From Hydrogenothermaceae bacterium (lineage in GTDB: Bacteria; Aquificota; Aquificia; Aquificales; Hydrogenothermaceae), in assembly GCA_026418455.1 (NCBI GenBank), contig JAOABH010000004.1, positions 372,001-436,000 of the forward strand: a DNA stretch of 64,000 nt. Direction: 5' to 3'. Below, piece by piece: positions 1 to 64,000 of the stretch. Within the stretch, counting starts at the first letter, position 1; every line of letters begins with the position of its first letter. Under the pieces are notes generated by a model. That model worked only from the letters and a program-made list of their open reading frames with translations, searched no databases and was not told the DNA's origin. Both the position numbers and the translations under genes were made by a program.

Positions 1-1
1 A

Positions 2-913
2 AACAATGGCTTAAACTTTTTTGAAAAACTGTATAGTGGTATAAAATCTGAAAAGTGGATAGAAACTATAACTTTTTCAGAAGTTATTAATAAAAATACC
101 GATATATTGCCTTTAAGTAATCTAAAAGCTGGAAGTTGGATATTTGGTAACTTTAAAACATGGATAGGACATCCAGAAAAAAATACAGCTTGGGAATACC
201 TTGATAAAGCGGTCTCTTTTTACAGAAAAAATCCTTCAGAGGAAAGTGAGAGATTTCTTATGATAGCTCAGGGTAGTGATTGGTTTTGGTGGTATGGAGA
301 TGACCATTATACACCATTTTCAGATATATTTGATAATCTTTTCAGGCTTAATTTAAAGTGGGTATATAAATCTTTAAAAGAGACATATCCTTCATACTTA
401 GATAAACCTATAAAAAAGAAATCAAAAAATCAGATAGTTAAAAAACCAACTTACTATATAAAACCCAAGATAAATGGTGAGATAGACAACTACTTTGAGT
501 GGTTATACGCCGGAGAAGTTGACCCAAACTTTGATTTAGGCTCTATGAGTTTAGGCTCTTTGAAACTAAAAAGGGTTTTTTATGGGTTTGATAAGGAAAA
601 TATATACATTCTTATAGATGGTCTTATGGAAGAAGGACAGATATTAGAAATTAAACTTTTCTCTGAAAAAGAAATAAAATTAGCTTTACCTCTAAAAAAA
701 GGTATATTCCAAGTTAAATGTATGGAATACAATGTTGAGTATGGTTTTAACAATGTTTTAGAGATAAAAATACCTATTGAGTGTATAAATAGAAATAAAT
801 CTGTAGAGTTCAATATAGCTCTGTTAGAAGATGAAAAAGTTATAGAGAGAGTTCCTGTTTACTCAAATTTTGAGATAGAGATAGAAAATTTTGAATATGA
901 ATGGATGGTGTAG
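2..913 (+). CDS. GH57 family glycoside hydrolase (C-terminal part, 5'-truncated)
   Basis: The frame is open from the window edge, so this is the last 303 residues of a longer protein whose start lies upstream. The segment GSWI..F.TWIG..EKN near residue 43 and the SDWFWWYGDDH block at about residues 92-102 are typical of the region after the catalytic barrel in GH57 alpha-amylase/amylopullulanase-like proteins. The remainder, about residues 140-303, looks like a beta-rich C-terminal domain. The catalytic Glu and Asp are outside the window. The next gene, a second GH57 enzyme, begins 3 bases after the stop, so the two are almost certainly co-transcribed for glycogen or maltodextrin turnover. 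Exact specificity (amylase, branching enzyme or pullulanase) cannot be decided from this fragment. Confidence 0.85.
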   Translation, partial: NNGLNFFEKLYSGIKSEKWIETITFSEVINKNTDILPLSNLKAGSWIFGNFKTWIGHPEKNTAWEYLDKAVSFYRKNPSEESERFLMIAQGSDWFWWYGDDHYTPFSDIFDNLFRLNLKWVYKSLKETYPSYLDKPIKKKSKNQIVKKPTYYIKPKINGEIDNYFEWLYAGEVDPNFDLGSMSLGSLKLKRVFYGFDKENIYILIDGLMEEGQILEIKLFSEKEIKLALPLKKGIFQVKCMEYNVEYGFNNVLEIKIPIECINRNKSVEFNIALLEDEKVIERVPVYSNFEIEIENFEYEWMV

Positions 914-916
914 AAA

Positions 917-2917
917 ATGGTAAATTTACTCTTTGGAATACACTGTCATCAACCTGTTGATAACTTCCATGAAGTTGTAGATGAGGCAGTAGAGAAAGCA
1001 TACAGACCATTTTTAGAGATTGCAAAAAAATATCCAGAGTTTAAATTTTCTGCTCATTACTCTGGTTGGCTCTTAGAGTATATCTCAAAGTATCACAAAT
1101 TAACATTTAGATTACTTCAAGAACTTTCCGAGAGAGGTCAGATAGAGTTTTTCACAGCTGGATACTACGAACCTGTTTTATCATCTATACCTTCCGACGA
1201 CAGAAAATTTCAGATAGAGAAGTTAAACAGGTTTATAAAAGAAAATTTTGGACAAGAGCCAAAAGGTTTATGGCTTACAGAGAGAGTTTGGGATCCGTCT
1301 ATAGTAAAAGAAATTGTAGAGGTAGGTTTAGAGTATGTTATAGTAGATGATTACCACTTTATATCATCTGGATTTAAAAAAGATAGACTTAAAGGATACT
1401 ATCTAACAGAAAACGACGGCTATATTTTAAAACTTTTTCCGATAGACAAAACACTAAGGTATATGATACCTTTTAGACCTGTTGATAGGATAGAAAACTA
1501 TTTAGAGTATATACAAAGTTTAGGAGATAATCCAGCTGCCATTATATTTGATGATGGAGAAAAATTTGGTATATGGCCTAACACATATCAATGGGTTTAT
1601 GAAAATAACTGGCTTGAAAAGTTTATAGAGAAAATAATCAGTAGTAAAACTGTTAAATTTAACCTTTACAGAAAATATGTAAAAGAAAATAGACCATTGG
1701 GACTGGCATACCTTCCTATAACTTCATACCAAGAGATGGGAGAATGGAGTTTACCTGCGGAAGATTTTCCATTAATAGAACAGCTGAAAGAAGAGTTGTC
1801 AAAAGAGGGTAAAAAGGATATTTTTGAGAAATTTGTAAAAGGTAGTATTTGGAAAAACTTTTTTGTTAAGTATCCTGAGAGCAACAGAATACATAAGAGG
1901 ATATTAGAGCTGTCCGTAAATAACAGAGATTTAAAAAAAGATTCCTCCTTTCTTGATAATATTCTTAAAGCTCAGTGTAATGATGTTTTATGGCATGGAG
2001 TATTCGGCGGACTTTATCTACCAAATTTACGGGATAATGCTTACAGGTATATAATAAAAGCTCAAAAAGAAGTAGAGAGATTAAAAAAGACACCAAAAGT
2101 AGAGTGTAAAGATTTTGATTTAGATGGTAATGATGAGATAAAAGTATCAACGAAAAATCTGATAGTTATACTATCTCAAAAAGGAGGACATTTAACAGAA
2201 CTTTCTATAAAAGAAAGAGAGTTTAACTATCAAAATGTTCTAACAAGATACAGAGAAGGTTACCATTACTTAATGCTAAATCCAAAAGATAGTCAAGAGT
2301 CTAACGAAGGAATATCCACAATCCATGAAAGTGGTGTTAGTATATCAGAAGACTTAAAAAATAATCTTATAACAGACTGGCACACAAAGGATTCCTTTGT
2401 GGATCACTTTACATATTCTATAGACCTGGAATCTTTTAAAAGAGAAAATTTTTATGAGATATCAGATTTTACGGAAGGCAGTTTTAACATAGAGTATGTA
2501 GGAGATAAGGTATCTCTAAAAAGAGTTGGATTTTTAAAGAATATATACAACAGTGTTATGATTAAGGATTTTGAATTTGGAGATGAATTCATCAATTGTA
2601 GTATAAGGTTTAAAACAGAAAACCCTGATAGATTACATTACATCTGTGAGTTTAATCTTCATTTTGCAGAAATTCCTCAATTTTTAAGAGAAGAGAGAGA
2701 TTTTGGAATGTTGGATAATTTTGTAATAGATGACAACTACACAGGGAAAAAGTTAAGGTTTGAGTTTGACAGACCTGTACGATGTTTAACCTATCCACTT
2801 AACACAGTATCACAGTCAGAAAAAGGAGTTGATGTAATCACACAGGGAGTGACAGTTGGATTTATTTTAGATTTTGAGTTAAATTTTAGTTTAAAGATAA
2901 AAATTTCCATAACATAA
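917..2917 (+). CDS. GH57 4-alpha-glucanotransferase / alpha-amylase
   Basis: This 666-residue protein has the three-part build of the Thermococcus-type GH57 4-alpha-glucanotransferase: a catalytic barrel (about 1-290), a DUF1925-like helical part (about 300-370) and a beta-rich DUF1926-like domain (about 400-660). The start IHCHQPVDNF is the first conserved GH57 region. LTERVW places the nucleophile at Glu122, and IIFDDGEKFG supplies the acid/base, probably Asp213. Their 91-residue spacing matches the family. It would transfer or hydrolyse alpha-1,4-glucan segments in the cytoplasm. It sits between another GH57 gene and galT/glgA in one operon. Transferase versus amylase activity is not settled by the sequence. 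Confidence 0.88.
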   Translation: MVNLLFGIHCHQPVDNFHEVVDEAVEKAYRPFLEIAKKYPEFKFSAHYSGWLLEYISKYHKLTFRLLQELSERGQIEFFTAGYYEPVLSSIPSDDRKFQIEKLNRFIKENFGQEPKGLWLTERVWDPSIVKEIVEVGLEYVIVDDYHFISSGFKKDRLKGYYLTENDGYILKLFPIDKTLRYMIPFRPVDRIENYLEYIQSLGDNPAAIIFDDGEKFGIWPNTYQWVYENNWLEKFIEKIISSKTVKFNLYRKYVKENRPLGLAYLPITSYQEMGEWSLPAEDFPLIEQLKEELSKEGKKDIFEKFVKGSIWKNFFVKYPESNRIHKRILELSVNNRDLKKDSSFLDNILKAQCNDVLWHGVFGGLYLPNLRDNAYRYIIKAQKEVERLKKTPKVECKDFDLDGNDEIKVSTKNLIVILSQKGGHLTELSIKEREFNYQNVLTRYREGYHYLMLNPKDSQESNEGISTIHESGVSISEDLKNNLITDWHTKDSFVDHFTYSIDLESFKRENFYEISDFTEGSFNIEYVGDKVSLKRVGFLKNIYNSVMIKDFEFGDEFINCSIRFKTENPDRLHYICEFNLHFAEIPQFLREERDFGMLDNFVIDDNYTGKKLRFEFDRPVRCLTYPLNTVSQSEKGVDVITQGVTVGFILDFELNFSLKIKISIT

Positions 2918-2927
2918 GGAGTGGCAG

Positions 2928-3965
2928 ATGACATCTGAACTTAGACTTGACTATCTAAATAACAGATGGACTTTGATTTCTATAGAGAGAAGTAGAAGAC
3001 CCCACGACTACACAGTTTCCATATATGAAGAACCTACAACTGACCTTTCAAAATGTCCATTTGAGTATGGAAATGAAGATAAAACTCCACCAGAAGTATT
3101 TGCTATAAGACCAGATGGAAGTTTACCAAACACTCCAGGTTGGAAAGTGAGAGTTTTTCCAAATAAATATCCAGCTTTAAGACTTGAAAATGAGAAGAAA
3201 AGAGAGGGAGATGGATTTTTTGAAAAGATAGGAGGTTTTGGAGCCCACGAAGTGATAGTAGAAACACCAGATCACTTTAAACATATTCAGGACTTTAATC
3301 AAGAAGAACATTTTTATATGTTTTTTACATTTAGAGAAAGAATTAAAGCCCTTTATCAAGATATCAGAATTGCTTATGTCCATATATTCAAAAATCATGG
3401 TAAAGAAGCAGGTAAAAGCTTAGTTCATTCCCATTCACAACTTATAGCTTTGCCAACAATTCCAACAAAAATTGATACTCAGATAAGGCAATCAAAAAGA
3501 TATTTCAAAGAAAAAGAGAGATGTTATCTCTGTGATGAAATTAAAGCAGAGATCAGAGAAAATAAAAGAGTTGTCTATGAGAATAGTAAGTTTATAGCAT
3601 ACTGTCCTTACGGAAGTTTATTTCCTTTTCAGGTAAGGATAGCTCCGAAATTTCATTCCCACGATTTTTCAGTTGTATCTGATAATGATTTAAGGCAGCT
3701 TTCTGAATGTATGGAGTACATAGTAAAGAAACTACATAAAGCGTTGATAAATCCTCCATTTAACTTTGTTATAAACACATCACCTCCTATCAGAGATAAC
3801 CCTGTAGATCCAGATTACTTTTATGGTATTCAGCAGTTTTACCACTGGCATATAGATATTTTACCGAGAATTACCACAGTTGCAGGATTTGAACTTGGAA
3901 CAGATATTTATATTAATCCAACCCCTCCAGAAGAGGCGGCAAAATTTTTAATTGAGGTGGTTTAG
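2928..3965 (+). CDS. galT: Galactose-1-phosphate uridylyltransferase-like (HIT superfamily)
   Basis: This 345-residue protein belongs to the GalT branch of the HIT superfamily. The active-site motif H167-S-H169-S-Q171 matches the family HPHxQ, with His169 as the probable nucleophile that carries the nucleotidyl group. A second histidine block, FYHWHID, lies near the C-terminus, and Cys199/Cys202 (CYLC) with Cys43 could bind zinc. Known members exchange UMP or ADP between a hexose-1-phosphate and a nucleotide sugar. Directly upstream of glgA, it may link sugar phosphates to the nucleotide-sugar pool used for glycogen. An ADP-glucose phosphorylase or ATP-adenylyltransferase role is possible. 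The stop abuts the glgA start. Confidence 0.82.
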   Translation: MTSELRLDYLNNRWTLISIERSRRPHDYTVSIYEEPTTDLSKCPFEYGNEDKTPPEVFAIRPDGSLPNTPGWKVRVFPNKYPALRLENEKKREGDGFFEKIGGFGAHEVIVETPDHFKHIQDFNQEEHFYMFFTFRERIKALYQDIRIAYVHIFKNHGKEAGKSLVHSHSQLIALPTIPTKIDTQIRQSKRYFKEKERCYLCDEIKAEIRENKRVVYENSKFIAYCPYGSLFPFQVRIAPKFHSHDFSVVSDNDLRQLSECMEYIVKKLHKALINPPFNFVINTSPPIRDNPVDPDYFYGIQQFYHWHIDILPRITTVAGFELGTDIYINPTPPEEAAKFLIEVV

Positions 3966-5393
3966 ATGAGGATTGTTTTTGCTTCCAGTGAGATATATCC
4001 TTTTGCTAAAACTGGGGGATTGGCTGATGTATCTGGATCTTTATCTAAAAAATTAGCCCAACACGGTTTAAAAGTTTTTGGATTTATGCCTCTTTATAAA
4101 ACAGTTGATATAAATAAACATGATATAAAGAAAATAGATATAAATATAACTGTAAACTTATATGGGAAAAGCTATATATTCGAAGTTTATAAAAAAGTAG
4201 ATAATGCAACATACTTTTTCCTGAAGAATGATGAACTTTTTGGTAGAGATTACCTTTACGGAACTCCGGAAGGAGATTATCTAGATAATGATGTAAGATT
4301 TGGTGCTTTTTGCTGGGCAGTTATGGAGTTTATTATGTCAGAAAATTTGAATCCAGATATTATCCATGCTAATGACTGGCAAACTGCATTACTTCCAGTT
4401 TTAACTTATTACAAATATAACTTACATAATGTTAAAACAGTTTTAACTATTCACAATTTAGCATACCAGGGTATATTTGATAAATTTGCCATAGAGAGAC
4501 TAAATTTAGGATGGGATTTATTCCATATGGAAGCTTTGGAGTTTTATGATAAAGTAAACCTCCTAAAAGGTGGAATAGTATTTAGTTCAGCAGTTACAAC
4601 AGTTAGTCCAACGTATGCAAAGGAGATAACAACACCAGAGTATGGATACGGATTAGATGGCGTATTGAAGAAATATATAGTTAAACTCTACGGCATACTT
4701 AACGGAATAGATTACGAAGTGTGGAATCCAGAGACAGATAAAGATATTTATGTAAATTACTGTGTTTTCAACTATGAGAGAAAGGTATTAAATAAGAAAA
4801 GATTACTTAGAGATATTGGAATTGAAGGAGAAGATAAACCATTAATAGTTTTTATAGGTAGATTTGCTAAGCAGAAAGGTATAGATCTAATTGTTGAAAG
4901 TATAGAAGAGTTATCAAGGAAAGAAGCTAATTTTATGATACTTGGTAGTGGAGACAAAGGATACAATGACTTTTTTGAATCTGTAAAAGGTAAATATAAA
5001 AATATCTTCGTAGAAGTAGGTTATGATGAGCCTTTGAGTAGGAAGATGTATGCAGGTGGAGATTTTTTAGTTATGCCATCTTTATTCGAACCTTGCGGAT
5101 TAAATCAGATGATAGCAATGAGATACGGAACCCTTGTTATAGCAAGGGCAACCGGAGGATTAAAAGATACAGTTAAAGACATCTCTGAAGAGAATGGCTA
5201 TGGTATCCTTTTTGAGAACTTTTCCAAGGAAGATTTTTTAAAAGCTATAGATAGGTCTTTAACTCTCTATTATGATAATCCAAATCTATTTAAAAAATTA
5301 CAAAAAGAAGTTATGACTTTAGATTTTTCCCTTGACAATCAAGCTTCAAAATATATAAAACTTTATGAAACCTTAAAATATATGGGGGTGTAA
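3966..5393 (+). CDS. glgA: Glycogen synthase
   Basis: The 475-residue length is normal for bacterial GT5 glycogen synthase. The N-terminal K15-T-G17-G18-L19 loop is the ADP-glucose-binding KxGGL motif. HANDWQTAL and [10 protein letters not shown] are characteristic GlgA blocks, and the second Rossmann domain carries [10 protein letters not shown] and [10 protein letters not shown] with its catalytic Glu. The enzyme elongates alpha-1,4-glucan from ADP- or UDP-glucose in the cytoplasm. Its ATG follows the galT stop without a gap, so translation is probably coupled. glgC and glgB are not in the window. Confidence 0.95.
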
Positions 5394-5395
5394 AG

Positions 5396-5965
5396 GTGAT
5401 AAATCCTATAGTTGAGATGAGTTTTTTAGAAGATAATTTTTCAAGTCATATAAATTTAGTAGCAGAGGAGGTCTCAAAACAGAAACTACCAGATTTGAAT
5501 ATTCCTGATAGATACAACATCAATAGATTTGTTATACTTCCGGTTAATCCTAATCTTATATACAGTTATTGGTTTACAGAAGATAATCTTAAAGAAGATA
5601 TAAATAGTAAATACAATAACTTTAAAGTGATAATTAAATTATTTGCGGAAAATGAATTTGTAAAAGATATAGAGGTAAGTAGTTTGGAAGGTGAAATTTA
5701 CTTTAATTTCCACGGCCCTTTTAAGAAAGTAAAATCTGTCCTTGGAATATATCATAATACAGATTTTGAACAGTTGATTGAGTCAAATCAGATAGTTATG
5801 CCTTCAGATACAATTTTTGTAGAGGAAGACCAGCATTGGTTTGATAAAAAGAAAAATACTGTTGTGGTAAAAAAATCAGATATAGATTATATAGATGAGT
5901 TTAACAGTATAATAAGGGAAAAATCCGGTGTATTTCTAAATTACTCATCTATTCTCAACAGATAA
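5396..5965 (+). CDS. DUF4912 domain protein of the glycogen operon
   Basis: This 189-residue protein begins with GTG two bases after glgA, behind a GGGGGTG-type ribosome site. The segment around residues 45-60 (VILPVNPNLIYSYW) is typical of DUF4912, and later beta-strand-rich segments resemble a carbohydrate-binding or Ig-like fold. Proteins of this kind are often encoded beside GH57 and glycogen genes in thermophilic bacteria, so a glucan-binding or regulatory part is a reasonable inference. No catalytic motif, signal peptide or membrane segment is visible. It is the last gene of the operon. Confidence 0.65.
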   Translation: MINPIVEMSFLEDNFSSHINLVAEEVSKQKLPDLNIPDRYNINRFVILPVNPNLIYSYWFTEDNLKEDINSKYNNFKVIIKLFAENEFVKDIEVSSLEGEIYFNFHGPFKKVKSVLGIYHNTDFEQLIESNQIVMPSDTIFVEEDQHWFDKKKNTVVVKKSDIDYIDEFNSIIREKSGVFLNYSSILNR

Positions 5966-6031
5966 TCATAGACTAAAAATCATATCGGTTTTAAAATATT
6001 TAGAGTTATAGAAATTTGCTAAGGAGAGAAG

Positions 6032-7417
6032 ATGAAAGAGTTGGTTAGAGAAAAAGCACCTTATATACTGTCAGTTTTAATGTCAGGTGGTGGAGAATAC
6101 GGAGAGATATTCTTTGAAGATTTGAGAAGTTTAACATTAAATCTTGAAGATAACAGAATAGAGAAAAGTTTAAAAGGTAGAGATTGTGGTGTTGGTATAA
6201 GGCTTATAAAAAACTTTAAGACATACTACGGTTTTACATCTGAGATAACTTTTGAAAATCTGTTAAATCTTGCAAAAACCATAGCAAAATCAGAGGGAGA
6301 AGGAGTTATATCTGTTGGGAAGAGACATTTCTCTTCTAAAATAAATGTTCTTTTAGACCCCGATGAGTATAACGTTTCAAGAAAAAAAGATATTCTTTTT
6401 AGAGCAAACGATATTGCAAGGTCTTATGATCCCCTTATAAAACAGGTATCTGTTACTTTAAGAGATGTAAAGAGGGATATTCTTATAATAAACTCTCTTG
6501 GAGATATTGTAGAAGATAGTCAAATAAGAGTTGTGTTCTTTGTAGAAGCTATAGCAAGTGATGGAGTTAACCTATATAGGGGATATGAGGCAACAGGTGG
6601 AGCGATAGGTTATGAACTTTTTAATGAAGATTATGTTAATGTTATAGATTATGTGGCTACAAAGGCTTCTGAGAGGGCAGTTTTAGGATTAAAGGCAAAA
6701 CCTGCTCCAGCTGGAAGTTTTACCGTAGTTATTTCTTCAGAAGCTGGTGGAACTATGATTCACGAAGCAGTAGGACATGGACTTGAGGCAGACCTTGTTA
6801 ATAATGGACTTTCTGTCTATGCAGGTAAAATCGGAGAAAAGGTCGCTTCAGAGCTTGTAACAGTTATAGATGATGGAACTTTATCAGGTAAAAATGGTAC
6901 TTTCAATTTTGATGATGAAGGAGTTCCAGCTCAAAGAAAAGTTTTAATAGAGAAAGGAATACTTAAAGGTTATATGTATGACAGACTTTCTGCTATGAAA
7001 GAAGGGAGAGAATCAACAGGAAATGGTAGAAGAGACGGATATAAAAATATACCGATTGTTAGAATGACAAACACCTTTATAGATGCAGGAAAAGATAACC
7101 CACACGACATTATAAAAGATACCAAAAAAGGAGTATACGTTGTAAAAATGGGTGGTGGACAGGTTAATACTGTCAATGGTGATTTTGTGTTTGAAATTAT
7201 GGAAGGGTATATGATAGAAAATGGTGAGATAACTTATCCTATAAAGGGAGCTACACTGATAGGTAATGGACCAAAAGCATTGGAAGATATTGATGCTGTA
7301 GGATATGATTTAGGGTGGGCTATAGGAACATGTGGAAAAGATGGTCAGAGGGCTCCTGTCAGTGATGCTCAACCTACTGTGAGAATAAAAAGATTAACCT
7401 TAGGGGGAGTAATTTAA
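6032..7417 (+). CDS. tldD: TldD-type metalloprotease
   Basis: This 461-residue protein has the TldD/PmbA fold. The zinc motif HExxxH is at His244-Glu245-His249, inside GGTMIHEAVGHG, and a C-terminal GTCGKDGQ block provides the family's cysteine ligand. In E. coli, TldD pairs with TldE to trim leader peptides and degrade unfolded peptides in the cytosol. No tldE/pmbA partner is in this window, so it may lie elsewhere. The ATG follows an AAGGAGAG ribosome site. A 66-base gap separates it from the glycogen operon, so it probably has its own promoter. Confidence 0.93.
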   Translation: MKELVREKAPYILSVLMSGGGEYGEIFFEDLRSLTLNLEDNRIEKSLKGRDCGVGIRLIKNFKTYYGFTSEITFENLLNLAKTIAKSEGEGVISVGKRHFSSKINVLLDPDEYNVSRKKDILFRANDIARSYDPLIKQVSVTLRDVKRDILIINSLGDIVEDSQIRVVFFVEAIASDGVNLYRGYEATGGAIGYELFNEDYVNVIDYVATKASERAVLGLKAKPAPAGSFTVVISSEAGGTMIHEAVGHGLEADLVNNGLSVYAGKIGEKVASELVTVIDDGTLSGKNGTFNFDDEGVPAQRKVLIEKGILKGYMYDRLSAMKEGRESTGNGRRDGYKNIPIVRMTNTFIDAGKDNPHDIIKDTKKGVYVVKMGGGQVNTVNGDFVFEIMEGYMIENGEITYPIKGATLIGNGPKALEDIDAVGYDLGWAIGTCGKDGQRAPVSDAQPTVRIKRLTLGGVI

Positions 7418-7523
7418 GGTGTATAGTGTTAAAATCATAAGTTATATTGAGTTTGCTCATAAAGAAAGGTAGATGTGATAGATTAAAATTTTAAAGTAAA
7501 AATTTTTTGTAGGAGGAGAAAGT

Positions 7524-8036
7524 ATGGCAACAGTAACACTCAAAGGAAATCCGGTAAATCTAACCGGTAATGAAGTAAATGTAGGAGACAAAGCTCCAGA
7601 AGTTACAGTTGTAGCTACAGATTTATCAGAAAAAAAGGTTGGTGGAGCCACTGATAAAGTACAAGTTTTAATTGCAGTTCCATCTCTTGATACACCAGTA
7701 TGTGCAACAGAAACAAGAAAATTTAATGAAGCTGTATCTCAAATTCCGGGAGCAGATGTGGTAGTTATATCTATGGATTTACCTTTTGCATCTAAAAGAT
7801 TTTGCTCTACAGAAGGTATTGAAAACCTAACTTGTGCATCAGATTACAGAAACAAAGAGTTTGGTCAAAAATACGGTATCTTAATAGCAGATGGTCCATT
7901 AGCTGGAATACTTGCAAGAGCTATATTTGTAGTAGGTAAAGATGGAACAGTTGTTTATAAGCAGATAGTTCCTGAAATCACAGCAGAACCTAACTACGAC
8001 GAAGTTTTAGAAGCAGTTAAGAAAGCAACAGCTTAA
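7524..8036 (+). CDS. tpx: Thiol peroxidase (atypical 2-Cys peroxiredoxin)
   Basis: The 170-residue Tpx has its peroxidatic Cys60 in SLDTPVCATET and its resolving Cys94 in KRFCSTEG, at nearly the same positions as E. coli Tpx (61/95). An extra Cys104 is present. It reduces hydrogen peroxide and organic hydroperoxides using thioredoxin in the cytoplasm. A strong AGGAGGAG site precedes the ATG. Gaps of about 106 bases upstream and 147 downstream, plus a GC-rich hairpin after the stop, indicate a single-gene transcript. Confidence 0.95.
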   Translation: MATVTLKGNPVNLTGNEVNVGDKAPEVTVVATDLSEKKVGGATDKVQVLIAVPSLDTPVCATETRKFNEAVSQIPGADVVVISMDLPFASKRFCSTEGIENLTCASDYRNKEFGQKYGILIADGPLAGILARAIFVVGKDGTVVYKQIVPEITAEPNYDEVLEAVKKATA

Positions 8037-8046
8037 ATATCTCTCT

Positions 8047-8069
8047 ATACCGCCCATAAAGGGCGGTGT
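8047..8069 (+). terminator. GC-rich hairpin after tpx
   Basis: ACCGCCC at 8049-8055 pairs perfectly with GGGCGGT at 8061-8067 around a 5-base ATAAA loop. A G-T and an A-T pair extend the stem to 8047/8069. It stands out in this AT-rich sequence and starts 11 bases after the tpx stop. The downstream tract is only moderately T-rich, so it may be a weak intrinsic terminator or a 3'-end stabiliser. Confidence 0.7.
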
Positions 8070-8145
8070 TCAATCATATCAAGTAAAAATATCTACCTTA
8101 TCAAAAACTCCTTTTGTTAATCCACTTCTATCTTCTAACTTTTAG

Positions 8146-8151
8146 TATAAT
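8146..8151 (+). promoter_or_regulatory. Candidate -10 element for purL
   Basis: A perfect TATAAT lies 32 bases upstream of the purL ATG, in the only sizeable gap of this region. No good -35 hexamer is found at 16-18 bases. The call rests on the -10 match and on position. Confidence 0.45.
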
Positions 8152-8183
8152 TTTTATCTGAAAAATCTTTTAAGGAGAAGTTT

Positions 8184-10445
8184 ATGGAAGAAAAGTTATT
8201 AAAAGCCCATGGATTAAATGTAGAAGAGTATAAAAGGATAGTTGAGTTAATAGGAAGAGAGCCAAATGAGATAGAGCTGGGAATATTTGGAGCATTATGG
8301 AGTGAACACTGTTCATATAAATCGTCAAAGCCTTACTTAAAAGTTTTCCCAACAAAAGCAGATTGGGTAATTCAGGGGCCTGGAGAGAATGCTGGAGTTG
8401 TAGAGATAGATGATAAATATGCTGTAGCTTTTAAAATAGAGTCCCATAACCACCCTTCGTATATAGAACCTTTCCATGGAGCTGCTACAGGGGTTGGAGG
8501 AATAATTAGGGATATTCTCTCAATGGGAGCAAGACCAATAGCACTAATGGATAGTTTAAGATTTGGAGATATAAGAAAAGATGGCACAAGAAAGGGTATA
8601 AAAGATACAAAACCAATAGTTAAGAGGGTTGTTGAAGGAATAGGTTTTTACGGAAACTGTATAGGAGTTCCTACAGTTGGTGGAGAAACTGTATTTGATG
8701 AGGTTTATGCAGGAAATCCACTTGTAAATGCTTTCTGTCTTGGAGTTTTAGAGAAAGATAAAATGTATAGAGCAAGGGCTACTGAGATAGGACAGAAAAT
8801 GATAATGGTAGGTTCTTCTACTGGAAGAGATGGAATACACGGAGCTACTATGGCATCTGCTGAATTTAGCTCTGAGACAGAGTCAAAAAGACCAAATGTT
8901 CAGATAGGAGACCCATTTTTCGGTAAAAGACTTATAGAATGTACCCTTGAAGTAATGGAAAAAGGTTTGATAGAAGGGTGTCAAGATTTTGGAGCTGCTG
9001 GACTTGCCGGTTCCACTTCGGAATTTGGTGCTAAGTCAAGTATGGGTGTCAGAGTTTATCTTGAGAACGTTCCATTAAGAGAAGAGAATATGACTCCTTA
9101 CGAGATACTACTTTCAGAATCTCAGGAAAGAATGCTTTACTCTGTAAAAGATGAAAATGTAGAAGAAGTTTTAAATATAGCAAAAAAACATGGACTTGAA
9201 GCAGCAGTTATAGGTGAAACAACTGATACGAGAAGGATAGAAGTTTTCTACAAGGGAGAAAAAGTAGCAGATTTACCTATCTCCGCCATAGTTGATGATG
9301 CACCGGTTTATAACAGACCAGTAAAAGAGCCTGAGTATTTAAAAGAAGTTAAAAACTTTGACCAAAACTCTCTATCAAAACCTGATATAAGGGAAGCTAT
9401 ACTGAAAGTTTTAGCATCTCCTACAGTTGCAAATAAAGAGTGGATTTATACCCAGTATGACCATGAAGTTGGGACAAACACAGTGTTTAAACCTGGAAGT
9501 GATGCAGCAGTTTTAAGGTTAAAATGGGTGGTAAGACCCCAAGTCCACACAAAGAAAGGCATAGCAATAGCTTCTGACTGTGATGGTAAGAAAGTTTATC
9601 TTGATCCATACGAGGGTGGAAAAAGAACTGTTTTAGAAGCCGTTAGAAATGTTTATATATCAGGAGCAAAGCCTCTTGCAATAACAGATTGCCTAAACTG
9701 GGGAAATCCAGAAAATCCAGAGATTATGTGGCAGTTTAAAATGGCAACACAAGGAATGGCAGATGCTTGCAGAGAGTTAAATGTGCCGGTTATAAGTGGA
9801 AATGTTTCACTTTACAATGAAACAGTCCTTGAGGAAGGAAGGTTAAATGTATATCCAACACCAACAACTGTAGCTGTCGGAGTTATTGACGAGGTAGAAA
9901 AGGCAATACCATCACACTATCAACATGAAGGTGATATTATTCTAATTATAGGTGAGTTAACTAAAGAACCAAATATAGCAGGAAGTGAGTATTTAAAAGA
10001 AATACACGGATTAGTTAAAGGAAATATAACAGCTCCAGACTTTAACGTAGAGAAAAAAGTTATGAATTTTATACATACAAATAGGGATAAAATCAAATCA
10101 GCCCACGATGTATCTGATGGAGGTTTAATAGTAGCACTTCTTGAACCAGCTTTCAGAAAAGATAAAGTTCTTGGATTAGAAATAAACATAGATACTCCTT
10201 ACAGAGAAGATTTTGAGCTGTTTGATGAGTTAAGGTCTATAGTCGTGATATCTGCAAAAGAAGAAGATGTAGAAAGATTGATTAACAGTGCAAAACAGTT
10301 AGAATTAGAGATAAAACAGGTTGGTAAAGTGTTAAATAAAGATAAACTTGTTTTAAATATAAATGGAAATAAAGTTATAGATGAGCCAATAAGTGTATTT
10401 TATAACAGTTGGAATGAAGGGTTAAGGAGATTATTAGAGGTGTAA
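8184..10445 (+). CDS. purL: Phosphoribosylformylglycinamidine synthase subunit II
   Basis: The 753-residue length is that of the small bacterial PurL, which works with PurS and PurQ. SEHCSYK gives the conserved His42, and ESHNHPS is the ATP-site motif. Two tandem AIR-synthase-like halves are visible, with GGLIVALLEPAF-type repeats near the end. It makes FGAM from FGAR, ATP and ammonia in purine synthesis. purS and purQ are not in the window. The ATG has a TAAGGAG site, and the following small gene starts 3 bases after the stop. Confidence 0.96.
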   Translation: MEEKLLKAHGLNVEEYKRIVELIGREPNEIELGIFGALWSEHCSYKSSKPYLKVFPTKADWVIQGPGENAGVVEIDDKYAVAFKIESHNHPSYIEPFHGAATGVGGIIRDILSMGARPIALMDSLRFGDIRKDGTRKGIKDTKPIVKRVVEGIGFYGNCIGVPTVGGETVFDEVYAGNPLVNAFCLGVLEKDKMYRARATEIGQKMIMVGSSTGRDGIHGATMASAEFSSETESKRPNVQIGDPFFGKRLIECTLEVMEKGLIEGCQDFGAAGLAGSTSEFGAKSSMGVRVYLENVPLREENMTPYEILLSESQERMLYSVKDENVEEVLNIAKKHGLEAAVIGETTDTRRIEVFYKGEKVADLPISAIVDDAPVYNRPVKEPEYLKEVKNFDQNSLSKPDIREAILKVLASPTVANKEWIYTQYDHEVGTNTVFKPGSDAAVLRLKWVVRPQVHTKKGIAIASDCDGKKVYLDPYEGGKRTVLEAVRNVYISGAKPLAITDCLNWGNPENPEIMWQFKMATQGMADACRELNVPVISGNVSLYNETVLEEGRLNVYPTPTTVAVGVIDEVEKAIPSHYQHEGDIILIIGELTKEPNIAGSEYLKEIHGLVKGNITAPDFNVEKKVMNFIHTNRDKIKSAHDVSDGGLIVALLEPAFRKDKVLGLEINIDTPYREDFELFDELRSIVVISAKEEDVERLINSAKQLELEIKQVGKVLNKDKLVLNINGNKVIDEPISVFYNSWNEGLRRLLEV

Positions 10446-10448
10446 ATT

Positions 10449-10856
10449 ATGGCTTATACTATACCATACAAAATTTACGAAAAATTAGAGGAAAAACTCG
10501 GGAAAGAAACTGCTTCTGTTGTAACAGAAGCTTTAGAAGAGAGTATAAAAGAAGCCATAAATGAAGCAAAAACTAATCAGAAGATAGAGATAAGTGAAGA
10601 ACTAAAAAAAGAACTTGCTACAAAGTATGATATAGAGCTATTGAGGGAATTAACCAAACATGATATAGAACTTCTCAAGAAAGATATTCAGAATCTTGAC
10701 CAAAAGATAGATAAAGAGATATCCCTTTTGTATAAAGAATTAGAGATAGTAAGAAGAGATATTAAAATCTTAGGAATAATCCTCATAGCTACCATAGCCC
10801 TTATAAATCAAAACTCTCTTGAATATATTTTGAAACTTTTAGGACTGTTTAAATGA
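10449..10856 (+). CDS. Small coiled-coil protein with C-terminal membrane helix
   Basis: This 135-residue protein has a charged, heptad-like helical part (about residues 10-105) and one hydrophobic segment (about 106-125, ILGIILIATIALI) that should anchor it in the inner membrane. It resembles the DUF1640/CCDC90-like coiled-coil class, which is often present in several copies in Aquificota, but the match is by general character only. No catalytic motif is seen. It lies between purL (3-base gap) and an RNase Z-like gene (ATGA overlap), so it is co-transcribed with both. Function unknown. Confidence 0.6.
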   Translation: MAYTIPYKIYEKLEEKLGKETASVVTEALEESIKEAINEAKTNQKIEISEELKKELATKYDIELLRELTKHDIELLKKDIQNLDQKIDKEISLLYKELEIVRRDIKILGIILIATIALINQNSLEYILKLLGLFK

Positions 10857-11836
10857 GCCAGCCGAGAGTGAAACATTTTCTTATAAATGAAAAGTATGAA
10901 GACCCGGGAATATTTATAGAGGTCCCACAAACCGGAGATTATATACTTTTTGATATAGGCAATATATATAAACTTGACAGAGAGTTAATAAAAAAAATAA
11001 CAAAAGTTTTTATTACCCATACACATATGGATCACTTTATAGGGTTTGATACACTTTTAAGATATAAACTGGGAAGACCTCACACAGTTGAGATATTCGG
11101 TATAGACCCATTGGCACATAACGTATACTCAAAACTTCAGGGATATACATGGAACTTAGTTGAGTTTGAACCACAGCTGATTTTTAAAGTAAAACAGCTA
11201 AAAGGAAGCATGTTTGAGAGTTTTGAATTTGACATAAAGAAAAAATTTTCAAAAGATTTTATAGCAGAGGAAAAAGTAGATTCAAACATCATATATGAAG
11301 ACAAAGTTTACAGGGTTAGATTTGCCCCTTTAGACCATAAGATACAGATATTAGGTTACAGTTTTGAGCTTAAAGACAGGGTACTTTTAAAAAAAGATAA
11401 AGTAGAAAGTTTACCGTTAAAAGGTAAGGAGATAGGGGAGTTTAAATCTTTCTTGGAAAATCAAGAGAACAGGGATAAAACATTCAAAATAGGAGATAAG
11501 GAGTATCCTTATGATTTTCTCTTTGAAGAGTTTGCCTATATCCAGAAAGGATTGAAGATATCTTATATAACAGATGTGATTTACAGCCCAGAAAATAAAG
11601 AGAAAATTATAAATCTTGTTAAAGATTCAGATTACCTATACTGTGAAACAGTTTTTTTAGATAGAGATAAAGAACAGGCAGAGAAAGTTTACCATCTTAC
11701 CACCAAACAGACAGCAGAGATTGCAAATCTTGCAAATGTAAAAAATCTGATTGTTTTTCATTTTTCAAGGAGATATGGTAAAAACAAAGATATAGTGATA
11801 AATGAGACGAAAAAATTTTTTCCAAATGTTTCGTAA
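10853..11836 (+). CDS. RNase Z-like metallo-beta-lactamase-fold hydrolase
   Basis: The 327-residue protein carries the zinc motif H56-T-H58-M-D60-H61. Later ligand candidates lie in FAPLDH, ITDVIY, YHLTTKQTAE and VFHFSRRY. The HLTxxQxAxIA segment resembles the conserved block of ElaC/RNase Z proteins, which cut 3' trailers from tRNA precursors. The middle part (about residues 150-230) has long lysine-rich inserts and is less typical, so a different MBL-fold hydrolase is possible. It starts within the stop of the previous gene (ATGA) and its end overlaps lpxK. Confidence 0.75.
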   Translation: MSQPRVKHFLINEKYEDPGIFIEVPQTGDYILFDIGNIYKLDRELIKKITKVFITHTHMDHFIGFDTLLRYKLGRPHTVEIFGIDPLAHNVYSKLQGYTWNLVEFEPQLIFKVKQLKGSMFESFEFDIKKKFSKDFIAEEKVDSNIIYEDKVYRVRFAPLDHKIQILGYSFELKDRVLLKKDKVESLPLKGKEIGEFKSFLENQENRDKTFKIGDKEYPYDFLFEEFAYIQKGLKISYITDVIYSPENKEKIINLVKDSDYLYCETVFLDRDKEQAEKVYHLTTKQTAEIANLANVKNLIVFHFSRRYGKNKDIVINETKKFFPNVS

Positions 11837-12803
11837 ATTACTTTTTCCATTGAGTTTAATATACGGTTTAGGAGCAATTTTAAACAGAAAACTTTATGAA
11901 TTAGGTATAAGAAAATCCTATAAACTTCCTTTACCTGTTATATCTGTAGGTAATCTTTCAGTAGGAGGAACTGGAAAAACTCCAACAGTTATATCAATAG
12001 CAAAATATTTTCAAAATAAAAACAGGAAAGTGTTAATTTTATCACGGGGATACAAAAGAAAAAGTAAAGAGATTCTACTATGTAATAAAAATATGCCTGT
12101 AGAACTGTGTGGAGATGAGCCTAAACTTATGACCTATAAAGGTTTAGATGTAGTTGTTAGTAGTGATAGAGTAAGGGGATTTGAGTTTGCAAAAGATAAG
12201 GTAAATCCGGATATAGTTATACTTGATGATGGATATCAACACCACTCAATAAAAAAGGATATCAATATACTTCTGATAGATGCCACTAAACCATTTTGGG
12301 AAGATAGTCTACTACCTTCCGGAAACCTAAGAGAGCCAAAATCTTTTTTCAGATATGGAGACTGTTTTATTATAGTAAGATTTGATAGAGTTAAAAATAA
12401 AGACAGATTTATGAAAAAGTTAAAGACATTTAACAAACCTTTTTTTATAGCAGAAGAACAGTTTGGAGAATTATATAATGAAAACGACAAGATAGATTTT
12501 AGTAGTCTAAAAGGTAAATCAGTTATAGTTATGGCAGGTATAGGCAATAACCAACAGTTCTTTGATAAAATTCAAGAGTTTTCTTTAAAATATGGATTTT
12601 ATATAGAGAACTTTTTAGATTTTCCTGACCATTATGATTATAAAGATTTCACACCAGATGTTAATAAAACATACATAACTACCGAAAAAGATATAGTAAA
12701 ACTAAACTTTCCTAACATATACGCTGTGAATTACTCTTTTGATTTTGATACAGAATTTTATAGATATTTAGAGGAGTTAAATGGAGGAGAAAAATCCGTT
12801 TGA
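11802..12803 (+). CDS. lpxK: Tetraacyldisaccharide 4'-kinase (lipid A kinase)
   Basis: LpxK adds the 4'-phosphate to the lipid A disaccharide at the inner face of the inner membrane. The protein has an N-terminal hydrophobic stretch, the LPVISVGNLSVGGTGKTP block with its P-loop, and VILDDGYQHHSI, all characteristic of the family. The length of 333 is normal. Two ATGs are possible (11802 and 11826). Neither has a clear ribosome site, and both overlap the preceding gene, so coupled translation is likely. It implies an LPS-containing outer membrane. Confidence 0.92.
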   Translation: MRRKNFFQMFRKLLFPLSLIYGLGAILNRKLYELGIRKSYKLPLPVISVGNLSVGGTGKTPTVISIAKYFQNKNRKVLILSRGYKRKSKEILLCNKNMPVELCGDEPKLMTYKGLDVVVSSDRVRGFEFAKDKVNPDIVILDDGYQHHSIKKDINILLIDATKPFWEDSLLPSGNLREPKSFFRYGDCFIIVRFDRVKNKDRFMKKLKTFNKPFFIAEEQFGELYNENDKIDFSSLKGKSVIVMAGIGNNQQFFDKIQEFSLKYGFYIENFLDFPDHYDYKDFTPDVNKTYITTEKDIVKLNFPNIYAVNYSFDFDTEFYRYLEELNGGEKSV

Positions 12804-13401
12804 TATAGTATTAAGATTAGTAGCTCAAGGGGAGATAGATCCGTGGAATATAGATATAACTATTTTAGCTGATAAGTTTATTCAAGAGATAAAGAGTATG
12901 TATATTCCGGATTTAAAGTATGCTTCAAAAGTTATTCTGGTTGCATCTATACTTTTAAAGATGAAAGCAGAAAGTTTAAAGATAAATGAAGAAGAGAAGA
13001 AAAAAAATTCAAGGAAGAGAGTTTTTGGTATAAAAAGATTTTACACTCTTGAAGAGATAGCGTATCTCTTAAAAGAGATAGTTCAGGAACCTGTAAAAAT
13101 AGTTCAGAAGATAAAGAAAGCTTCTGGAGAGAAAAGAAACACCACATTAAAACGAAAGAAATCTTCCTATGTAGATTTTAAACTTGTAAAAGGTGGGATT
13201 GATGATGCAATGGCTTTCTTAGAGGAAGAATTAAAGTATATAGTAGGAATAATTACTTTAAGTCAGTTAAATTATCCATATAAGCCAAATGCATTTATGG
13301 CTCTTTTATTTTTGAACTATGATAATAAAGTAAATATATATCAAGAGAGACATTTTGATGAGATATACATAGAGCCGATAGAAGACAACAGTTATACTTG
13401 A
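12781..13401 (+). CDS. scpA: Segregation and condensation protein A
   Basis: This 206-residue protein starts with NPFDIVLRLVAQGEIDPWNIDI, the conserved N-terminal helix region of ScpA kleisins, and ends with a winged-helix-like segment. It bridges the SMC heads in the chromosome condensation complex with ScpB. smc itself lies about 2.3 kb downstream on the same strand, separated by vapBC, corA and a membrane protein gene. scpB is not in the window. The ATG overlaps the end of lpxK by 23 bases behind a GAGGAG site. Confidence 0.9.
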   Translation: MEEKNPFDIVLRLVAQGEIDPWNIDITILADKFIQEIKSMYIPDLKYASKVILVASILLKMKAESLKINEEEKKKNSRKRVFGIKRFYTLEEIAYLLKEIVQEPVKIVQKIKKASGEKRNTTLKRKKSSYVDFKLVKGGIDDAMAFLEEELKYIVGIITLSQLNYPYKPNAFMALLFLNYDNKVNIYQERHFDEIYIEPIEDNSYT

Positions 13402-13425
13402 TATATCACAATTTGGTAGTATATT
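13398..13425 (+). promoter_or_regulatory. Candidate promoter of vapBC
   Basis: TTGATA at 13398-13403, overlapping the scpA stop, and TATATT at 13420-13425 are 16 bases apart, a plausible housekeeping promoter. GATATATC at 13400-13407 is a small palindrome that could be part of a VapB operator. It sits in the 54-base gap before the antitoxin gene. Confidence 0.4.
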
Positions 13426-13455
13426 TTTGTATGAAAAATCTTTGAGGGATTAAAG

Positions 13456-13710
13456 ATGAGTGTTATAAAGAAAACTATCTCCCTTCCAGAAGATATATAC
13501 AGAGAAGTAGCTTCTACTTCAGATAACTTCAGTAAAGTAGTAAAAGAAGCTTTAGAAGAATATTTAAAAAAGAAGAAAAAAGAAAAGCTTTTAACGTTAG
13601 CTGGCAAATTAAAAGATTGGAATATTGAAGACGGAGTTGAATTTGTATCTAAGTTAAGAAAAGAAAAGATGGATTTTCAAAAAGATAGGAGAAAGTTTTG
13701 GGATACTTAA
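13456..13710 (+). CDS. vapB: VapB-type antitoxin
   Basis: This 84-residue protein has an N-terminal ribbon-helix-helix-like stretch (KKTISLPEDIYREV, then FSKVVKEALEEYL) for operator binding, and a charged C-terminal tail ending in DRRKFWDT, the usual toxin-wrapping part. The next gene starts inside it (13-base overlap) and encodes a PIN toxin, which fixes the assignment as an antitoxin. The pair is expected to repress its own promoter. Confidence 0.8.
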   Translation: MSVIKKTISLPEDIYREVASTSDNFSKVVKEALEEYLKKKKKEKLLTLAGKLKDWNIEDGVEFVSKLRKEKMDFQKDRRKFWDT

Positions 13711-14096
13711 TTGATACGGATATTATCATTGATTTTCTAAAAGGTAGAGAAGATATAGTCAAATTATTAAATGAACTTTTAGAAAAATACAACTGTTATA
13801 TAAGTATATTGACTTACTATGAACTTTTAATGGGAGCATACAGTAAAAAACAGAAAGATACTATAGAAGAACTTTCAAATTTAATTAATATTATAAACAT
13901 AGATAAAAAAATAGTTAAAATTGCTGCAGAATTTTATAGGAACTATAGGAAAATTGGAATAACTTTACCTGATATAGACTGCTTAATTATGGCTACTGCA
14001 AAAGTGAAAAATCTAAAAATTGTAACAAGGAATATCAAACATTATCCGGAAATTAATCTTTTATCTGAATATTCAAAAAGTCTAATAAAAAATTAA
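13698..14096 (+). CDS. vapC: VapC-type PIN-domain ribonuclease toxin
   Basis: This 132-residue PIN domain begins with TTG within vapB. Acidic residues expected for metal binding are Asp6 (YLIDTDIIIDF), Glu42 (YYELLMGA) and Asp92/Asp94 (LPDIDCLIMATA). The last block reads TRNIKHYP, as in many VapC proteins. VapC toxins cut RNA, often tRNA or rRNA, when VapB is degraded. The module sits between scpA and corA without any visible mobile-element ends. Confidence 0.85.
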   Translation: MGYLIDTDIIIDFLKGREDIVKLLNELLEKYNCYISILTYYELLMGAYSKKQKDTIEELSNLINIINIDKKIVKIAAEFYRNYRKIGITLPDIDCLIMATAKVKNLKIVTRNIKHYPEINLLSEYSKSLIKN

Positions 14097-14104
14097 ACTT
14101 TGTA

Positions 14105-14113
14105 TGTTATAAT
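14105..14113 (+). promoter_or_regulatory. Extended -10 promoter giving a probable leaderless corA mRNA
   Basis: TG at 14105-14106, one base, then a perfect TATAAT at 14108-14113 form an extended -10. Only 6 bases separate it from the corA ATG at 14120, so transcription would start at or next to the start codon. No ribosome site is present. There is no good -35, which extended -10 promoters do not need. Confidence 0.6.
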
Positions 14114-14119
14114 TAACTT

Positions 14120-15076
14120 ATGGTCAGAATTTTTTATCGGGAAGGCTTAATAATAAGGTCTTATCAACTTGAAGACACAACCAGTCCAATAGAAAGTGAT
14201 AAATCTATTTTATGGGTAGATATGTTTGACCCTTCTCAGGAAGAGATAAACTGGGTAGTATCCAACTTTAAAATAGAATTTCCAAGTTTATCTGAAAGAG
14301 AAGATATAGAGATAAGTTCAAGATATTGGGAAGAAGAGGACAGCATAACTATAAACACATTTTTTCTTATAAGAGAGCAGGATAACGCTTTTAATGAAAC
14401 TGTGTCTTTTATTCTGAAAAAAGATTATATAATAACAGTAAGATATAGACAGCTAAAAACTTTTTCTGAATTTGTAAGAAGATTGATGACAAATCCAACT
14501 GTATTCAAAACTGGATACCATGTATTTGCCGGAATAATGGAGATAAAAGTTGCTTCTGACTCTGATGTTCTTGAAGGAATATCAAAAGAGATATCAAAAT
14601 TAGGTAAGATAGTGTCAACAGGTTCTATAGATGTAACGGAGTCTGTATTTGAGTCTATATCTTTCTATGAAGATATTAATATGACAATTAGAGAGTCTCT
14701 CATTGATAAACAGAGAGTTTTGTCTTCAATACTTAAAAGTTATAAACTTCCTAACGATGTTAAAGAAGAAATAAGAATAATGATAAAAGACGTAAACTCA
14801 CTTATAGATTATACAAGATTTAACTTTGAGAGACTTAATTACTTGCAAAACACATTTTTGGGACTTCTTAATATAGAGCAGAACAAGGTAATTAAGATAT
14901 TTACAGTCCTTGCAATGGTATTTATGCCACCTACATTGATAGCAAGTATCTATGGAATGAACTTTGAATATATGCCGGAGCTTCACTTCGAGTATGGATA
15001 CTATATGGCACTTGTTGCAATGGTGTTGTCAGCTACAATTCCGCTTATTATTTTTAAGAAAAAAGGGTGGTTATAA
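14120..15076 (+). CDS. corA: CorA-type magnesium/cobalt channel
   Basis: The 318-residue protein has the large acidic cytoplasmic domain and two C-terminal membrane helices of CorA. The signature YGMN lies at about residues 278-281, between helix 1 and the periplasmic loop (FEYMPELHFEYG). It forms a pentameric divalent-cation channel in the inner membrane. The ATG has no ribosome site and closely follows a -10 element. Its TAA overlaps the start of the next gene (TAATG). Confidence 0.94.
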   Translation: MVRIFYREGLIIRSYQLEDTTSPIESDKSILWVDMFDPSQEEINWVVSNFKIEFPSLSEREDIEISSRYWEEEDSITINTFFLIREQDNAFNETVSFILKKDYIITVRYRQLKTFSEFVRRLMTNPTVFKTGYHVFAGIMEIKVASDSDVLEGISKEISKLGKIVSTGSIDVTESVFESISFYEDINMTIRESLIDKQRVLSSILKSYKLPNDVKEEIRIMIKDVNSLIDYTRFNFERLNYLQNTFLGLLNIEQNKVIKIFTVLAMVFMPPTLIASIYGMNFEYMPELHFEYGYYMALVAMVLSATIPLIIFKKKGWL

Positions 15077-15612
15077 TGGTAAAGAAAAAGTTACTTCTTA
15101 TTGGAGTTTCCTTGGTTGCATACTCTTTCTTAATGGTTCTGGGTCTTACCGTTATAAACTTTATGTTTAAAAACGATATCTTTACAGATAAACCAGACTT
15201 TTATAAAGCTTTATGGGTTGTAATTACTACTACACTTTTCAGTGGAAGTGTCATATTCATACTAAAATTAAAAAATAGATTAGATATAACCCAAATTTCG
15301 GAAGATCTAAAACAAGAAATTAATAAACTTTACTCCGAAAAGGATTTTATTTGGAATAGAAGAATAACGATGGCTTACGGTATAACTTTTTTATTTTTAT
15401 TTTTTGCCATCATAATGTCAGAAATTTTAAGTTTCTTTTTTGATGAAGGACTACTCTCTCCTGTTCAACTTGCCTTTCACACAACAGCTTTTATAGGATA
15501 TTTAGCCACATTTAGGTACGTATGGAAAAGTCAGGATTACATAGAGTATAGAAGTAGACAGATGGTAAAAGAACATATTAAACAGGAAAAAGAAGAGTTA
15601 GAGAGGTTTTAA
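15076..15612 (+). CDS. Four-helix membrane protein of unknown function
   Basis: The ATG at 15076 shares a base with the corA stop and has an AAAGGGTGG site. An in-frame GTG at 15067 is less likely. The 178-residue product has hydrophobic segments at about residues 7-30, 45-62, 97-120 and 128-148 (numbered from the ATG), and a charged C-terminal tail with KEHIKQEKEELERF. No family was recognised. Coupling to corA suggests a shared membrane or ion role, but this is only context. Confidence 0.55.
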   Translation: MVKKKLLLIGVSLVAYSFLMVLGLTVINFMFKNDIFTDKPDFYKALWVVITTTLFSGSVIFILKLKNRLDITQISEDLKQEINKLYSEKDFIWNRRITMAYGITFLFLFFAIIMSEILSFFFDEGLLSPVQLAFHTTAFIGYLATFRYVWKSQDYIEYRSRQMVKEHIKQEKEELERF

Positions 15613-15624
15613 ATTTTCTCCTTA

Positions 15625-15633
15625 TGTTAAAAT
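15625..15633 (+). promoter_or_regulatory. Candidate extended -10 promoter of smc
   Basis: TG-T-TAAAAT, 31 bases before the smc ATG, resembles the extended -10 elements seen before corA and wbpA. No convincing -35 is present. Confidence 0.4.
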
Positions 15634-15664
15634 TATTTAGACAATAAAAGATTGAAAGAGAAAT

Positions 15665-18600
15665 ATGAAGAAAGCATATATATCAAATATTGAAGTTTAT
15701 GGCTTTAAATCCTACGGTGATAGAAGGATATCTATTCCTTTGAGTGAAGGATTTACGGCTATTGTGGGACCAAATGGAGCCGGTAAGAGTAATATAGGAG
15801 ACAGTATAGCTTTCTGTCTTAGTATTGCTTCTACAAAAGCAATGAGAGCTACAAAACTTACAGACCTTATATTCTCAACAAAAAATAAAACAGCTCCTTT
15901 TACGGAAGTGGAGATAACTTTTAAAAATTTAGGAGCTTTTCCGGTAAACAGTGAAGAGATTAGAATATACAGAAAGGTTGATTTAAGTGGAAAATCTATT
16001 TATAAAATAAACTCAAGGGTTGTAAAACAGAAGGATGTTCAGGATTTACTTGTTGAGGCAAATATATATCCCCAAGGTTATAACATAATAACACAAGGTG
16101 ATATATATAAATTTGTAAAGATGACCCCTACAGAAAGAAGAGACCTTATAAGTGAAGTAGCCGGAATATCAGAGTATGAAGAGAAGAAACAGAAAGCATT
16201 AGAAGAGTTATCTCAAACACAAGAAAAGATAAATCAAGTTAAGATAGTCCTCAGAGAGATAGAAACGACCCTTAAAAGATTAGAAGAAGAGAAGGAGAAT
16301 GCACAGTTAGCTCAAGCTTTAGAGGAAAAAATAGAGTTTCTAAAAAATCAGATAAATGGGGTAAAACTTTTTAATCTTTCAAAAGAACTTTCTAAGGTCG
16401 AAGGAGATTTAAAGAGTATAGAGGATAGAATCAGTGGCTTTTACCACCGTAAAGAAGAGATAGCAAACATTGTTAGAGATTACTATATACAGATAAAAGA
16501 GTATGAGGATAAACTAAATCAGATAAACGAACTTTTCTTACCTTTTAAACAACAGGAAGGATTTATAACCGCTCAGATAAAGGAGAAAAACGAGAAGATA
16601 GATAACATCCAAAAGCAGGAACAGGAACTTCAAGATAAATTAAGACAGCTTTCTCTTGAGAAAGCTGATAAACTTCAGCAGATAACCCATATAAATAAAG
16701 AGATAGAAAATCTATACACTCAGATACCACTTTTAAAACAACAACTTAAAGAAAAAGAGATATTGGTAGAAGAAAAAAGTAAGAAAATTAAAGAGTTAGA
16801 AACATCTCAAGGAAAATCTAAAGAAGATTTAATAACATTAGAAACAAGGGAAAGGGAGATAAAAGATAGATTAAATAATTTACAGAGAGAAAGAGATAAC
16901 CTCTCTATGAAACTTTCTAATATTGACGATAAGATAAAACATTACAGGGAAGAGATAATAGCTCTTGAATCTGATATTGAGAAGCTCAGCAAAGAACTAT
17001 CCTCAATTCAAACAGATGGAGAAAATTTTGAGCTTAAAGTAAACTCATTAAACAGTCAAGTTTCAATGTATAAAGTTAGAAGAGAGGCTTTAGAAAAGAA
17101 GTTAAAAGAGATAAGACAGAAAATTGAGGAAAATTTCCGGCAGTTAGCATCTGTTTTAGCCCAGCTTTCACAGTTTAAAGACGATAAGATAAGTTTAATT
17201 TTAAAGGATATACCCGGTGTTTACGGACAGGTTTCAGATTTAATAACATTAAAAGATGAAAAATTTCAAACTGCTATTGAGACAGCAGCCGGATCAAGAC
17301 TTAAAAACATAGTTGTAGAGAATGAGGAGGTAGCTAAAAGATGTATAGAAATACTAAAAAGAGAAAAAGTTGGTAGAACAGTTTTTATTCCACTTACAAC
17401 GATAAAATATCAAGAACCTCCAAAATTACCATCAAGAAGAGGAATATTGGGATATGCTATAGATTTTGTTATTTATGAACCAAAGATAGAGAAAGCTATA
17501 AAATATGTATTTTCTGATACGGTGGTAGTGGAAAATTTTGATTATGCAAAAGATATAGGTATAGGTAATTTCAGAATGGTTACTCTTGATGGAGAACTTT
17601 TTGAGAAATCTGGGACAATATCTGGAGGAAGTGAAAGGCAAACAAGCTCCATAGGGAAAGGATACCTTGAAAATAAAAAAGTAATTTTAGAAAAAGAGGA
17701 CGAAAAACTAAAGAAAGAAGAGGAAAAATTAGAAAACGAGATAAAAGTTATAAATCAAACCATAGCAGATATTGAAAGTCAGATAAATAAGATTGTTAGT
17801 GATTCTAAAACATACCAATATAGAGTAAATGATTTAAAAAATCAAATAAATCAAAAATCTGCAAGACTTTCTAATCTGGAAAATCAGATAAATCAGTTAA
17901 AACTTGAATCTTTTGATATAGAGTCAAAATTAGGAGAAATTGAAAAAGAGTATCTCACTACTCAAAAGATATATGAAGATATATCTAAGAAAAAACAAGA
18001 TATACTGTCTAAAATTGAAAACACCGGATTTTATCAATTAAGGCAGGAGTGGGAAAAAGAAACATCAGAGTATTATAAAATCTCAGAGAAAATTAAAGAG
18101 TTAAATATTTCAATAGATAACCTTCAAAACAGGATAAAAGAGAATCTTCAACCAAGAATAGACCAAATAGAAAAAGAAGAGTTGGAGATACAGCAAAAAT
18201 TAAACAGTTTCTCTGAATTAAAACAGCAACTTAACCAAGAGATAAAAGACCTATCTCAACAACTTTCTGACCTCTGGAAAGAGTTAAAAGAGAAGGATAA
18301 AGAGAGAAATGAGATAATTAATCAGATAGAGTATATAAAAAATCAGATAAAGAATCTAAGATATGAAGAAGATGAGTTAAACAGACAGATAACTTTCTTA
18401 CAAGAAGATAAAGGAAAGATATCTCAGAGAATTATTGACCTACATCAAGAGATAGAAATTTTAAAGATGGAGTACGACGGAGAACCAGTAGAAGCAGACC
18501 TAAAAACTCTTGAAAAAGAAGTAAGAGAGACGGAAAATAGGAGAAAAAGTTTAGGTGGAGTAAATCAAAAAGCAATAGAGGATTATAAGGAAGCTTTAAA

Positions 18601-19174
18601 TAGATATCAGGATATAAACGAAAAATTTGAAGTTTTACTTAAGGAAAAAAAAGCTATAGATGATCTCATTCAAACCCTTGAAGATAAAAAGGTAAAAGCA
18701 TTTATGGAAGTTTATGAACATATAAATCAAAATTTAGCAAAAAACTTTAAAGTTTTATCTCCAGGTGGAAAAGCCTATCTTGAACTTGAAAACCCACTTG
18801 ATCCACTATCAGCAGGAGTTTTAATAAAAGCAAAACCAAGAGGAAAAGAGATAACAAGACTTGAAGTTATGTCAGGAGGAGAGAAAACGATAACAGCCCT
18901 TGCATTTCTCTTTGCGGTTTTGTCTGTGAAGCCAGCACCATTTTACTACCTTGATGAAGTTGATGCAGCATTAGATGAAATAAACGCTAAAAAAGTAGCA
19001 CAACTTATAAAAGAACTTTCAAAAACAGCCCAGTTTATAGTAGTTACCCACAAAGAGATAATGGCAAGTTATGCAGATACACTTATAGGGGTAAGTGCAA
19101 AAGACGGTATATCTTCCGTTTATACTCTTGATATCTCTTCTTTGATAGAGCAGGAGAAATCAGAGGTAGTTTGA
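15665..19174 (+). CDS. smc: Chromosome segregation protein SMC
   Basis: The 1169-residue SMC has the N-terminal ATPase half with Walker A GPNGAGKS (35-42), a long coiled coil, a hinge (about 505-640, around GVYGQVSDLI and LEKSGTISGG), a second coiled coil and the C-terminal half with signature MSGGEK (about 1069-1074) and Walker B YYLDEVDAALD (Asp1097, Glu1098). With ScpA/ScpB it organises and separates replicated chromosomes. The length matches complete bacterial SMC. Its TGA overlaps the ATG of the next gene. Confidence 0.97.
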   Translation: MKKAYISNIEVYGFKSYGDRRISIPLSEGFTAIVGPNGAGKSNIGDSIAFCLSIASTKAMRATKLTDLIFSTKNKTAPFTEVEITFKNLGAFPVNSEEIRIYRKVDLSGKSIYKINSRVVKQKDVQDLLVEANIYPQGYNIITQGDIYKFVKMTPTERRDLISEVAGISEYEEKKQKALEELSQTQEKINQVKIVLREIETTLKRLEEEKENAQLAQALEEKIEFLKNQINGVKLFNLSKELSKVEGDLKSIEDRISGFYHRKEEIANIVRDYYIQIKEYEDKLNQINELFLPFKQQEGFITAQIKEKNEKIDNIQKQEQELQDKLRQLSLEKADKLQQITHINKEIENLYTQIPLLKQQLKEKEILVEEKSKKIKELETSQGKSKEDLITLETREREIKDRLNNLQRERDNLSMKLSNIDDKIKHYREEIIALESDIEKLSKELSSIQTDGENFELKVNSLNSQVSMYKVRREALEKKLKEIRQKIEENFRQLASVLAQLSQFKDDKISLILKDIPGVYGQVSDLITLKDEKFQTAIETAAGSRLKNIVVENEEVAKRCIEILKREKVGRTVFIPLTTIKYQEPPKLPSRRGILGYAIDFVIYEPKIEKAIKYVFSDTVVVENFDYAKDIGIGNFRMVTLDGELFEKSGTISGGSERQTSSIGKGYLENKKVILEKEDEKLKKEEEKLENEIKVINQTIADIESQINKIVSDSKTYQYRVNDLKNQINQKSARLSNLENQINQLKLESFDIESKLGEIEKEYLTTQKIYEDISKKKQDILSKIENTGFYQLRQEWEKETSEYYKISEKIKELNISIDNLQNRIKENLQPRIDQIEKEELEIQQKLNSFSELKQQLNQEIKDLSQQLSDLWKELKEKDKERNEIINQIEYIKNQIKNLRYEEDELNRQITFLQEDKGKISQRIIDLHQEIEILKMEYDGEPVEADLKTLEKEVRETENRRKSLGGVNQKAIEDYKEALNRYQDINEKFEVLLKEKKAIDDLIQTLEDKKVKAFMEVYEHINQNLAKNFKVLSPGGKAYLELENPLDPLSAGVLIKAKPRGKEITRLEVMSGGEKTITALAFLFAVLSVKPAPFYYLDEVDAALDEINAKKVAQLIKELSKTAQFIVVTHKEIMASYADTLIGVSAKDGISSVYTLDISSLIEQEKSEVV

Positions 19175-20694
19175 TGCTATCTATTATAAAAAGTGGTGGA
19201 ACTATCGGTATAGATGGGTATATAGTAGATGTTGAAGTTAATTTGACTGTCGGACTTCCTCAGTTTATCACGGTTGGACTTCCAGATACAGCTGTAAAAG
19301 AAAGCAAAGAAAGAGTAAAATCTGCCATAGAAAGTATAGGATTTAAATTTCCTGTAAAAAAGATAACTGTAAATCTTGCCCCGGCAGATATTCCCAAAAT
19401 AGGAACTTTATATGATTTACCTATAGCAGTAGGGATACTCAAAAGTAGCGGTATAATCAAAGAGGAAGATCTTTCGGACACTGCATTTATCGGTGAGGTT
19501 GCATTAAACGGCGAACTTAGAAAAATAAAAGGTGTTTTACCTATAGTTATAAAACTTAAAGAAGAGGGATTTAAAAGGGTAGTTTTACCTATAGAAAACC
19601 AAGATGAAGCCTGTATTATCTCAGGGATAGATGTTTATGGTTTTAAAAATCTAAAAGAGATAGTAGACTTTTTAAATAACGACTTAATAAAGGAGCCTGT
19701 AAAATCTGATATTGATGAAAGGATATTTAACAGTTTTAATCACTACGGAGATTTCTCTGAAGTAAGAGGACAGTATACTGTAAAAAGAGCTTTAGAGATA
19801 GCTGCAGCAGGTAGACATAATGTTTTACTTATAGGCTCTCCCGGTTCTGGAAAAACAATGACAGTAAAGAGACTGTCTTCAATACTTCCACCACTTACCC
19901 TTGACGAAGCTATAGAAATAACAAAGATACATAGTATAGCCGGTATATTGAAAGATAACATTGTAAAAGAAAGACCATTTAGACAAGTCCATCACACCGC
20001 AAGTGATATAAGTTTAATAGGAGGAGGTAGCTTTCCAAAACCTGGGGAAATTTCCTTAGCACATCTTGGTATACTCTTTTTAGATGAATTGCCGGAATTT
20101 AAAAGAAAGACATTAGAAGTTTTAAGACAACCTCTTGAAGATAGAGAGGTAGTTATATCAAGAGCAAACGGAAAGGTAAAATTTCCTGCAAATTTTCAAC
20201 TTATAGCTACAGCTAATCCTTGTCCTTGTGGTTTCAGATTTGATCCTAAAAAAGAGTGTAAATGTTCTCCGATAGAGATAAAAAGATACCTTGGGAAAAT
20301 ATCTGGACCTTTAGTTGATAGAATAGATATATCCGTAACAGTTATGCCAGTTGACCCTTCTGAACTTTCTAATAAACCTTCTGGAGAACCTTCTGCAGTA
20401 ATAAGAGAGAGAGTAATAAAGGCAGTGAAAATTCAAAAAGATAGATTTAAAGATGAGGAAATAAACTACAACTCAGAGATGACCCCTTCCCATATAGATA
20501 GATACGCCAAAATTACACCCCAAGCAGTGGAACTTCTAAATACAGCGGCATCAAAACTATCTTTAAGTGCAAGGTCTTACCACAAAATTATCAAGGTGGC
20601 AAGAACCATAGCAGATTTAAACCAAGAAGAAGAGGTGCTTCCAAACCACATAACTGAAGCCGTAAGATACAAAGTAAATGAAAATTTAGTATAG
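19174..20694 (+). CDS. comM: ComM/YifB family AAA+ ATPase
   Basis: The 506-residue protein has an N-terminal Lon-like domain (VDVEVNLTVGLPQFITVGLPD), an Mg-chelatase-type AAA+ core with Walker A GSPGSGKT near residue 215, the LLFLDELPEF Walker B, and a C-terminal domain with a four-Cys motif (CPCG...CKC). ComM is a hexameric helicase that extends branch migration during natural transformation. The ATG at 19174 overlaps the smc stop (TGATG). A TTG one codon upstream is less likely. Confidence 0.92.
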   Translation: MLSIIKSGGTIGIDGYIVDVEVNLTVGLPQFITVGLPDTAVKESKERVKSAIESIGFKFPVKKITVNLAPADIPKIGTLYDLPIAVGILKSSGIIKEEDLSDTAFIGEVALNGELRKIKGVLPIVIKLKEEGFKRVVLPIENQDEACIISGIDVYGFKNLKEIVDFLNNDLIKEPVKSDIDERIFNSFNHYGDFSEVRGQYTVKRALEIAAAGRHNVLLIGSPGSGKTMTVKRLSSILPPLTLDEAIEITKIHSIAGILKDNIVKERPFRQVHHTASDISLIGGGSFPKPGEISLAHLGILFLDELPEFKRKTLEVLRQPLEDREVVISRANGKVKFPANFQLIATANPCPCGFRFDPKKECKCSPIEIKRYLGKISGPLVDRIDISVTVMPVDPSELSNKPSGEPSAVIRERVIKAVKIQKDRFKDEEINYNSEMTPSHIDRYAKITPQAVELLNTAASKLSLSARSYHKIIKVARTIADLNQEEEVLPNHITEAVRYKVNENLV

Positions 20695-20706
20695 AAAGGA
20701 AGAAAT

Positions 20707-21489
20707 ATGGCAATAGAAGTTGAAAATCTAAAAGTAGAGTTTGAGTTATCAGAAGGTAAAATAGAAGCTGTAAAGGGAGTAAGCTTTAAAGTAAATAAAG
20801 GAGAGATTCTAGCAATAGTTGGGGAATCCGGAAGTGGAAAATCTGTTAGCTGTATGGCAATAATGGGACTTCTTCCTGAGTATGCAAAGATAAGTGGCTC
20901 TATCAAAATAGATAATGTAAATATAGACAGAGAAATTATAAAAAAAGTCCGTGGCAAGAAGATTACTATGGTATTTCAGGAACCTTCAGCTGTATTAAAT
21001 CCACTTTTAACAGTGGGAGAACAGATTGTGGAGACTATCCTTGCCCATAACAACATATCAAGAAAAGAAGCTGTTGATATAGCTATAAAAAGTATGGAGG
21101 AAGCAAAAATTCCACAAGCTACAAGAAGGTTCTATCAGTATCCCCATGAACTTTCCGGAGGATTAAAACAGAGGGTAGTTATTGCCATAGCAATAGCAAA
21201 CAAACCAGATTATATATTAGCAGATGAACCAACAACAGCTTTAGATGTAACCACTTCAGCACAGATATTAAAACTGCTAACAAATCTAAAAGAGTCTTAT
21301 AAAATAGGAATAGCTTTAATAACCCACGACCTTGGAGTAGTAGCACAGGTAGCAGATAGAGTTATAGTTATGTATAAAGGTCAGATATTAGAAGAGGGAG
21401 ATGTTTATTCCATATTTGATAACCCAAAAAGTGATTACACAAAGAGATTACTATCATCAAGATTGAATATAAAGAGTATTTCAGCTTGA
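20707..21489 (+). CDS. ABC transporter ATP-binding protein, OppD/DppD-like
   Basis: The 260-residue ATPase has Walker A GESGSGKS (39-46), signature LSGGLKQR and Walker B ILADEPTTALD. It is closest in style to the peptide/nickel importer ATPases OppD/DppD/NikD. It ends soon after the ATPase core and lacks most of the C-terminal extension with the Cys-rich Fe-S motif usual in OppD. No permease or binding-protein gene is adjacent, so the partner must be encoded elsewhere. An AAAGGAAG site precedes the ATG. Confidence 0.8.
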   Translation: MAIEVENLKVEFELSEGKIEAVKGVSFKVNKGEILAIVGESGSGKSVSCMAIMGLLPEYAKISGSIKIDNVNIDREIIKKVRGKKITMVFQEPSAVLNPLLTVGEQIVETILAHNNISRKEAVDIAIKSMEEAKIPQATRRFYQYPHELSGGLKQRVVIAIAIANKPDYILADEPTTALDVTTSAQILKLLTNLKESYKIGIALITHDLGVVAQVADRVIVMYKGQILEEGDVYSIFDNPKSDYTKRLLSSRLNIKSISA

Positions 21490-21509
21490 AGATGGAGAAA
21501 TTTTTAAAA

Positions 21510-21538
21510 TTGACTATACTTTATATAAATTTTAATAG
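21510..21538 (+). promoter_or_regulatory. Candidate promoter of mutS2 and the division cluster
   Basis: TTGACT at 21510-21515 and TAATAG at 21533-21538 are 17 bases apart in the 79-base gap before mutS2. The -35 is good and the -10 is weak. From here to plsY there is no gap long enough to require another promoter, so this could serve the whole cluster. Confidence 0.35.
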
Positions 21539-21568
21539 ATTTTATTATGGAGGTTATGGCTGGAATTT

Positions 21569-23857
21569 ATGGGTGAGAGAGATTTAAAAAATTTAGAGTA
21601 TGACAAATTTTTAACACTTTTAGCTGGATTTTCTCAAAATCAACATACACAAGACAAGATAAAAAAGCTCAGACCTTACACAAATACAAAACTTTTAGAA
21701 GAAGATAAGGCTAAAACTCAAGAATTTACGGATCTATTAAAAGAAGAAGGATACTTCCCGTTATCAGAATTTCCTGATATATCTCAATCCATAAGCTTAC
21801 TTACAATACAGGACAGTGTGTTACTTCCAAAAGATATATACGAAATAGGAAAAGTTTTGAGAGTTGTTAAAGAAGTCAAAAACTTTCTATCAGAAAAAAA
21901 TATAAACCACCTAAAGCCTATACTAAAAAATCTCTATCCACTTAAAGAAGTGGAAAAGATAATTTTTGACAGTATAGATCAAACATTCACTGTTAAGGAC
22001 AGTGCAAGTTTTGACCTTAGAAGAATAAGGAGACATATAAGAGAAACAGAAGAAAAAATAACATCTACTCTCGAGAAGTTTATTAACTCAAAAGATATAG
22101 AAGAGATACTTCAGGATAGATTTGTAACTATAAAAAGAGATAGGTTTGTTATTCCTGTAAAACATAACTTTGCATCAAGGATTAAGGGTATAATACAAGA
22201 TAGGTCTTCTTCTGGACAGACTGTTTTTATAGAACCTTTGGAAGTTGTGAATCTAAATAACAAACTGTTAGATTTAAAACTTCAAGAGTCAATAGAGATA
22301 AGAAGAATACTTAAATTTATCACAGACCTTTTAAGGTCTAAGGTTGAATTTATTAAAAAAAGTTTTGAATCTCTATGTGAGTTAGATATACTTTATACAA
22401 AAGCTAAATTTTCACTGAAAGTTAATGGAAGATTTCCAGAAAGCTCTGTATATATAAAATTAAAGCAGGCAAAACATCCTATCTTTCTACTGAAGGATAA
22501 AGATTTTATTCCGATAGATATAGACCTTCTGGATAAAAAAGGATTACTAATTACTGGTTCAAATACAGGTGGAAAAACTGTAGCTCTAAAAACCTTGGGA
22601 TTACTATCACTTTTAAATCAAACAGCTATACCTATTCCAGTAGATGAAGGTTCAACTTTACCATTTTTTGAAGGTGTATTTATAGACATAGGAGATTCAC
22701 AGAGTATAGAAGAAAATCTGTCAACTTATTCAGCCCATATAAAGAATATTGATTATATAATAAAAAGTTCAAATGAAAAAAGCTTGGTTTTATTTGATGA
22801 GTTAATTCCAGGTACAGACCCGGACTTTGCAGCACCTTTGGGTATTGCGATATTAGAGAGAATTCAGGAGATAGGAAGTTATGTTGTTGCCACTACCCAT
22901 CTCAAAAAAGTGAAGTTATACGGCTTAAACTCCCTATATTTTAGATTATCAGCCGTAGGATTTGATAAAGAAACTTTACAACCAACTTATCAACTTATAT
23001 ACGACACTGTTGGAGAAAGTATGGCATTTTATATAGCGGAAAAGTTAGGATTTGATAAAAAAACTCTAAATAAAGCCAAAAATATAGTTGACAAAAACAT
23101 CCTTAACTTTGAAGATATCGTAAACAATCTAAACAAACTTATAATAGATTACTCTCAAAAATTAAAAGAGGTAGAGGAGTCCCATCTTAAATTATCACAG
23201 GAGCTTCAAAAGTATAGAGAGTTAACTCAAAAGTTAGAGAAAGATAGAAAGGAAAAATGGAAGGAAAGTTTCAGAGATATAGAGGAGTTTTTAAGGAATC
23301 TAAGAGAAGAAGGTTATAAAGTTATAGAAAAAGTCAAAGAGGAAAAATCAGGAAAACCTTTGGAATCTTTTATAAAGACAAAGAGAGAACAGATAGGAAC
23401 GATCTTAGAAGAAAAATCTCAAGATCAGTTTAATGAAGGTGATTATGTAAGACTTAAAGGAAAATCTCAAAAAGGAACAGTGATTTCTGTAAGAGAGAAC
23501 AAAGCTAAAGTGGATTTTGGAGGATTAAAAGTATGGGTAAATCTGTCAGATTTAGAAAAAGTGGAGAAAGAAGATAAAAGTATAAACGTTAATGTATCAG
23601 TAAAAAAACCTACAATATCAGCTCAGATAAATCTCATAGGAAAAACAAAGGAAGAAGCTATCAGGGAACTCCAACACTACCTTGATAAAGCTTTACTATC
23701 CGGTATAACAACATTTAAAATAGTACATGGTTTTGGAAGTGGAATTTTGAGAAAGGCTGTTAGAGAGTTTTTAGATAGGCAACCTTTTAAGGTTAGGTAT
23801 GAAGATGCACCTTACAATGAAGGTGGACTTGGAGCAACTATAGTTTATCTGGAGTAA
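21569..23857 (+). CDS. mutS2: MutS2 family ATPase/endonuclease
   Basis: The 762-residue MutS2 lacks the mismatch-recognition domain of MutS. It has the ATPase core with Walker A GSNTGGKT (330-337), a coiled-coil region (about 515-610), a KOW-like part (EGDYVRLKG) and a C-terminal Smr nuclease domain with HGFGSG. MutS2 acts on recombination intermediates or collided ribosomes, depending on the species. The ATG at 21569 has poor ribosome-site spacing. A GGAGG at 21549-21553 lies nearer a six-codon ORF (21556-21576) that overlaps this start. Confidence 0.93.
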   Translation: MGERDLKNLEYDKFLTLLAGFSQNQHTQDKIKKLRPYTNTKLLEEDKAKTQEFTDLLKEEGYFPLSEFPDISQSISLLTIQDSVLLPKDIYEIGKVLRVVKEVKNFLSEKNINHLKPILKNLYPLKEVEKIIFDSIDQTFTVKDSASFDLRRIRRHIRETEEKITSTLEKFINSKDIEEILQDRFVTIKRDRFVIPVKHNFASRIKGIIQDRSSSGQTVFIEPLEVVNLNNKLLDLKLQESIEIRRILKFITDLLRSKVEFIKKSFESLCELDILYTKAKFSLKVNGRFPESSVYIKLKQAKHPIFLLKDKDFIPIDIDLLDKKGLLITGSNTGGKTVALKTLGLLSLLNQTAIPIPVDEGSTLPFFEGVFIDIGDSQSIEENLSTYSAHIKNIDYIIKSSNEKSLVLFDELIPGTDPDFAAPLGIAILERIQEIGSYVVATTHLKKVKLYGLNSLYFRLSAVGFDKETLQPTYQLIYDTVGESMAFYIAEKLGFDKKTLNKAKNIVDKNILNFEDIVNNLNKLIIDYSQKLKEVEESHLKLSQELQKYRELTQKLEKDRKEKWKESFRDIEEFLRNLREEGYKVIEKVKEEKSGKPLESFIKTKREQIGTILEEKSQDQFNEGDYVRLKGKSQKGTVISVRENKAKVDFGGLKVWVNLSDLEKVEKEDKSINVNVSVKKPTISAQINLIGKTKEEAIRELQHYLDKALLSGITTFKIVHGFGSGILRKAVREFLDRQPFKVRYEDAPYNEGGLGATIVYLE

Positions 23858-23860
23858 AAT

Positions 23861-25138
23861 ATGGTAGTTGTATTTGGAAAAGGTAAAACAGGAGAAGCTG
23901 TAAAAAGATTTTTAGATAGCAAAGGAATAGAAAATATACTCATAGATGATAAAGATAGATTTAAGTTAGATAGAAAAGTAGAAGAGATTGTTATATCTCC
24001 AGGTGTTCCTTTTTTTCACAATATCTATAAAGAAGCAAAAAAGTTAGCTATACCGGTTATTTCTGAGATAGAACTTGCAGATAGGTTTTATAAAGGTAAA
24101 AAGATAGCAATAACTGGCACAGACGGAAAAACTACAACAACTTCAATTATATACCACATACTGAAAGATATTCCTAACACTTTTGTAGGTGGAAATTACG
24201 GAATACCTTTTGTGGATATAGTAGATAAAACTGATGAAAACTCTACTGTTGTTTTAGAACTCTCTTCCTTTCAGTTATATTCCTGTAAAAATTTTAAACC
24301 AGAAATAGCAGTTGTTCTAAATATATCAAAAGACCATCTTGATTGGCATAAAAAGATGTCTCACTACATTCTGTCAAAATATAAAATCACAAAAAATCAA
24401 ACAGATAAAGACTTTTTGATACTAAATTACGATGACCCAATAGTTAGAGATTTTTCATCAAAGGCTGATAAATACTATTTTTCGACCGAGCAGATTCCAG
24501 AAAATCTGAAAGGTATATATATGAAAGATTATAAAAAATCTGATATAAACACAGCTACATTTGTTTTACAGATTGATAAAAAGATAGAGTTTACAGTTAA
24601 CACAAAGTTAGTAGGATTACATAACATTCAAAATATAATGGCGTCTATCTTGGCTACATATCTGTATGGTTTAAAAATTGAAGATATAATTGAAAAGATT
24701 GAGTCTTTTGAGCCACTTCCCCATAGGATTGAGTTTGTTAAAGAAATCCAAGGTGTGAAGTTTTATAACGACTCAAAGGCAACAACAGTCCAAGCAGTTA
24801 AGAGAGCATTAGAAAGTTTTGATAAGGGAATCATTCTCATACTTGGAGGCATAAATAAAGGAGGAGACTTTTCTATATTAGGAAATATCCTAAAAGAAAG
24901 AGTAAAGAAAGTTTATATAATAGGAAGAGACAAAGACCAAATAGAGAGTATGATAAAACCTTTCTGTGAAACAGAAAAAGTGGACTCCTTAGAAGAGGCT
25001 GTTAAGAAAAGCTTTAAATCTGCCGAAAATGGAGATACAGTATTACTTTCGCCAGGGTGTGCCAGTTTTGATATGTTTAAAAGTTATGCAGATAGAGGAA
25101 ATCAGTTTAAAGATATTGTTCGGAAATTAGATGGTTAG
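23861..25138 (+). CDS. murD: UDP-N-acetylmuramoylalanine-D-glutamate ligase
   Basis: The 425-residue MurD has the ATP-binding loop GTDGKTTTT (from about residue 86), the central domain motif LNISKDHLDWH and the C-terminal NDSKATT block. It adds D-Glu to UDP-MurNAc-L-Ala in the cytoplasm. The ATG is 3 bases after mutS2, and its end overlaps ftsW. It opens the dcw-type gene order seen here; murC, murE, murF and mraY are not in the window. Confidence 0.96.
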   Translation: MVVVFGKGKTGEAVKRFLDSKGIENILIDDKDRFKLDRKVEEIVISPGVPFFHNIYKEAKKLAIPVISEIELADRFYKGKKIAITGTDGKTTTTSIIYHILKDIPNTFVGGNYGIPFVDIVDKTDENSTVVLELSSFQLYSCKNFKPEIAVVLNISKDHLDWHKKMSHYILSKYKITKNQTDKDFLILNYDDPIVRDFSSKADKYYFSTEQIPENLKGIYMKDYKKSDINTATFVLQIDKKIEFTVNTKLVGLHNIQNIMASILATYLYGLKIEDIIEKIESFEPLPHRIEFVKEIQGVKFYNDSKATTVQAVKRALESFDKGIILILGGINKGGDFSILGNILKERVKKVYIIGRDKDQIESMIKPFCETEKVDSLEEAVKKSFKSAENGDTVLLSPGCASFDMFKSYADRGNQFKDIVRKLDG

Positions 25139-26228
25139 AGAATTCTATTTTGATAAAATACTTTTTTTCAGCTTTATACTTCTGATTATAATAGGTCTTA
25201 CATTTGTTTACAGTGCTACTTTTGTTATGAATGACAGTTTTCACTATATTAAAAGGCATCTCTTTGCAGTAGCTTTAGGTTTAGTTGCCGGATTTTTTGC
25301 TTATCTCGTTCCCATATCCTTCTGGAAAAATTATGCTGTCCATATATTTTTAATATCCTTCAGTCTTTTAATTCTTGTACTATTCTTACCGGGAGATTAT
25401 CCTAAAAGATGGATAAATTTATTTATCTTTAACTTTCAACCTTCTGAATTTACAAAGTTTGCTACTGTTTTATTCTTGGCAAAGTATATCTCAAAAAAAG
25501 CAACTCAGTTGGAAAATAAATGGGAACCAGTTGTACTTATATACGGTGTTGTTTTTCTGTTTGCTGCTTTTCCAATAGCCGTGGAACCACATAAAGGAGC
25601 TGCACTTTACATTATGGTTTTGACACTGCTTATGCTTATATCTTCTAAGTTTAAACTTAGATATGTACTTGCTCCGGCTTTAGTTTTGCTACCACTTTTT
25701 TTCCTGTTTTTCATAGTAAAAAGTGAGTATGCCATGAGTAGGTTTAAAGGGATGTTTGAAGCATCTCCACACTCAAAGGAAGGTTATCAGAGTTTCCAAT
25801 CTATGTTGGCTTTTGCAAAAGGGGGTCTATTTGGAGAAGGTTTAGGTCAAGGAACACAGAAACTTAAATATCTTCCGGAGATACATACGGACTATATATT
25901 TGCTTTGATAGGTGAAGAAGCCGGTTTCGTAGGAGCTTTTACAGTTTTGTGTATATTTTTGTTGATATTTTACAGAGGAGTTAAGATATCTCTTGAAAAG
26001 AGAGATGAATTTACAGGACTTTTAGGTTTGGGTATAACATACCTTATAACTTTAAATGCTGTTTTTCACATGGTTGTTAATCTTAACATAGGTCCATCTA
26101 CCGGATTTACACTTCCCTTTGTCAGTTATGGAGGGTCTTCTCTGATTATGAACTGTATATACATGGGAATTTTACTCAGGGTATCTAAGGAACCTGTAAG
26201 TATAGAGTATCTAAAAATAAGGTGGTAG
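25131..26228 (+). CDS. ftsW: SEDS-family lipid II polymerase / division protein
   Basis: The 365-residue polytopic protein has about ten membrane helices. The C-terminal signature GPSTGFTLPFVSYGGSSL is typical of FtsW/RodA/SpoVE, and QPSEFTKF is the conserved central motif. SEDS proteins polymerise lipid II with a partner PBP. Its place between murD and murG favours FtsW over RodA. The ATG overlaps the murD stop by 8 bases. No ftsI partner is adjacent. Confidence 0.92.
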   Translation: MVREFYFDKILFFSFILLIIIGLTFVYSATFVMNDSFHYIKRHLFAVALGLVAGFFAYLVPISFWKNYAVHIFLISFSLLILVLFLPGDYPKRWINLFIFNFQPSEFTKFATVLFLAKYISKKATQLENKWEPVVLIYGVVFLFAAFPIAVEPHKGAALYIMVLTLLMLISSKFKLRYVLAPALVLLPLFFLFFIVKSEYAMSRFKGMFEASPHSKEGYQSFQSMLAFAKGGLFGEGLGQGTQKLKYLPEIHTDYIFALIGEEAGFVGAFTVLCIFLLIFYRGVKISLEKRDEFTGLLGLGITYLITLNAVFHMVVNLNIGPSTGFTLPFVSYGGSSLIMNCIYMGILLRVSKEPVSIEYLKIRW

Positions 26229-26230
26229 AT

Positions 26231-27277
26231 ATGGATAAGGTATTTATTTCAGGAGGTGGAACAGGAGGACATTTTTATCCGGCACTTTCTGTTGCCAAAG
26301 AGTTAGAGAAAGAAGGTTACAATGTTACATATATAGGAACAACAGCTGGTATAGAGGCTCAAAAAGAGTTTCCTGTAGGTAAAAAAATACTGTTTGATAT
26401 GTATGGAGTTAGAGGTAAAAATCTGATAAACCGTATAAAGGGAGTTGCATCTTTAATTAAAACCACATACAGAGTTTTTAAACTTCTAAAAGAAGAAAAA
26501 CCTAAATTCTCCATCTGTTTTGGAGGATACACATCTATACCCTTAGGTGTAGCATCTTTTTTAGCTGGCATTCCACTTTTCATACATGAGCAAAACTCTA
26601 TCCCTTCTTACTCAAATTTAATACTATCAAAATTTTCAAGAAAGATATTTATAACTTTTGAATACACAGAGAGATACTTTAACCCAAAAAAAACGGTTTT
26701 ATCTGGCATGCCTTTAAGAGATTCCATTTTAGAAGGAGCAAAAAACTATCAACCTTCCGAAAAAATAAGTCAGATATTAGTTATAGGAGGAAGTCAAGGA
26801 GCAAAAAAGATAAATCAAACATCTATAGAAGTAGCAAAGGATTTTCCTGATATAACCTTTCATATTATTTTAGGAAAAAGCAATTTAGAAACGACAGATA
26901 TACCAAAAAATGTAAAACTCTATAACTATGTAGACAATGTAGAAGAACTTTTTTCTCAAACTGATATGGTAATAAGCAGAGCTGGAAGTTCAACTGTAAA
27001 TGAGATTATCACCTTTGGGAAGTATGCCATATTTATACCATATCCTTATGCTGCTTCAAACCATCAGTATTACAATGTAAAATTTTTGAAGGATTTAGGA
27101 TTGTCAGACTTAATAGAAGATAAAGATTTGACGAAAGAGAAATTAAAGGAATCAATAGAAAAAGCCAAAAGTTTAGATCTAAAATTGATATACAGTAAGT
27201 TAAAACAACTTGCAAAAACAGATGCAAAGAAAGTGATAATCAGTTTTATTAAAGAGGAGTTGGATGGTAAAAATTAA
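26231..27277 (+). CDS. murG: Lipid II synthase (GlcNAc transferase)
   Basis: The protein begins with ISGGGTGGHFYPALSVA, the MurG glycine-rich loop, and carries IHEQNSIPS and VIGGSQGAKKIN. It transfers GlcNAc to lipid I at the inner face of the membrane. I prefer the ATG at 26231, which has AGGTGG 5 bases upstream, over the GTG at 26222 inside the ftsW end. The product is 348 residues, normal for the family. Confidence 0.95.
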   Translation: MDKVFISGGGTGGHFYPALSVAKELEKEGYNVTYIGTTAGIEAQKEFPVGKKILFDMYGVRGKNLINRIKGVASLIKTTYRVFKLLKEEKPKFSICFGGYTSIPLGVASFLAGIPLFIHEQNSIPSYSNLILSKFSRKIFITFEYTERYFNPKKTVLSGMPLRDSILEGAKNYQPSEKISQILVIGGSQGAKKINQTSIEVAKDFPDITFHIILGKSNLETTDIPKNVKLYNYVDNVEELFSQTDMVISRAGSSTVNEIITFGKYAIFIPYPYAASNHQYYNVKFLKDLGLSDLIEDKDLTKEKLKESIEKAKSLDLKLIYSKLKQLAKTDAKKVIISFIKEELDGKN

Positions 27278-28145
27278 GGATATAGAGAAAGTGGAAGATG
27301 TTTCTTTAAGAGATTTTTGCACAATAAGAATAGGAGGATATGCTAAACATATATTTTTTCCGAAAAATGAAGAAGAAGTTATAGTTTTGTATAGAGAGGC
27401 CTTAAATAAAGGTAAAAAAGTTGTTCCTCTGGGACTTGGAAGCAACATTATATTCAGTGATGGAGTCCTTACACATTTCTTCATACACTCTAAAAATTTA
27501 AAGAATCTATCTATAAAACAGGTTGGAGATAATTTCTATCTTGATATGGGAGCCGGGGTTAGTTTTAAACAGATTATTGAAGTAGTAAAAAAATATAACT
27601 TAGAAGGATTTGAAAATCTATCCGGTATCCCTGCCACAATAGGAGGAGCCGTCTGTATGAATGCAGGAGCATATGGCAGTGAGATTATGGATATAGTTGA
27701 AAGGGTCTACTGGGTAAGTGAAGAGGGAGATAGTATAGAATACTCTAAGGAAGATATATCCTACTCATACAGATACTCACAATTTCAAGAAGGGGGATTT
27801 ATCTACAGAGTTATAATAAAATTAAAAAAATCAAAGAAAGATATAAAATCTCTCATAAAACAACATCTCTTAGATAGGAATAAAAAACAGCCTTTAGACC
27901 TTCCTACTTCTGGATCTACCTATAAAAATCCTCTACCTCATTATGCAGGACAACTACTTGAAAAACACGGATTTAAAGGAAAAAGAGTAGGAGACATAGG
28001 ATTTTCTGAAAAGCATGCAAACTTTTTGGTAAATTATGGTAATGCCAAATTTGAAGACCTTTTAAAACTTTTGGAAGAGGCAGAAAAAGTTATCTTTGAT
28101 AAAGAAGGAATAGAACTTCAAAGAGAGGTAAGGATAGTTGAGTAA
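27264..28145 (+). CDS. murB: UDP-N-acetylenolpyruvoylglucosamine reductase
   Basis: The 293-residue flavoenzyme shows FAD-binding blocks GLGSNIIFSD and GIPATIGGAVCMNAGAYG, the YSYRYSQF region and SGSTYKNP with the catalytic Ser. The C-terminal Glu block HANFLVNYGNA is also present. It reduces enolpyruvyl-UDP-GlcNAc to UDP-MurNAc with NADPH. The short form and motif style fit type II MurB. The ATG overlaps the murG end by 14 bases. Confidence 0.95.
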   Translation: MVKIKDIEKVEDVSLRDFCTIRIGGYAKHIFFPKNEEEVIVLYREALNKGKKVVPLGLGSNIIFSDGVLTHFFIHSKNLKNLSIKQVGDNFYLDMGAGVSFKQIIEVVKKYNLEGFENLSGIPATIGGAVCMNAGAYGSEIMDIVERVYWVSEEGDSIEYSKEDISYSYRYSQFQEGGFIYRVIIKLKKSKKDIKSLIKQHLLDRNKKQPLDLPTSGSTYKNPLPHYAGQLLEKHGFKGKRVGDIGFSEKHANFLVNYGNAKFEDLLKLLEEAEKVIFDKEGIELQREVRIVE

Positions 28146-29052
28146 TTTAAAAATTGCACTGATCTATGGAGGAACATCAAGAGAAAGGGAGATATCTATC
28201 AAAAGCGGAAAAGCTGTTGAAGGAGCTTTAAAGAGATTAGGTTATAACTTCCAGCATTTTGACCCGATAGAAGGTAAGGAGTTTATAGATAAAATATATG
28301 AATACAAGCCAAACCTTGCTTTTTTAGTTTTACATGGTAAAGGTGGAGAAGATGGAGTAGTTCAGTCTATTTTACAGTTTTTAAACATTCCGTATACAGG
28401 GTCAGACCACATCACAAGTGTTTTAGCGATAGATAAAGTATTAACAAAGATAGTGTTGAAACACTACGGCATAAATGTTCCTGAGGGAAAAGTTTTTTAT
28501 AGTTTAGATCAGGCACTGGATTTTACACCTGATTTTCCGGTAGTAGTCAAAGCTCCAACAGAGGGTTCATCAATAGGTGTGTATATAGTGGACAACAGAG
28601 AGGATTACACAAAAGCTGTTAAGGAAGTATTTAAAATTGACGAAAAAGTGTTAGTAGAACAGTATATAAAAGGAAGAGAGTTGACTGTAAGTATATTAGA
28701 TGGTGAAGTTTATGATATAGTTGAAGTGAAAGTGGAAGATGGTTTTTATGACTATACAAATAAGTATATATCAGGTAAAACTACTTACATATGTCCAGCA
28801 GAGTTGGAAGAAAATCTATACAGAGAGATCCAGACGATAGGATTAAGGAGTTATGAGGTTTTAAACTGCAGAGGTCCAGCAAGAGTTGATATAATGTTAA
28901 GCCAAGAAAATACACCATTTGTCCTTGAAATTAATACGATTCCTGGAATGACAGAGAGAAGCTTGCTACCAAAAGCAGCGGCGATAAAAGGAGTTAGTTT
29001 TGATATGTTGGTTGAAAAGATAGTAAGGAACAGTTTAAGGGATAGAAGATGA
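28138..29052 (+). CDS. ddl: D-alanine-D-alanine ligase
   Basis: The 304-residue ATP-grasp enzyme begins with ALIYGGTSREREISIKSG, the Ddl N-terminal signature, and has VKAPTEGSSIGV and FVLEINTIPGMT for ATP and metal binding. It makes D-Ala-D-Ala for the peptidoglycan stem. It starts with TTG inside the murB end, behind an AGAGAGGTAAGGA stretch. Its stop overlaps the next ATG (ATGA). Confidence 0.95.
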   Translation: MSNLKIALIYGGTSREREISIKSGKAVEGALKRLGYNFQHFDPIEGKEFIDKIYEYKPNLAFLVLHGKGGEDGVVQSILQFLNIPYTGSDHITSVLAIDKVLTKIVLKHYGINVPEGKVFYSLDQALDFTPDFPVVVKAPTEGSSIGVYIVDNREDYTKAVKEVFKIDEKVLVEQYIKGRELTVSILDGEVYDIVEVKVEDGFYDYTNKYISGKTTYICPAELEENLYREIQTIGLRSYEVLNCRGPARVDIMLSQENTPFVLEINTIPGMTERSLLPKAAAIKGVSFDMLVEKIVRNSLRDRR

Positions 29053-29711
29053 AGAAAGCTTTCATCGTAGCAATATGGCTAACTTTATGTGGAATATTTG
29101 GGTATTATGCTCCGGCTTTACCTCTTATAAAAGATTTCGTAGCTATTAAAGAGGTTAGAATAAAGGGAACAGATAAACTTAAAGAGGAAGATATAAAAGA
29201 TATATTTAAAAATGAAAACTGGCTGTTTGTTTCGGAAAAAAGATTAGAGAATAAATTTAAGAGGTTTGGATTTATAGATAGTATAAGATTAAATAAGCCA
29301 TCCTATGGAATAGTTGATATAACTGTAAAAGAAAAGATACCTTACGGTGTAGTAAAGTTTAAAAATAAAAACTTTATAGTAGATGATAGAGGTTACATCA
29401 TAAAAGACCCATCTTACTATGATGTATCTGATTTAAAATTGATAAATTTAGAAGATTCCGAGATTGAAAGAACTGATATATCAAATCTAAAACTGATAGA
29501 AGATAGATTTAAGGATATTAAATTTAAAGAGTTTGTAATAAAAAAATCGTCTATTTACTGTATAACGGAAGATGGAAAATTGTTAGTTTTTTCAAGAGAA
29601 AATATCGAGGATAGTATAAAAAAAGCCCAGATTTTTATGTCAAAAGTTGGAATAAGAGATTACAGTTACATCAACTTTACATTTGACATTATGGTGATAA
29701 CAAAAAAATAG
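29049..29711 (+). CDS. ftsQ: FtsQ/DivIB-like division protein
   Basis: This 220-residue protein has a short cytoplasmic start, one membrane helix (about 5-25) and a POTRA-like domain (about 33-105, beginning VAIKEVRIKGTDKL), followed by the beta domain. This is the FtsQ layout. The protein anchors the FtsB/FtsL complex at the septum. The sequence is divergent, as usual for FtsQ, but its place between ddl and ftsA makes the call firm. Translation is coupled to ddl by ATGA. Confidence 0.85.
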   Translation: MKKAFIVAIWLTLCGIFGYYAPALPLIKDFVAIKEVRIKGTDKLKEEDIKDIFKNENWLFVSEKRLENKFKRFGFIDSIRLNKPSYGIVDITVKEKIPYGVVKFKNKNFIVDDRGYIIKDPSYYDVSDLKLINLEDSEIERTDISNLKLIEDRFKDIKFKEFVIKKSSIYCITEDGKLLVFSRENIEDSIKKAQIFMSKVGIRDYSYINFTFDIMVITKK

Positions 29712-29729
29712 AGTAGAGAGGTAGAAGTT

Positions 29730-30968
29730 ATGAGTAGAAATAGGATAGTGGTTGTTACAGATGTAGGTTCTTCCAAGATAGCCACTTTAATAGCAGATAT
29801 AGATGAATTAGGTGAGATTCATATAATCGGCTCCGGAGAAAGTTTATCAAATGGAATAGATAAAGGAAGTATAGTTAATTCAGCTGAATTTATAAAATCT
29901 TGCAGAGAGTCAATAAGTAACTCCGAAAATAGCTCCGGATTTAAAGTAAGTGTTGTTATATCCAACATATCCGGTCAGTATATGGATTTTAAAACTGAAA
30001 AAGATAACTTAACATTTGAAGGAAACGGAAAAGAGATAGATTATACGGATGTTATCACTCTAATAGACAAAGTTTCAGAAAAGATACCGAGGGATAATAT
30101 GAAACTACTTCATATACTACCAAAGAAATATATACTCGATAACGATCTCGTTTTGGACCCTGTAGGTCTTATAGGAAATAAATTGGAAGCAGAGTTCAAC
30201 ATTATTACAATAAAATCAAATATTTACAACAATCTAAAAAAATCTATTGAGTCAGCAGGTGTGGAAGTTATAGATTTTGTTGCCAATCCTATAGCATCTT
30301 CTTCTGCTGTATTATTCGAGGAGGAAAAAGATATAGGTGTTGCATGCGTAGATATAGGTGGAGGGTTGTCAGACATAGCTGTGTATAAAAACGGCAATCT
30401 CGAGTACGTAAAATCTATACCTGTAGGTGGTATGTTGGTAACAAAGGATATAGCTTACAGATTTAAGATACCTAAAGAAGTGGCAGAGAGTTTAAAAAAA
30501 CAATTGGGGATAGCATCTAAAGATTTACTGGAATCCAATGAAGCTGTTGAGATACCTTCAAGAGAAGATGAACAGACTATAAAGATAGATAGATACGATA
30601 TTGCTGAGACAATAGAGTGGAGACTTACAGAAATGTTAGAGATTATAAGGAAAGAGTTGGAAAAAAGTGGTTTCTATGAGAAACTTAACGCAGGAATAGT
30701 TTTAACTGGAGGTGTTGCCAATACTCCTTACATACAGCTTTTAGCTGAAAGGATATTTGAAAAAGATGTGAGGATAGGAAAACCGAAAGATTACCGGGGT
30801 TTCAGTGATAAATTCTCTTCTCCGGAGTATGCTACAGCTGTTGGAATGTTACATTTTATAAAAGCTTTCAAATTTAACAACATGTCTTTTACAAAGAATA
30901 ACACGAATAAAGGACTTAATTTTGGTATCTTTAACAAATTTTTTGATAAAATAAAAGAGCTTTTTTAA
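29730..30968 (+). CDS. ftsA: Cell division protein FtsA
   Basis: The 412-residue actin-like ATPase has the first phosphate loop VVTDVGSSKIATLIAD, a second nucleotide motif VDIGGGLSDIAVY and the adenosine block VLTGGVANTPYI. The C-terminus, FNKFFDKIKELF, is an amphipathic helix that should bind the membrane, as known for FtsA. It tethers FtsZ filaments and recruits later division proteins. It is followed by ftsZ after 15 bases. Confidence 0.95.
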   Translation: MSRNRIVVVTDVGSSKIATLIADIDELGEIHIIGSGESLSNGIDKGSIVNSAEFIKSCRESISNSENSSGFKVSVVISNISGQYMDFKTEKDNLTFEGNGKEIDYTDVITLIDKVSEKIPRDNMKLLHILPKKYILDNDLVLDPVGLIGNKLEAEFNIITIKSNIYNNLKKSIESAGVEVIDFVANPIASSSAVLFEEEKDIGVACVDIGGGLSDIAVYKNGNLEYVKSIPVGGMLVTKDIAYRFKIPKEVAESLKKQLGIASKDLLESNEAVEIPSREDEQTIKIDRYDIAETIEWRLTEMLEIIRKELEKSGFYEKLNAGIVLTGGVANTPYIQLLAERIFEKDVRIGKPKDYRGFSDKFSSPEYATAVGMLHFIKAFKFNNMSFTKNNTNKGLNFGIFNKFFDKIKELF

Positions 30969-30983
30969 AACGGAGGAAGCATC

Positions 30984-32102
30984 ATGGAGATAAACTACGA
31001 AGCAAAGAATCCAACGAGAATAAAGGTCTTTGGAGTTGGTGGTGGTGGTAGCAATGCTGTTGCGAGAATGTATGAGGAAGGGATAAATGATGTTGAGTTA
31101 TATATAGTCAACACAGATCTTCAACATCTAAACTTTCTTCCTGTTCCAAATAAAATCCATATAGGTGAATCTTTAAGTAGAGGTCTTGGAGCAGGCTCTA
31201 AACCGGAGGTAGGTAGAGAGGCGGCTTTGGAGAATCTTGATAAAATAAAAGAAGCTTTAGAAAGTGCTGATATGGTTTTTATAGCAGCAGGTTTAGGAGG
31301 CGGAACAGGAACCGGAGCTTCTCCTGTTATTGCTCAAGCTGCTAAGGAACTTGGAATACTAACTGTAGCGGTGGTTACAAAACCTTTCAGCTTTGAGGGT
31401 AAAGTAAGGTATAAAATAGCAGAAGAAGGTTTAGAAGAGCTAAAAGAAAAAGTTGATACATATTTAGTGATACATAACGATAGACTTCTGCAGGTTGCTG
31501 GTAAAAATGTATCATTTGCCAACGCCTTTAAATTGGTTGATAACATACTCTATAAATCTGTAAAAGGAATAACGGATATGATAATGGTTCCTGCCCTTAT
31601 AAATCCGGACTTTGCTGATGTTAAAACAGTTATGGAAAAAGCAGGAAAAGCATTAATAGGTATTGGAGCGGCAAGGGGTGATAGTAAAATAGAAGATGCG
31701 GTAGAAAATGCAACTTCATCTCCACTTCTTGAGGGAACTTCAATACACGGTGCAAAAAGATTACTTATAAACATTGAGGTAAGCCCAGATCTTTCTTTCC
31801 AGGAGGTAAACGAAGCTGTATCAAGGATAAGAGATATTGCCCATGAAGAAGCCCATATAATATTTGGTGCTTCAATAATTCCTGAAACAGAAGATGAGAT
31901 AAAGATAACAGTTATAGCGACAGATTTTGAAGATGAGAAGAGAGTTCAAAAACAGGATATTAAAACCATAAAGAAACCAAACATCACAAAAGAAGTTGTT
32001 CAAAAATCCGAAGAAAAAGAGATAAAACCTGTTATAGAAGAGTTCTCTTACGATGATTTAGAAATTCCACCATGGATAAGAAAAAGTAGAGGAGTTAATT
32101 GA
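30984..32102 (+). CDS. ftsZ: Cell division GTPase FtsZ
   Basis: The 372-residue tubulin homologue has the [10 protein letters not shown] start, the tubulin signature GGGTGTGAS, the T7-loop region NPDFADV and a flexible linker (about 310-350). The C-terminal peptide [12 protein letters not shown] binds FtsA and other partners. It forms the division ring. A CGGAGGA site precedes the ATG. Its TGA overlaps the TTG of pgsA. Confidence 0.98.
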
Positions 32103-32614
32103 TAATAGGGCTGGCTAATATAGTCACTCTATCAAGGTTATTTTTAATTCCTTTTATTGTTTATTTTATACTTCAAGAAAATTATGTTGTTAGCGGTGTT
32201 TTAATCAGCATAGCAATAATATCAGACTATTTAGATGGGGTTATAGCAAGGGCTATAAACGATGTAACTAAACATGGTGAGTTGTTAGACCCAGCTGTAG
32301 ATAAAATATTTACAATTTCTCTACTGACAGCATTTGTTCAAAAAGGTGTTGTCAACACTTATGAAGTTTTTCTGATAGTATCGAGGGAGATGCTTGTTAC
32401 ATGGGTAAGGAGTGTTATGGTAAATAAAGGTATAGTTATACCAGCATACTTCTTAGGTAAATTAAAAACAACTTTTCAGATGGTAGCTCTATTTTTGCTA
32501 TCGATCAATTTTATAAACTACGGTAAATTATCCCTTTGGTTATCAATTCTATTTGCCTACATATCTGCTGTTGAGTATTTTCTTATATTTTATAGGGAGA
32601 AAGCATGGAAATAA
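32099..32614 (+). CDS. pgsA: CDP-diacylglycerol-glycerol-3-phosphate phosphatidyltransferase
   Basis: The 171-residue membrane enzyme has the CDP-alcohol phosphotransferase motif in full: DYLDGVIAR, then HGELLDPAVDK. About four to five hydrophobic helices are present. PgsA makes phosphatidylglycerol phosphate. It starts with TTG overlapping the ftsZ stop, with AGAGGAG upstream, and ends inside the start of plsY. Confidence 0.93.
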   Translation: MIIGLANIVTLSRLFLIPFIVYFILQENYVVSGVLISIAIISDYLDGVIARAINDVTKHGELLDPAVDKIFTISLLTAFVQKGVVNTYEVFLIVSREMLVTWVRSVMVNKGIVIPAYFLGKLKTTFQMVALFLLSINFINYGKLSLWLSILFAYISAVEYFLIFYREKAWK

Positions 32615-33189
32615 TCTTATACTCAATACTTGCATACCTTATTGGGTCTATTCCTTTTGGGCTTATTGTAGGCAAGATTTTTGGTAAAGATGTAAGGAAA
32701 GAAGGTAGTGGGAATATAGGGGCCACAAATGTTACAAGGGTTATAGGAAAAAAGGCAGGTTTATTAGTTCTATTCCTTGATGCTGTTAAAGGTTTTTTAC
32801 CGGTTTACTATCTAATATCAAAAGGTTATCCTTCTAAGATAGTTTCGGTAGTTTCTATATTTGCAGTGGTGGGACACACATTTTCTATATTTCTTAAATT
32901 TAAAGGTGGTAAAGGTGTAGCAACAGCTTTGGGAGTTTTACTCGCTTTAAATACGAAGGTGTCTATTATAATTTTGATGCTGTGGATTGGTATATTCTTA
33001 ACTACTGGTTATGTCTCATTAGCATCTATCATTTCTGCAAGTATATCTTGGGTTGTTTTACATATTCTATCGGGGGATATATACTACACCTATGCAGCTT
33101 TTTTTATAGCATTGATTATAATTTTTAAACATAAATCAAATATAGAAAGACTTTTAGAAGGTAAAGAACACAGATTTATCCATAAATAG
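32605..33189 (+). CDS. plsY: Acyl-phosphate glycerol-3-phosphate acyltransferase
   Basis: The 194-residue polytopic enzyme has the three PlsY loops: GSIPFGLIVGK, then GSGNIGATNVTR, then FKGGKGVATALG. It acylates glycerol-3-phosphate from acyl-phosphate at the inner membrane, the first step of phospholipid synthesis. It overlaps pgsA by 10 bases and ends the cluster. A hairpin with a T run follows. Confidence 0.95.
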   Translation: MEIILYSILAYLIGSIPFGLIVGKIFGKDVRKEGSGNIGATNVTRVIGKKAGLLVLFLDAVKGFLPVYYLISKGYPSKIVSVVSIFAVVGHTFSIFLKFKGGKGVATALGVLLALNTKVSIIILMLWIGIFLTTGYVSLASIISASISWVVLHILSGDIYYTYAAFFIALIIIFKHKSNIERLLEGKEHRFIHK

Positions 33190-33202
33190 TTATCAAAACT
33201 CT

Positions 33203-33240
33203 GCATATAAAATATACTTTTAACATATGCCGAATTTTTT
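33203..33240 (+). terminator. Hairpin between plsY and the convergent tolC gene
   Basis: GCATA TAAAA (33203-33212) can pair with TTTTA (33218-33222) and TATGC (33226-33230) around a 5-base loop with a 3-base bulge. TTTTTT follows at 33235-33240. On the other strand the hairpin is followed by TTTT, so it may end transcription from both sides. The stem is AT-rich and its strength is uncertain. Confidence 0.5.
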
Positions 33241-34477
33241 ATTTACCTAAGAGATTCATTAAATCAAAAACCTTAATGTTATAGTTATAAAGGACATTAA
33301 GGTAGTTTAAGTTTGCATTTTGGTAGTTAGTCTGAGATTCTAAAACTTCCAGTAAGTTTGTTATATTGGCTTTAAATCTCTCAGTAGATAATCTCATAGA
33401 CTCTTTTGATACTTCTATATTTGATTTCTCTGCCTGTAATTGGGTTTGTAAAGCTTTTAGATCTATCAATGTTTTTGTTATCTGTGTTTTGACTTCCTTT
33501 ATCTTATCCTGTAGTTGTATTTCATATTTTGATTTATCTACTTTAGCTTGTAAAACTCTACTATCCTTAGCAAAACCGTCAAAAAGCTGCCAGTTTAAAG
33601 ACAAACCCAAGTTATATCCTTTTTTCCATATTTCGTTTCCTACTGGAAAGTTTCTCTGATTATTTGCCTGATAGTTTAAAAATGCGGATAGAGATGGATA
33701 GTTTGCGGCTTTTTGATAATCTATCTGATAATCTGCAAGTTTCAGCTGAGCTTTTAAAACTTTAATCTCTGTGTTATCTTCTATCTTCGAGGTATCTACA
33801 TCTGGTATCAGCTGTGTTAACTGTCCTTCCGGAGGTGTTATATCTTCTAACATCAAAAATCTTTTTAAATCTTCTACTGACTTTTCATAATTTGCTTTTG
33901 AAGATTCATAATCAGCTATGGCAGATTGAAGTTGAGAAGATGCTCTCATAAAATCATACTTAGCAAGAAGTCCCTCCTTATACTTTGCCTCTATATATTT
34001 ATAGTTTTCCTGCCAGTATTTTAAGTTTTCTTCTTTTATTTTAACTATCTCTTTATTTAGAAGTGATAATAAAAACAGCCTTCTTGCCGTGTCTTTTACT
34101 TTCTGTTTGACATCTTCCTTTATAACCTGTTGTGTCTCCACACTTACCTTTGACAGTTTTATAAGTGAAAATATCTGATAATCAAATATCTTTTGGGTTA
34201 AACCTGCTTTTACAGAGTACTGATTCTTTGGTGTAAATCCAGATATGTAGTTTGGGTCCCATCTTGTATAGGTACCTGTTAAAAGTAATGAAGGTAGTAT
34301 ATTACCTTTGGCTTCTTTAAGTTGATACTCTGTTTTTTCTATATCCTTCTCTGTAAGTTTTATATTTGTAGCATTTTTTTCTGCTATTGACATAACCTCT
34401 TCATATGTAATTGCATGAGCAGAGCCAAAACATAATGATGTTACTAAGGAGATAAAAGCTAATTTTTTCATCTTCAT
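33239..34477 (-). CDS. tolC: TolC-family outer membrane efflux protein
   Basis: The 412-residue protein has a signal peptide (MKMKKLAFISLVTSLCFGSAHA) and two related helical repeats with the spacing of TolC/OMF proteins (LLALYDF-type and LLEVLESQTNYQNANL segments). OMF trimers form a channel across the outer membrane and periplasm. It is the second gene of a leftward pair with the adaptor (4-base ATGA overlap), divergent from the RND pump. The three together should form one tripartite exporter. Confidence 0.9.
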   Translation of the reverse strand: MKMKKLAFISLVTSLCFGSAHAITYEEVMSIAEKNATNIKLTEKDIEKTEYQLKEAKGNILPSLLLTGTYTRWDPNYISGFTPKNQYSVKAGLTQKIFDYQIFSLIKLSKVSVETQQVIKEDVKQKVKDTARRLFLLSLLNKEIVKIKEENLKYWQENYKYIEAKYKEGLLAKYDFMRASSQLQSAIADYESSKANYEKSVEDLKRFLMLEDITPPEGQLTQLIPDVDTSKIEDNTEIKVLKAQLKLADYQIDYQKAANYPSLSAFLNYQANNQRNFPVGNEIWKKGYNLGLSLNWQLFDGFAKDSRVLQAKVDKSKYEIQLQDKIKEVKTQITKTLIDLKALQTQLQAEKSNIEVSKESMRLSTERFKANITNLLEVLESQTNYQNANLNYLNVLYNYNIKVFDLMNLLGK

Positions 34478-35568
34478 TTAACCTCTGATATTACTTTAAC
34501 AGTCATTCCATCTTTTATATTCATTAGATTTGAGACTATAACTTTATCTTCAGGTTTTAGGTCTGCTGTTATATATACAAATCCCGGTTCTTGAGATAAA
34601 ACTTTTACTAAAACTTTTTTGACTTTAGAATCCGGAGAAACAGTATATATATAGCTGTCATTTCCCATAAGCTGGACTACCTGCTCCGGCAGTTTGTAAC
34701 CTTTTTTCTTTTCTACCACAATTTTAGCTTTCCCATACATATTTTCTCTTAATTTTCCATCTTTATTTTCTATCAAAGCCTTAACTACAAGTAGGTTATT
34801 TTCATTAAGAGAGGAAGATATATAATCTATTTTTCCTTTAACAGTACCAATTCCATCTATATCAATATCTATAATATCACCTAACTTTATAGCCTTAACA
34901 TAATTTTGTGGAAGCTGAAAAACAGCCCAGAGAGGATTTAGTTTTAGGATATAAAAAGCTTGTGTCTGAGTATCTACATAATCTCCTATATTTATCATCC
35001 TTTTATCTAAAAATCCGTCAAAAGGTGCTTTTATAACTGTCTCTCTTTTTTGTCTGGTATACTCTTTAAGTGTAGCTTTTGCAGAGTTTAACTGATTTAA
35101 AGCAACTTCCATATCTGTCCTTGCGTTGTCAAGTTCTTCTTTTGATATTAACTCCTTTTCATACAACTGCTTTCTTCTTTCGTAGATAGCTTTTTTATTG
35201 AGATATGTACTTTCAAGTTGATTAATCAGTGCCATCTGGGACTCTATCTGGTAATCTTCCTTATCAGGTTCTATCATTGCAAGAGGTTGCCCTGCTTTTA
35301 CAAAGGACCCCTCTTCAACAAATAGTTTTATAACTCTTCCGGATACCTGAGGTTTCAAAGTGGCAGATATCTTTGCTTGTAATGTAGTGTTAGCAACATA
35401 GTAGATATTCACCTCTTCTTCTGTTGGAGTTATAACTTTAACAGCAGGTGTTGGTTTTTGTTGTTGGGTGTTTTGTGGTTGAGTTTTACTACTCTCTATC
35501 TTTTTTACAATTAAAAGACCTGTTATTCCTATAACTATTAAGGTGACAGCAGTTAAAACTTTCTTCAT
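34474..35568 (-). CDS. RND efflux periplasmic adaptor (membrane fusion protein)
   Basis: This 364-residue protein has an N-terminal membrane anchor (about 4-22), a Gln/Pro-rich linker, a lipoyl half-motif (VSGRVIKLFVEEGSFVKAGQ), a coiled-coil hairpin (about 105-160) and the second lipoyl half (VIKAPFDGFLDKRMINIGD). This is the AcrA/MexA architecture. It connects the RND pump to the outer-membrane channel. GAGAGGA lies before the ATG. The promoter region is shared with the pump gene. Confidence 0.93.
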   Translation of the reverse strand: MKKVLTAVTLIVIGITGLLIVKKIESSKTQPQNTQQQKPTPAVKVITPTEEEVNIYYVANTTLQAKISATLKPQVSGRVIKLFVEEGSFVKAGQPLAMIEPDKEDYQIESQMALINQLESTYLNKKAIYERRKQLYEKELISKEELDNARTDMEVALNQLNSAKATLKEYTRQKRETVIKAPFDGFLDKRMINIGDYVDTQTQAFYILKLNPLWAVFQLPQNYVKAIKLGDIIDIDIDGIGTVKGKIDYISSSLNENNLLVVKALIENKDGKLRENMYGKAKIVVEKKKGYKLPEQVVQLMGNDSYIYTVSPDSKVKKVLVKVLSQEPGFVYITADLKPEDKVIVSNLMNIKDGMTVKVISEVK

Positions 35569-35580
35569 CTGTATCCTCTC

Positions 35581-35610
35581 TTGACTGATTTATCAGTCAG
35601 ATTATATAAT
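35581..35610 (+). promoter_or_regulatory. Promoter of the RND pump operon (rightward)
   Basis: TTGACT at 35581-35586 and a perfect TATAAT at 35605-35610 are 18 bases apart. The predicted start near 35617 gives a leader of about 26 bases before the ATG at 35643, which has AGGAG at 35630-35634. The 18-base palindrome lies between the two hexamers. Confidence 0.75.
35582..35599. promoter_or_regulatory. Palindromic operator, probable TetR-family site
   Basis: TGACTGAT-TT-ATCAGTCA is an inverted repeat with 8-base perfect arms. It overlaps the last five bases of the rightward -35 and fills the spacer. It also covers the expected start of the leftward transcript. TGAC/GTCA-ended palindromes of this size are typical of TetR-family operators, and a TetR gene is encoded in the rightward operon (39840-40400). 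One bound repressor could silence both directions. Confidence 0.7.
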
Positions 35611-35630
35611 AGGCTAACCTAAAAAATCAA
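35601..35630 (-). promoter_or_regulatory. Promoter of the leftward adaptor-tolC operon
   Basis: On the minus strand, TTGATT (35630-35625) and TATAAT (35606-35601) are 18 bases apart. The -10 shares the palindrome ATTATATAAT (35601-35610) with the rightward -10, so the two promoters overlap back to back. Confidence 0.65.
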
Positions 35631-35642
35631 GGAGCATGATAA

Positions 35643-38600
35643 ATGTATAGCTTCTTTATCAGAAGACCTGTAACCACATGGATGTTTATGTTAGCATTCA
35701 TCATAGCTGGTTTATACAGCTTAAAATACATTCCCATAGATAGAAACCCAGATGTTGATTTTCCTATAGTTTCTATCACAACAACATATCAAGGAGCTTC
35801 TCCCTATGTTATAGATACGAATATAACAAGGAAGATAGAAGATGAACTTGCAACAATAAGTGGTATTGAAGCTATTAACTCATCAAGTTATACAGGTACA
35901 TCAAGAATTTCTGTTATATTTGACCTTAATAAAGATATAGATGTTGCTGCACAGGAAGTTAGAGATGCTGTAAACAGAGCCCAGAGACAGTTTCCACCTA
36001 ATACAGACCCTCCTGTTGTCAGAAAGGTTGACACCTCTATGGCTCCTATACTTGCTATTCTTTTACACGGAAATGTAGATTACGGGACATTAAGTTACTT
36101 TGCAGATAAAGTTATAAAAAGAGAGTTTGAGAGAGTTCAGGGAGTAGGAGAGGTTGATCTGGGAGGATTTAGAGACTATGTAATGTGGGTGAGAGTAGAC
36201 CCACTTAAACTGGCTGGTTATAAGCTTACAGTTACAGATATCGTAAATGCACTACAGGAAAACAACGTTGAGATTCCAGCTGGCAGAGTTGACTCAAAGA
36301 ATAGAGAGTATGTAATAAGGGTTTATGGCAAGGGACATTCTGCTGAAGATATAAACAACATAATAATAAAGAACAACATAAGGATAAAGGATGTAGGAAA
36401 AGCAGAGTTTACATTTGATGAGAGAAGAGGAATAGTAAGATTTAAAGCCTTTGACTCAAAAGAGGCAGAACCTGGAATAGCTCTGATAATATATAAACAG
36501 TCAAAGGAAAACACGGTAGAAGTTTCAAAAAGAGTTATCGAAAAGATGAATGAGTTAAACAAACAGCTACCAACAGGTGTAAGGTTAGATATAAACTATG
36601 ATGCTTCTACCTTTATAGAGAGGAGTGTTAATGATGCATTACATGAGATAATTTTAGGTTCATTATTGACAGCCTTAATGGTATTTCTATTCTTAGGAAG
36701 TCTTAGAATGACTTTTATTCCAGCAATGGCTATTCCGGTTTCCATACTTGGAGCGATAACTTTTCTATTTTTCTTTGGACAGACATTAAACACATTTACA
36801 CTCCTTGCATTGGCAGTTGCAGTTGGGCTTGTTATAGATGATGCTATAGTTGTTATGGAGAGTATATACAGAAGAAATGAGGAAGGTTTAAAAGGTTTAG
36901 AAGCTGCAGAGAGAGGAACAAGAACAGTTATATTTGCTTTACTTGCATCAACAGCTTCACTTATAGCAATATTTATTCCTGTTTTATTTATAAAGAGTGT
37001 TATAGGTAAATTTTTCTTCGGTTTTGCTTTTGCCTTGATAGTAGCGATAGCAACATCTTACATTGTATCCTTAAGTTTTACACCTATGATATCGGCAAGA
37101 TTAGTAAAAGTAAGTGAGAAAAATATATTTCAAAAGGCTTATGACAAATTTGAATCTATGTTTGATGTAGCCTTAAAGTGGTCTTTAAATAACAAGTTGA
37201 TAGTTTTAACAATATCTTTTATCACTGTTATAATTGGCTTTAAACTTGCATCTATCACACCAAAAGAATTTACACCTATAGTTGATGAAGGAAGGTTCTT
37301 AGTTAGATTTGAGACTCCTACCGGCTCATCTTTTGGTTTTGTTGATAGAAAAGCAAGAGAACTTGAAAAAATCGTAGAAAAAAATCCTTATGTACTCAGA
37401 TACGGTGTGGCATTCGGTGAAGGTATAGCAGGAAGACCGGAAGTAAATGGAGGGATATTCTTTATCACACTCAAAGATAGAAGTACTGGAAGACCTCACC
37501 AAAAAGAGATAATGGATATGTTTAGGAAAGAGTTTAGAAAAGTTCAAGATGTTAGAGCAATTATAGATATACCATCTGCTGTAGGTCCAAGAGCTGGAAG
37601 GTCTGCAGATGTTATGTACGTAATAAAAGGACCTGATCTCAATGAGCTTGCAAAAATATCATCTACTATAGAGTCCAAGTTAAGACAAACACCGGGATAC
37701 ACAGATATAGATACAGATTTAAGGATAAACAAACCTGAGATAAAGATAACTATAGATAGAGATAAAGCCTCAAATTTAGGTGTATCTGTAGCAGATATAG
37801 CAAATACACTAAACTTTCTATTTGGGAAATATAAAATAGGTACTTATGAAAAAGGTTCAGAAAGTTATAACTTTTACATAAAAGCAGATGAAAACTTTTT
37901 AAGTAGCTTTGACAACTTATCAAAGATATATGTAAGGTCAAAAGATGGGAATTTAGTTCCAATCTCTTCTTTAACCCATTATGAACTTGGTCCTGGCTAT
38001 AATGTCTTAAACAGGTATAACAGACAGTACGCAGTTACTATCTATACAAACGTAACAGGTGGGAAATCTGTTGGTGATGCAGTAACTGAAGTTGAAAAGA
38101 TAATAAAAGAGCATCTACCTGCAGGATACACTTATGAAGTAGGAGGACAGACAAAGGAGTTTAAGAGGACCTTCTCTTACCTTGGACTTGCACTTATCGT
38201 TGCCATAATAGCTGTATATATGATACTTGCTTCACTGTTTGAAAGTTTACTCCATCCTTTTACCGTTCTTTTAACTCTTCCTTTTGCTGTATCAGGAGTG
38301 TTTACTCTGATACTTATAACTGGCACAACACTAAACGTAACATCTTACTTTGGTATAATCTTACTGATAGGATTGGTAACTCGGGATAGTGTCCTTTTTA
38401 TAGAGAGGATAATACAACTTAAAAAAGAAGGTTATCAAACATTAGATGCAATTATGCAGGCAAGAAAGGAAAGATTAAGACCTATACTTATGACTACATT
38501 TACCATCTTTGCATCACTTCTACCTGTATCCTTAGGATTAACAGAAGGCTCTGAGATGAGACAACCACTTGCAATAGCAGTAATCGGTGGTCTTTTAACT

Positions 38601-38684
38601 GCTTTACCTTTAAGTTTATTTGTGATACCTATATTTTATCTACTAATTGACAAAATTAAGCTCTGGAGGTTTAAAAATGTATGA
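35643..38684 (+). CDS. RND efflux pump (HAE1/AcrB-like permease)
   Basis: The 1013-residue protein has twelve membrane helices and two large periplasmic loops (about 30-330 and 545-860). The proton-relay aspartates are Asp399 and Asp400 in VGLVIDDAIVVMES. The start SFFIRRPVTTWMFMLAFIIAG is typical. It exports drugs, solvents or metabolites by proton antiport, with the adaptor and TolC encoded leftward. Substrate cannot be told from the sequence. It ends inside the start of the aldehyde reductase gene. Confidence 0.95.
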   Translation: MYSFFIRRPVTTWMFMLAFIIAGLYSLKYIPIDRNPDVDFPIVSITTTYQGASPYVIDTNITRKIEDELATISGIEAINSSSYTGTSRISVIFDLNKDIDVAAQEVRDAVNRAQRQFPPNTDPPVVRKVDTSMAPILAILLHGNVDYGTLSYFADKVIKREFERVQGVGEVDLGGFRDYVMWVRVDPLKLAGYKLTVTDIVNALQENNVEIPAGRVDSKNREYVIRVYGKGHSAEDINNIIIKNNIRIKDVGKAEFTFDERRGIVRFKAFDSKEAEPGIALIIYKQSKENTVEVSKRVIEKMNELNKQLPTGVRLDINYDASTFIERSVNDALHEIILGSLLTALMVFLFLGSLRMTFIPAMAIPVSILGAITFLFFFGQTLNTFTLLALAVAVGLVIDDAIVVMESIYRRNEEGLKGLEAAERGTRTVIFALLASTASLIAIFIPVLFIKSVIGKFFFGFAFALIVAIATSYIVSLSFTPMISARLVKVSEKNIFQKAYDKFESMFDVALKWSLNNKLIVLTISFITVIIGFKLASITPKEFTPIVDEGRFLVRFETPTGSSFGFVDRKARELEKIVEKNPYVLRYGVAFGEGIAGRPEVNGGIFFITLKDRSTGRPHQKEIMDMFRKEFRKVQDVRAIIDIPSAVGPRAGRSADVMYVIKGPDLNELAKISSTIESKLRQTPGYTDIDTDLRINKPEIKITIDRDKASNLGVSVADIANTLNFLFGKYKIGTYEKGSESYNFYIKADENFLSSFDNLSKIYVRSKDGNLVPISSLTHYELGPGYNVLNRYNRQYAVTIYTNVTGGKSVGDAVTEVEKIIKEHLPAGYTYEVGGQTKEFKRTFSYLGLALIVAIIAVYMILASLFESLLHPFTVLLTLPFAVSGVFTLILITGTTLNVTSYFGIILLIGLVTRDSVLFIERIIQLKKEGYQTLDAIMQARKERLRPILMTTFTIFASLLPVSLGLTEGSEMRQPLAIAVIGGLLTALPLSLFVIPIFYLLIDKIKLWRFKNV

Positions 38685-39843
38685 TTTTGAATTTCATAAT
38701 CCTACAAAGATTATTTTTGGTAAAGGTTCTCACCATAAAATAGGTGAAGTTTTAAAAAAAGATGGAGTAAAAAAGGTTCTGTTTGTTTATGGACAGTCTT
38801 CTATAAAGAAGATTGGACTTTATGATGATGTAGTTAAATCATTGATAGATAACGGTATAGAGTTTATAGAACATGGTGGAGTAAAACCAAATCCTGTATT
38901 GTCCCATACAAAAGAAGGAATAGAGAAAGCCAAGAGATATAAAGTAGATGCAATCCTCTCTGTAGGAGGAGGGTCTGTCCTTGATGAAGGAAAAGCTATA
39001 GCTGTTGGAGCTGTAAGTGATGTTGATGTTTGGGAGTACTTTTTGGGAAAGAGAGAGATAACGAAAGCCTTACCTAACTATACGATTCTGACATTAGCAG
39101 CAACCGGAAGTGAGATGAATGGTTATGCAGTTATCACAAACGAAGAGACACAGGAAAAACTCTCCATAGGCTCAATACACACATTCCCAAAAGTATCTAT
39201 ACTAAATCCGGAGCTTACATTAACAGTCCCAACTTCATACCAAGCTTATGCTTCTGTTGATGCAATAGCTCATGTTATAGAGTGGTACTTTACCTGTTCC
39301 GTCTGTCCTAATATATCAAACTTACTTGTTGAGTCTGTTGTAAAATCTGTTATAGATACTACAAAGAGAATATTAAAAAATCCTCAGGATTACGATGCAA
39401 GAGCAGAGTTTATGTGGACAGCAACATTGGCACTAAACGGTATAACAAGACCGGGATACAAAGATGGTGTATATATAAACCATATGATAGCCCATTCTTT
39501 GGGAGCACTTTACGATTTACCTCACGGAGCATGTTTATCTATCGTAATACCAGCATGGATGTGGTGGTACAAAGATAAAAATCCTTCTCAATTTGAAAGA
39601 TTCGCAAGACAGATTTTTGGACTCTCTTCAAAGGAAGAAGGCATAAAAGCCCTCAAAAAATTCTTTAAGGAAATTGGTGCCCCAGTATCCCTACAAGATG
39701 GAGGGATTCCTTCCTCTGATATAGATAAAATAGCTAACCATGTGTATAACACTACAGCAAAAATATGGGGACTGGATAAGATATATACACCGGAAAAGTT
39801 AAAAGAGATTCTTTACTTAGCTTTAAGGAGTAATATAGAGTGA
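38677..39843 (+). CDS. Iron-containing alcohol dehydrogenase, YqhD/BDH-like
   Basis: The 388-residue type III dehydrogenase starts at the ATG with GGAGGT 6 bases upstream, overlapping the pump gene by 8 bases. The nucleotide loop is GGGSVLDEGKA (97-107). Metal ligands are Asp195, His199, His269 and His283, with YqhD-like spacing. YqhD-type enzymes reduce aldehydes with NADPH. Its place in a TetR-controlled efflux operon suggests reactive aldehydes or alcohols as cause or target of the response. This is inferred from context. Confidence 0.88.
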   Translation: MYDFEFHNPTKIIFGKGSHHKIGEVLKKDGVKKVLFVYGQSSIKKIGLYDDVVKSLIDNGIEFIEHGGVKPNPVLSHTKEGIEKAKRYKVDAILSVGGGSVLDEGKAIAVGAVSDVDVWEYFLGKREITKALPNYTILTLAATGSEMNGYAVITNEETQEKLSIGSIHTFPKVSILNPELTLTVPTSYQAYASVDAIAHVIEWYFTCSVCPNISNLLVESVVKSVIDTTKRILKNPQDYDARAEFMWTATLALNGITRPGYKDGVYINHMIAHSLGALYDLPHGACLSIVIPAWMWWYKDKNPSQFERFARQIFGLSSKEEGIKALKKFFKEIGAPVSLQDGGIPSSDIDKIANHVYNTTAKIWGLDKIYTPEKLKEILYLALRSNIE

Positions 39844-40400
39844 ATTTATCAACAAAAGATAAGTTATTAGAAGCTGCAAAGCAGTTATTCTCAGAGAAAG
39901 GATACCATGAAACAAAAATATCAGATATAGTAAGTAAAGCACAAGTAGCTCAGGGAACTTTCTATATCTATTTTAAAAGTAAAGAAGATATATTCCTTCA
40001 ACTTATTAAAAAGATACACCAAGAGCTTTTAGACAGACTTTCAAAATATAAAGAGATTTCAGGTAACCCTCAAACCATATTAACTATGCTTGTAGAGGAG
40101 TTTTTAGAGGAAGTTTATAAAAACAGAGAGTTAGCTCAGATATTCTTCGGACAGTTATTAGGTATAAATGAAGAGTTTAGACAGCTTTATATAAAAAAGA
40201 TATCTGATATTCAGCAGGTTCTAAAAGATATACTAAGTAGATTTTACGATGAAGAGAGTTCTGCTGTTTTATCTGCTCTTATACTTGGATTTTTGAGACA
40301 ACTATTTTTTAACTGTTTGATAGAAAAAAATTTAACTTTAGACCAGATGAAAAGAAAAGCTTATATAGCCTTAAATATAATAGATAGAGGAGTTTGTTAG
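39840..40400 (+). CDS. TetR-family transcriptional repressor
   Basis: This 186-residue protein has an N-terminal helix-turn-helix (about 7-53: LLEAAKQLFSEKGYHETKISDIV, then GTFYIYFKSKEDIF) and a variable ligand-binding C-terminal domain. It starts with GTG overlapping the dehydrogenase stop (GTGA). It is the third gene of the efflux operon and most likely binds the palindrome at 35582-35599, giving autoregulated repression of both pumps. The ligand is unknown. Confidence 0.9.
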   Translation: MNLSTKDKLLEAAKQLFSEKGYHETKISDIVSKAQVAQGTFYIYFKSKEDIFLQLIKKIHQELLDRLSKYKEISGNPQTILTMLVEEFLEEVYKNRELAQIFFGQLLGINEEFRQLYIKKISDIQQVLKDILSRFYDEESSAVLSALILGFLRQLFFNCLIEKNLTLDQMKRKAYIALNIIDRGVC

Positions 40401-40414
40401 GAGGTAGAAAAGAT

Positions 40415-41668
40415 TTGAGAAAATTTATTTTTGTGTTACTATTTTTTTCGTTTGCAAAAGCTTTAACCCTTGAAGAAGCTATAAATAAAGCTATACAGAA
40501 CAATCCGGAACTACAATCTATAAAACAACAACTAAAATCTGCAGAGTTTGGACTAAAAGCAGATGAAAGTTTATACTTTCCTACATTCTTCACAAAAGCC
40601 TCTTATCAGTATTACGGCAAAACTCCAATGACGATAATACCAAACTTTCCACTATCTTTTAAACAGTCAAACCAAAGTTTTAAAACCTTTAATATAGGAT
40701 TTAATCAAACTCTATACTCCGGAGGACAAATAACTTCAAAAGTAGAAGCCTCAAAACATAACCTTCAAGGAACTTTATACCTATACAAAGAAAAAGAAAA
40801 TCAAATAAAAGCTGATGTTATAAAAGCTTATATAGATTTATTCATAACAGCATCTTTAATAGATATATACAAGAAGGAGCTTCAATCTATAGAGTCTCTC
40901 TACAAGCAGGCAGAAGGTTTCTTCCAGGAAGGACTCATCACAAAGGTTGATCTTCTTCAAACAAAAGTCAGACTTGCGGAAGTCCGTAAAAATCTAACAG
41001 AAGCTCAAGGTAATCATAAAATAGCCATATCAAAACTATCTCAACTCTTAGGAGAAGAGATAAAAGATGAGAAATTTGAGCCGGTAAAAATGGATATTCC
41101 AGAAAAGTTAGATATAAAAAATCTATTAGAGAAAGAGAACAGACCGATAGTATCTTACTACAGAGAAAGTATAAAGCAGTTGGAAAATTTAGAAAAGATA
41201 GAGTCTGCTGGATTTTTACCAAAACTATTTATACAGGGAGAGTATCTATACACGAATCAAAGCCCATACCTTGATCCAAAAGGTAATTTACTATTTACCG
41301 TAGGAGCTTCTATCCAGTTTCAAGGAGTAGCCCCTTACTACAAAACATTACAGGCAAAATCAAACACATCAAAATTAAGATATGATTTACAAGATACAAA
41401 AGAGAAGATAAAACTTGAGATAAAAACGGCATACCAAAACTTTCTAGTTGCAAAAGAAAACTATAAAGTTTCCGTAGAAAATCTACAGTATGCACAAGAA
41501 TACTTTGATCTTGTAAAAGAGCAGTATGCAAACCAACTTGCTACAAACACAGACCTTTTAAACGCAGAAGCTGCCCTAACAAGAGCATTGGAAAGTAAAG
41601 AGATAAATTACTATAACCTTATCAAATCTTATGTAGATATTAAAAAAGCAATTGGTGAGGATCTTTGA
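40415..41668 (+). CDS. Second TolC-family outer membrane efflux protein
   Basis: The preferred start is the TTG at 40415, which has AGGAGG (about 40399-40404) at proper distance and yields a clean signal peptide MRKFIFVLLFFSFAKA; an upstream TTG at 40394 would add seven residues. The 417-residue product has the OMF repeats (LTLEEAINKAIQNNPEL, LFQEGLITKVDLLQTKVRLAE-like, and LATNTDLLNAEAAL). It precedes emrA/emrB-like genes and probably serves that pump. Confidence 0.88.
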   Translation: MRKFIFVLLFFSFAKALTLEEAINKAIQNNPELQSIKQQLKSAEFGLKADESLYFPTFFTKASYQYYGKTPMTIIPNFPLSFKQSNQSFKTFNIGFNQTLYSGGQITSKVEASKHNLQGTLYLYKEKENQIKADVIKAYIDLFITASLIDIYKKELQSIESLYKQAEGFFQEGLITKVDLLQTKVRLAEVRKNLTEAQGNHKIAISKLSQLLGEEIKDEKFEPVKMDIPEKLDIKNLLEKENRPIVSYYRESIKQLENLEKIESAGFLPKLFIQGEYLYTNQSPYLDPKGNLLFTVGASIQFQGVAPYYKTLQAKSNTSKLRYDLQDTKEKIKLEIKTAYQNFLVAKENYKVSVENLQYAQEYFDLVKEQYANQLATNTDLLNAEAALTRALESKEINYYNLIKSYVDIKKAIGEDL

Positions 41669-42801
41669 TGGATAAAAAAAAGCAGATAGGATTAATCACT
41701 GTAGTAGTTTTAACGATAGGATTTTTAATTATCTCTATTAACTGGATACATCACAGAATGAATTACATAATAACAGATGCTGTATTTGTTGAGACAGATT
41801 ATCTATCAAATGTTGGATTTAACAGAGTGTCTGGAAAAGTTGTTCAGCTTTACAAAAAAGAAGGGGATTCTGTAAAAGCAAACGAAGATATAGCCAAGAT
41901 AGATGATACAGATTATAAGATTCAGCTTGAGGCTTTAGAAAAGAAGATAGAGTCATTAAGATATCAAAAAAATCAACTTGAAAACCAGTTAGAAAGAGTA
42001 GAGAAAGAAGTATACATAAATGAAGATATACAAAATCTAACAGTTCAAGAGGTAGATAAAAAGATAGAAAGTTTAAACGCTCAACTAAACCAGATAAAAT
42101 CTCAACTTGAACTTGCAAAAAAGGATGAAGAGAGATACAGAAGATTATTTGAGAAAGGATTGATACCACAGAGAAAGTACGAAGAAATCCAATTAAACCA
42201 AAAAGTCCTTCAAGACCAAAAAACATCCTTAGAAAAAAATATATCAGAACTAAAAGTTTCAAAAGAAAAAGCCTTAAAATCTGTCTTATACGCTAAAACA
42301 CAGAGACAGATAACTTCAGAGATACAAGACCAGATAAAATCCTTAGAAAGTCAGATTTCATCTTTGGAAAAAGATAGGGAAGATTTAATAAACCAGATAA
42401 AATACACAACCTTAAAATCGCCCTATGATGGTGTTATAGCAAAAAAGTTTGTTTCTATAGGAGATATAGTTAAAGCCGGACAACCGATATACGCAGTAGT
42501 AAAATCAGATAGTTTCTATATAAAAGTTTTACTTGAAGAAACAAAACTCCAAGGGTTAAATGTAGGAAATAAAGCATATATAAAACTCGACGCATATCCA
42601 GATAAGAAGTTTGAAGGAGTAGTTGAAAATATAGATATAGCGTCTGCAGCAAAGTTTGCCTTAGTCCCTAGAGATATATCAGCAGGAGAGTTTACTAAAT
42701 TAGCCCAAAGGGTTCCTGTAAAGATAAGGATAACAAAAGGTGATAAATCCATACTAAGAGTTGGATTGGGTGGAGAAGTAGAGATAGAGAAGAGTAAGTA
42801 A
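41668..42801 (+). CDS. emrA: EmrA-like membrane fusion protein
   Basis: The 377-residue adaptor has an N-terminal membrane helix (about 7-25), a short lipoyl part (VSGKVVQLYKKEGDSVKANED), a long coiled-coil hairpin (about 85-235) and a second lipoyl/beta-barrel part (LKSPYDGVIAKKFVSIGD). The long hairpin and single N-terminal helix fit the HlyD/EmrA branch that joins MFS pumps to TolC. The ATG overlaps the tolC stop; a TTG one codon earlier is unlikely. Confidence 0.9.
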   Translation: MDKKKQIGLITVVVLTIGFLIISINWIHHRMNYIITDAVFVETDYLSNVGFNRVSGKVVQLYKKEGDSVKANEDIAKIDDTDYKIQLEALEKKIESLRYQKNQLENQLERVEKEVYINEDIQNLTVQEVDKKIESLNAQLNQIKSQLELAKKDEERYRRLFEKGLIPQRKYEEIQLNQKVLQDQKTSLEKNISELKVSKEKALKSVLYAKTQRQITSEIQDQIKSLESQISSLEKDREDLINQIKYTTLKSPYDGVIAKKFVSIGDIVKAGQPIYAVVKSDSFYIKVLLEETKLQGLNVGNKAYIKLDAYPDKKFEGVVENIDIASAAKFALVPRDISAGEFTKLAQRVPVKIRITKGDKSILRVGLGGEVEIEKSK

Positions 42802-42803
42802 AG

Positions 42804-44363
42804 ATGGAAGACAACAGACCAATCTATGAGAGGATAACAAATTTAGAGAGAGGGTTAATTACATTTATAGTTATGACTGGTGCTTTTATGGCTATCCTTG
42901 ATACAACCATCGTTGATATAGTAGTCCCTAAGATGATGGGACCATTACAGACAGACCTCTATGGAGTTCAATGGGTTATTACAGCCTATATGATAGCTTC
43001 TGCGGTTATGTTAATACTCTCTGAATGGCTCGATAAAGTAATAGGTTTAAGGAATGTTTTCATAGCAGGAATAGTTTTATTTACAGTATCATCTTTCTTC
43101 TGTGGCCAAGCTCAAAATATAGACTGGATGATTTTTTCAAGGGTGGCTCAAGGGATAGGAGAAGCTTTTATAATGGCAACAGCTCAAACGATACTATTTT
43201 CTGTTTATCCAGAAGAAAAAAAAGGTCTTGCAATGGGAATTTTTGGACTTGGTGTAAGCTTTGCTCCAGCCCTTGGACCTACATTAGGGGGTTATATAAC
43301 TGAATATTTAGATTGGAGATGGGTGTTTTTTATAAACATTCCAGTGGGTATATTTACCACTTTACTTGCTTTATTTTATCTTCCTGAAACAAGTATGATA
43401 AGAGAGAAAGCAAAGCTAAACTTTGTGTCCTACTTTTTTCTGTCAGTTTTCACCATCTCCCTTCTTATCCTTTTATCAAAAGGGCAGCAGCTTGGTTGGT
43501 TTATGTCAAATTTTATAGTTTACCTTACAGTTATATCCGTTTTATCTTTACTACTTTATCTTATATCTGAGATATTATCAAAAGAGCCTCTGATTGATTT
43601 CAGGATTTTTTTAATAAAAGAGTATTTTGTTGGTTTTTCAGTTTTTTTCCTACTCTTAGGGTTTTCTATGTATCAGGTTTTCTATCTTTTGCCACTTTAC
43701 TATGAAAATTTAAAAGGTATTCCTACATTTGAAGCTGGACTCCATATATTAGCCTTTGCTATGTTTATAGCTATATTCTCACCAGTAGCCGGTATACTAT
43801 CAGATAAATGGAGTGAAAAGTATGTTTTATACATAGCCACTACTCTATATCTTATTACATCTATATTTATAATACCAAATCTTGATTACTACACACCTTC
43901 ATCAAAAGCAGCTTTAATGACTGTCCCACTTGGAATATCTATGGGAATGTTTTTTGCTCCGGTAACTACCCTTGCACTTAGAAAACTTGGAAATAAAACA
44001 TCTCTTGGAACTGGACTTATGCATTATGGGAGATTTGTAGGTGGCTCTTTTGGAACAGCAATAGCTACAAATGACCTATACAGACACCAATGGGAACATT
44101 TTGAAGGTATAAACTCAATGCAAAACAACAGCTATATACAGCAATTTTTGGAAAAAGTAAAAGAGTATATGGTAGGTGTACCGGAAAATATAATAGAACA
44201 GAAAGCCCAAGCTCTTCTCTATTCAGTTGAATATCTACAAAGTTTAAACTTCTCATTTCACGATACATTCCTTATTGCTGGACTGTTTGGTTTATTAGGT
44301 GCCTTGCCAGTTTTTTATCTTATGATAGAAACTCTCCGTAATACCAAAAAGAAGGAGATATAG
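42804..44363 (+). CDS. emrB: EmrB-like MFS multidrug exporter (DHA2 family)
   Basis: The 519-residue protein has about fourteen membrane helices. DTTIVDIVVPKM in helix 1 and the RVAQGIGEA and LGPTLGGYI motifs are typical of the DHA2/EmrB group. With EmrA and TolC it would export hydrophobic compounds by proton antiport across both membranes. It begins 2 bases after emrA. Its last 69 bases overlap the convergent O-antigen ligase gene. Confidence 0.93.
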   Translation: MEDNRPIYERITNLERGLITFIVMTGAFMAILDTTIVDIVVPKMMGPLQTDLYGVQWVITAYMIASAVMLILSEWLDKVIGLRNVFIAGIVLFTVSSFFCGQAQNIDWMIFSRVAQGIGEAFIMATAQTILFSVYPEEKKGLAMGIFGLGVSFAPALGPTLGGYITEYLDWRWVFFINIPVGIFTTLLALFYLPETSMIREKAKLNFVSYFFLSVFTISLLILLSKGQQLGWFMSNFIVYLTVISVLSLLLYLISEILSKEPLIDFRIFLIKEYFVGFSVFFLLLGFSMYQVFYLLPLYYENLKGIPTFEAGLHILAFAMFIAIFSPVAGILSDKWSEKYVLYIATTLYLITSIFIIPNLDYYTPSSKAALMTVPLGISMGMFFAPVTTLALRKLGNKTSLGTGLMHYGRFVGGSFGTAIATNDLYRHQWEHFEGINSMQNNSYIQQFLEKVKEYMVGVPENIIEQKAQALLYSVEYLQSLNFSFHDTFLIAGLFGLLGALPVFYLMIETLRNTKKKEI

Positions 44364-45479
44364 AGGTAGTAAAGCATCCCAAAATCCAGAGAATAGAGAA
44401 CCTACAAATATACAGCCTAACATAAACAGAGAAGGTGCCACTAAAATATCCTCTAACAGAACAAAATTTATTCTTAAAAGGTAGGTAAAATAACTTAACA
44501 TCATCCATAAAATGCCAACAAGCCCAACAACACCTCTTATTATGAATTCAGATATAAATATAGTTGACTCATAATCACTACCATTGTAAGCTTTCGGCTG
44601 TAATCTATTACCACAACCAACTCCATGACCAAACAGGATATTAAAGTAGTTTCCATCTTTAAAATCCTTTTTTATAACCTCTACTCCTTCTTGGAAAAGT
44701 TGCCATCTACCACTTACAATAGTATTTGCGGTTTCATCTGTAAGTTGTGATTTTCCTGAAAAGATATCATAGAGAGTTCTAAAACGACTGTCTTTATTAA
44801 CAAGATAAAAACCAAAACCTAAAGATAGTATCAAAAAACCGGAAACGATAAAAAGAATAATCTTTTTTGGAAGAAGGTATCTATAAACAAAAATCATAAA
44901 AGCAAGAGTAGCCCCAAATCCTATAAGTGAGTTCCTCCTTGCAGAGAGTAATACAAATCCAACAAAAAACAAAAAAATAACAAAGTATAGATATTTTTTA
45001 AAACTGTCATTCTTAAAGTGGTAGATGGACATACTTAAAGAAGCCAAAGCAAAAAAAGAGAACCACATCCCCATCTCAAAAGGTCCACCCCACAACATTC
45101 CATAATCATTTAAAACGAAATATTTATACAGAGCAATAGGAGAAAGAAACAATCCAATAAAAATCAATAAAAGGTTTAGTCTTCGGAAAAATTCATAATC
45201 AACTTCAAACTTATCTTTCAGAAGGTAGATAAAAGGAAAAATTGCCTGCTCAACAGCTTTTGATACAGATCCATAAAGAGAAGTGGTAAGTAAAGTTGAG
45301 AAAGAGTAAAGTGATAAAGGCTTTAAGATAGTACCATTTAAAGATAACTTTCTCTTAACTAAGTTATACAATGTGATTATCAAAAGAATTCCAACAAAAA
45401 TTTCAAACACCGAAATAGACACAAAAGCTGAAATAACTAAAAAATATAAAATAAAATTTTTAGTTCTCTTTCTATTCAC
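44295..45479 (-). CDS. O-antigen ligase / polymerase-like membrane protein
   Basis: The 394-residue polytopic protein has about ten to twelve helices and a large periplasmic loop ending in FGHGVGCGNRL, followed by a late region (STIFISEFIIRGVVGLVG) typical of the Wzy_C/WaaL family. It would ligate O-antigen to lipid A-core, or polymerise it. As a second such protein is encoded at 59816, this one is the better ligase candidate. It starts with GTG behind TGGAGTG, is read leftward, and overlaps the 3' end of emrB. Confidence 0.8.
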   Translation of the reverse strand: MNRKRTKNFILYFLVISAFVSISVFEIFVGILLIITLYNLVKRKLSLNGTILKPLSLYSFSTLLTTSLYGSVSKAVEQAIFPFIYLLKDKFEVDYEFFRRLNLLLIFIGLFLSPIALYKYFVLNDYGMLWGGPFEMGMWFSFFALASLSMSIYHFKNDSFKKYLYFVIFLFFVGFVLLSARRNSLIGFGATLAFMIFVYRYLLPKKIILFIVSGFLILSLGFGFYLVNKDSRFRTLYDIFSGKSQLTDETANTIVSGRWQLFQEGVEVIKKDFKDGNYFNILFGHGVGCGNRLQPKAYNGSDYESTIFISEFIIRGVVGLVGILWMMLSYFTYLLRINFVLLEDILVAPSLFMLGCIFVGSLFSGFWDALLPLYLLLFGITESFYHKIKNWQGT

Positions 45480-45502
45480 TTAACACTCCATGTTATCAAA
45501 TT

Positions 45503-45511
45503 TGCTATAAT
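45503..45511 (+). promoter_or_regulatory. Extended -10 promoter of the polysaccharide cluster
   Basis: TG-C-TATAAT at 45503-45511 lies 32 bases before the wbpA ATG, giving a leader of about 26 bases that contains AAGGAG. It is half of a near-palindrome (45503-45518) shared with the leftward promoter. Confidence 0.65.
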
Positions 45512-45518
45512 TATAACA
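45510..45518 (-). promoter_or_regulatory. Extended -10 promoter of the O-antigen ligase gene
   Basis: On the minus strand, 45518 to 45510 reads TG-T-TATAAT, an extended -10 overlapping the rightward one by 2 bases. The expected leader to the GTG at 45479 is about 24 bases and contains GGAG. Confidence 0.6.
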
Positions 45519-45543
45519 AAATACTTTAAATCAAGGAGCATAA

Positions 45544-48219
45544 ATGAAAATCTGTGTAGTAGGGCTTGGGTATGTTGGACTACCATTGTCTGTTTTGTTT
45601 GCTTCAAAGTATGAGGTTATAGGATTTGATATTAATCCACAGAGAATCAGAGAGCTAAAAGAAGGGTATGATAGAACAAAAGAAGTTGAAAGTGAAAAGT
45701 TAAAATCCGTAAATATATATTACACAGATAATCCTCAAGATATATCAAAAGCAGATATAATCATAGTTACAGTTCCAACTCCAATAGATGAGCATAATAT
45801 TCCAGATTTAAAACCTATAATATCAGCATCTAAAACTGTAGGAAAGTATATGAGAAAAGGTGCGATAGTTGTTTATGAATCTACTGTATATCCCGGACTT
45901 ACAGAGGAAGAGTGTGTACCTATCTTAGAGAAAGAAAGTGGTATGAAATGGAAGAAGGATTTCTTTGTGGGATACTCTCCGGAGAGAGTTAACCCAGGAG
46001 ATAAAGAACATACCATAGATAAAATAAAGAAAGTAGTAGCAGGAGATACACCTCAAACAACGGAGATACTTGCAAAACTCTATGGTAGTGTCATAACAGC
46101 TGGAATCCATATAGCTCCTGATATAAAAACAGCAGAAGCGGCAAAAGTTATAGAAAATACACAGAGAGACCTAAATATAGCACTTATGAATGAACTTTCT
46201 CTTATATTCAACAAAATGGGAATAGATACTAAATCAGTTTTAGAGGCAGCATCTACCAAATGGAACTTCCTAAGATTTGAACCAGGGCTGGTAGGAGGTC
46301 ATTGTCAGATAGGCACAGAATTTATAACAGTAAAAGATTCAAAAGGTGTATATGAAACCACTTTTGAGGATCTTATATACAAAAAATTAAAAGTAAAGAA
46401 AGTTGTTAATTTTTACGGAACAGAGCTTATTTTCCCAGAGGAAAATATAGAAGTTTTAACCTTTGATCCAATATCAGAAAACTTCAGCTTTAAACCAGTA
46501 AGGGTTTTCACAAGAAGAAGATATGATAAACTTATTCAAGTAAAGTTAACTTCTGGACAGACAGTTACTGTATCTGACAAACATCCTTTCATATTTAAAA
46601 ATCAAAACAGTTACGATGTAAAACTTGCGGACCAGCTTCTACCGGAAGATGAAATTCCTCTTTTATCAAAACTTCCAGTTTTGTATAAAGAAGAGAAGAT
46701 AAACCTTATAGACTTTCTTGTTGATGCTGATTTTAAAGATAAATTAAGAATAAAACCTAAAAATAAAAATTGGAAAGACTTTAAAGCACTTAAATCCTAT
46801 ATAACAAAAAGATTTTTAGGTAAAAAGGTATCCAACTTCCTCATCAATAACTACCTTCCTTTCCTCTTCTATCTCAAAATCAGAGATAAGTTTACAAAAC
46901 ATTACAGTGAGGAAGATTTAGAGATAGTGTCAGGTAGAGGTCCATCTTTTGGAAGAATACCTGCCATTTTAAATGTAGATGAAAACTTTGCAAGATTTAT
47001 AGGATACTATCTTTCTGAAGGATGTTTAACAGAAGATAAAAAAACCATTAGAGTAAGAATAACGATAAATCCTGAGGAAAAAGAGCTACTTAAAGATATA
47101 ACAGATATACTAAAAGGTTGGAATATATCCTATTCTCTCTATAAAGATAAAAACTTTAAAAGCTTAACAATAAAAGTATCAAACAGAGTTTTTGGGTATA
47201 TATTGAAAAAGTTAAATGTAGGAAAAGACAGCTATGATGCTAAAATACCAGATATTATCATGTATAACAGGGATGAGATTAGAATAGAAACATTAAAAGG
47301 ACTTTTCAGAGGAGATGCTGGTGTATCTATAAATAAAAAGAATATAAAAGTGAGCTACTTCACATCGTCAGATGTGCTTTATCATCAAATATCACTACTT
47401 CTTCTAAATTTTGGTATATTTTATAATCATCAATCTAGAAGAGGTCTTTTAGAGATTACTTCAAAATCTTCATTAAATAAGGTTAAAGATTTTCTACTTG
47501 ATAGTAAGAAGGATAGACTTGAAAGTGTTCTATCCTTTAAAAAAGAAGGTATTATAAAATCTTACAAAGAAAGTGATGGTTTTTATTTAGCAAAGGTAAA
47601 AGAAATAAAACCTGTTAAGGAGGAAGGCTATATTTATTCCTTAGAAGTTCCTTCAACGAAGAATTATGTAACATCTTCAGGTGTCATAACTCATAACTGT
47701 ATTGGAGTTGATCCTTATTATCTGACCTTTAAAGCCCAAGCTATAGGTTATCACCCAGAAGTTATACTTGCCGGAAGACGGATAAATGACTATATGGGTA
47801 AGTATGTGGCAGAGATGACTGTCAAAAAACTTATAAAAGCATCAAAAGCTGTAAAAGGAAGTAAAGTATTAATTCTTGGATTTACATTTAAAGAAAATAT
47901 ATCAGATATAAGAAACACAAAAGTTATAGATATATACAATGAGCTTAAAGAATATGGAGTAGAGGTTTATGTAAATGACCCATTTGCATATCCTGAAGAA
48001 GTAAAATACGAGTATAACATAGATTTACTTACAGATATTGAATCCCAAAAACCTTATGATGCCATAATTGTAGCAGTAAAACACCGACCATTCATAGAAG
48101 AGCTTGACTTTAAAAAATATAAAGAACTTATGAACTCAAATCCAGTCCTAATAGATGTAAAAGGACTTTACAACAGAGAAAAAGCTGAAAAAGAAGGCTT
48201 TATATACTGGAGATTATGA
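45544..48219 (+). CDS. wbpA: Nucleotide-sugar 6-dehydrogenase (WbpA/TviB-like) interrupted by an intein
   Basis: The 891-codon ORF encodes a 426-residue dehydrogenase split by a 465-residue intein. The N-extein (1-253) has the Rossmann loop GLGYVGLPLS and the catalytic-domain helix NTQRDLNIALMNELS. The C-extein (719-891) begins with the catalytic cysteine in CIGVDPYYL, followed by ILAGRRINDYMG and FTFKENISDIRN. Joined, the active-site reads GGH-CIGVDPYY. The family oxidises UDP-HexNAc to the uronic acid in two NAD-dependent steps. WbpA-type specificity for UDP-GlcNAc is inferred from the wbpB, wbpD, wbpE and wbpI homologues downstream. Activity should require splicing, because Cys719 is also the +1 splicing residue. 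Confidence 0.93.
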   Translation: MKICVVGLGYVGLPLSVLFASKYEVIGFDINPQRIRELKEGYDRTKEVESEKLKSVNIYYTDNPQDISKADIIIVTVPTPIDEHNIPDLKPIISASKTVGKYMRKGAIVVYESTVYPGLTEEECVPILEKESGMKWKKDFFVGYSPERVNPGDKEHTIDKIKKVVAGDTPQTTEILAKLYGSVITAGIHIAPDIKTAEAAKVIENTQRDLNIALMNELSLIFNKMGIDTKSVLEAASTKWNFLRFEPGLVGGHCQIGTEFITVKDSKGVYETTFEDLIYKKLKVKKVVNFYGTELIFPEENIEVLTFDPISENFSFKPVRVFTRRRYDKLIQVKLTSGQTVTVSDKHPFIFKNQNSYDVKLADQLLPEDEIPLLSKLPVLYKEEKINLIDFLVDADFKDKLRIKPKNKNWKDFKALKSYITKRFLGKKVSNFLINNYLPFLFYLKIRDKFTKHYSEEDLEIVSGRGPSFGRIPAILNVDENFARFIGYYLSEGCLTEDKKTIRVRITINPEEKELLKDITDILKGWNISYSLYKDKNFKSLTIKVSNRVFGYILKKLNVGKDSYDAKIPDIIMYNRDEIRIETLKGLFRGDAGVSINKKNIKVSYFTSSDVLYHQISLLLLNFGIFYNHQSRRGLLEITSKSSLNKVKDFLLDSKKDRLESVLSFKKEGIIKSYKESDGFYLAKVKEIKPVKEEGYIYSLEVPSTKNYVTSSGVITHNCIGVDPYYLTFKAQAIGYHPEVILAGRRINDYMGKYVAEMTVKKLIKASKAVKGSKVLILGFTFKENISDIRNTKVIDIYNELKEYGVEVYVNDPFAYPEEVKYEYNIDLLTDIESQKPYDAIIVAVKHRPFIEELDFKKYKELMNSNPVLIDVKGLYNREKAEKEGFIYWRL
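46303..47697 (+). mobile_element. Intein with LAGLIDADG homing endonuclease inside wbpA
   Basis: Intein residues run from Cys254 (codon 46303) to Asn718 (codon ending 47697); the next codon is extein Cys719. Block A is Cys254. Block B is TVTVSDKHPF with His347. Block F is YSLEVPSTKNYV. Block G is GVITHN-C with the His-Asn pair. The insert carries two LAGLIDADG-like helices, FIGYYLSEGCL (acidic Glu492) and LKGLFRGDAGV (Asp591), so the endonuclease may be active. All canonical splice residues are present, so splicing should be efficient. From memory, Methanocaldococcus jannaschii also has an intein in a UDP-glucose dehydrogenase; whether the site is the same was not checked. Confidence 0.95.
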
Positions 48220-48260
48220 ATAGATTATTAGATATGCAAATCTTATTTTAGGTTGAGAAG

Positions 48261-50455
<2,195 letters not shown>

Positions 50456-50459
<4 letters not shown>

Positions 50460-50695
50460 GAGTAAAAGCGAAAAGGGTAAAAGAAGGGTTTTTGATTCCT
50501 TTAATCAAAGGATTTGAAGATAAGGAAGAAATAGAGGTGGAAATAGAGTTACTATCAAAAGAGCAGCTAGACGATGAATTCGTAGATAAACATTGGAAAG
50601 CTCTTGCTTTAGATACAGTTTCCGGTGAAAGAGAAGATGATGAAATAATTTATGAAGCTGCATGGAGATTTTACAATGAAAAACACGGTAATTGA
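50456..50695 (+). CDS. Probable antitoxin (AF2212/DUF104-like)
   Basis: This 79-residue protein starts at an ATGA overlap with wbpD. The first 30 residues (MRVKAKRVKEGFLIPLIKGF, then EEIEVEIELL) resemble the AbrB-like strand pattern of AF2212/DUF104 antitoxins, and the acidic C-terminal tail fits toxin binding. The next gene begins 20 bases before its end and opens with a PIN domain, the usual antitoxin-toxin order. Family placement is by motif style; the pairing is the stronger argument. Confidence 0.65.
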
Positions 50696-52268
50696 TATTA
50701 ATATATTACTGGACTATTATGAAAACATAAGAAGAGAAAAATATCCGGAATCTGTTGATGTTTTTGAGTTTTTGAAAAACAAGGATTTTGCATTTGTCTC
50801 TGTTTCATCCATAGATAATTTAGAATTTATAAAATACCATGATCTTTCTGTGAGATATCCAAATTTAACAAAAAATCAGAAATTAAAGATTGTCCATAAT
50901 ATGATAAAAGAGATTTTATCTTTTTTTAAGATCGCAAAAACACCATCTTATATTGAGATAGACTATGAAGATATAGAGGATAGTCTTATAATACATACAG
51001 CAAAAGCCATAGATGGAATAGTGCTAACAAGGGACAATAAATTGTTAAAAAAATATCCGGATATATGTAAATCACCTAAGGATTATTTAGAATCTTTTAA
51101 AAATAAAAAAACAGATTTTATACCTATGCTGGATTTAGCAAGGGAAACTTATTATATGCACTATGGAATTGAGAAAAATATAGATAAAGTTATAAACAAA
51201 TCAAATTTTATCTTAGGAGTAGAAGTAAAAGAGTTAGAGCAAAAAATAGCAAACTACATTGGAACAGAATATGCGGTAGGTGTTTCTTCTGGAACAGATG
51301 CTCTACTCTTAAGTCTGAGAGCTTTGGCAATAAAGAAGAAAAATCAGGAGTATTGGTCAAGAGGAGACTTGATAATAACAACTCCTTTTACATTTACTGC
51401 AACAGGAGATACTATACTTAGAAGTGGAGCAACTCCTTTATTTGTTGATGTGGATATCTATACATACAACATAGATGTAAACAGAATAAAAGAAGCTATA
51501 AAGGTATATGGGAAAAGAGTTGTGGGTATTGTACCTGTCCATCTTTATGGACTTCCATGTAATATGGATGAAGTTATGGCTATAGCAAAAGAGAATGATT
51601 TATTTGTGGTGGAAGATTGTGCACAGGCTTTCGGAAGTATGTATAAAGGTAAAAAAGTCGGTTCTTTTGGAGATGCTGGGGCTTTTAGTTTTTTTCCTAC
51701 AAAGAATTTAGGTGCTTTTGGAGATGCTGGAGCAGTAACAACCAATGATAAAGAGCTTTTTGAATTAATAAAGATGTTAAGAGTTCATGGTGGAAAAGAT
51801 AAATATAATGTGGAGCATATAGGATACAAAGCAAGAATAGACACGATACAGGCAGCGGTTTTACTTGAAAAGATAAAATATATAGATGAGTTTAATCAGA
51901 GAAGAAGAAAAATAGCAGAATACTATATAAGAGGTCTTTCCGAAGTTAAAGATTTAAAACTACCATACATTCCATCAGAGGATTACTACCATACTTTTCA
52001 TCAATTCACAATCTTTGTAAAAAATAATAAAAGAGATGAGCTACAGAAATCTCTAAAAGAGAATAACATTCAAAGTATGGTATATTATCCAACTCCTTTA
52101 CATAAGATGAAAGTTTTTGAAGGAAGATGTGAGGTATTCGGTTCTTTAGAAAACTCAGAAAAGGCAAGTGAGGGAGTATTGAGTTTGCCAATAGAACCAT
52201 TGATGGAGCAAGAAGAGTTAAAGTTTATTGTTGAAAAAATTAAAAATATGGATGAATATATCTATTAA
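50676..52268 (+). CDS. wbpE: PIN (VapC-like) domain fused to WbpE/WlbC-like aminotransferase
   Basis: The ATG at 50676 begins a 530-residue fusion. Residues 1 to about 140 form a complete PIN domain with acidic residues Asp7, Glu50, Asp102 and Asp120 (TVIDINILLDYY, SIDNLEF, DIEDSLIIHTAKA, LTRDNKLL). Residues about 149-530 are a full DegT/DnrJ/EryC1 aminotransferase starting IPMLDLARE, with phosphate-binding SSGTDALLL, VEDCAQAFG and PLP-lysine Lys343 (FPTKNLGAFGD). There is no stop or frameshift between them, and no ribosome site before Met151. The aminotransferase would convert the 3-keto sugar to the 3-amino sugar. An upstream in-frame ATG at 50652 is unlikely. Confidence 0.88.
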   Translation: MKNTVIDINILLDYYENIRREKYPESVDVFEFLKNKDFAFVSVSSIDNLEFIKYHDLSVRYPNLTKNQKLKIVHNMIKEILSFFKIAKTPSYIEIDYEDIEDSLIIHTAKAIDGIVLTRDNKLLKKYPDICKSPKDYLESFKNKKTDFIPMLDLARETYYMHYGIEKNIDKVINKSNFILGVEVKELEQKIANYIGTEYAVGVSSGTDALLLSLRALAIKKKNQEYWSRGDLIITTPFTFTATGDTILRSGATPLFVDVDIYTYNIDVNRIKEAIKVYGKRVVGIVPVHLYGLPCNMDEVMAIAKENDLFVVEDCAQAFGSMYKGKKVGSFGDAGAFSFFPTKNLGAFGDAGAVTTNDKELFELIKMLRVHGGKDKYNVEHIGYKARIDTIQAAVLLEKIKYIDEFNQRRRKIAEYYIRGLSEVKDLKLPYIPSEDYYHTFHQFTIFVKNNKRDELQKSLKENNIQSMVYYPTPLHKMKVFEGRCEVFGSLENSEKASEGVLSLPIEPLMEQEELKFIVEKIKNMDEYIY

Positions 52269-52271
52269 TTT

Positions 52272-54221
52272 ATGTTGAGTTTAAGCTTAAATAAAAATAT
52301 AAAATATTATCTAGAATATAATCCACAGTTAGATGGATTGAGAGGAGTTGATATATTTTTTGTATTATCTGGTTATTTAATTACAAGTATAATACTTCAT
52401 AAAATTAATAAACATGAATTTTCTTTAAAAGAGTTTTATAGAAATAGAGCGAGGAGATTATTCCCAGCTTTAATATTGGTTTTGATATTTTCTTTAATTG
52501 TAGGATATCTATTTTTATTTCCTCCAGAATATGAAAATTTAGCATCGCATGTAAAAAGCTCTGCTTTGTATTACCAAAATTATAGGTTAATTGGTGAAGT
52601 TGGTTATTGGGATAAAGAAGCTTTATTGAAGCCTTTATTACATATTTGGTCTCTTTCAGTAGAAGAACAATTTTATATTGTATACCCATTCTTACTTTTA
52701 CTTCTATATAAATTCAAGCTTTTAAATATGAGAACTATATTACTATTATTTCTAATAAGTTATGGACTTTCACTTTATTTGTCATCAACTAACAATATAA
52801 GAAGTTTTTATGACCTTGCTTCTAGATATTATGAACTATTATTTGGTGGTATGTTGTCTTTTATTCTATTTTATAATAGAGATATTATTGAAAAGTTTAT
52901 TTTTCAAATAAAGTACATAATTTATCCGTTAATTCTTATTTTATTTATTACTTTTTATAAAATTAATTCGTATAATCCACTAAAACTACTTCCCTTAATC
53001 TTTATTGTAGGTTTATGGATTTTACTAACGAATTTTTATAAAGATAAAATATTAAGTAATAAAATTTTGATATTTTTTGGACTAATTTCTTATTCCCTTT
53101 ATCTATGGCATTATGTACTTTTAAGTTTTCTGCATATATTCGGATATGATAACTTTATCTTCTTTAAAATTGCAATTCTAATATTTTCTGTCTTAATATC
53201 AGTAATTACATATAAATTTATAGAATTACCATTCAGAAAAATTAACAGTTATACAATAACTCTTCTACTTTTTTTTACTTTAATTATAATTTCTGTGATA
53301 GGTCAGTATATAAAACTAAAAGATGGACTTCTAAATAGACCTATAGTATACGCTTCAAAAGAACAATTAGATCAGTTTAAAAGAGATATAAGTGAAGATA
53401 TAAACTGCAACCATATAACCAATTCTATTCTTAAAAAAAAACATGAATTTTATTATTGCAGATCAACTACAAAATATCCTGAGCATATAAAATATGTTTT
53501 AATTGGTGATTCTCATGCACATGTATTATATCCAGGACTAAATACAGCATTGAAAAAAGAAGGAGAAAACTTAATTCTCTTAGCAAATAGTGGTTGTCCT
53601 CCTTATATCGGAGGAGAAATGGGAAGAACTTTACAGGAACTTAATAATTGTAAAAAAAGTATAGATGAAATTTATAAAGTTATAGAAAATTTACCAAAAA
53701 TTGATACTGTCTTTATATCTACTAGAATTGCTATATATTTTTCAGGAATAGGATTTGGAGAAGTCGAAAAAGGCTGGACTGATAATCCTGCACAATTCAA
53801 GCAATACTATATAGAAAATAAGAATTACAATAGAGAAGAAGTATTTGCAGAAAGTATAGATAAAACATTTAGGTATTTTAGTTTAAAAAAATATAGGATA
53901 GTATTTATACTGGAAAATCCAGAATTGGGATTTGATCCTTCTACATGTATAGCAAGATTATTTATTCCTCCTGGTTTTAATTGTAGAGTAGAAAAAAAGG
54001 TTTACATAGATAGACAATACAAGTATAGGGAAAAGGTAAAGGAAATAGCAAAGAGATATAATGTTATCTTTATAGATCCAGAACCTATTTTTTGTGATAA
54101 CAAATATTGTTATATGTATAAAGAAGGTAAAAGTATGTATGCAGATGATGACCATTTAAGTGTATTTGGTAGTTTAACTTTAGGTGAAGTTATACATGAA
54201 AAGTTATTTAAAACAGAGTAA
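52272..54221 (+). CDS. Acyltransferase-3/SGNH fusion lacking the first membrane helix
   Basis: The 649-residue OafA-like protein has an acyltransferase-3 membrane domain (about 18-340) and a C-terminal SGNH esterase-like domain with GDSH (412-415) and DxxH (625-628). Such proteins O-acetylate surface sugars. The usual N-terminus is DGLR, then a membrane helix with the invariant His, then GVDIFFVLSGYL. Here DGLR (21-24) joins directly to GVDIFF (25-30), so about 25 residues including that His are absent. HIWSLSVEEQFY (124-135) is intact. The protein is probably impaired, or uses another arrangement. It starts 3 bases after the aminotransferase gene. Confidence 0.85.
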   Translation: MLSLSLNKNIKYYLEYNPQLDGLRGVDIFFVLSGYLITSIILHKINKHEFSLKEFYRNRARRLFPALILVLIFSLIVGYLFLFPPEYENLASHVKSSALYYQNYRLIGEVGYWDKEALLKPLLHIWSLSVEEQFYIVYPFLLLLLYKFKLLNMRTILLLFLISYGLSLYLSSTNNIRSFYDLASRYYELLFGGMLSFILFYNRDIIEKFIFQIKYIIYPLILILFITFYKINSYNPLKLLPLIFIVGLWILLTNFYKDKILSNKILIFFGLISYSLYLWHYVLLSFLHIFGYDNFIFFKIAILIFSVLISVITYKFIELPFRKINSYTITLLLFFTLIIISVIGQYIKLKDGLLNRPIVYASKEQLDQFKRDISEDINCNHITNSILKKKHEFYYCRSTTKYPEHIKYVLIGDSHAHVLYPGLNTALKKEGENLILLANSGCPPYIGGEMGRTLQELNNCKKSIDEIYKVIENLPKIDTVFISTRIAIYFSGIGFGEVEKGWTDNPAQFKQYYIENKNYNREEVFAESIDKTFRYFSLKKYRIVFILENPELGFDPSTCIARLFIPPGFNCRVEKKVYIDRQYKYREKVKEIAKRYNVIFIDPEPIFCDNKYCYMYKEGKSMYADDDHLSVFGSLTLGEVIHEKLFKTE

Positions 54222-55488
54222 AGATAGAATACAGAGCTCTTTGAGAAGTGAATTCAACCGAAATATTTTAATTCTTACTTCTGGTACAGCTATAGCTCAA
54301 GCAATCCCAATCTTAATAACCCCAATATTAACAAGACTATATACCCCTGCTGATTTTGGTGCATTAGCTGTATTTGTTTCCATTGTATCTATAGTTTCTG
54401 TTATATCCTGCGGAAGATATGAACTTGCAATTATGCTTCCAGAAAAAGATGAAGATGCAATAAATGTGGCAGCCGTTGCATTTATCTTTAATCTTTTTGT
54501 AAGTATTTTATTTCTCATTTTTTTACTCTTTTTAGGAGATTGGTTTTTAAGATTACTGAAAGCAGAAGTTTTAAAAGGTTGGATCTATTTTGCCCCTTTA
54601 ACTGTTTTTATGATGGGTATTTTTAACATACTTAACTACACAAATAATAGATTTAAACTATATAAAGACATAGCAAGAGCAAACGTTTATAAATCATTAA
54701 CTATGGCTATAATACAGTTGATTTTAGGGGTTCTGAAAGCAGGGTATATAGGTTTAATAACAGGACAAATACTTGCTCAGTTTGTAGCTAATTTGAAGTT
54801 ATTTAAAAATATTACCTTACTTTATAAGTTTATAAATAAAAAAGAAATCATAAATAAAGCCAAGATTTATAGTAGTTTTCCTTTAATTTCTTCCCTCGGT
54901 GCAGTATTGGATAACTTAACTACGAGTTTACCTTACTTGATGGTACCTAAAATGTTTGGAATTGTATATTCTGGATATTTTTTCTTCTCTTTGAAGCTAC
55001 TTCTAGTTCCAATAAGTTTAATATCCTCAAATGTCGGACAAGTTCTTCTAAAGGAACTATCTTTTTATAAAAATAAAGATTTAAAGATATTAAAAATATT
55101 GTATATAAAGTCATTTTTAAAGTTGTTGTTTATATCGTCTTCATTTTCCATTTTGATCTTTCTTTCCACATTTTTCCTTTGGGGAAGTGTATTTGGAGAG
55201 AAGTGGAATGAATGTAGAGACTTAGTTATGTATCTTATTCCAGCAGCTTTTTTAAGAATGATAGCTTCACCTTTGAGTGTTATTTTTATAGCAATGGAAA
55301 AATTAAGTTTAAGCACATTTTGGCAGTCGTTATACTTTATTAGTAGTAGTGTAGTAATAATGGTGACTTTTATGTTGTCCTTAAGCTTTCATATTTTTAT
55401 TATTTTGTTTACATTAAATGAAGTTATAATATATATACTGTACTTAATATTAAGTTTTAAAGTTGTTAATTCTATACGAGGAGGATAA
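54196..55488 (+). CDS. wzx: Wzx-type polysaccharide flippase
   Basis: The 430-residue polytopic protein has about twelve to fourteen helices. The start GTAIAQAIPILITPILTRLYTPADFGALA and GRYELAIMLPEKDEDA are typical of the Wzx/RfbX family. It flips undecaprenyl-linked repeat units to the periplasm. The ATG at 54196 has AGGTGA at good distance; the in-frame GTG at 54184 is a weaker alternative. It overlaps the acyltransferase gene by 26 bases. Confidence 0.88.
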   Translation: MKSYLKQSKDRIQSSLRSEFNRNILILTSGTAIAQAIPILITPILTRLYTPADFGALAVFVSIVSIVSVISCGRYELAIMLPEKDEDAINVAAVAFIFNLFVSILFLIFLLFLGDWFLRLLKAEVLKGWIYFAPLTVFMMGIFNILNYTNNRFKLYKDIARANVYKSLTMAIIQLILGVLKAGYIGLITGQILAQFVANLKLFKNITLLYKFINKKEIINKAKIYSSFPLISSLGAVLDNLTTSLPYLMVPKMFGIVYSGYFFFSLKLLLVPISLISSNVGQVLLKELSFYKNKDLKILKILYIKSFLKLLFISSSFSILIFLSTFFLWGSVFGEKWNECRDLVMYLIPAAFLRMIASPLSVIFIAMEKLSLSTFWQSLYFISSSVVIMVTFMLSLSFHIFIILFTLNEVIIYILYLILSFKVVNSIRGG

Positions 55489-55494
55489 CAGAAT

Positions 55495-57396
55495 TTGTGC
55501 GGAATAGCTGGAATAGTATATAAAAATAAAAAGCCGACTTACGAAGAAATTAAATTTATGACAGATAGTATTGCTCATAGAGGACCTGATGGAGAGGGGT
55601 TTTATTTTGGAGAAAATTTTGCTTTTGGGCATAGACGACTTGCTATAATTGACCTTTCGGAAGCTGGAAAGCAACCAATGGAATATAAAGGTAAATATGG
55701 AGAGTATGTTATCACTTATAACGGAGAAATATACAACTATATAGAGATTAGAGAGGAATTAAAAAAAGATGGATATCATTTTAATACATATACAGATACG
55801 GAAGTTATAGTTGCTGCATATGATAAGTGGGGTTTTGATTGTTTAAATAAATTTGATGGAATGTGGGCTTTTGTTATTTATGATAAACATAAAAATATCT
55901 TATTCGGTTCAAGAGATAGATTTGGAGTAAAACCATTTTATTACTTTTATGATAACCGTAGCTTTATTTTTGCTTCGGAAATAAAAGCCTTACTCAAATT
56001 AAAAAGCATAAAAGATAATATAAAACTTAATCAAGAAGAAATTTTTAGATATCTTGTTTTTGGAATTGAAAATTTGGAAGAAGAAGGATTCTATAATAAT
56101 ATTTTAGAGTTGTTTCCATCTTTTGCTTTTACATTTGATTTAAAAAACTTTGAATTTAAGAGATGGCAATATTACACACTTAATTATAATCCAGATATTG
56201 GAAAATTTAACAATAAGGAGTTAGAAAATCATAAAGAAAATGTAAAAAGCCTTATTTTCTCTGCCATAGAGGAAAGACTTAGGTCAGATGTATTGGTTGG
56301 CTCATGTTTAAGTGGTGGGTTAGACAGCTCCACTATTGTATGTGTGATAAATGAACTACTAAAAAGTAAAGATCTCAGGTCTGTGGGGAATATTCAAAAA
56401 GTTTTTACAGCTTCCTACGAAGATAAAAACATAGATGAATCTAATTGGGCTAAAATAGTAGTAGAGCATACAAAAACAGATTGGTTTAGAACATTTCCTA
56501 AAGGAGAAGAATTATTAGAAGATTTAGATAATTTAGTTTATACTCAAGAAATACCATTTGGCTCAACATCAATTTATGCTCAATACAGAGTTATGAAGCT
56601 TGCAAAAGAAAATGGTGTTAAGGTTCTACTTGATGGTCAAGGTGGAGATGAGTTATTTACTGGCTACACCGGATATTATAGAACATTTTATTTTGAACTT
56701 TTAAAAAATTTCAGAATTTGGGATTTATTAGAGGAAATAAAGAATATAAACAATTCTCCTATTAATTTTAAAGATTTTGTTAATTCTTTATTTAGAATAT
56801 TAGCAGTTAAGTCTTTACCAAAAAACTTGATAATCTTGATGTCATCTGTATTTTTAAATAGATTCAAGTATATTAATAGAGAATTTTTTAATAGAAATAA
56901 ATATCTTATTGAACAAACAATAGGAAATTTACCAACCTCTTTAAATCAGCACTTATATCAATTTATGACAGGTAAAAATTTAAAAATATTACTTAAGTAT
57001 GAAGATAGAAACTCTATGAGATTTAGTATTGAATCCAGAACACCTTTTGCAGATGATAGAGATCTGATAGAATATATATTTAGAATTCCATCTATTTATA
57101 AAATTCATAATGGTTGGAGTAAATACATACTAAGAGAGGCTATGAAGGGAATTTTACCAGAACCAATAAGATTAAGAAAAGATAAAATAGGGTTTGCTAC
57201 ACCAGAAAAAAAGTGGATAGATGGCAATAAAAATCTTTTTATTTCATTAATAAAAGAAAACAAGTATTTGTTAAATGATTTTTTGAACATTGAGTTAGTG
57301 TTAGAAGATTTTAAAAATGGGTCTATATTCAAGGAAGGATTTTTTATTTGGAGGATTATAAATTTACTTCTATGGAGGCAAATGTTTAAGGTATGA
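55495..57396 (+). CDS. asnB: Asparagine synthase-like amidotransferase
   Basis: The 633-residue enzyme starts TTG-TGC, so Cys2 becomes the N-terminal glutaminase nucleophile, in CGIAGI. The N-terminal Ntn domain (about 1-200) contains HRRLAIIDLS; the synthetase domain has the PP-loop SGGLDS (273-278). AGGAGG lies upstream. AsnB-like enzymes inside O-antigen clusters amidate sugar carboxyl groups, as WbpS is thought to do. As this cluster makes a uronic acid, a sugar amidation role is more likely than general asparagine synthesis, but this is inference. Confidence 0.88.
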   Translation: MCGIAGIVYKNKKPTYEEIKFMTDSIAHRGPDGEGFYFGENFAFGHRRLAIIDLSEAGKQPMEYKGKYGEYVITYNGEIYNYIEIREELKKDGYHFNTYTDTEVIVAAYDKWGFDCLNKFDGMWAFVIYDKHKNILFGSRDRFGVKPFYYFYDNRSFIFASEIKALLKLKSIKDNIKLNQEEIFRYLVFGIENLEEEGFYNNILELFPSFAFTFDLKNFEFKRWQYYTLNYNPDIGKFNNKELENHKENVKSLIFSAIEERLRSDVLVGSCLSGGLDSSTIVCVINELLKSKDLRSVGNIQKVFTASYEDKNIDESNWAKIVVEHTKTDWFRTFPKGEELLEDLDNLVYTQEIPFGSTSIYAQYRVMKLAKENGVKVLLDGQGGDELFTGYTGYYRTFYFELLKNFRIWDLLEEIKNINNSPINFKDFVNSLFRILAVKSLPKNLIILMSSVFLNRFKYINREFFNRNKYLIEQTIGNLPTSLNQHLYQFMTGKNLKILLKYEDRNSMRFSIESRTPFADDRDLIEYIFRIPSIYKIHNGWSKYILREAMKGILPEPIRLRKDKIGFATPEKKWIDGNKNLFISLIKENKYLLNDFLNIELVLEDFKNGSIFKEGFFIWRIINLLLWRQMFKV

Positions 57397-58514
57397 AAAT
57401 AATCTCAATTGTAGGAGCAAGGCCGCAGTTTGTTAAACTGATGCCTATAGTAAAAGTGATAGATAGCTTTGAGAATGGTAAAATTATACACAAAACAATC
57501 CATACTGGACAGCATTATGATTACCTTATGAATAAAGTGTTCTTTGATGAGCTTGGAATTCCAGAGCCAGATTATAATCTTGAAGTAGGCTCTGCTTCTC
57601 AGGGGCTTCAAACTGGGGAAATGTTAAAAAAGATAGAGGATGTTTTACTGAAAGAAAAACCGGATTGGGTACTTGTTTACGGTGATACAAATTCAACATT
57701 AGCTGGTGCCTTAGCTGCTTCTAAACTACATATTCCAGTAGCTCATATAGAAGCAGGACTTAGAAGTTTTAATAAAAGAATGCCGGAAGAGATAAACAGG
57801 ATACTTACAGACCATGTATCTACTATACTTTTTTGTCCAACTAAAACTGCGGTTGAAAATTTAAAAAAAGAAGGATTTACAAATATTATTAACAATGGAG
57901 AGATCTTATCAGAAGATTATCCACTGGATGGCATACAATTTGATATTTCAAACCCTTTGGTTGTAAATGTTGGAGATATTATGTATGAGGTTCTTAAATA
58001 TAGTTTAGAAATAGCTGAGAGAAAATCCGATATTCTTTTAAAGCTAAATTTAAAACAAAAAGAGTATTATGTTCTGACTATGCATAGAGCAGAAAATACA
58101 TCAAGTGTGGAGAGATTTAAAGAGTTAATAAATTTTGTAATTGAAACATCCGAAGGACTACCAGTTATATTTCCAATCCATCCAAGAACGCAAAAATTTA
58201 TAGAACAAAATAATATTGAAATTCCAGAACCTATCAAGGTTATAGAATCTTTGTCGTATTTTGATATGATATGGCTTTCAAAAAATGCTAAAATGATATA
58301 TACAGATTCTGGAGGTTTGCAGAAAGAGGCTTGTTGGATGGGTGTACCATGTGTAACACTAAGAGAAGAGACTGAGTGGGTTGAAACTATAGAAAGTGGT
58401 TGGAATGTGTTATGGAGAAAGTATAATGGAGAAATTCTTACAAAATTAGAAAAAGCTTTTAATATTAATGATAGGACTTCTGCAAAAATAATAAATATAA
58501 TTATTAAGCTATGA
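57393..58514 (+). CDS. wbpI: UDP-HexNAc 2-epimerase (WbpI/WecB-like)
   Basis: The 373-residue non-hydrolysing epimerase begins GARPQFVKLMPIV and has HTGQHYDYLM, VYGDTNSTLAGALAA, HIEAGLRSF and TDSGGLQKEA, all family blocks. With WbpA, B, D and E homologues in the cluster, it most likely converts UDP-GlcNAc(3NAc)A to the manno isomer, the WbpI step, rather than making UDP-ManNAc. An insert of about 25 residues (GEILSEDYPLDGIQF region) precedes VNVGDIMYE. Start codon overlaps asnB (ATGA). Confidence 0.92.
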   Translation: MKIISIVGARPQFVKLMPIVKVIDSFENGKIIHKTIHTGQHYDYLMNKVFFDELGIPEPDYNLEVGSASQGLQTGEMLKKIEDVLLKEKPDWVLVYGDTNSTLAGALAASKLHIPVAHIEAGLRSFNKRMPEEINRILTDHVSTILFCPTKTAVENLKKEGFTNIINNGEILSEDYPLDGIQFDISNPLVVNVGDIMYEVLKYSLEIAERKSDILLKLNLKQKEYYVLTMHRAENTSSVERFKELINFVIETSEGLPVIFPIHPRTQKFIEQNNIEIPEPIKVIESLSYFDMIWLSKNAKMIYTDSGGLQKEACWMGVPCVTLREETEWVETIESGWNVLWRKYNGEILTKLEKAFNINDRTSAKIINIIIKL

Positions 58515-58535
58515 AATGAAAATTGCGTATTTAAG

Positions 58536-59819
58536 ATGAAGGTTTTATTTATAACGTTTTTTTTCCCACCATATAATACAATAGGTTCTGTTAGAACTGG
58601 GAATACTGCAAAAATTCTTCATGATATGGGTATTGATATAAAAGTTATTGCAGGAAAAGAGGAGGACTTAAATAAAGATCTCCCTATAAAAATTCCAACT
58701 GATTATATCTACTATGAAAAATATTTTGATATACATAAATTTTTTCTTAAACTACTAAGAAAAGATGTAAAAGAAATTAAAAAGGTAACACATTCTGGAA
58801 TAAATGATAACTTTAAGACAAAAATATATAAAAAAATTTCTACACTTTATAAATATATATTTTTTACACCAGATAGATATATAGGTTGGTATCCGTATGC
58901 ATATCGAAGAGCAGAAGATATTATTAAGGTCTGGAAACCAGATATCATTTACGCTTCTGCAATGCCATTTACTTCCTTATTATTAGGATCAAGATTAAGT
59001 AAAAAATATGGTATACCTTTTGTAGCTGAATTACGAGATTTATGGATAGACAACCATTATTCAAAACATAACCTGTTAAGCAAATATCTTGAAAAATATG
59101 CTTTAAATCAAGCTTCTGCAATTATTACTGTATCAGAACCTCTAGCAGAGAGATTGAAAGAACGATATAGGAAACCTATTCATGTTATAAAAAATGCTTT
59201 TGATGAAGAAGAGTTTATTAACTTAATTCAAAATAAAAGAAATCAAGTAGAAGGAAAAAAGCTTATCATAACTTATACAGGTTCTTTATATGCCGGAAAA
59301 CAAGATCCATCGTTACTCTTCAAAATAATAAGCAAAAATGAAGATTTAAAAAATAAGGTAATTTGTAAATTTTACGGAGACAACCTTGAGTGGTTGAATA
59401 TACTAGCAAAGGAATTTGATATTGTTGAAAATGTTCAAGTTCATCCAAAGGTTTCAAGAGCTGAAGCACTTAAAATTCAAGCAGAAAGTGACATATTATT
59501 ATTATTAACATGGAATGATCCAAGAGAATTAGGGGTATATACTGGGAAATTATTTGAATATATTGGAAATGCTAAGCCCATATTAGCAATAGGTAACAAA
59601 GAAAATGTTGCATCTCAGTTAATAAATAACTACGGATTTGGAATTGCAGAAAATGATCCAGTTAAATTAAAGGAATTCATCCTTAATTGCGATAAAAAGG
59701 ATTTTCTACAAATTATAAATGAAAATTATAAGAAATATAGATACCTTTTTGAGAGAAAACATGAAGTAGCTAAACTAATTAAAATATTTGAAAACGTTTT
59801 ATCAGGAATGGAAAAATGA
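58536..59819 (+). CDS. GT4 family glycosyltransferase (WbuB-like)
   Basis: The 427-residue protein has the GT-B fold. The N-terminal ITFFFPPYNTIGSVRTGN and VAELRDLWIDNHY segments resemble WbuB-type enzymes of O-antigen clusters; the C-terminal half carries GSLYAGKQDP and the acceptor/donor block ELGVYTGKLFEYIG. It would add one sugar to the lipid-linked repeat unit at the cytoplasmic face. Donor and linkage cannot be told. Confidence 0.83.
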   Translation: MKVLFITFFFPPYNTIGSVRTGNTAKILHDMGIDIKVIAGKEEDLNKDLPIKIPTDYIYYEKYFDIHKFFLKLLRKDVKEIKKVTHSGINDNFKTKIYKKISTLYKYIFFTPDRYIGWYPYAYRRAEDIIKVWKPDIIYASAMPFTSLLLGSRLSKKYGIPFVAELRDLWIDNHYSKHNLLSKYLEKYALNQASAIITVSEPLAERLKERYRKPIHVIKNAFDEEEFINLIQNKRNQVEGKKLIITYTGSLYAGKQDPSLLFKIISKNEDLKNKVICKFYGDNLEWLNILAKEFDIVENVQVHPKVSRAEALKIQAESDILLLLTWNDPRELGVYTGKLFEYIGNAKPILAIGNKENVASQLINNYGFGIAENDPVKLKEFILNCDKKDFLQIINENYKKYRYLFERKHEVAKLIKIFENVLSGMEK

Positions 59820-61033
59820 TACTAAAGCAGGAAAAGCTCATAATTTTTTTGTTTTTTTTATTTTTTACAAGTAGTCCTTTTTATCTATGGGAAAGTGGTT
59901 TTCCACAAATTTACCACATTATAGGATTTGTTTTTTTTGTATTAACACTTTTCAATAATATTAATAAACAAAAATTTATAAGCGAATATAAAGTAGTATT
60001 ACTATTTGTGTTTTATGTCTCTGGAGTTAATTTAACTTTTTTCCTTTTATACAAAAAAGCTTCTTTCCTTTTGTCAAGTTTGTATTATATATACAACGTA
60101 TGCATATTATTTGCTACTGTTTCTTTAGAGAAGTATATAGAACTTGATGTACAGAAATTCTTTAGAAAAATTTATAATATTTCCATCATGTTACTTACTC
60201 TAGAAATTTTTATGATTTTATTTGGTTTTAATAAATTTATGTATGATGGTAATAGATTCACAGGAACTTTTAATGATCCAAATCAATTTGGACATTTTAC
60301 TATTTGGATTAGCATCATAGCTTTATTATCAAATAAAATTTCTTATAATAAATGGTCTTTCAATATTATTGTGATATCGCTTTTAATAATCACAACTATA
60401 TTTAATTTATCAAGATCTACAACTCTTGCAGTATTTATGATTATAATTTATATCATATTTGATTCACTAGTTAGGTTGAAAAAACAAAAAGAACAAGGTA
60501 TAAATTTACAAAAATTTAAAAAGTCGAATATAGTGATAATAAATCTGATAATATTCATGCTATTTTACTTATTGATTGAAAACGTACAAAAAAAAATAAA
60601 TTTAGCTGAATATATGCAGTTTTATATTGACAGAATAGAAGAAGCAAAGAAAAAAAATATTAAGAACTTTGAGGAAAGAGGATATGATAGATTGATTAAG
60701 TTTCCTCAATACCTTTTGTTCGGTTCAGGAGAAGGGTTTCATGAAAGATGGAAAAACTTTGATAATACTATTCGCTATACAGTAGAAATTCATTCAACTT
60801 TTGCAGGAATCCTTTTTTATTATGGCATAATTGGATTATCATTATTTTTTTACTTTATAATTAAAATTTTCAGAAATATTAAAGATTTATTATTAAAATT
60901 TCTTTTTATGGCTCCATTTTTATATTCCATTTCAACATATAACTCTAGAAATACCATGTTTTGGATTGGCATATCTTTTTTTATTTTATATAGTAAACTA
61001 AGTAGATTAAATAAGGCTAAAAATGGAAGTTAA
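59816..61033 (+). CDS. wzy: O-antigen polymerase Wzy-like membrane protein
   Basis: The 405-residue protein has about ten to twelve helices and a Wzy_C-type central part. FNDPNQFGHFTIWI is a common Wzy/O-antigen ligase motif, and GSGEGFHERW with a following VEIHSTFAGILFYYG matches the late periplasmic-loop and helix region. As part of the rightward cluster beside wzx, it is the better candidate for the polymerase. Base composition is particularly AT-rich. ATGA overlap with the preceding gene. Confidence 0.8.
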   Translation: MILKQEKLIIFLFFLFFTSSPFYLWESGFPQIYHIIGFVFFVLTLFNNINKQKFISEYKVVLLFVFYVSGVNLTFFLLYKKASFLLSSLYYIYNVCILFATVSLEKYIELDVQKFFRKIYNISIMLLTLEIFMILFGFNKFMYDGNRFTGTFNDPNQFGHFTIWISIIALLSNKISYNKWSFNIIVISLLIITTIFNLSRSTTLAVFMIIIYIIFDSLVRLKKQKEQGINLQKFKKSNIVIINLIIFMLFYLLIENVQKKINLAEYMQFYIDRIEEAKKKNIKNFEERGYDRLIKFPQYLLFGSGEGFHERWKNFDNTIRYTVEIHSTFAGILFYYGIIGLSLFFYFIIKIFRNIKDLLLKFLFMAPFLYSISTYNSRNTMFWIGISFFILYSKLSRLNKAKNGS

Positions 61034-62180
61034 AAAAATTGGGTTTTTATCTCATCTTGATTTAAACTTATACCTATTTAGATTGCCAATAATGACTGAA
61101 CTCTTAAAAAGAGGGTATAGAGTATATGCAATATGTCCTAAAGGAGAGAAAAATAGCGATTTAAAGAATGCCGGAATTGAAGTAATAAATTATGAAATTG
61201 AAAGAAAAAGTATAAATCCACTTAAAGAAATCTATTCTATTAAAAACATATATAATGCTATTAAAGATTTAAAACTGGATTTAATTAATACTTTTACAGC
61301 AAAACCAAATATATATGGAACTTTTGCAAGTAAAATTGCAGGAATTCCAAGAATAATCAACTTAGTTGAAGGTCTTGGATCTTTTTATGTTGATAACAAT
61401 TTAAAGAGTCTTCTTGTAAGAAATATTATAGAAATCTTATATAAATATACTTTTAAATTATCTGATATATGTATATTTGTAAATAGTGATGATCCCAAAT
61501 ATTTCGTAGATAGAGGTATTATAGATTCAAATAAAGTTAAAGTAATAAAAAGTGTTGGTGTTGATACAGATTACTTTAGTATGGCAGAAGTTACAGAAGA
61601 CTTTATTTGCATGTATAAAGAAAAACTTTCTATTGAGAAAAATAAAATAGTTGTCTTAATGATAGGAAGGGCTATTTGGCATAAAGGGATAAGAGAGTTT
61701 TATGAAGCTGCTGAAATTTTAAGTAATAAATACCACAATATAGATTTTGTTTTTGTAGGTGATACAGATGAAGGGAATCCTTCTTGTGCTCCTTCTTCGT
61801 TTTTAAAAAATAGAAATGTAAAATGGCTTGGTTTCAGAAATGATATAAAATATTTAATCGCCATATCAGATATAGTTGTTTTACCAAGTTACAGAGAGGG
61901 AGTCCCAAGAACCTTACTTGAAGCCGCATCTATGAGCAAACCAATAGTTACAACAAACACTGTAGGATGTAGGGAAGTAGTTGAAGATGGAAAAAATGGA
62001 TTCTTAGTTCCCGTAAAAGATAGTATAGAATTAGCCAAAAAAATAGAGATATTGATAAATGATAGAGATTTAAGAGAAAAAATGGGGAAATATGGTAGAG
62101 AAAAAGCTGTAAAAGAATTTGACATAAGGAGAGTTGTAGATGAATACATCTCTTTGTATGAACAGCTTTTACAGAAGTAA
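61023..62180 (+). CDS. GT4 family glycosyltransferase (PglA-like)
   Basis: The 385-residue GT-B enzyme has the N-terminal block [22 protein letters not shown] and [11 protein letters not shown], which resemble PglA and related enzymes acting on diacetylbacillosamine-PP-undecaprenol. The C-terminal half has [15 protein letters not shown] and the donor-binding [20 protein letters not shown]. It sits just before pglC/pglD/pglE-like genes, so it may add the second sugar of the repeat unit. Its 3' end overlaps the next gene by 41 bases. Confidence 0.83.
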
Positions 62181-62772
62181 ACTTAAAAGATGGATAGATA
62201 TCTTTATATCTGTTTTACTTATAATAATCTCCTCTCCATTGTTTATATTATTGTATTTAATAATCAGATTAACATTAGGAAAACCTGTTATATTTAAACA
62301 AGAAAGACCTGGTTTAAATGAAAAAATATTTACACTGTATAAATTTAGAACAATGACAGATGAAAGAGACGAAAACGGCAATCTTTTACCTGATGAAATT
62401 AGATTGAAAGGAGTAGGAAAGTTAATAAGAAGTCTTAGTTTAGATGAATTACCTCAGTTGTTTAATGTATTAAAAGGTGATATGAGCCTTGTGGGACCTA
62501 GACCTCTTTTAGTAGAATATTTACCATTATATAATGAACGTCAAAGAAAACGCCATTTAGTTAGGCCTGGAATAACTGGTTTAGCTCAAGTAATGGGAAG
62601 AAATGCTATAAGTTGGAAAGAAAAGTTTGAGTATGATGTTTACTATGTTGAAAATTTATCTTTTTGGCTTGATATGAAAATTTTACTACTTACATTTTTA
62701 AAAGTTATAAAAAGAGAAGGTATTTCTCAAAAAGGAAAAGCTACTATGGAGAAGTTTAATGGAAATAACTAA
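62140..62772 (+). CDS. pglC: Initiating sugar-1-phosphate transferase (PglC-like)
   Basis: The 210-residue monotopic transferase has one membrane segment (about 18-40), then [21 protein letters not shown] and [24 protein letters not shown], with the catalytic Asp-Glu pair in SLDELPQ. The short form matches PglC rather than full-size WcaJ/WbaP. It loads the first sugar phosphate onto undecaprenyl phosphate. ATG at 62140 follows GGAGAG; ATG at 62158 is an alternative. pglD/pglE homologues follow, pointing to diNAcBac as the first sugar. Confidence 0.9.
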
Positions 62773-63391
62773 AGTGTATATATACGGTGCAAGTGGTCAT
62801 GGAAAGGTAGTTTATGATGTATTAATGAGAAATGGATATTACATAAAAGGCTTTATAGATGATGATAGATCAAAAAGAGAGTTAATTGGATTGGAAGTTA
62901 TATCCTTTGATAATTTTTTAACTTTAAGAGATGATAACAGTTTCGTTGCTCTGGGAATAGGTGATAATAAAGCAAGAGAAGAAATTTTTAAGAAATTAGA
63001 AGAGAATAATATTAAGATTTTATCTGTTATAGATAAAAGTGCAATTTTGTCAAATATTATAAAAGTAGGAATTGGGACGGTGATTTTTGCAAACAGTGTA
63101 ATAAATAATTCTTCTTATATAGGAAAAGGATGCATAATAAACACATCTGCTGTTATTGAACATGACTGTTTTTTAAGTGATTTTGTACATGTTTCTCCAA
63201 ATGCAGCACTGGCTGGCAATGTCAGAGTCGGTAAATACACACATATAGGAATAGGTGCATCAATAAAACAGAACATTAACATAGGGGAAAATGTAATTAT
63301 TGGTGCAGGTTCTGTTATAATAGACGATATACCTGACAACGTAGTAGTAGTAGGAAATCCAGGGAGGATAATAAGGAAAAATGAAACATAA
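62759..63391 (+). CDS. pglD: PglD/NeuD-like UDP-amino-sugar acetyltransferase
   Basis: The 210-residue protein begins [17 protein letters not shown], the N-terminal UDP-sugar-binding fold of the PglD/NeuD family, followed by left-handed beta-helix repeats (about 95-200). The catalytic-base histidine is in [16 protein letters not shown]. PglD acetylates the 4-amino sugar to give UDP-diNAcBac. It overlaps pglC by 14 bases and the next gene starts within its end, the same arrangement as in pgl-type operons. Confidence 0.9.
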
Positions 63392-64000
63392 AATATATTT
63401 ATCACCACCTTATCAATCTGGAAAAGAACTTGAATATATCAAAGAAGCTATTGAATCAAATTACATTGCTCCAGTTGGAGAATTTATAGATAAATTTGAA
63501 GGAGCAATATGTGAATATACAGGTGCTAAGTATGCTGTTGGGGTTTCAAGTGGAACATCAGCTATACATTTAGCATTGAGAGTTTTAGGTATAAAAGCAG
63601 GGGATGTTGTTCTTGCTTCTACTTTTACCTTCATAGGATCGGTAGCTCCTATACTTTATCAGAATGCAGAACCAGTTTTCATAGATAGTGATTATAAAAG
63701 CTGGAATATCGACCCAAATCTTTTAGAAGATGCGATAAAAAATCTTATAAAAATTGGTAAAATACCGAAGGTTTTAATTTTAACACATATTTACGGACAA
63801 CCTGCCGATATGGATGCTATAGTCTCGATATGTGATAGATACAATATAAAATTGATTGAAGATGCTGCAGAAGCTCTTGGAGCTACATACAAAGAAAAAT
63901 ATGTAGGAACATTCGGAGAGGTTGGTATTTACTCTTTCAATGGAAATAAAATTATAACTACATCTGGTGGTGGAGTTGCGGTAACAAATAATAAACATCT
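63381..64000 (+). CDS. pglE: PglE-like aminotransferase (3'-truncated by window)
   Basis: The ORF starts at ATG 63381, behind AAGGAAAA, and is open to the window end (206 codons). It is a DegT/DnrJ/EryC1 aminotransferase: SSGTSAIHLALR, HIYGQPADMD, IEDAAEALGATY and the PLP-lysine Lys190 in SFNGNK. After PglC/PglD-like genes it is best read as PglE, which makes the 4-amino sugar from the UDP-4-keto sugar. A PglF-type dehydratase would be expected downstream or elsewhere. Confidence 0.88.
   Translation, partial: MKHKIYLSPPYQSGKELEYIKEAIESNYIAPVGEFIDKFEGAICEYTGAKYAVGVSSGTSAIHLALRVLGIKAGDVVLASTFTFIGSVAPILYQNAEPVFIDSDYKSWNIDPNLLEDAIKNLIKIGKIPKVLILTHIYGQPADMDAIVSICDRYNIKLIEDAAEALGATYKEKYVGTFGEVGIYSFNGNKIITTSGGGVAVTNNKH

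Follow-up and report, generated by a model that had tools for sequence, protein, structure and literature searches.

Divergent promoters under a TetR-type repressor are familiar from Tn10, in which tetA and tetR are controlled through two operators and the regulator gene occupies one arm; at the locus described here, from a heat-loving bacterium, there is one putative operator and the regulator gene lies downstream of the pump gene. Passages of PMC10268837 describe bidirectional promoters, defined by −10 elements that overlap and divergent starts 7–25 bp apart, as widespread in bacteria. The nearest known system is E. coli acrA/acrR, for which portions of PMC12825309 describe divergent starts with a common −10 region and repression of both genes by the TetR-family AcrR. 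The same portions report start sites 10–23 bp apart in the five E. coli promoters studied, low basal activity of the five bidirectional promoters tested, and polymerase competition that appears when activity rises. As far as those portions go, the likeness lies in the efflux genes, the overlapping divergent promoter and the TetR-family repressor, which at our locus are predicted from sequence. By the same source, acrA/acrR has the regulator on one arm and the pump on the other, whereas here an adaptor and a TolC-like channel face the RND permease and TetR sits inside the permease arm. The promoters of this type also scored 10–12/12 on both sides in seven intact loci, in contrast to the low basal activity described for the five E. 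coli cases. Compared with these known cases, the present locus stands apart in the apparent splitting of one pump between two arms, with near-consensus promoters on both sides. In the titles and abstract openings of the open-licence literature matches listed, we found no account of the operator or of TetR control in these bacteria, which may be in print elsewhere.

Within the window (the whole 64-kb stretch of DNA that was analysed), a 74-bp intergenic region separates the adaptor start at 35568 (−) from the RND start at 35643 (+) (Table 1). The sequence-only reading had placed two −10 elements in the palindrome ATTATATAAT, each with a −35 at a distance of 18 bases; the palindrome was confirmed base for base, and the spacing agreed with the sequence. 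Against the consensus, the rightward promoter (TTGACT, 18-base spacer, TATAAT; 35581–35610) scored 11/12 and the leftward one (TTGATT, 18-base spacer, TATAAT; 35630–35601) 10/12. The opposite-strand −10 elements overlap by 2 bp, the arrangement that serves as the bidirectional-promoter criterion in passages of PMC10268837. Starts placed from the −10 boxes are predicted at ~35617 (+) and, assuming a start 7 bases past the −10, at ~35594 on the leftward arm; they would lie 23 bp apart and give leaders of ~26 nt on both arms. As read from the sequence, the RBS of the opposite gene adjoins or slightly overlaps each −35. The 18-bp palindrome TGACTGATTTATCAGTCA was found, as had been claimed, on the rightward spacer and the predicted leftward start, and it reaches slightly further: five bases of the rightward −35 lie inside it before it continues through the spacer. 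Relative to the predicted leftward start, it spans about +13 to −5. A search of the 1.54-Mb genome, proposed in the same reading, returned this one site with ≤2 mismatches.

Table 1 Features of the divergent efflux locus (positions are those of the window)
Feature	Position	Strand	Basis
TolC-like outer-membrane channel (TolC1)	33239..34477	−	PF02321
RND periplasmic adaptor (MFP1)	34474..35568	−	HlyD_D23; TIGR01730 above cut-off
−35 TTGACT, RND-ward promoter, overlapped by operator	35581..35586	+	Promoter scan
Operator, proposed TetR site, 18-bp palindrome	35582..35599	none	Sequence and conservation
−10 TATAAT, adaptor-ward promoter, 2-bp overlap with other −10	35601..35606	−	Promoter scan
Palindrome containing both −10 boxes	35601..35610	none	Sequence
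−10 TATAAT, RND-ward promoter	35605..35610	+	Promoter scan
−35 TTGATT, adaptor-ward promoter	35625..35630	−	Promoter scan
RND pump permease	35643..38684	+	PF00873, E 2.4e-270
Iron-containing alcohol dehydrogenase	38677..39843	+	PF00465, PF25137
TetR-family repressor, proposed ligand-responsive regulator	39840..40400	+	TetR_N, TetR_C_42; model; best PDB match 2eh3
Second TolC-like channel (TolC2)	40394..41668	+	PF02321
EmrA-like adaptor	41665..42801	+	HlyD_3; best NCBIfam match TIGR00998, below cut-off
EmrB-like MFS exporter	42804..44363	+	TIGR00711 above cut-off

Profile matches bore out the gene contents first read from the sequence, namely an RND adaptor and TolC leftward and an RND pump, reductase, TetR, TolC and EmrAB rightward, with one amendment: the gene called a reductase is present and is an iron-containing alcohol dehydrogenase. 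Of the two export systems claimed, the number held, but the left arm does not form a system of its own. Judging from the gene families, it would supply the RND permease with its partner components and seems to be the adaptor and outer-membrane channel of that pump. One pump would then be split between the two arms, with EmrAB as the second system.

Could such a layout arise by accident in an AT-rich intergenic region? The 74-bp region was dinucleotide-shuffled 5000 times: 58 shuffles contained a perfect palindrome (8-bp arms, gap ≤4), 5 contained ATTATATAAT and none contained both. Across the 64 kb, however, there are 13 perfect 8-arm palindromes (12 besides the operator), which makes the sequence by itself suggestive, not conclusive. 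The 46 promoter-like matches in 33100–44600 equal the shuffle mean of 46.2, and such matches are therefore no proof by themselves; both divergent promoters are among the seven of these that scored ≥10. ATTATATAAT has 5 copies in the window versus a shuffle mean of 0.71, and there are 2 overlapping TATAAT promoter pairs versus a mean of 0.43 (maximum of 4 in 200 shuffles). Accidental palindromes and promoter matches, to which the 13 palindromes and the unexceptional promoter count would be congenial, are nevertheless an exceedingly improbable explanation, given the absence of the joint arrangement from all shuffles and the conservation of the site. In an ungapped alignment of seven intact divergent loci, 16/18 operator columns were invariant versus 10/100 flanking columns, which lifts the site above chance.

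These seven loci (G000, which is the window, G001, G031, G015, G025, G021 and G010) all carry the palindrome at the same position with 0–1 mismatch, and both promoters fall within the score range given above. In six, including the window, the −10 elements overlap by 2 bp and the predicted starts are 23 bp apart; the values for G010 are 5 bp and 18 bp. The adaptor-ward −35 is TTGACT in five, TTGACA in one and the weaker TTGATT in the window. In three further genomes of the window's family (G008, G028 and G033, which belong to one genus and probably reflect one event), the adaptor–TolC pair has moved elsewhere. The exact palindrome was present on 3/3 adaptor halves and on 2/2 available RND halves, the RND 5′ end of G033 being missing so that only its adaptor half was scored. 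The used arm scored 11/12 on RND halves and 12/12 on adaptor halves, whereas the idle arm reached at best 7/12 for the RND-ward promoter on adaptor halves (n = 3) and 8/12 for the adaptor-ward promoter on RND halves (n = 2). Decay of the idle arm with an operator on each half is what selection for repressing each arm predicts. A mirror image was found in G012, where a 2-mismatch site lies over the adaptor −35/spacer (TTGACT-17-TATAAT) and, with respect to the RND promoter (TTGACT-18-TATACT), immediately beyond the −10, the −10 boxes overlapping by 4 bp; this layout might have been gained independently or have come about by inversion.

Next, we searched 61 genomes for the palindrome with ≤2 mismatches. 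The site was present in 32, versus 4 for a reversed control pattern. Among the 37 genomes of the window's family (f1), it occurred in 28/28 that encode a close orthologue of this TetR (E < 1e-20) versus 1/9 that do not, some of these nine being incomplete assemblies; Fisher's test gave 2.3e-7, a statistic that ignores shared ancestry. The one exception, G017, has a 2-mismatch site inside an unrelated frame, and the palindrome is missing from genomes whose TetR matches are all weak, G004, G011, G016 and G022 among them. When the 41 distinct sites were classed by hand, 21 fell at the TetR start and 13 belonged to RND/adaptor promoters; of the rest, 2 lay at EmrB-like genes and 5 in unrelated open frames. 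Five 2-mismatch sites (L063–L066 and L070) were rejected as operators and counted as chance, as they overlap unrelated open frames. When the 19-base −35/operator string was run against viral contigs, the single match lay inside a 1006-codon open frame and was likewise taken as chance.

At the TetR start, a script check of 18 loci (L021, L024–L027, L029, L031–L034 and L037–L044) placed the ATG at base 7 of the palindrome in 18/18, the remaining 3 of the 21 being placed by coordinates only; the operator would thus encode the first TetR residues, M[S/G/N]QS. A start codon within its own operator, with a −10-like box immediately upstream in several of these loci, suggests a leaderless, self-blocked TetR mRNA. 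At the RND gene the association is looser. Leaving out genes cut by contig ends (G002, G018 and G026), 10/16 assessed f1 loci have a site with 0–2 mismatches; five (G005, G013, G019, G023 and G029) show 6–8 mismatches and no good operator, and G006 has only a site with 4. The link between operator and RND gene is therefore not universal. All six of these genomes have TetR with a site at its own start, because of which TetR may there control only itself and TolC–EmrAB, by analogy with relatives in which TolC–EmrAB follow.

The protein encoded at 39840–40400 exceeded the curated cut-off of the TetR_N helix-turn-helix profile PF00440 (65.3 bits versus 24). Its model has nine helices in an all-helical two-domain fold, as in the TetR family (mean pLDDT 92.1), and the 50 fold matches listed are transcription regulators, many titled TetR family. 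The closest solved structure by both sequence (E 3.5e-28) and fold is aq_1058 of Aquifex aeolicus (PDB 2eh3, TetR/AcrR type), a structure entry whose listings give no function. FadR of the TetR type, from Bacillus and Sulfolobus, is the best NCBIfam match and among the nearest structural neighbours; the score of 74.5 bits against the FadR equivalog NF053878 is under its curated cut-off of 200, and FadR acts in fatty-acid degradation, whereas the genes at this locus are exporters. Sulfolobus FadR binds semi-palindromic operators as one or two dimers, according to passages of PMC6449355. The sequence-only reading had put a dimer pair on our palindrome; occupation by one dimer is equally possible.

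Because the host genome encodes three TetR_N proteins (this one, a second and L217), the palindrome might belong to a different regulator, with the operon's TetR acting elsewhere or not at all. We judge this quite unlikely on the co-occurrence of site and orthologue: the palindrome tracks the orthologues of this TetR (28/28 versus 1/9), covers their start codon in every locus checked by script, and is absent where TetR matches are only weak. The second protein, moreover, is encoded among hydrogenase-type genes, with a CobW/HypB-type gene on one side and the gene for a NiFe-hydrogenase small subunit on the other.

A second family (f2), which appears Aquificaceae-like because its TetR resembles Aquifex 2eh3, has RND genes preceded by a variant operator, ACYGACYRGTCRGTC, adjoining TATAAT. 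Exact matches to the variant numbered 18 in 11/61 genomes, all of f2, and a control pattern was found in 1 genome. Nine mark RND starts, and in three of these cases the adaptor gene is close by, with the site between the two genes; the other nine mark adaptor starts, one of which is a duplicate beside an N run in G055. That duplicate, with its operator (L206, 4135 and 4290), is probably an assembly artefact. Where the two halves are separated, either by 420–673 bp (G037, G039, G054 and G055) or at different loci (G041, G043, G045 and G049), a site with ≤1 mismatch accompanies each half in 8/8 cases, the mismatch in G041 and G049 being in the RND site. Compact loci have one site in 4/4 (G047, G052, G056 and, with 1 mismatch, G058). 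Among such loci whose surroundings of the adaptor were mapped (L199–L209), TetR lies in the adaptor arm (MFP–TolC–TetR–TolC) in 11/11. G059 and G060, compact divergent loci left out of the site counts for separated and compact loci, have TetR elsewhere and only a degenerate RND/adaptor site with 2–3 mismatches to the variant. In G051, the negative control, 6 kb around the RND gene held neither a site (≤3 mismatches) nor an adaptor, and the best TetR match was weak (E 5.5e-9), yet G045 and G049, of the same genus, carry the site.

In L165 and L172 (G059 and G060), the start codons of the divergent adaptor and RND genes appear to be only ~21–22 bp apart, with the start in L165 placed by eye, and a −10-like TATTATAAT lies between them; both transcripts may be leaderless. 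In L168, L171, L173, L174 and other f2 RND loci, TATAAT ends ~9 bases before the RND ATG, which suggests leaderless mRNA.

The predicted recognition helix reads [VLY]AQGTFY in f1, with TGACTGA operators, LAHGTFY in G059, and LSQGTFY or [LF]SKG[TA]FY in f2 (9/11 of the loci L199–L209). The corresponding helix of 2eh3, LSKGAFYFHF, resembles the f2 group, whose operator is the variant form. This pairing fits co-variation of helix and operator but is confounded with phylogeny.

The separated loci bear on whether the operator serves both arms. Its position over the RND −35/spacer is classic for repression, and in the window the leftward promoter has a weaker −35, so that control could stop at the RND arm, the leftward promoter being constitutive, or replaced by another start, and a mere neighbour. 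Such one-sided control is very unlikely, as adaptor halves that have left the RND gene keep an exact operator of their own beside a 12/12 promoter in f1 (3/3) and a site in f2 (8/8). In both families the operator tends to stay with both halves even after they separate.

Shared control of both operons by the TetR of the rightward one, as the sequence-only reading had proposed, gains support from the co-occurrence of site and orthologue, from operators at the TetR start in relatives, and from retention of the operator on each available half after the locus splits. We consider it highly probable that one TetR operator represses a bidirectional promoter serving the adaptor and TolC to the left and the RND pump, dehydrogenase, TetR, TolC and EmrAB to the right. 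TetR would bind the single palindrome and shut this promoter, covering the −35/spacer of the RND arm and the predicted start site of the adaptor–TolC arm; one bound repressor would block both, because polymerase requires this same DNA whichever way it faces. An inducer would release TetR and both arms would fire. Since the −10 boxes overlap, the arms would exclude each other, polymerase binding in one orientation at a time, and the location of TetR in the RND arm points to negative feedback.

More tentatively, one operator with overlapping −10s might act as a stoichiometry device, an idea we hold to be possible though rather doubtful. The derepressed near-consensus promoters would compete, each polymerase making either adaptor and TolC or pump; selection would keep or duplicate the operator when the halves separate, and the mirror layout of G012 would imply more than one origin of the arrangement. 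The locus offers a natural, strongly symmetric case for how overlapping promoters and one repressor may balance the halves of a three-part export pump. It also provides a concrete candidate operator for a TetR group that is uncharacterised and spans two related bacterial families; the orphan structure 2eh3 likely belongs to this group.

Two further features were seen at or near these loci. Additional DNA lies between the RND and dehydrogenase genes of the otherwise tight operon in L053 (~8478–10270) and L052 (~10300–10756). In the window, a UDP-glucose/GDP-mannose dehydrogenase gene at 45544–48219 is interrupted in frame by an intein that has splicing and LAGLIDADG domains.
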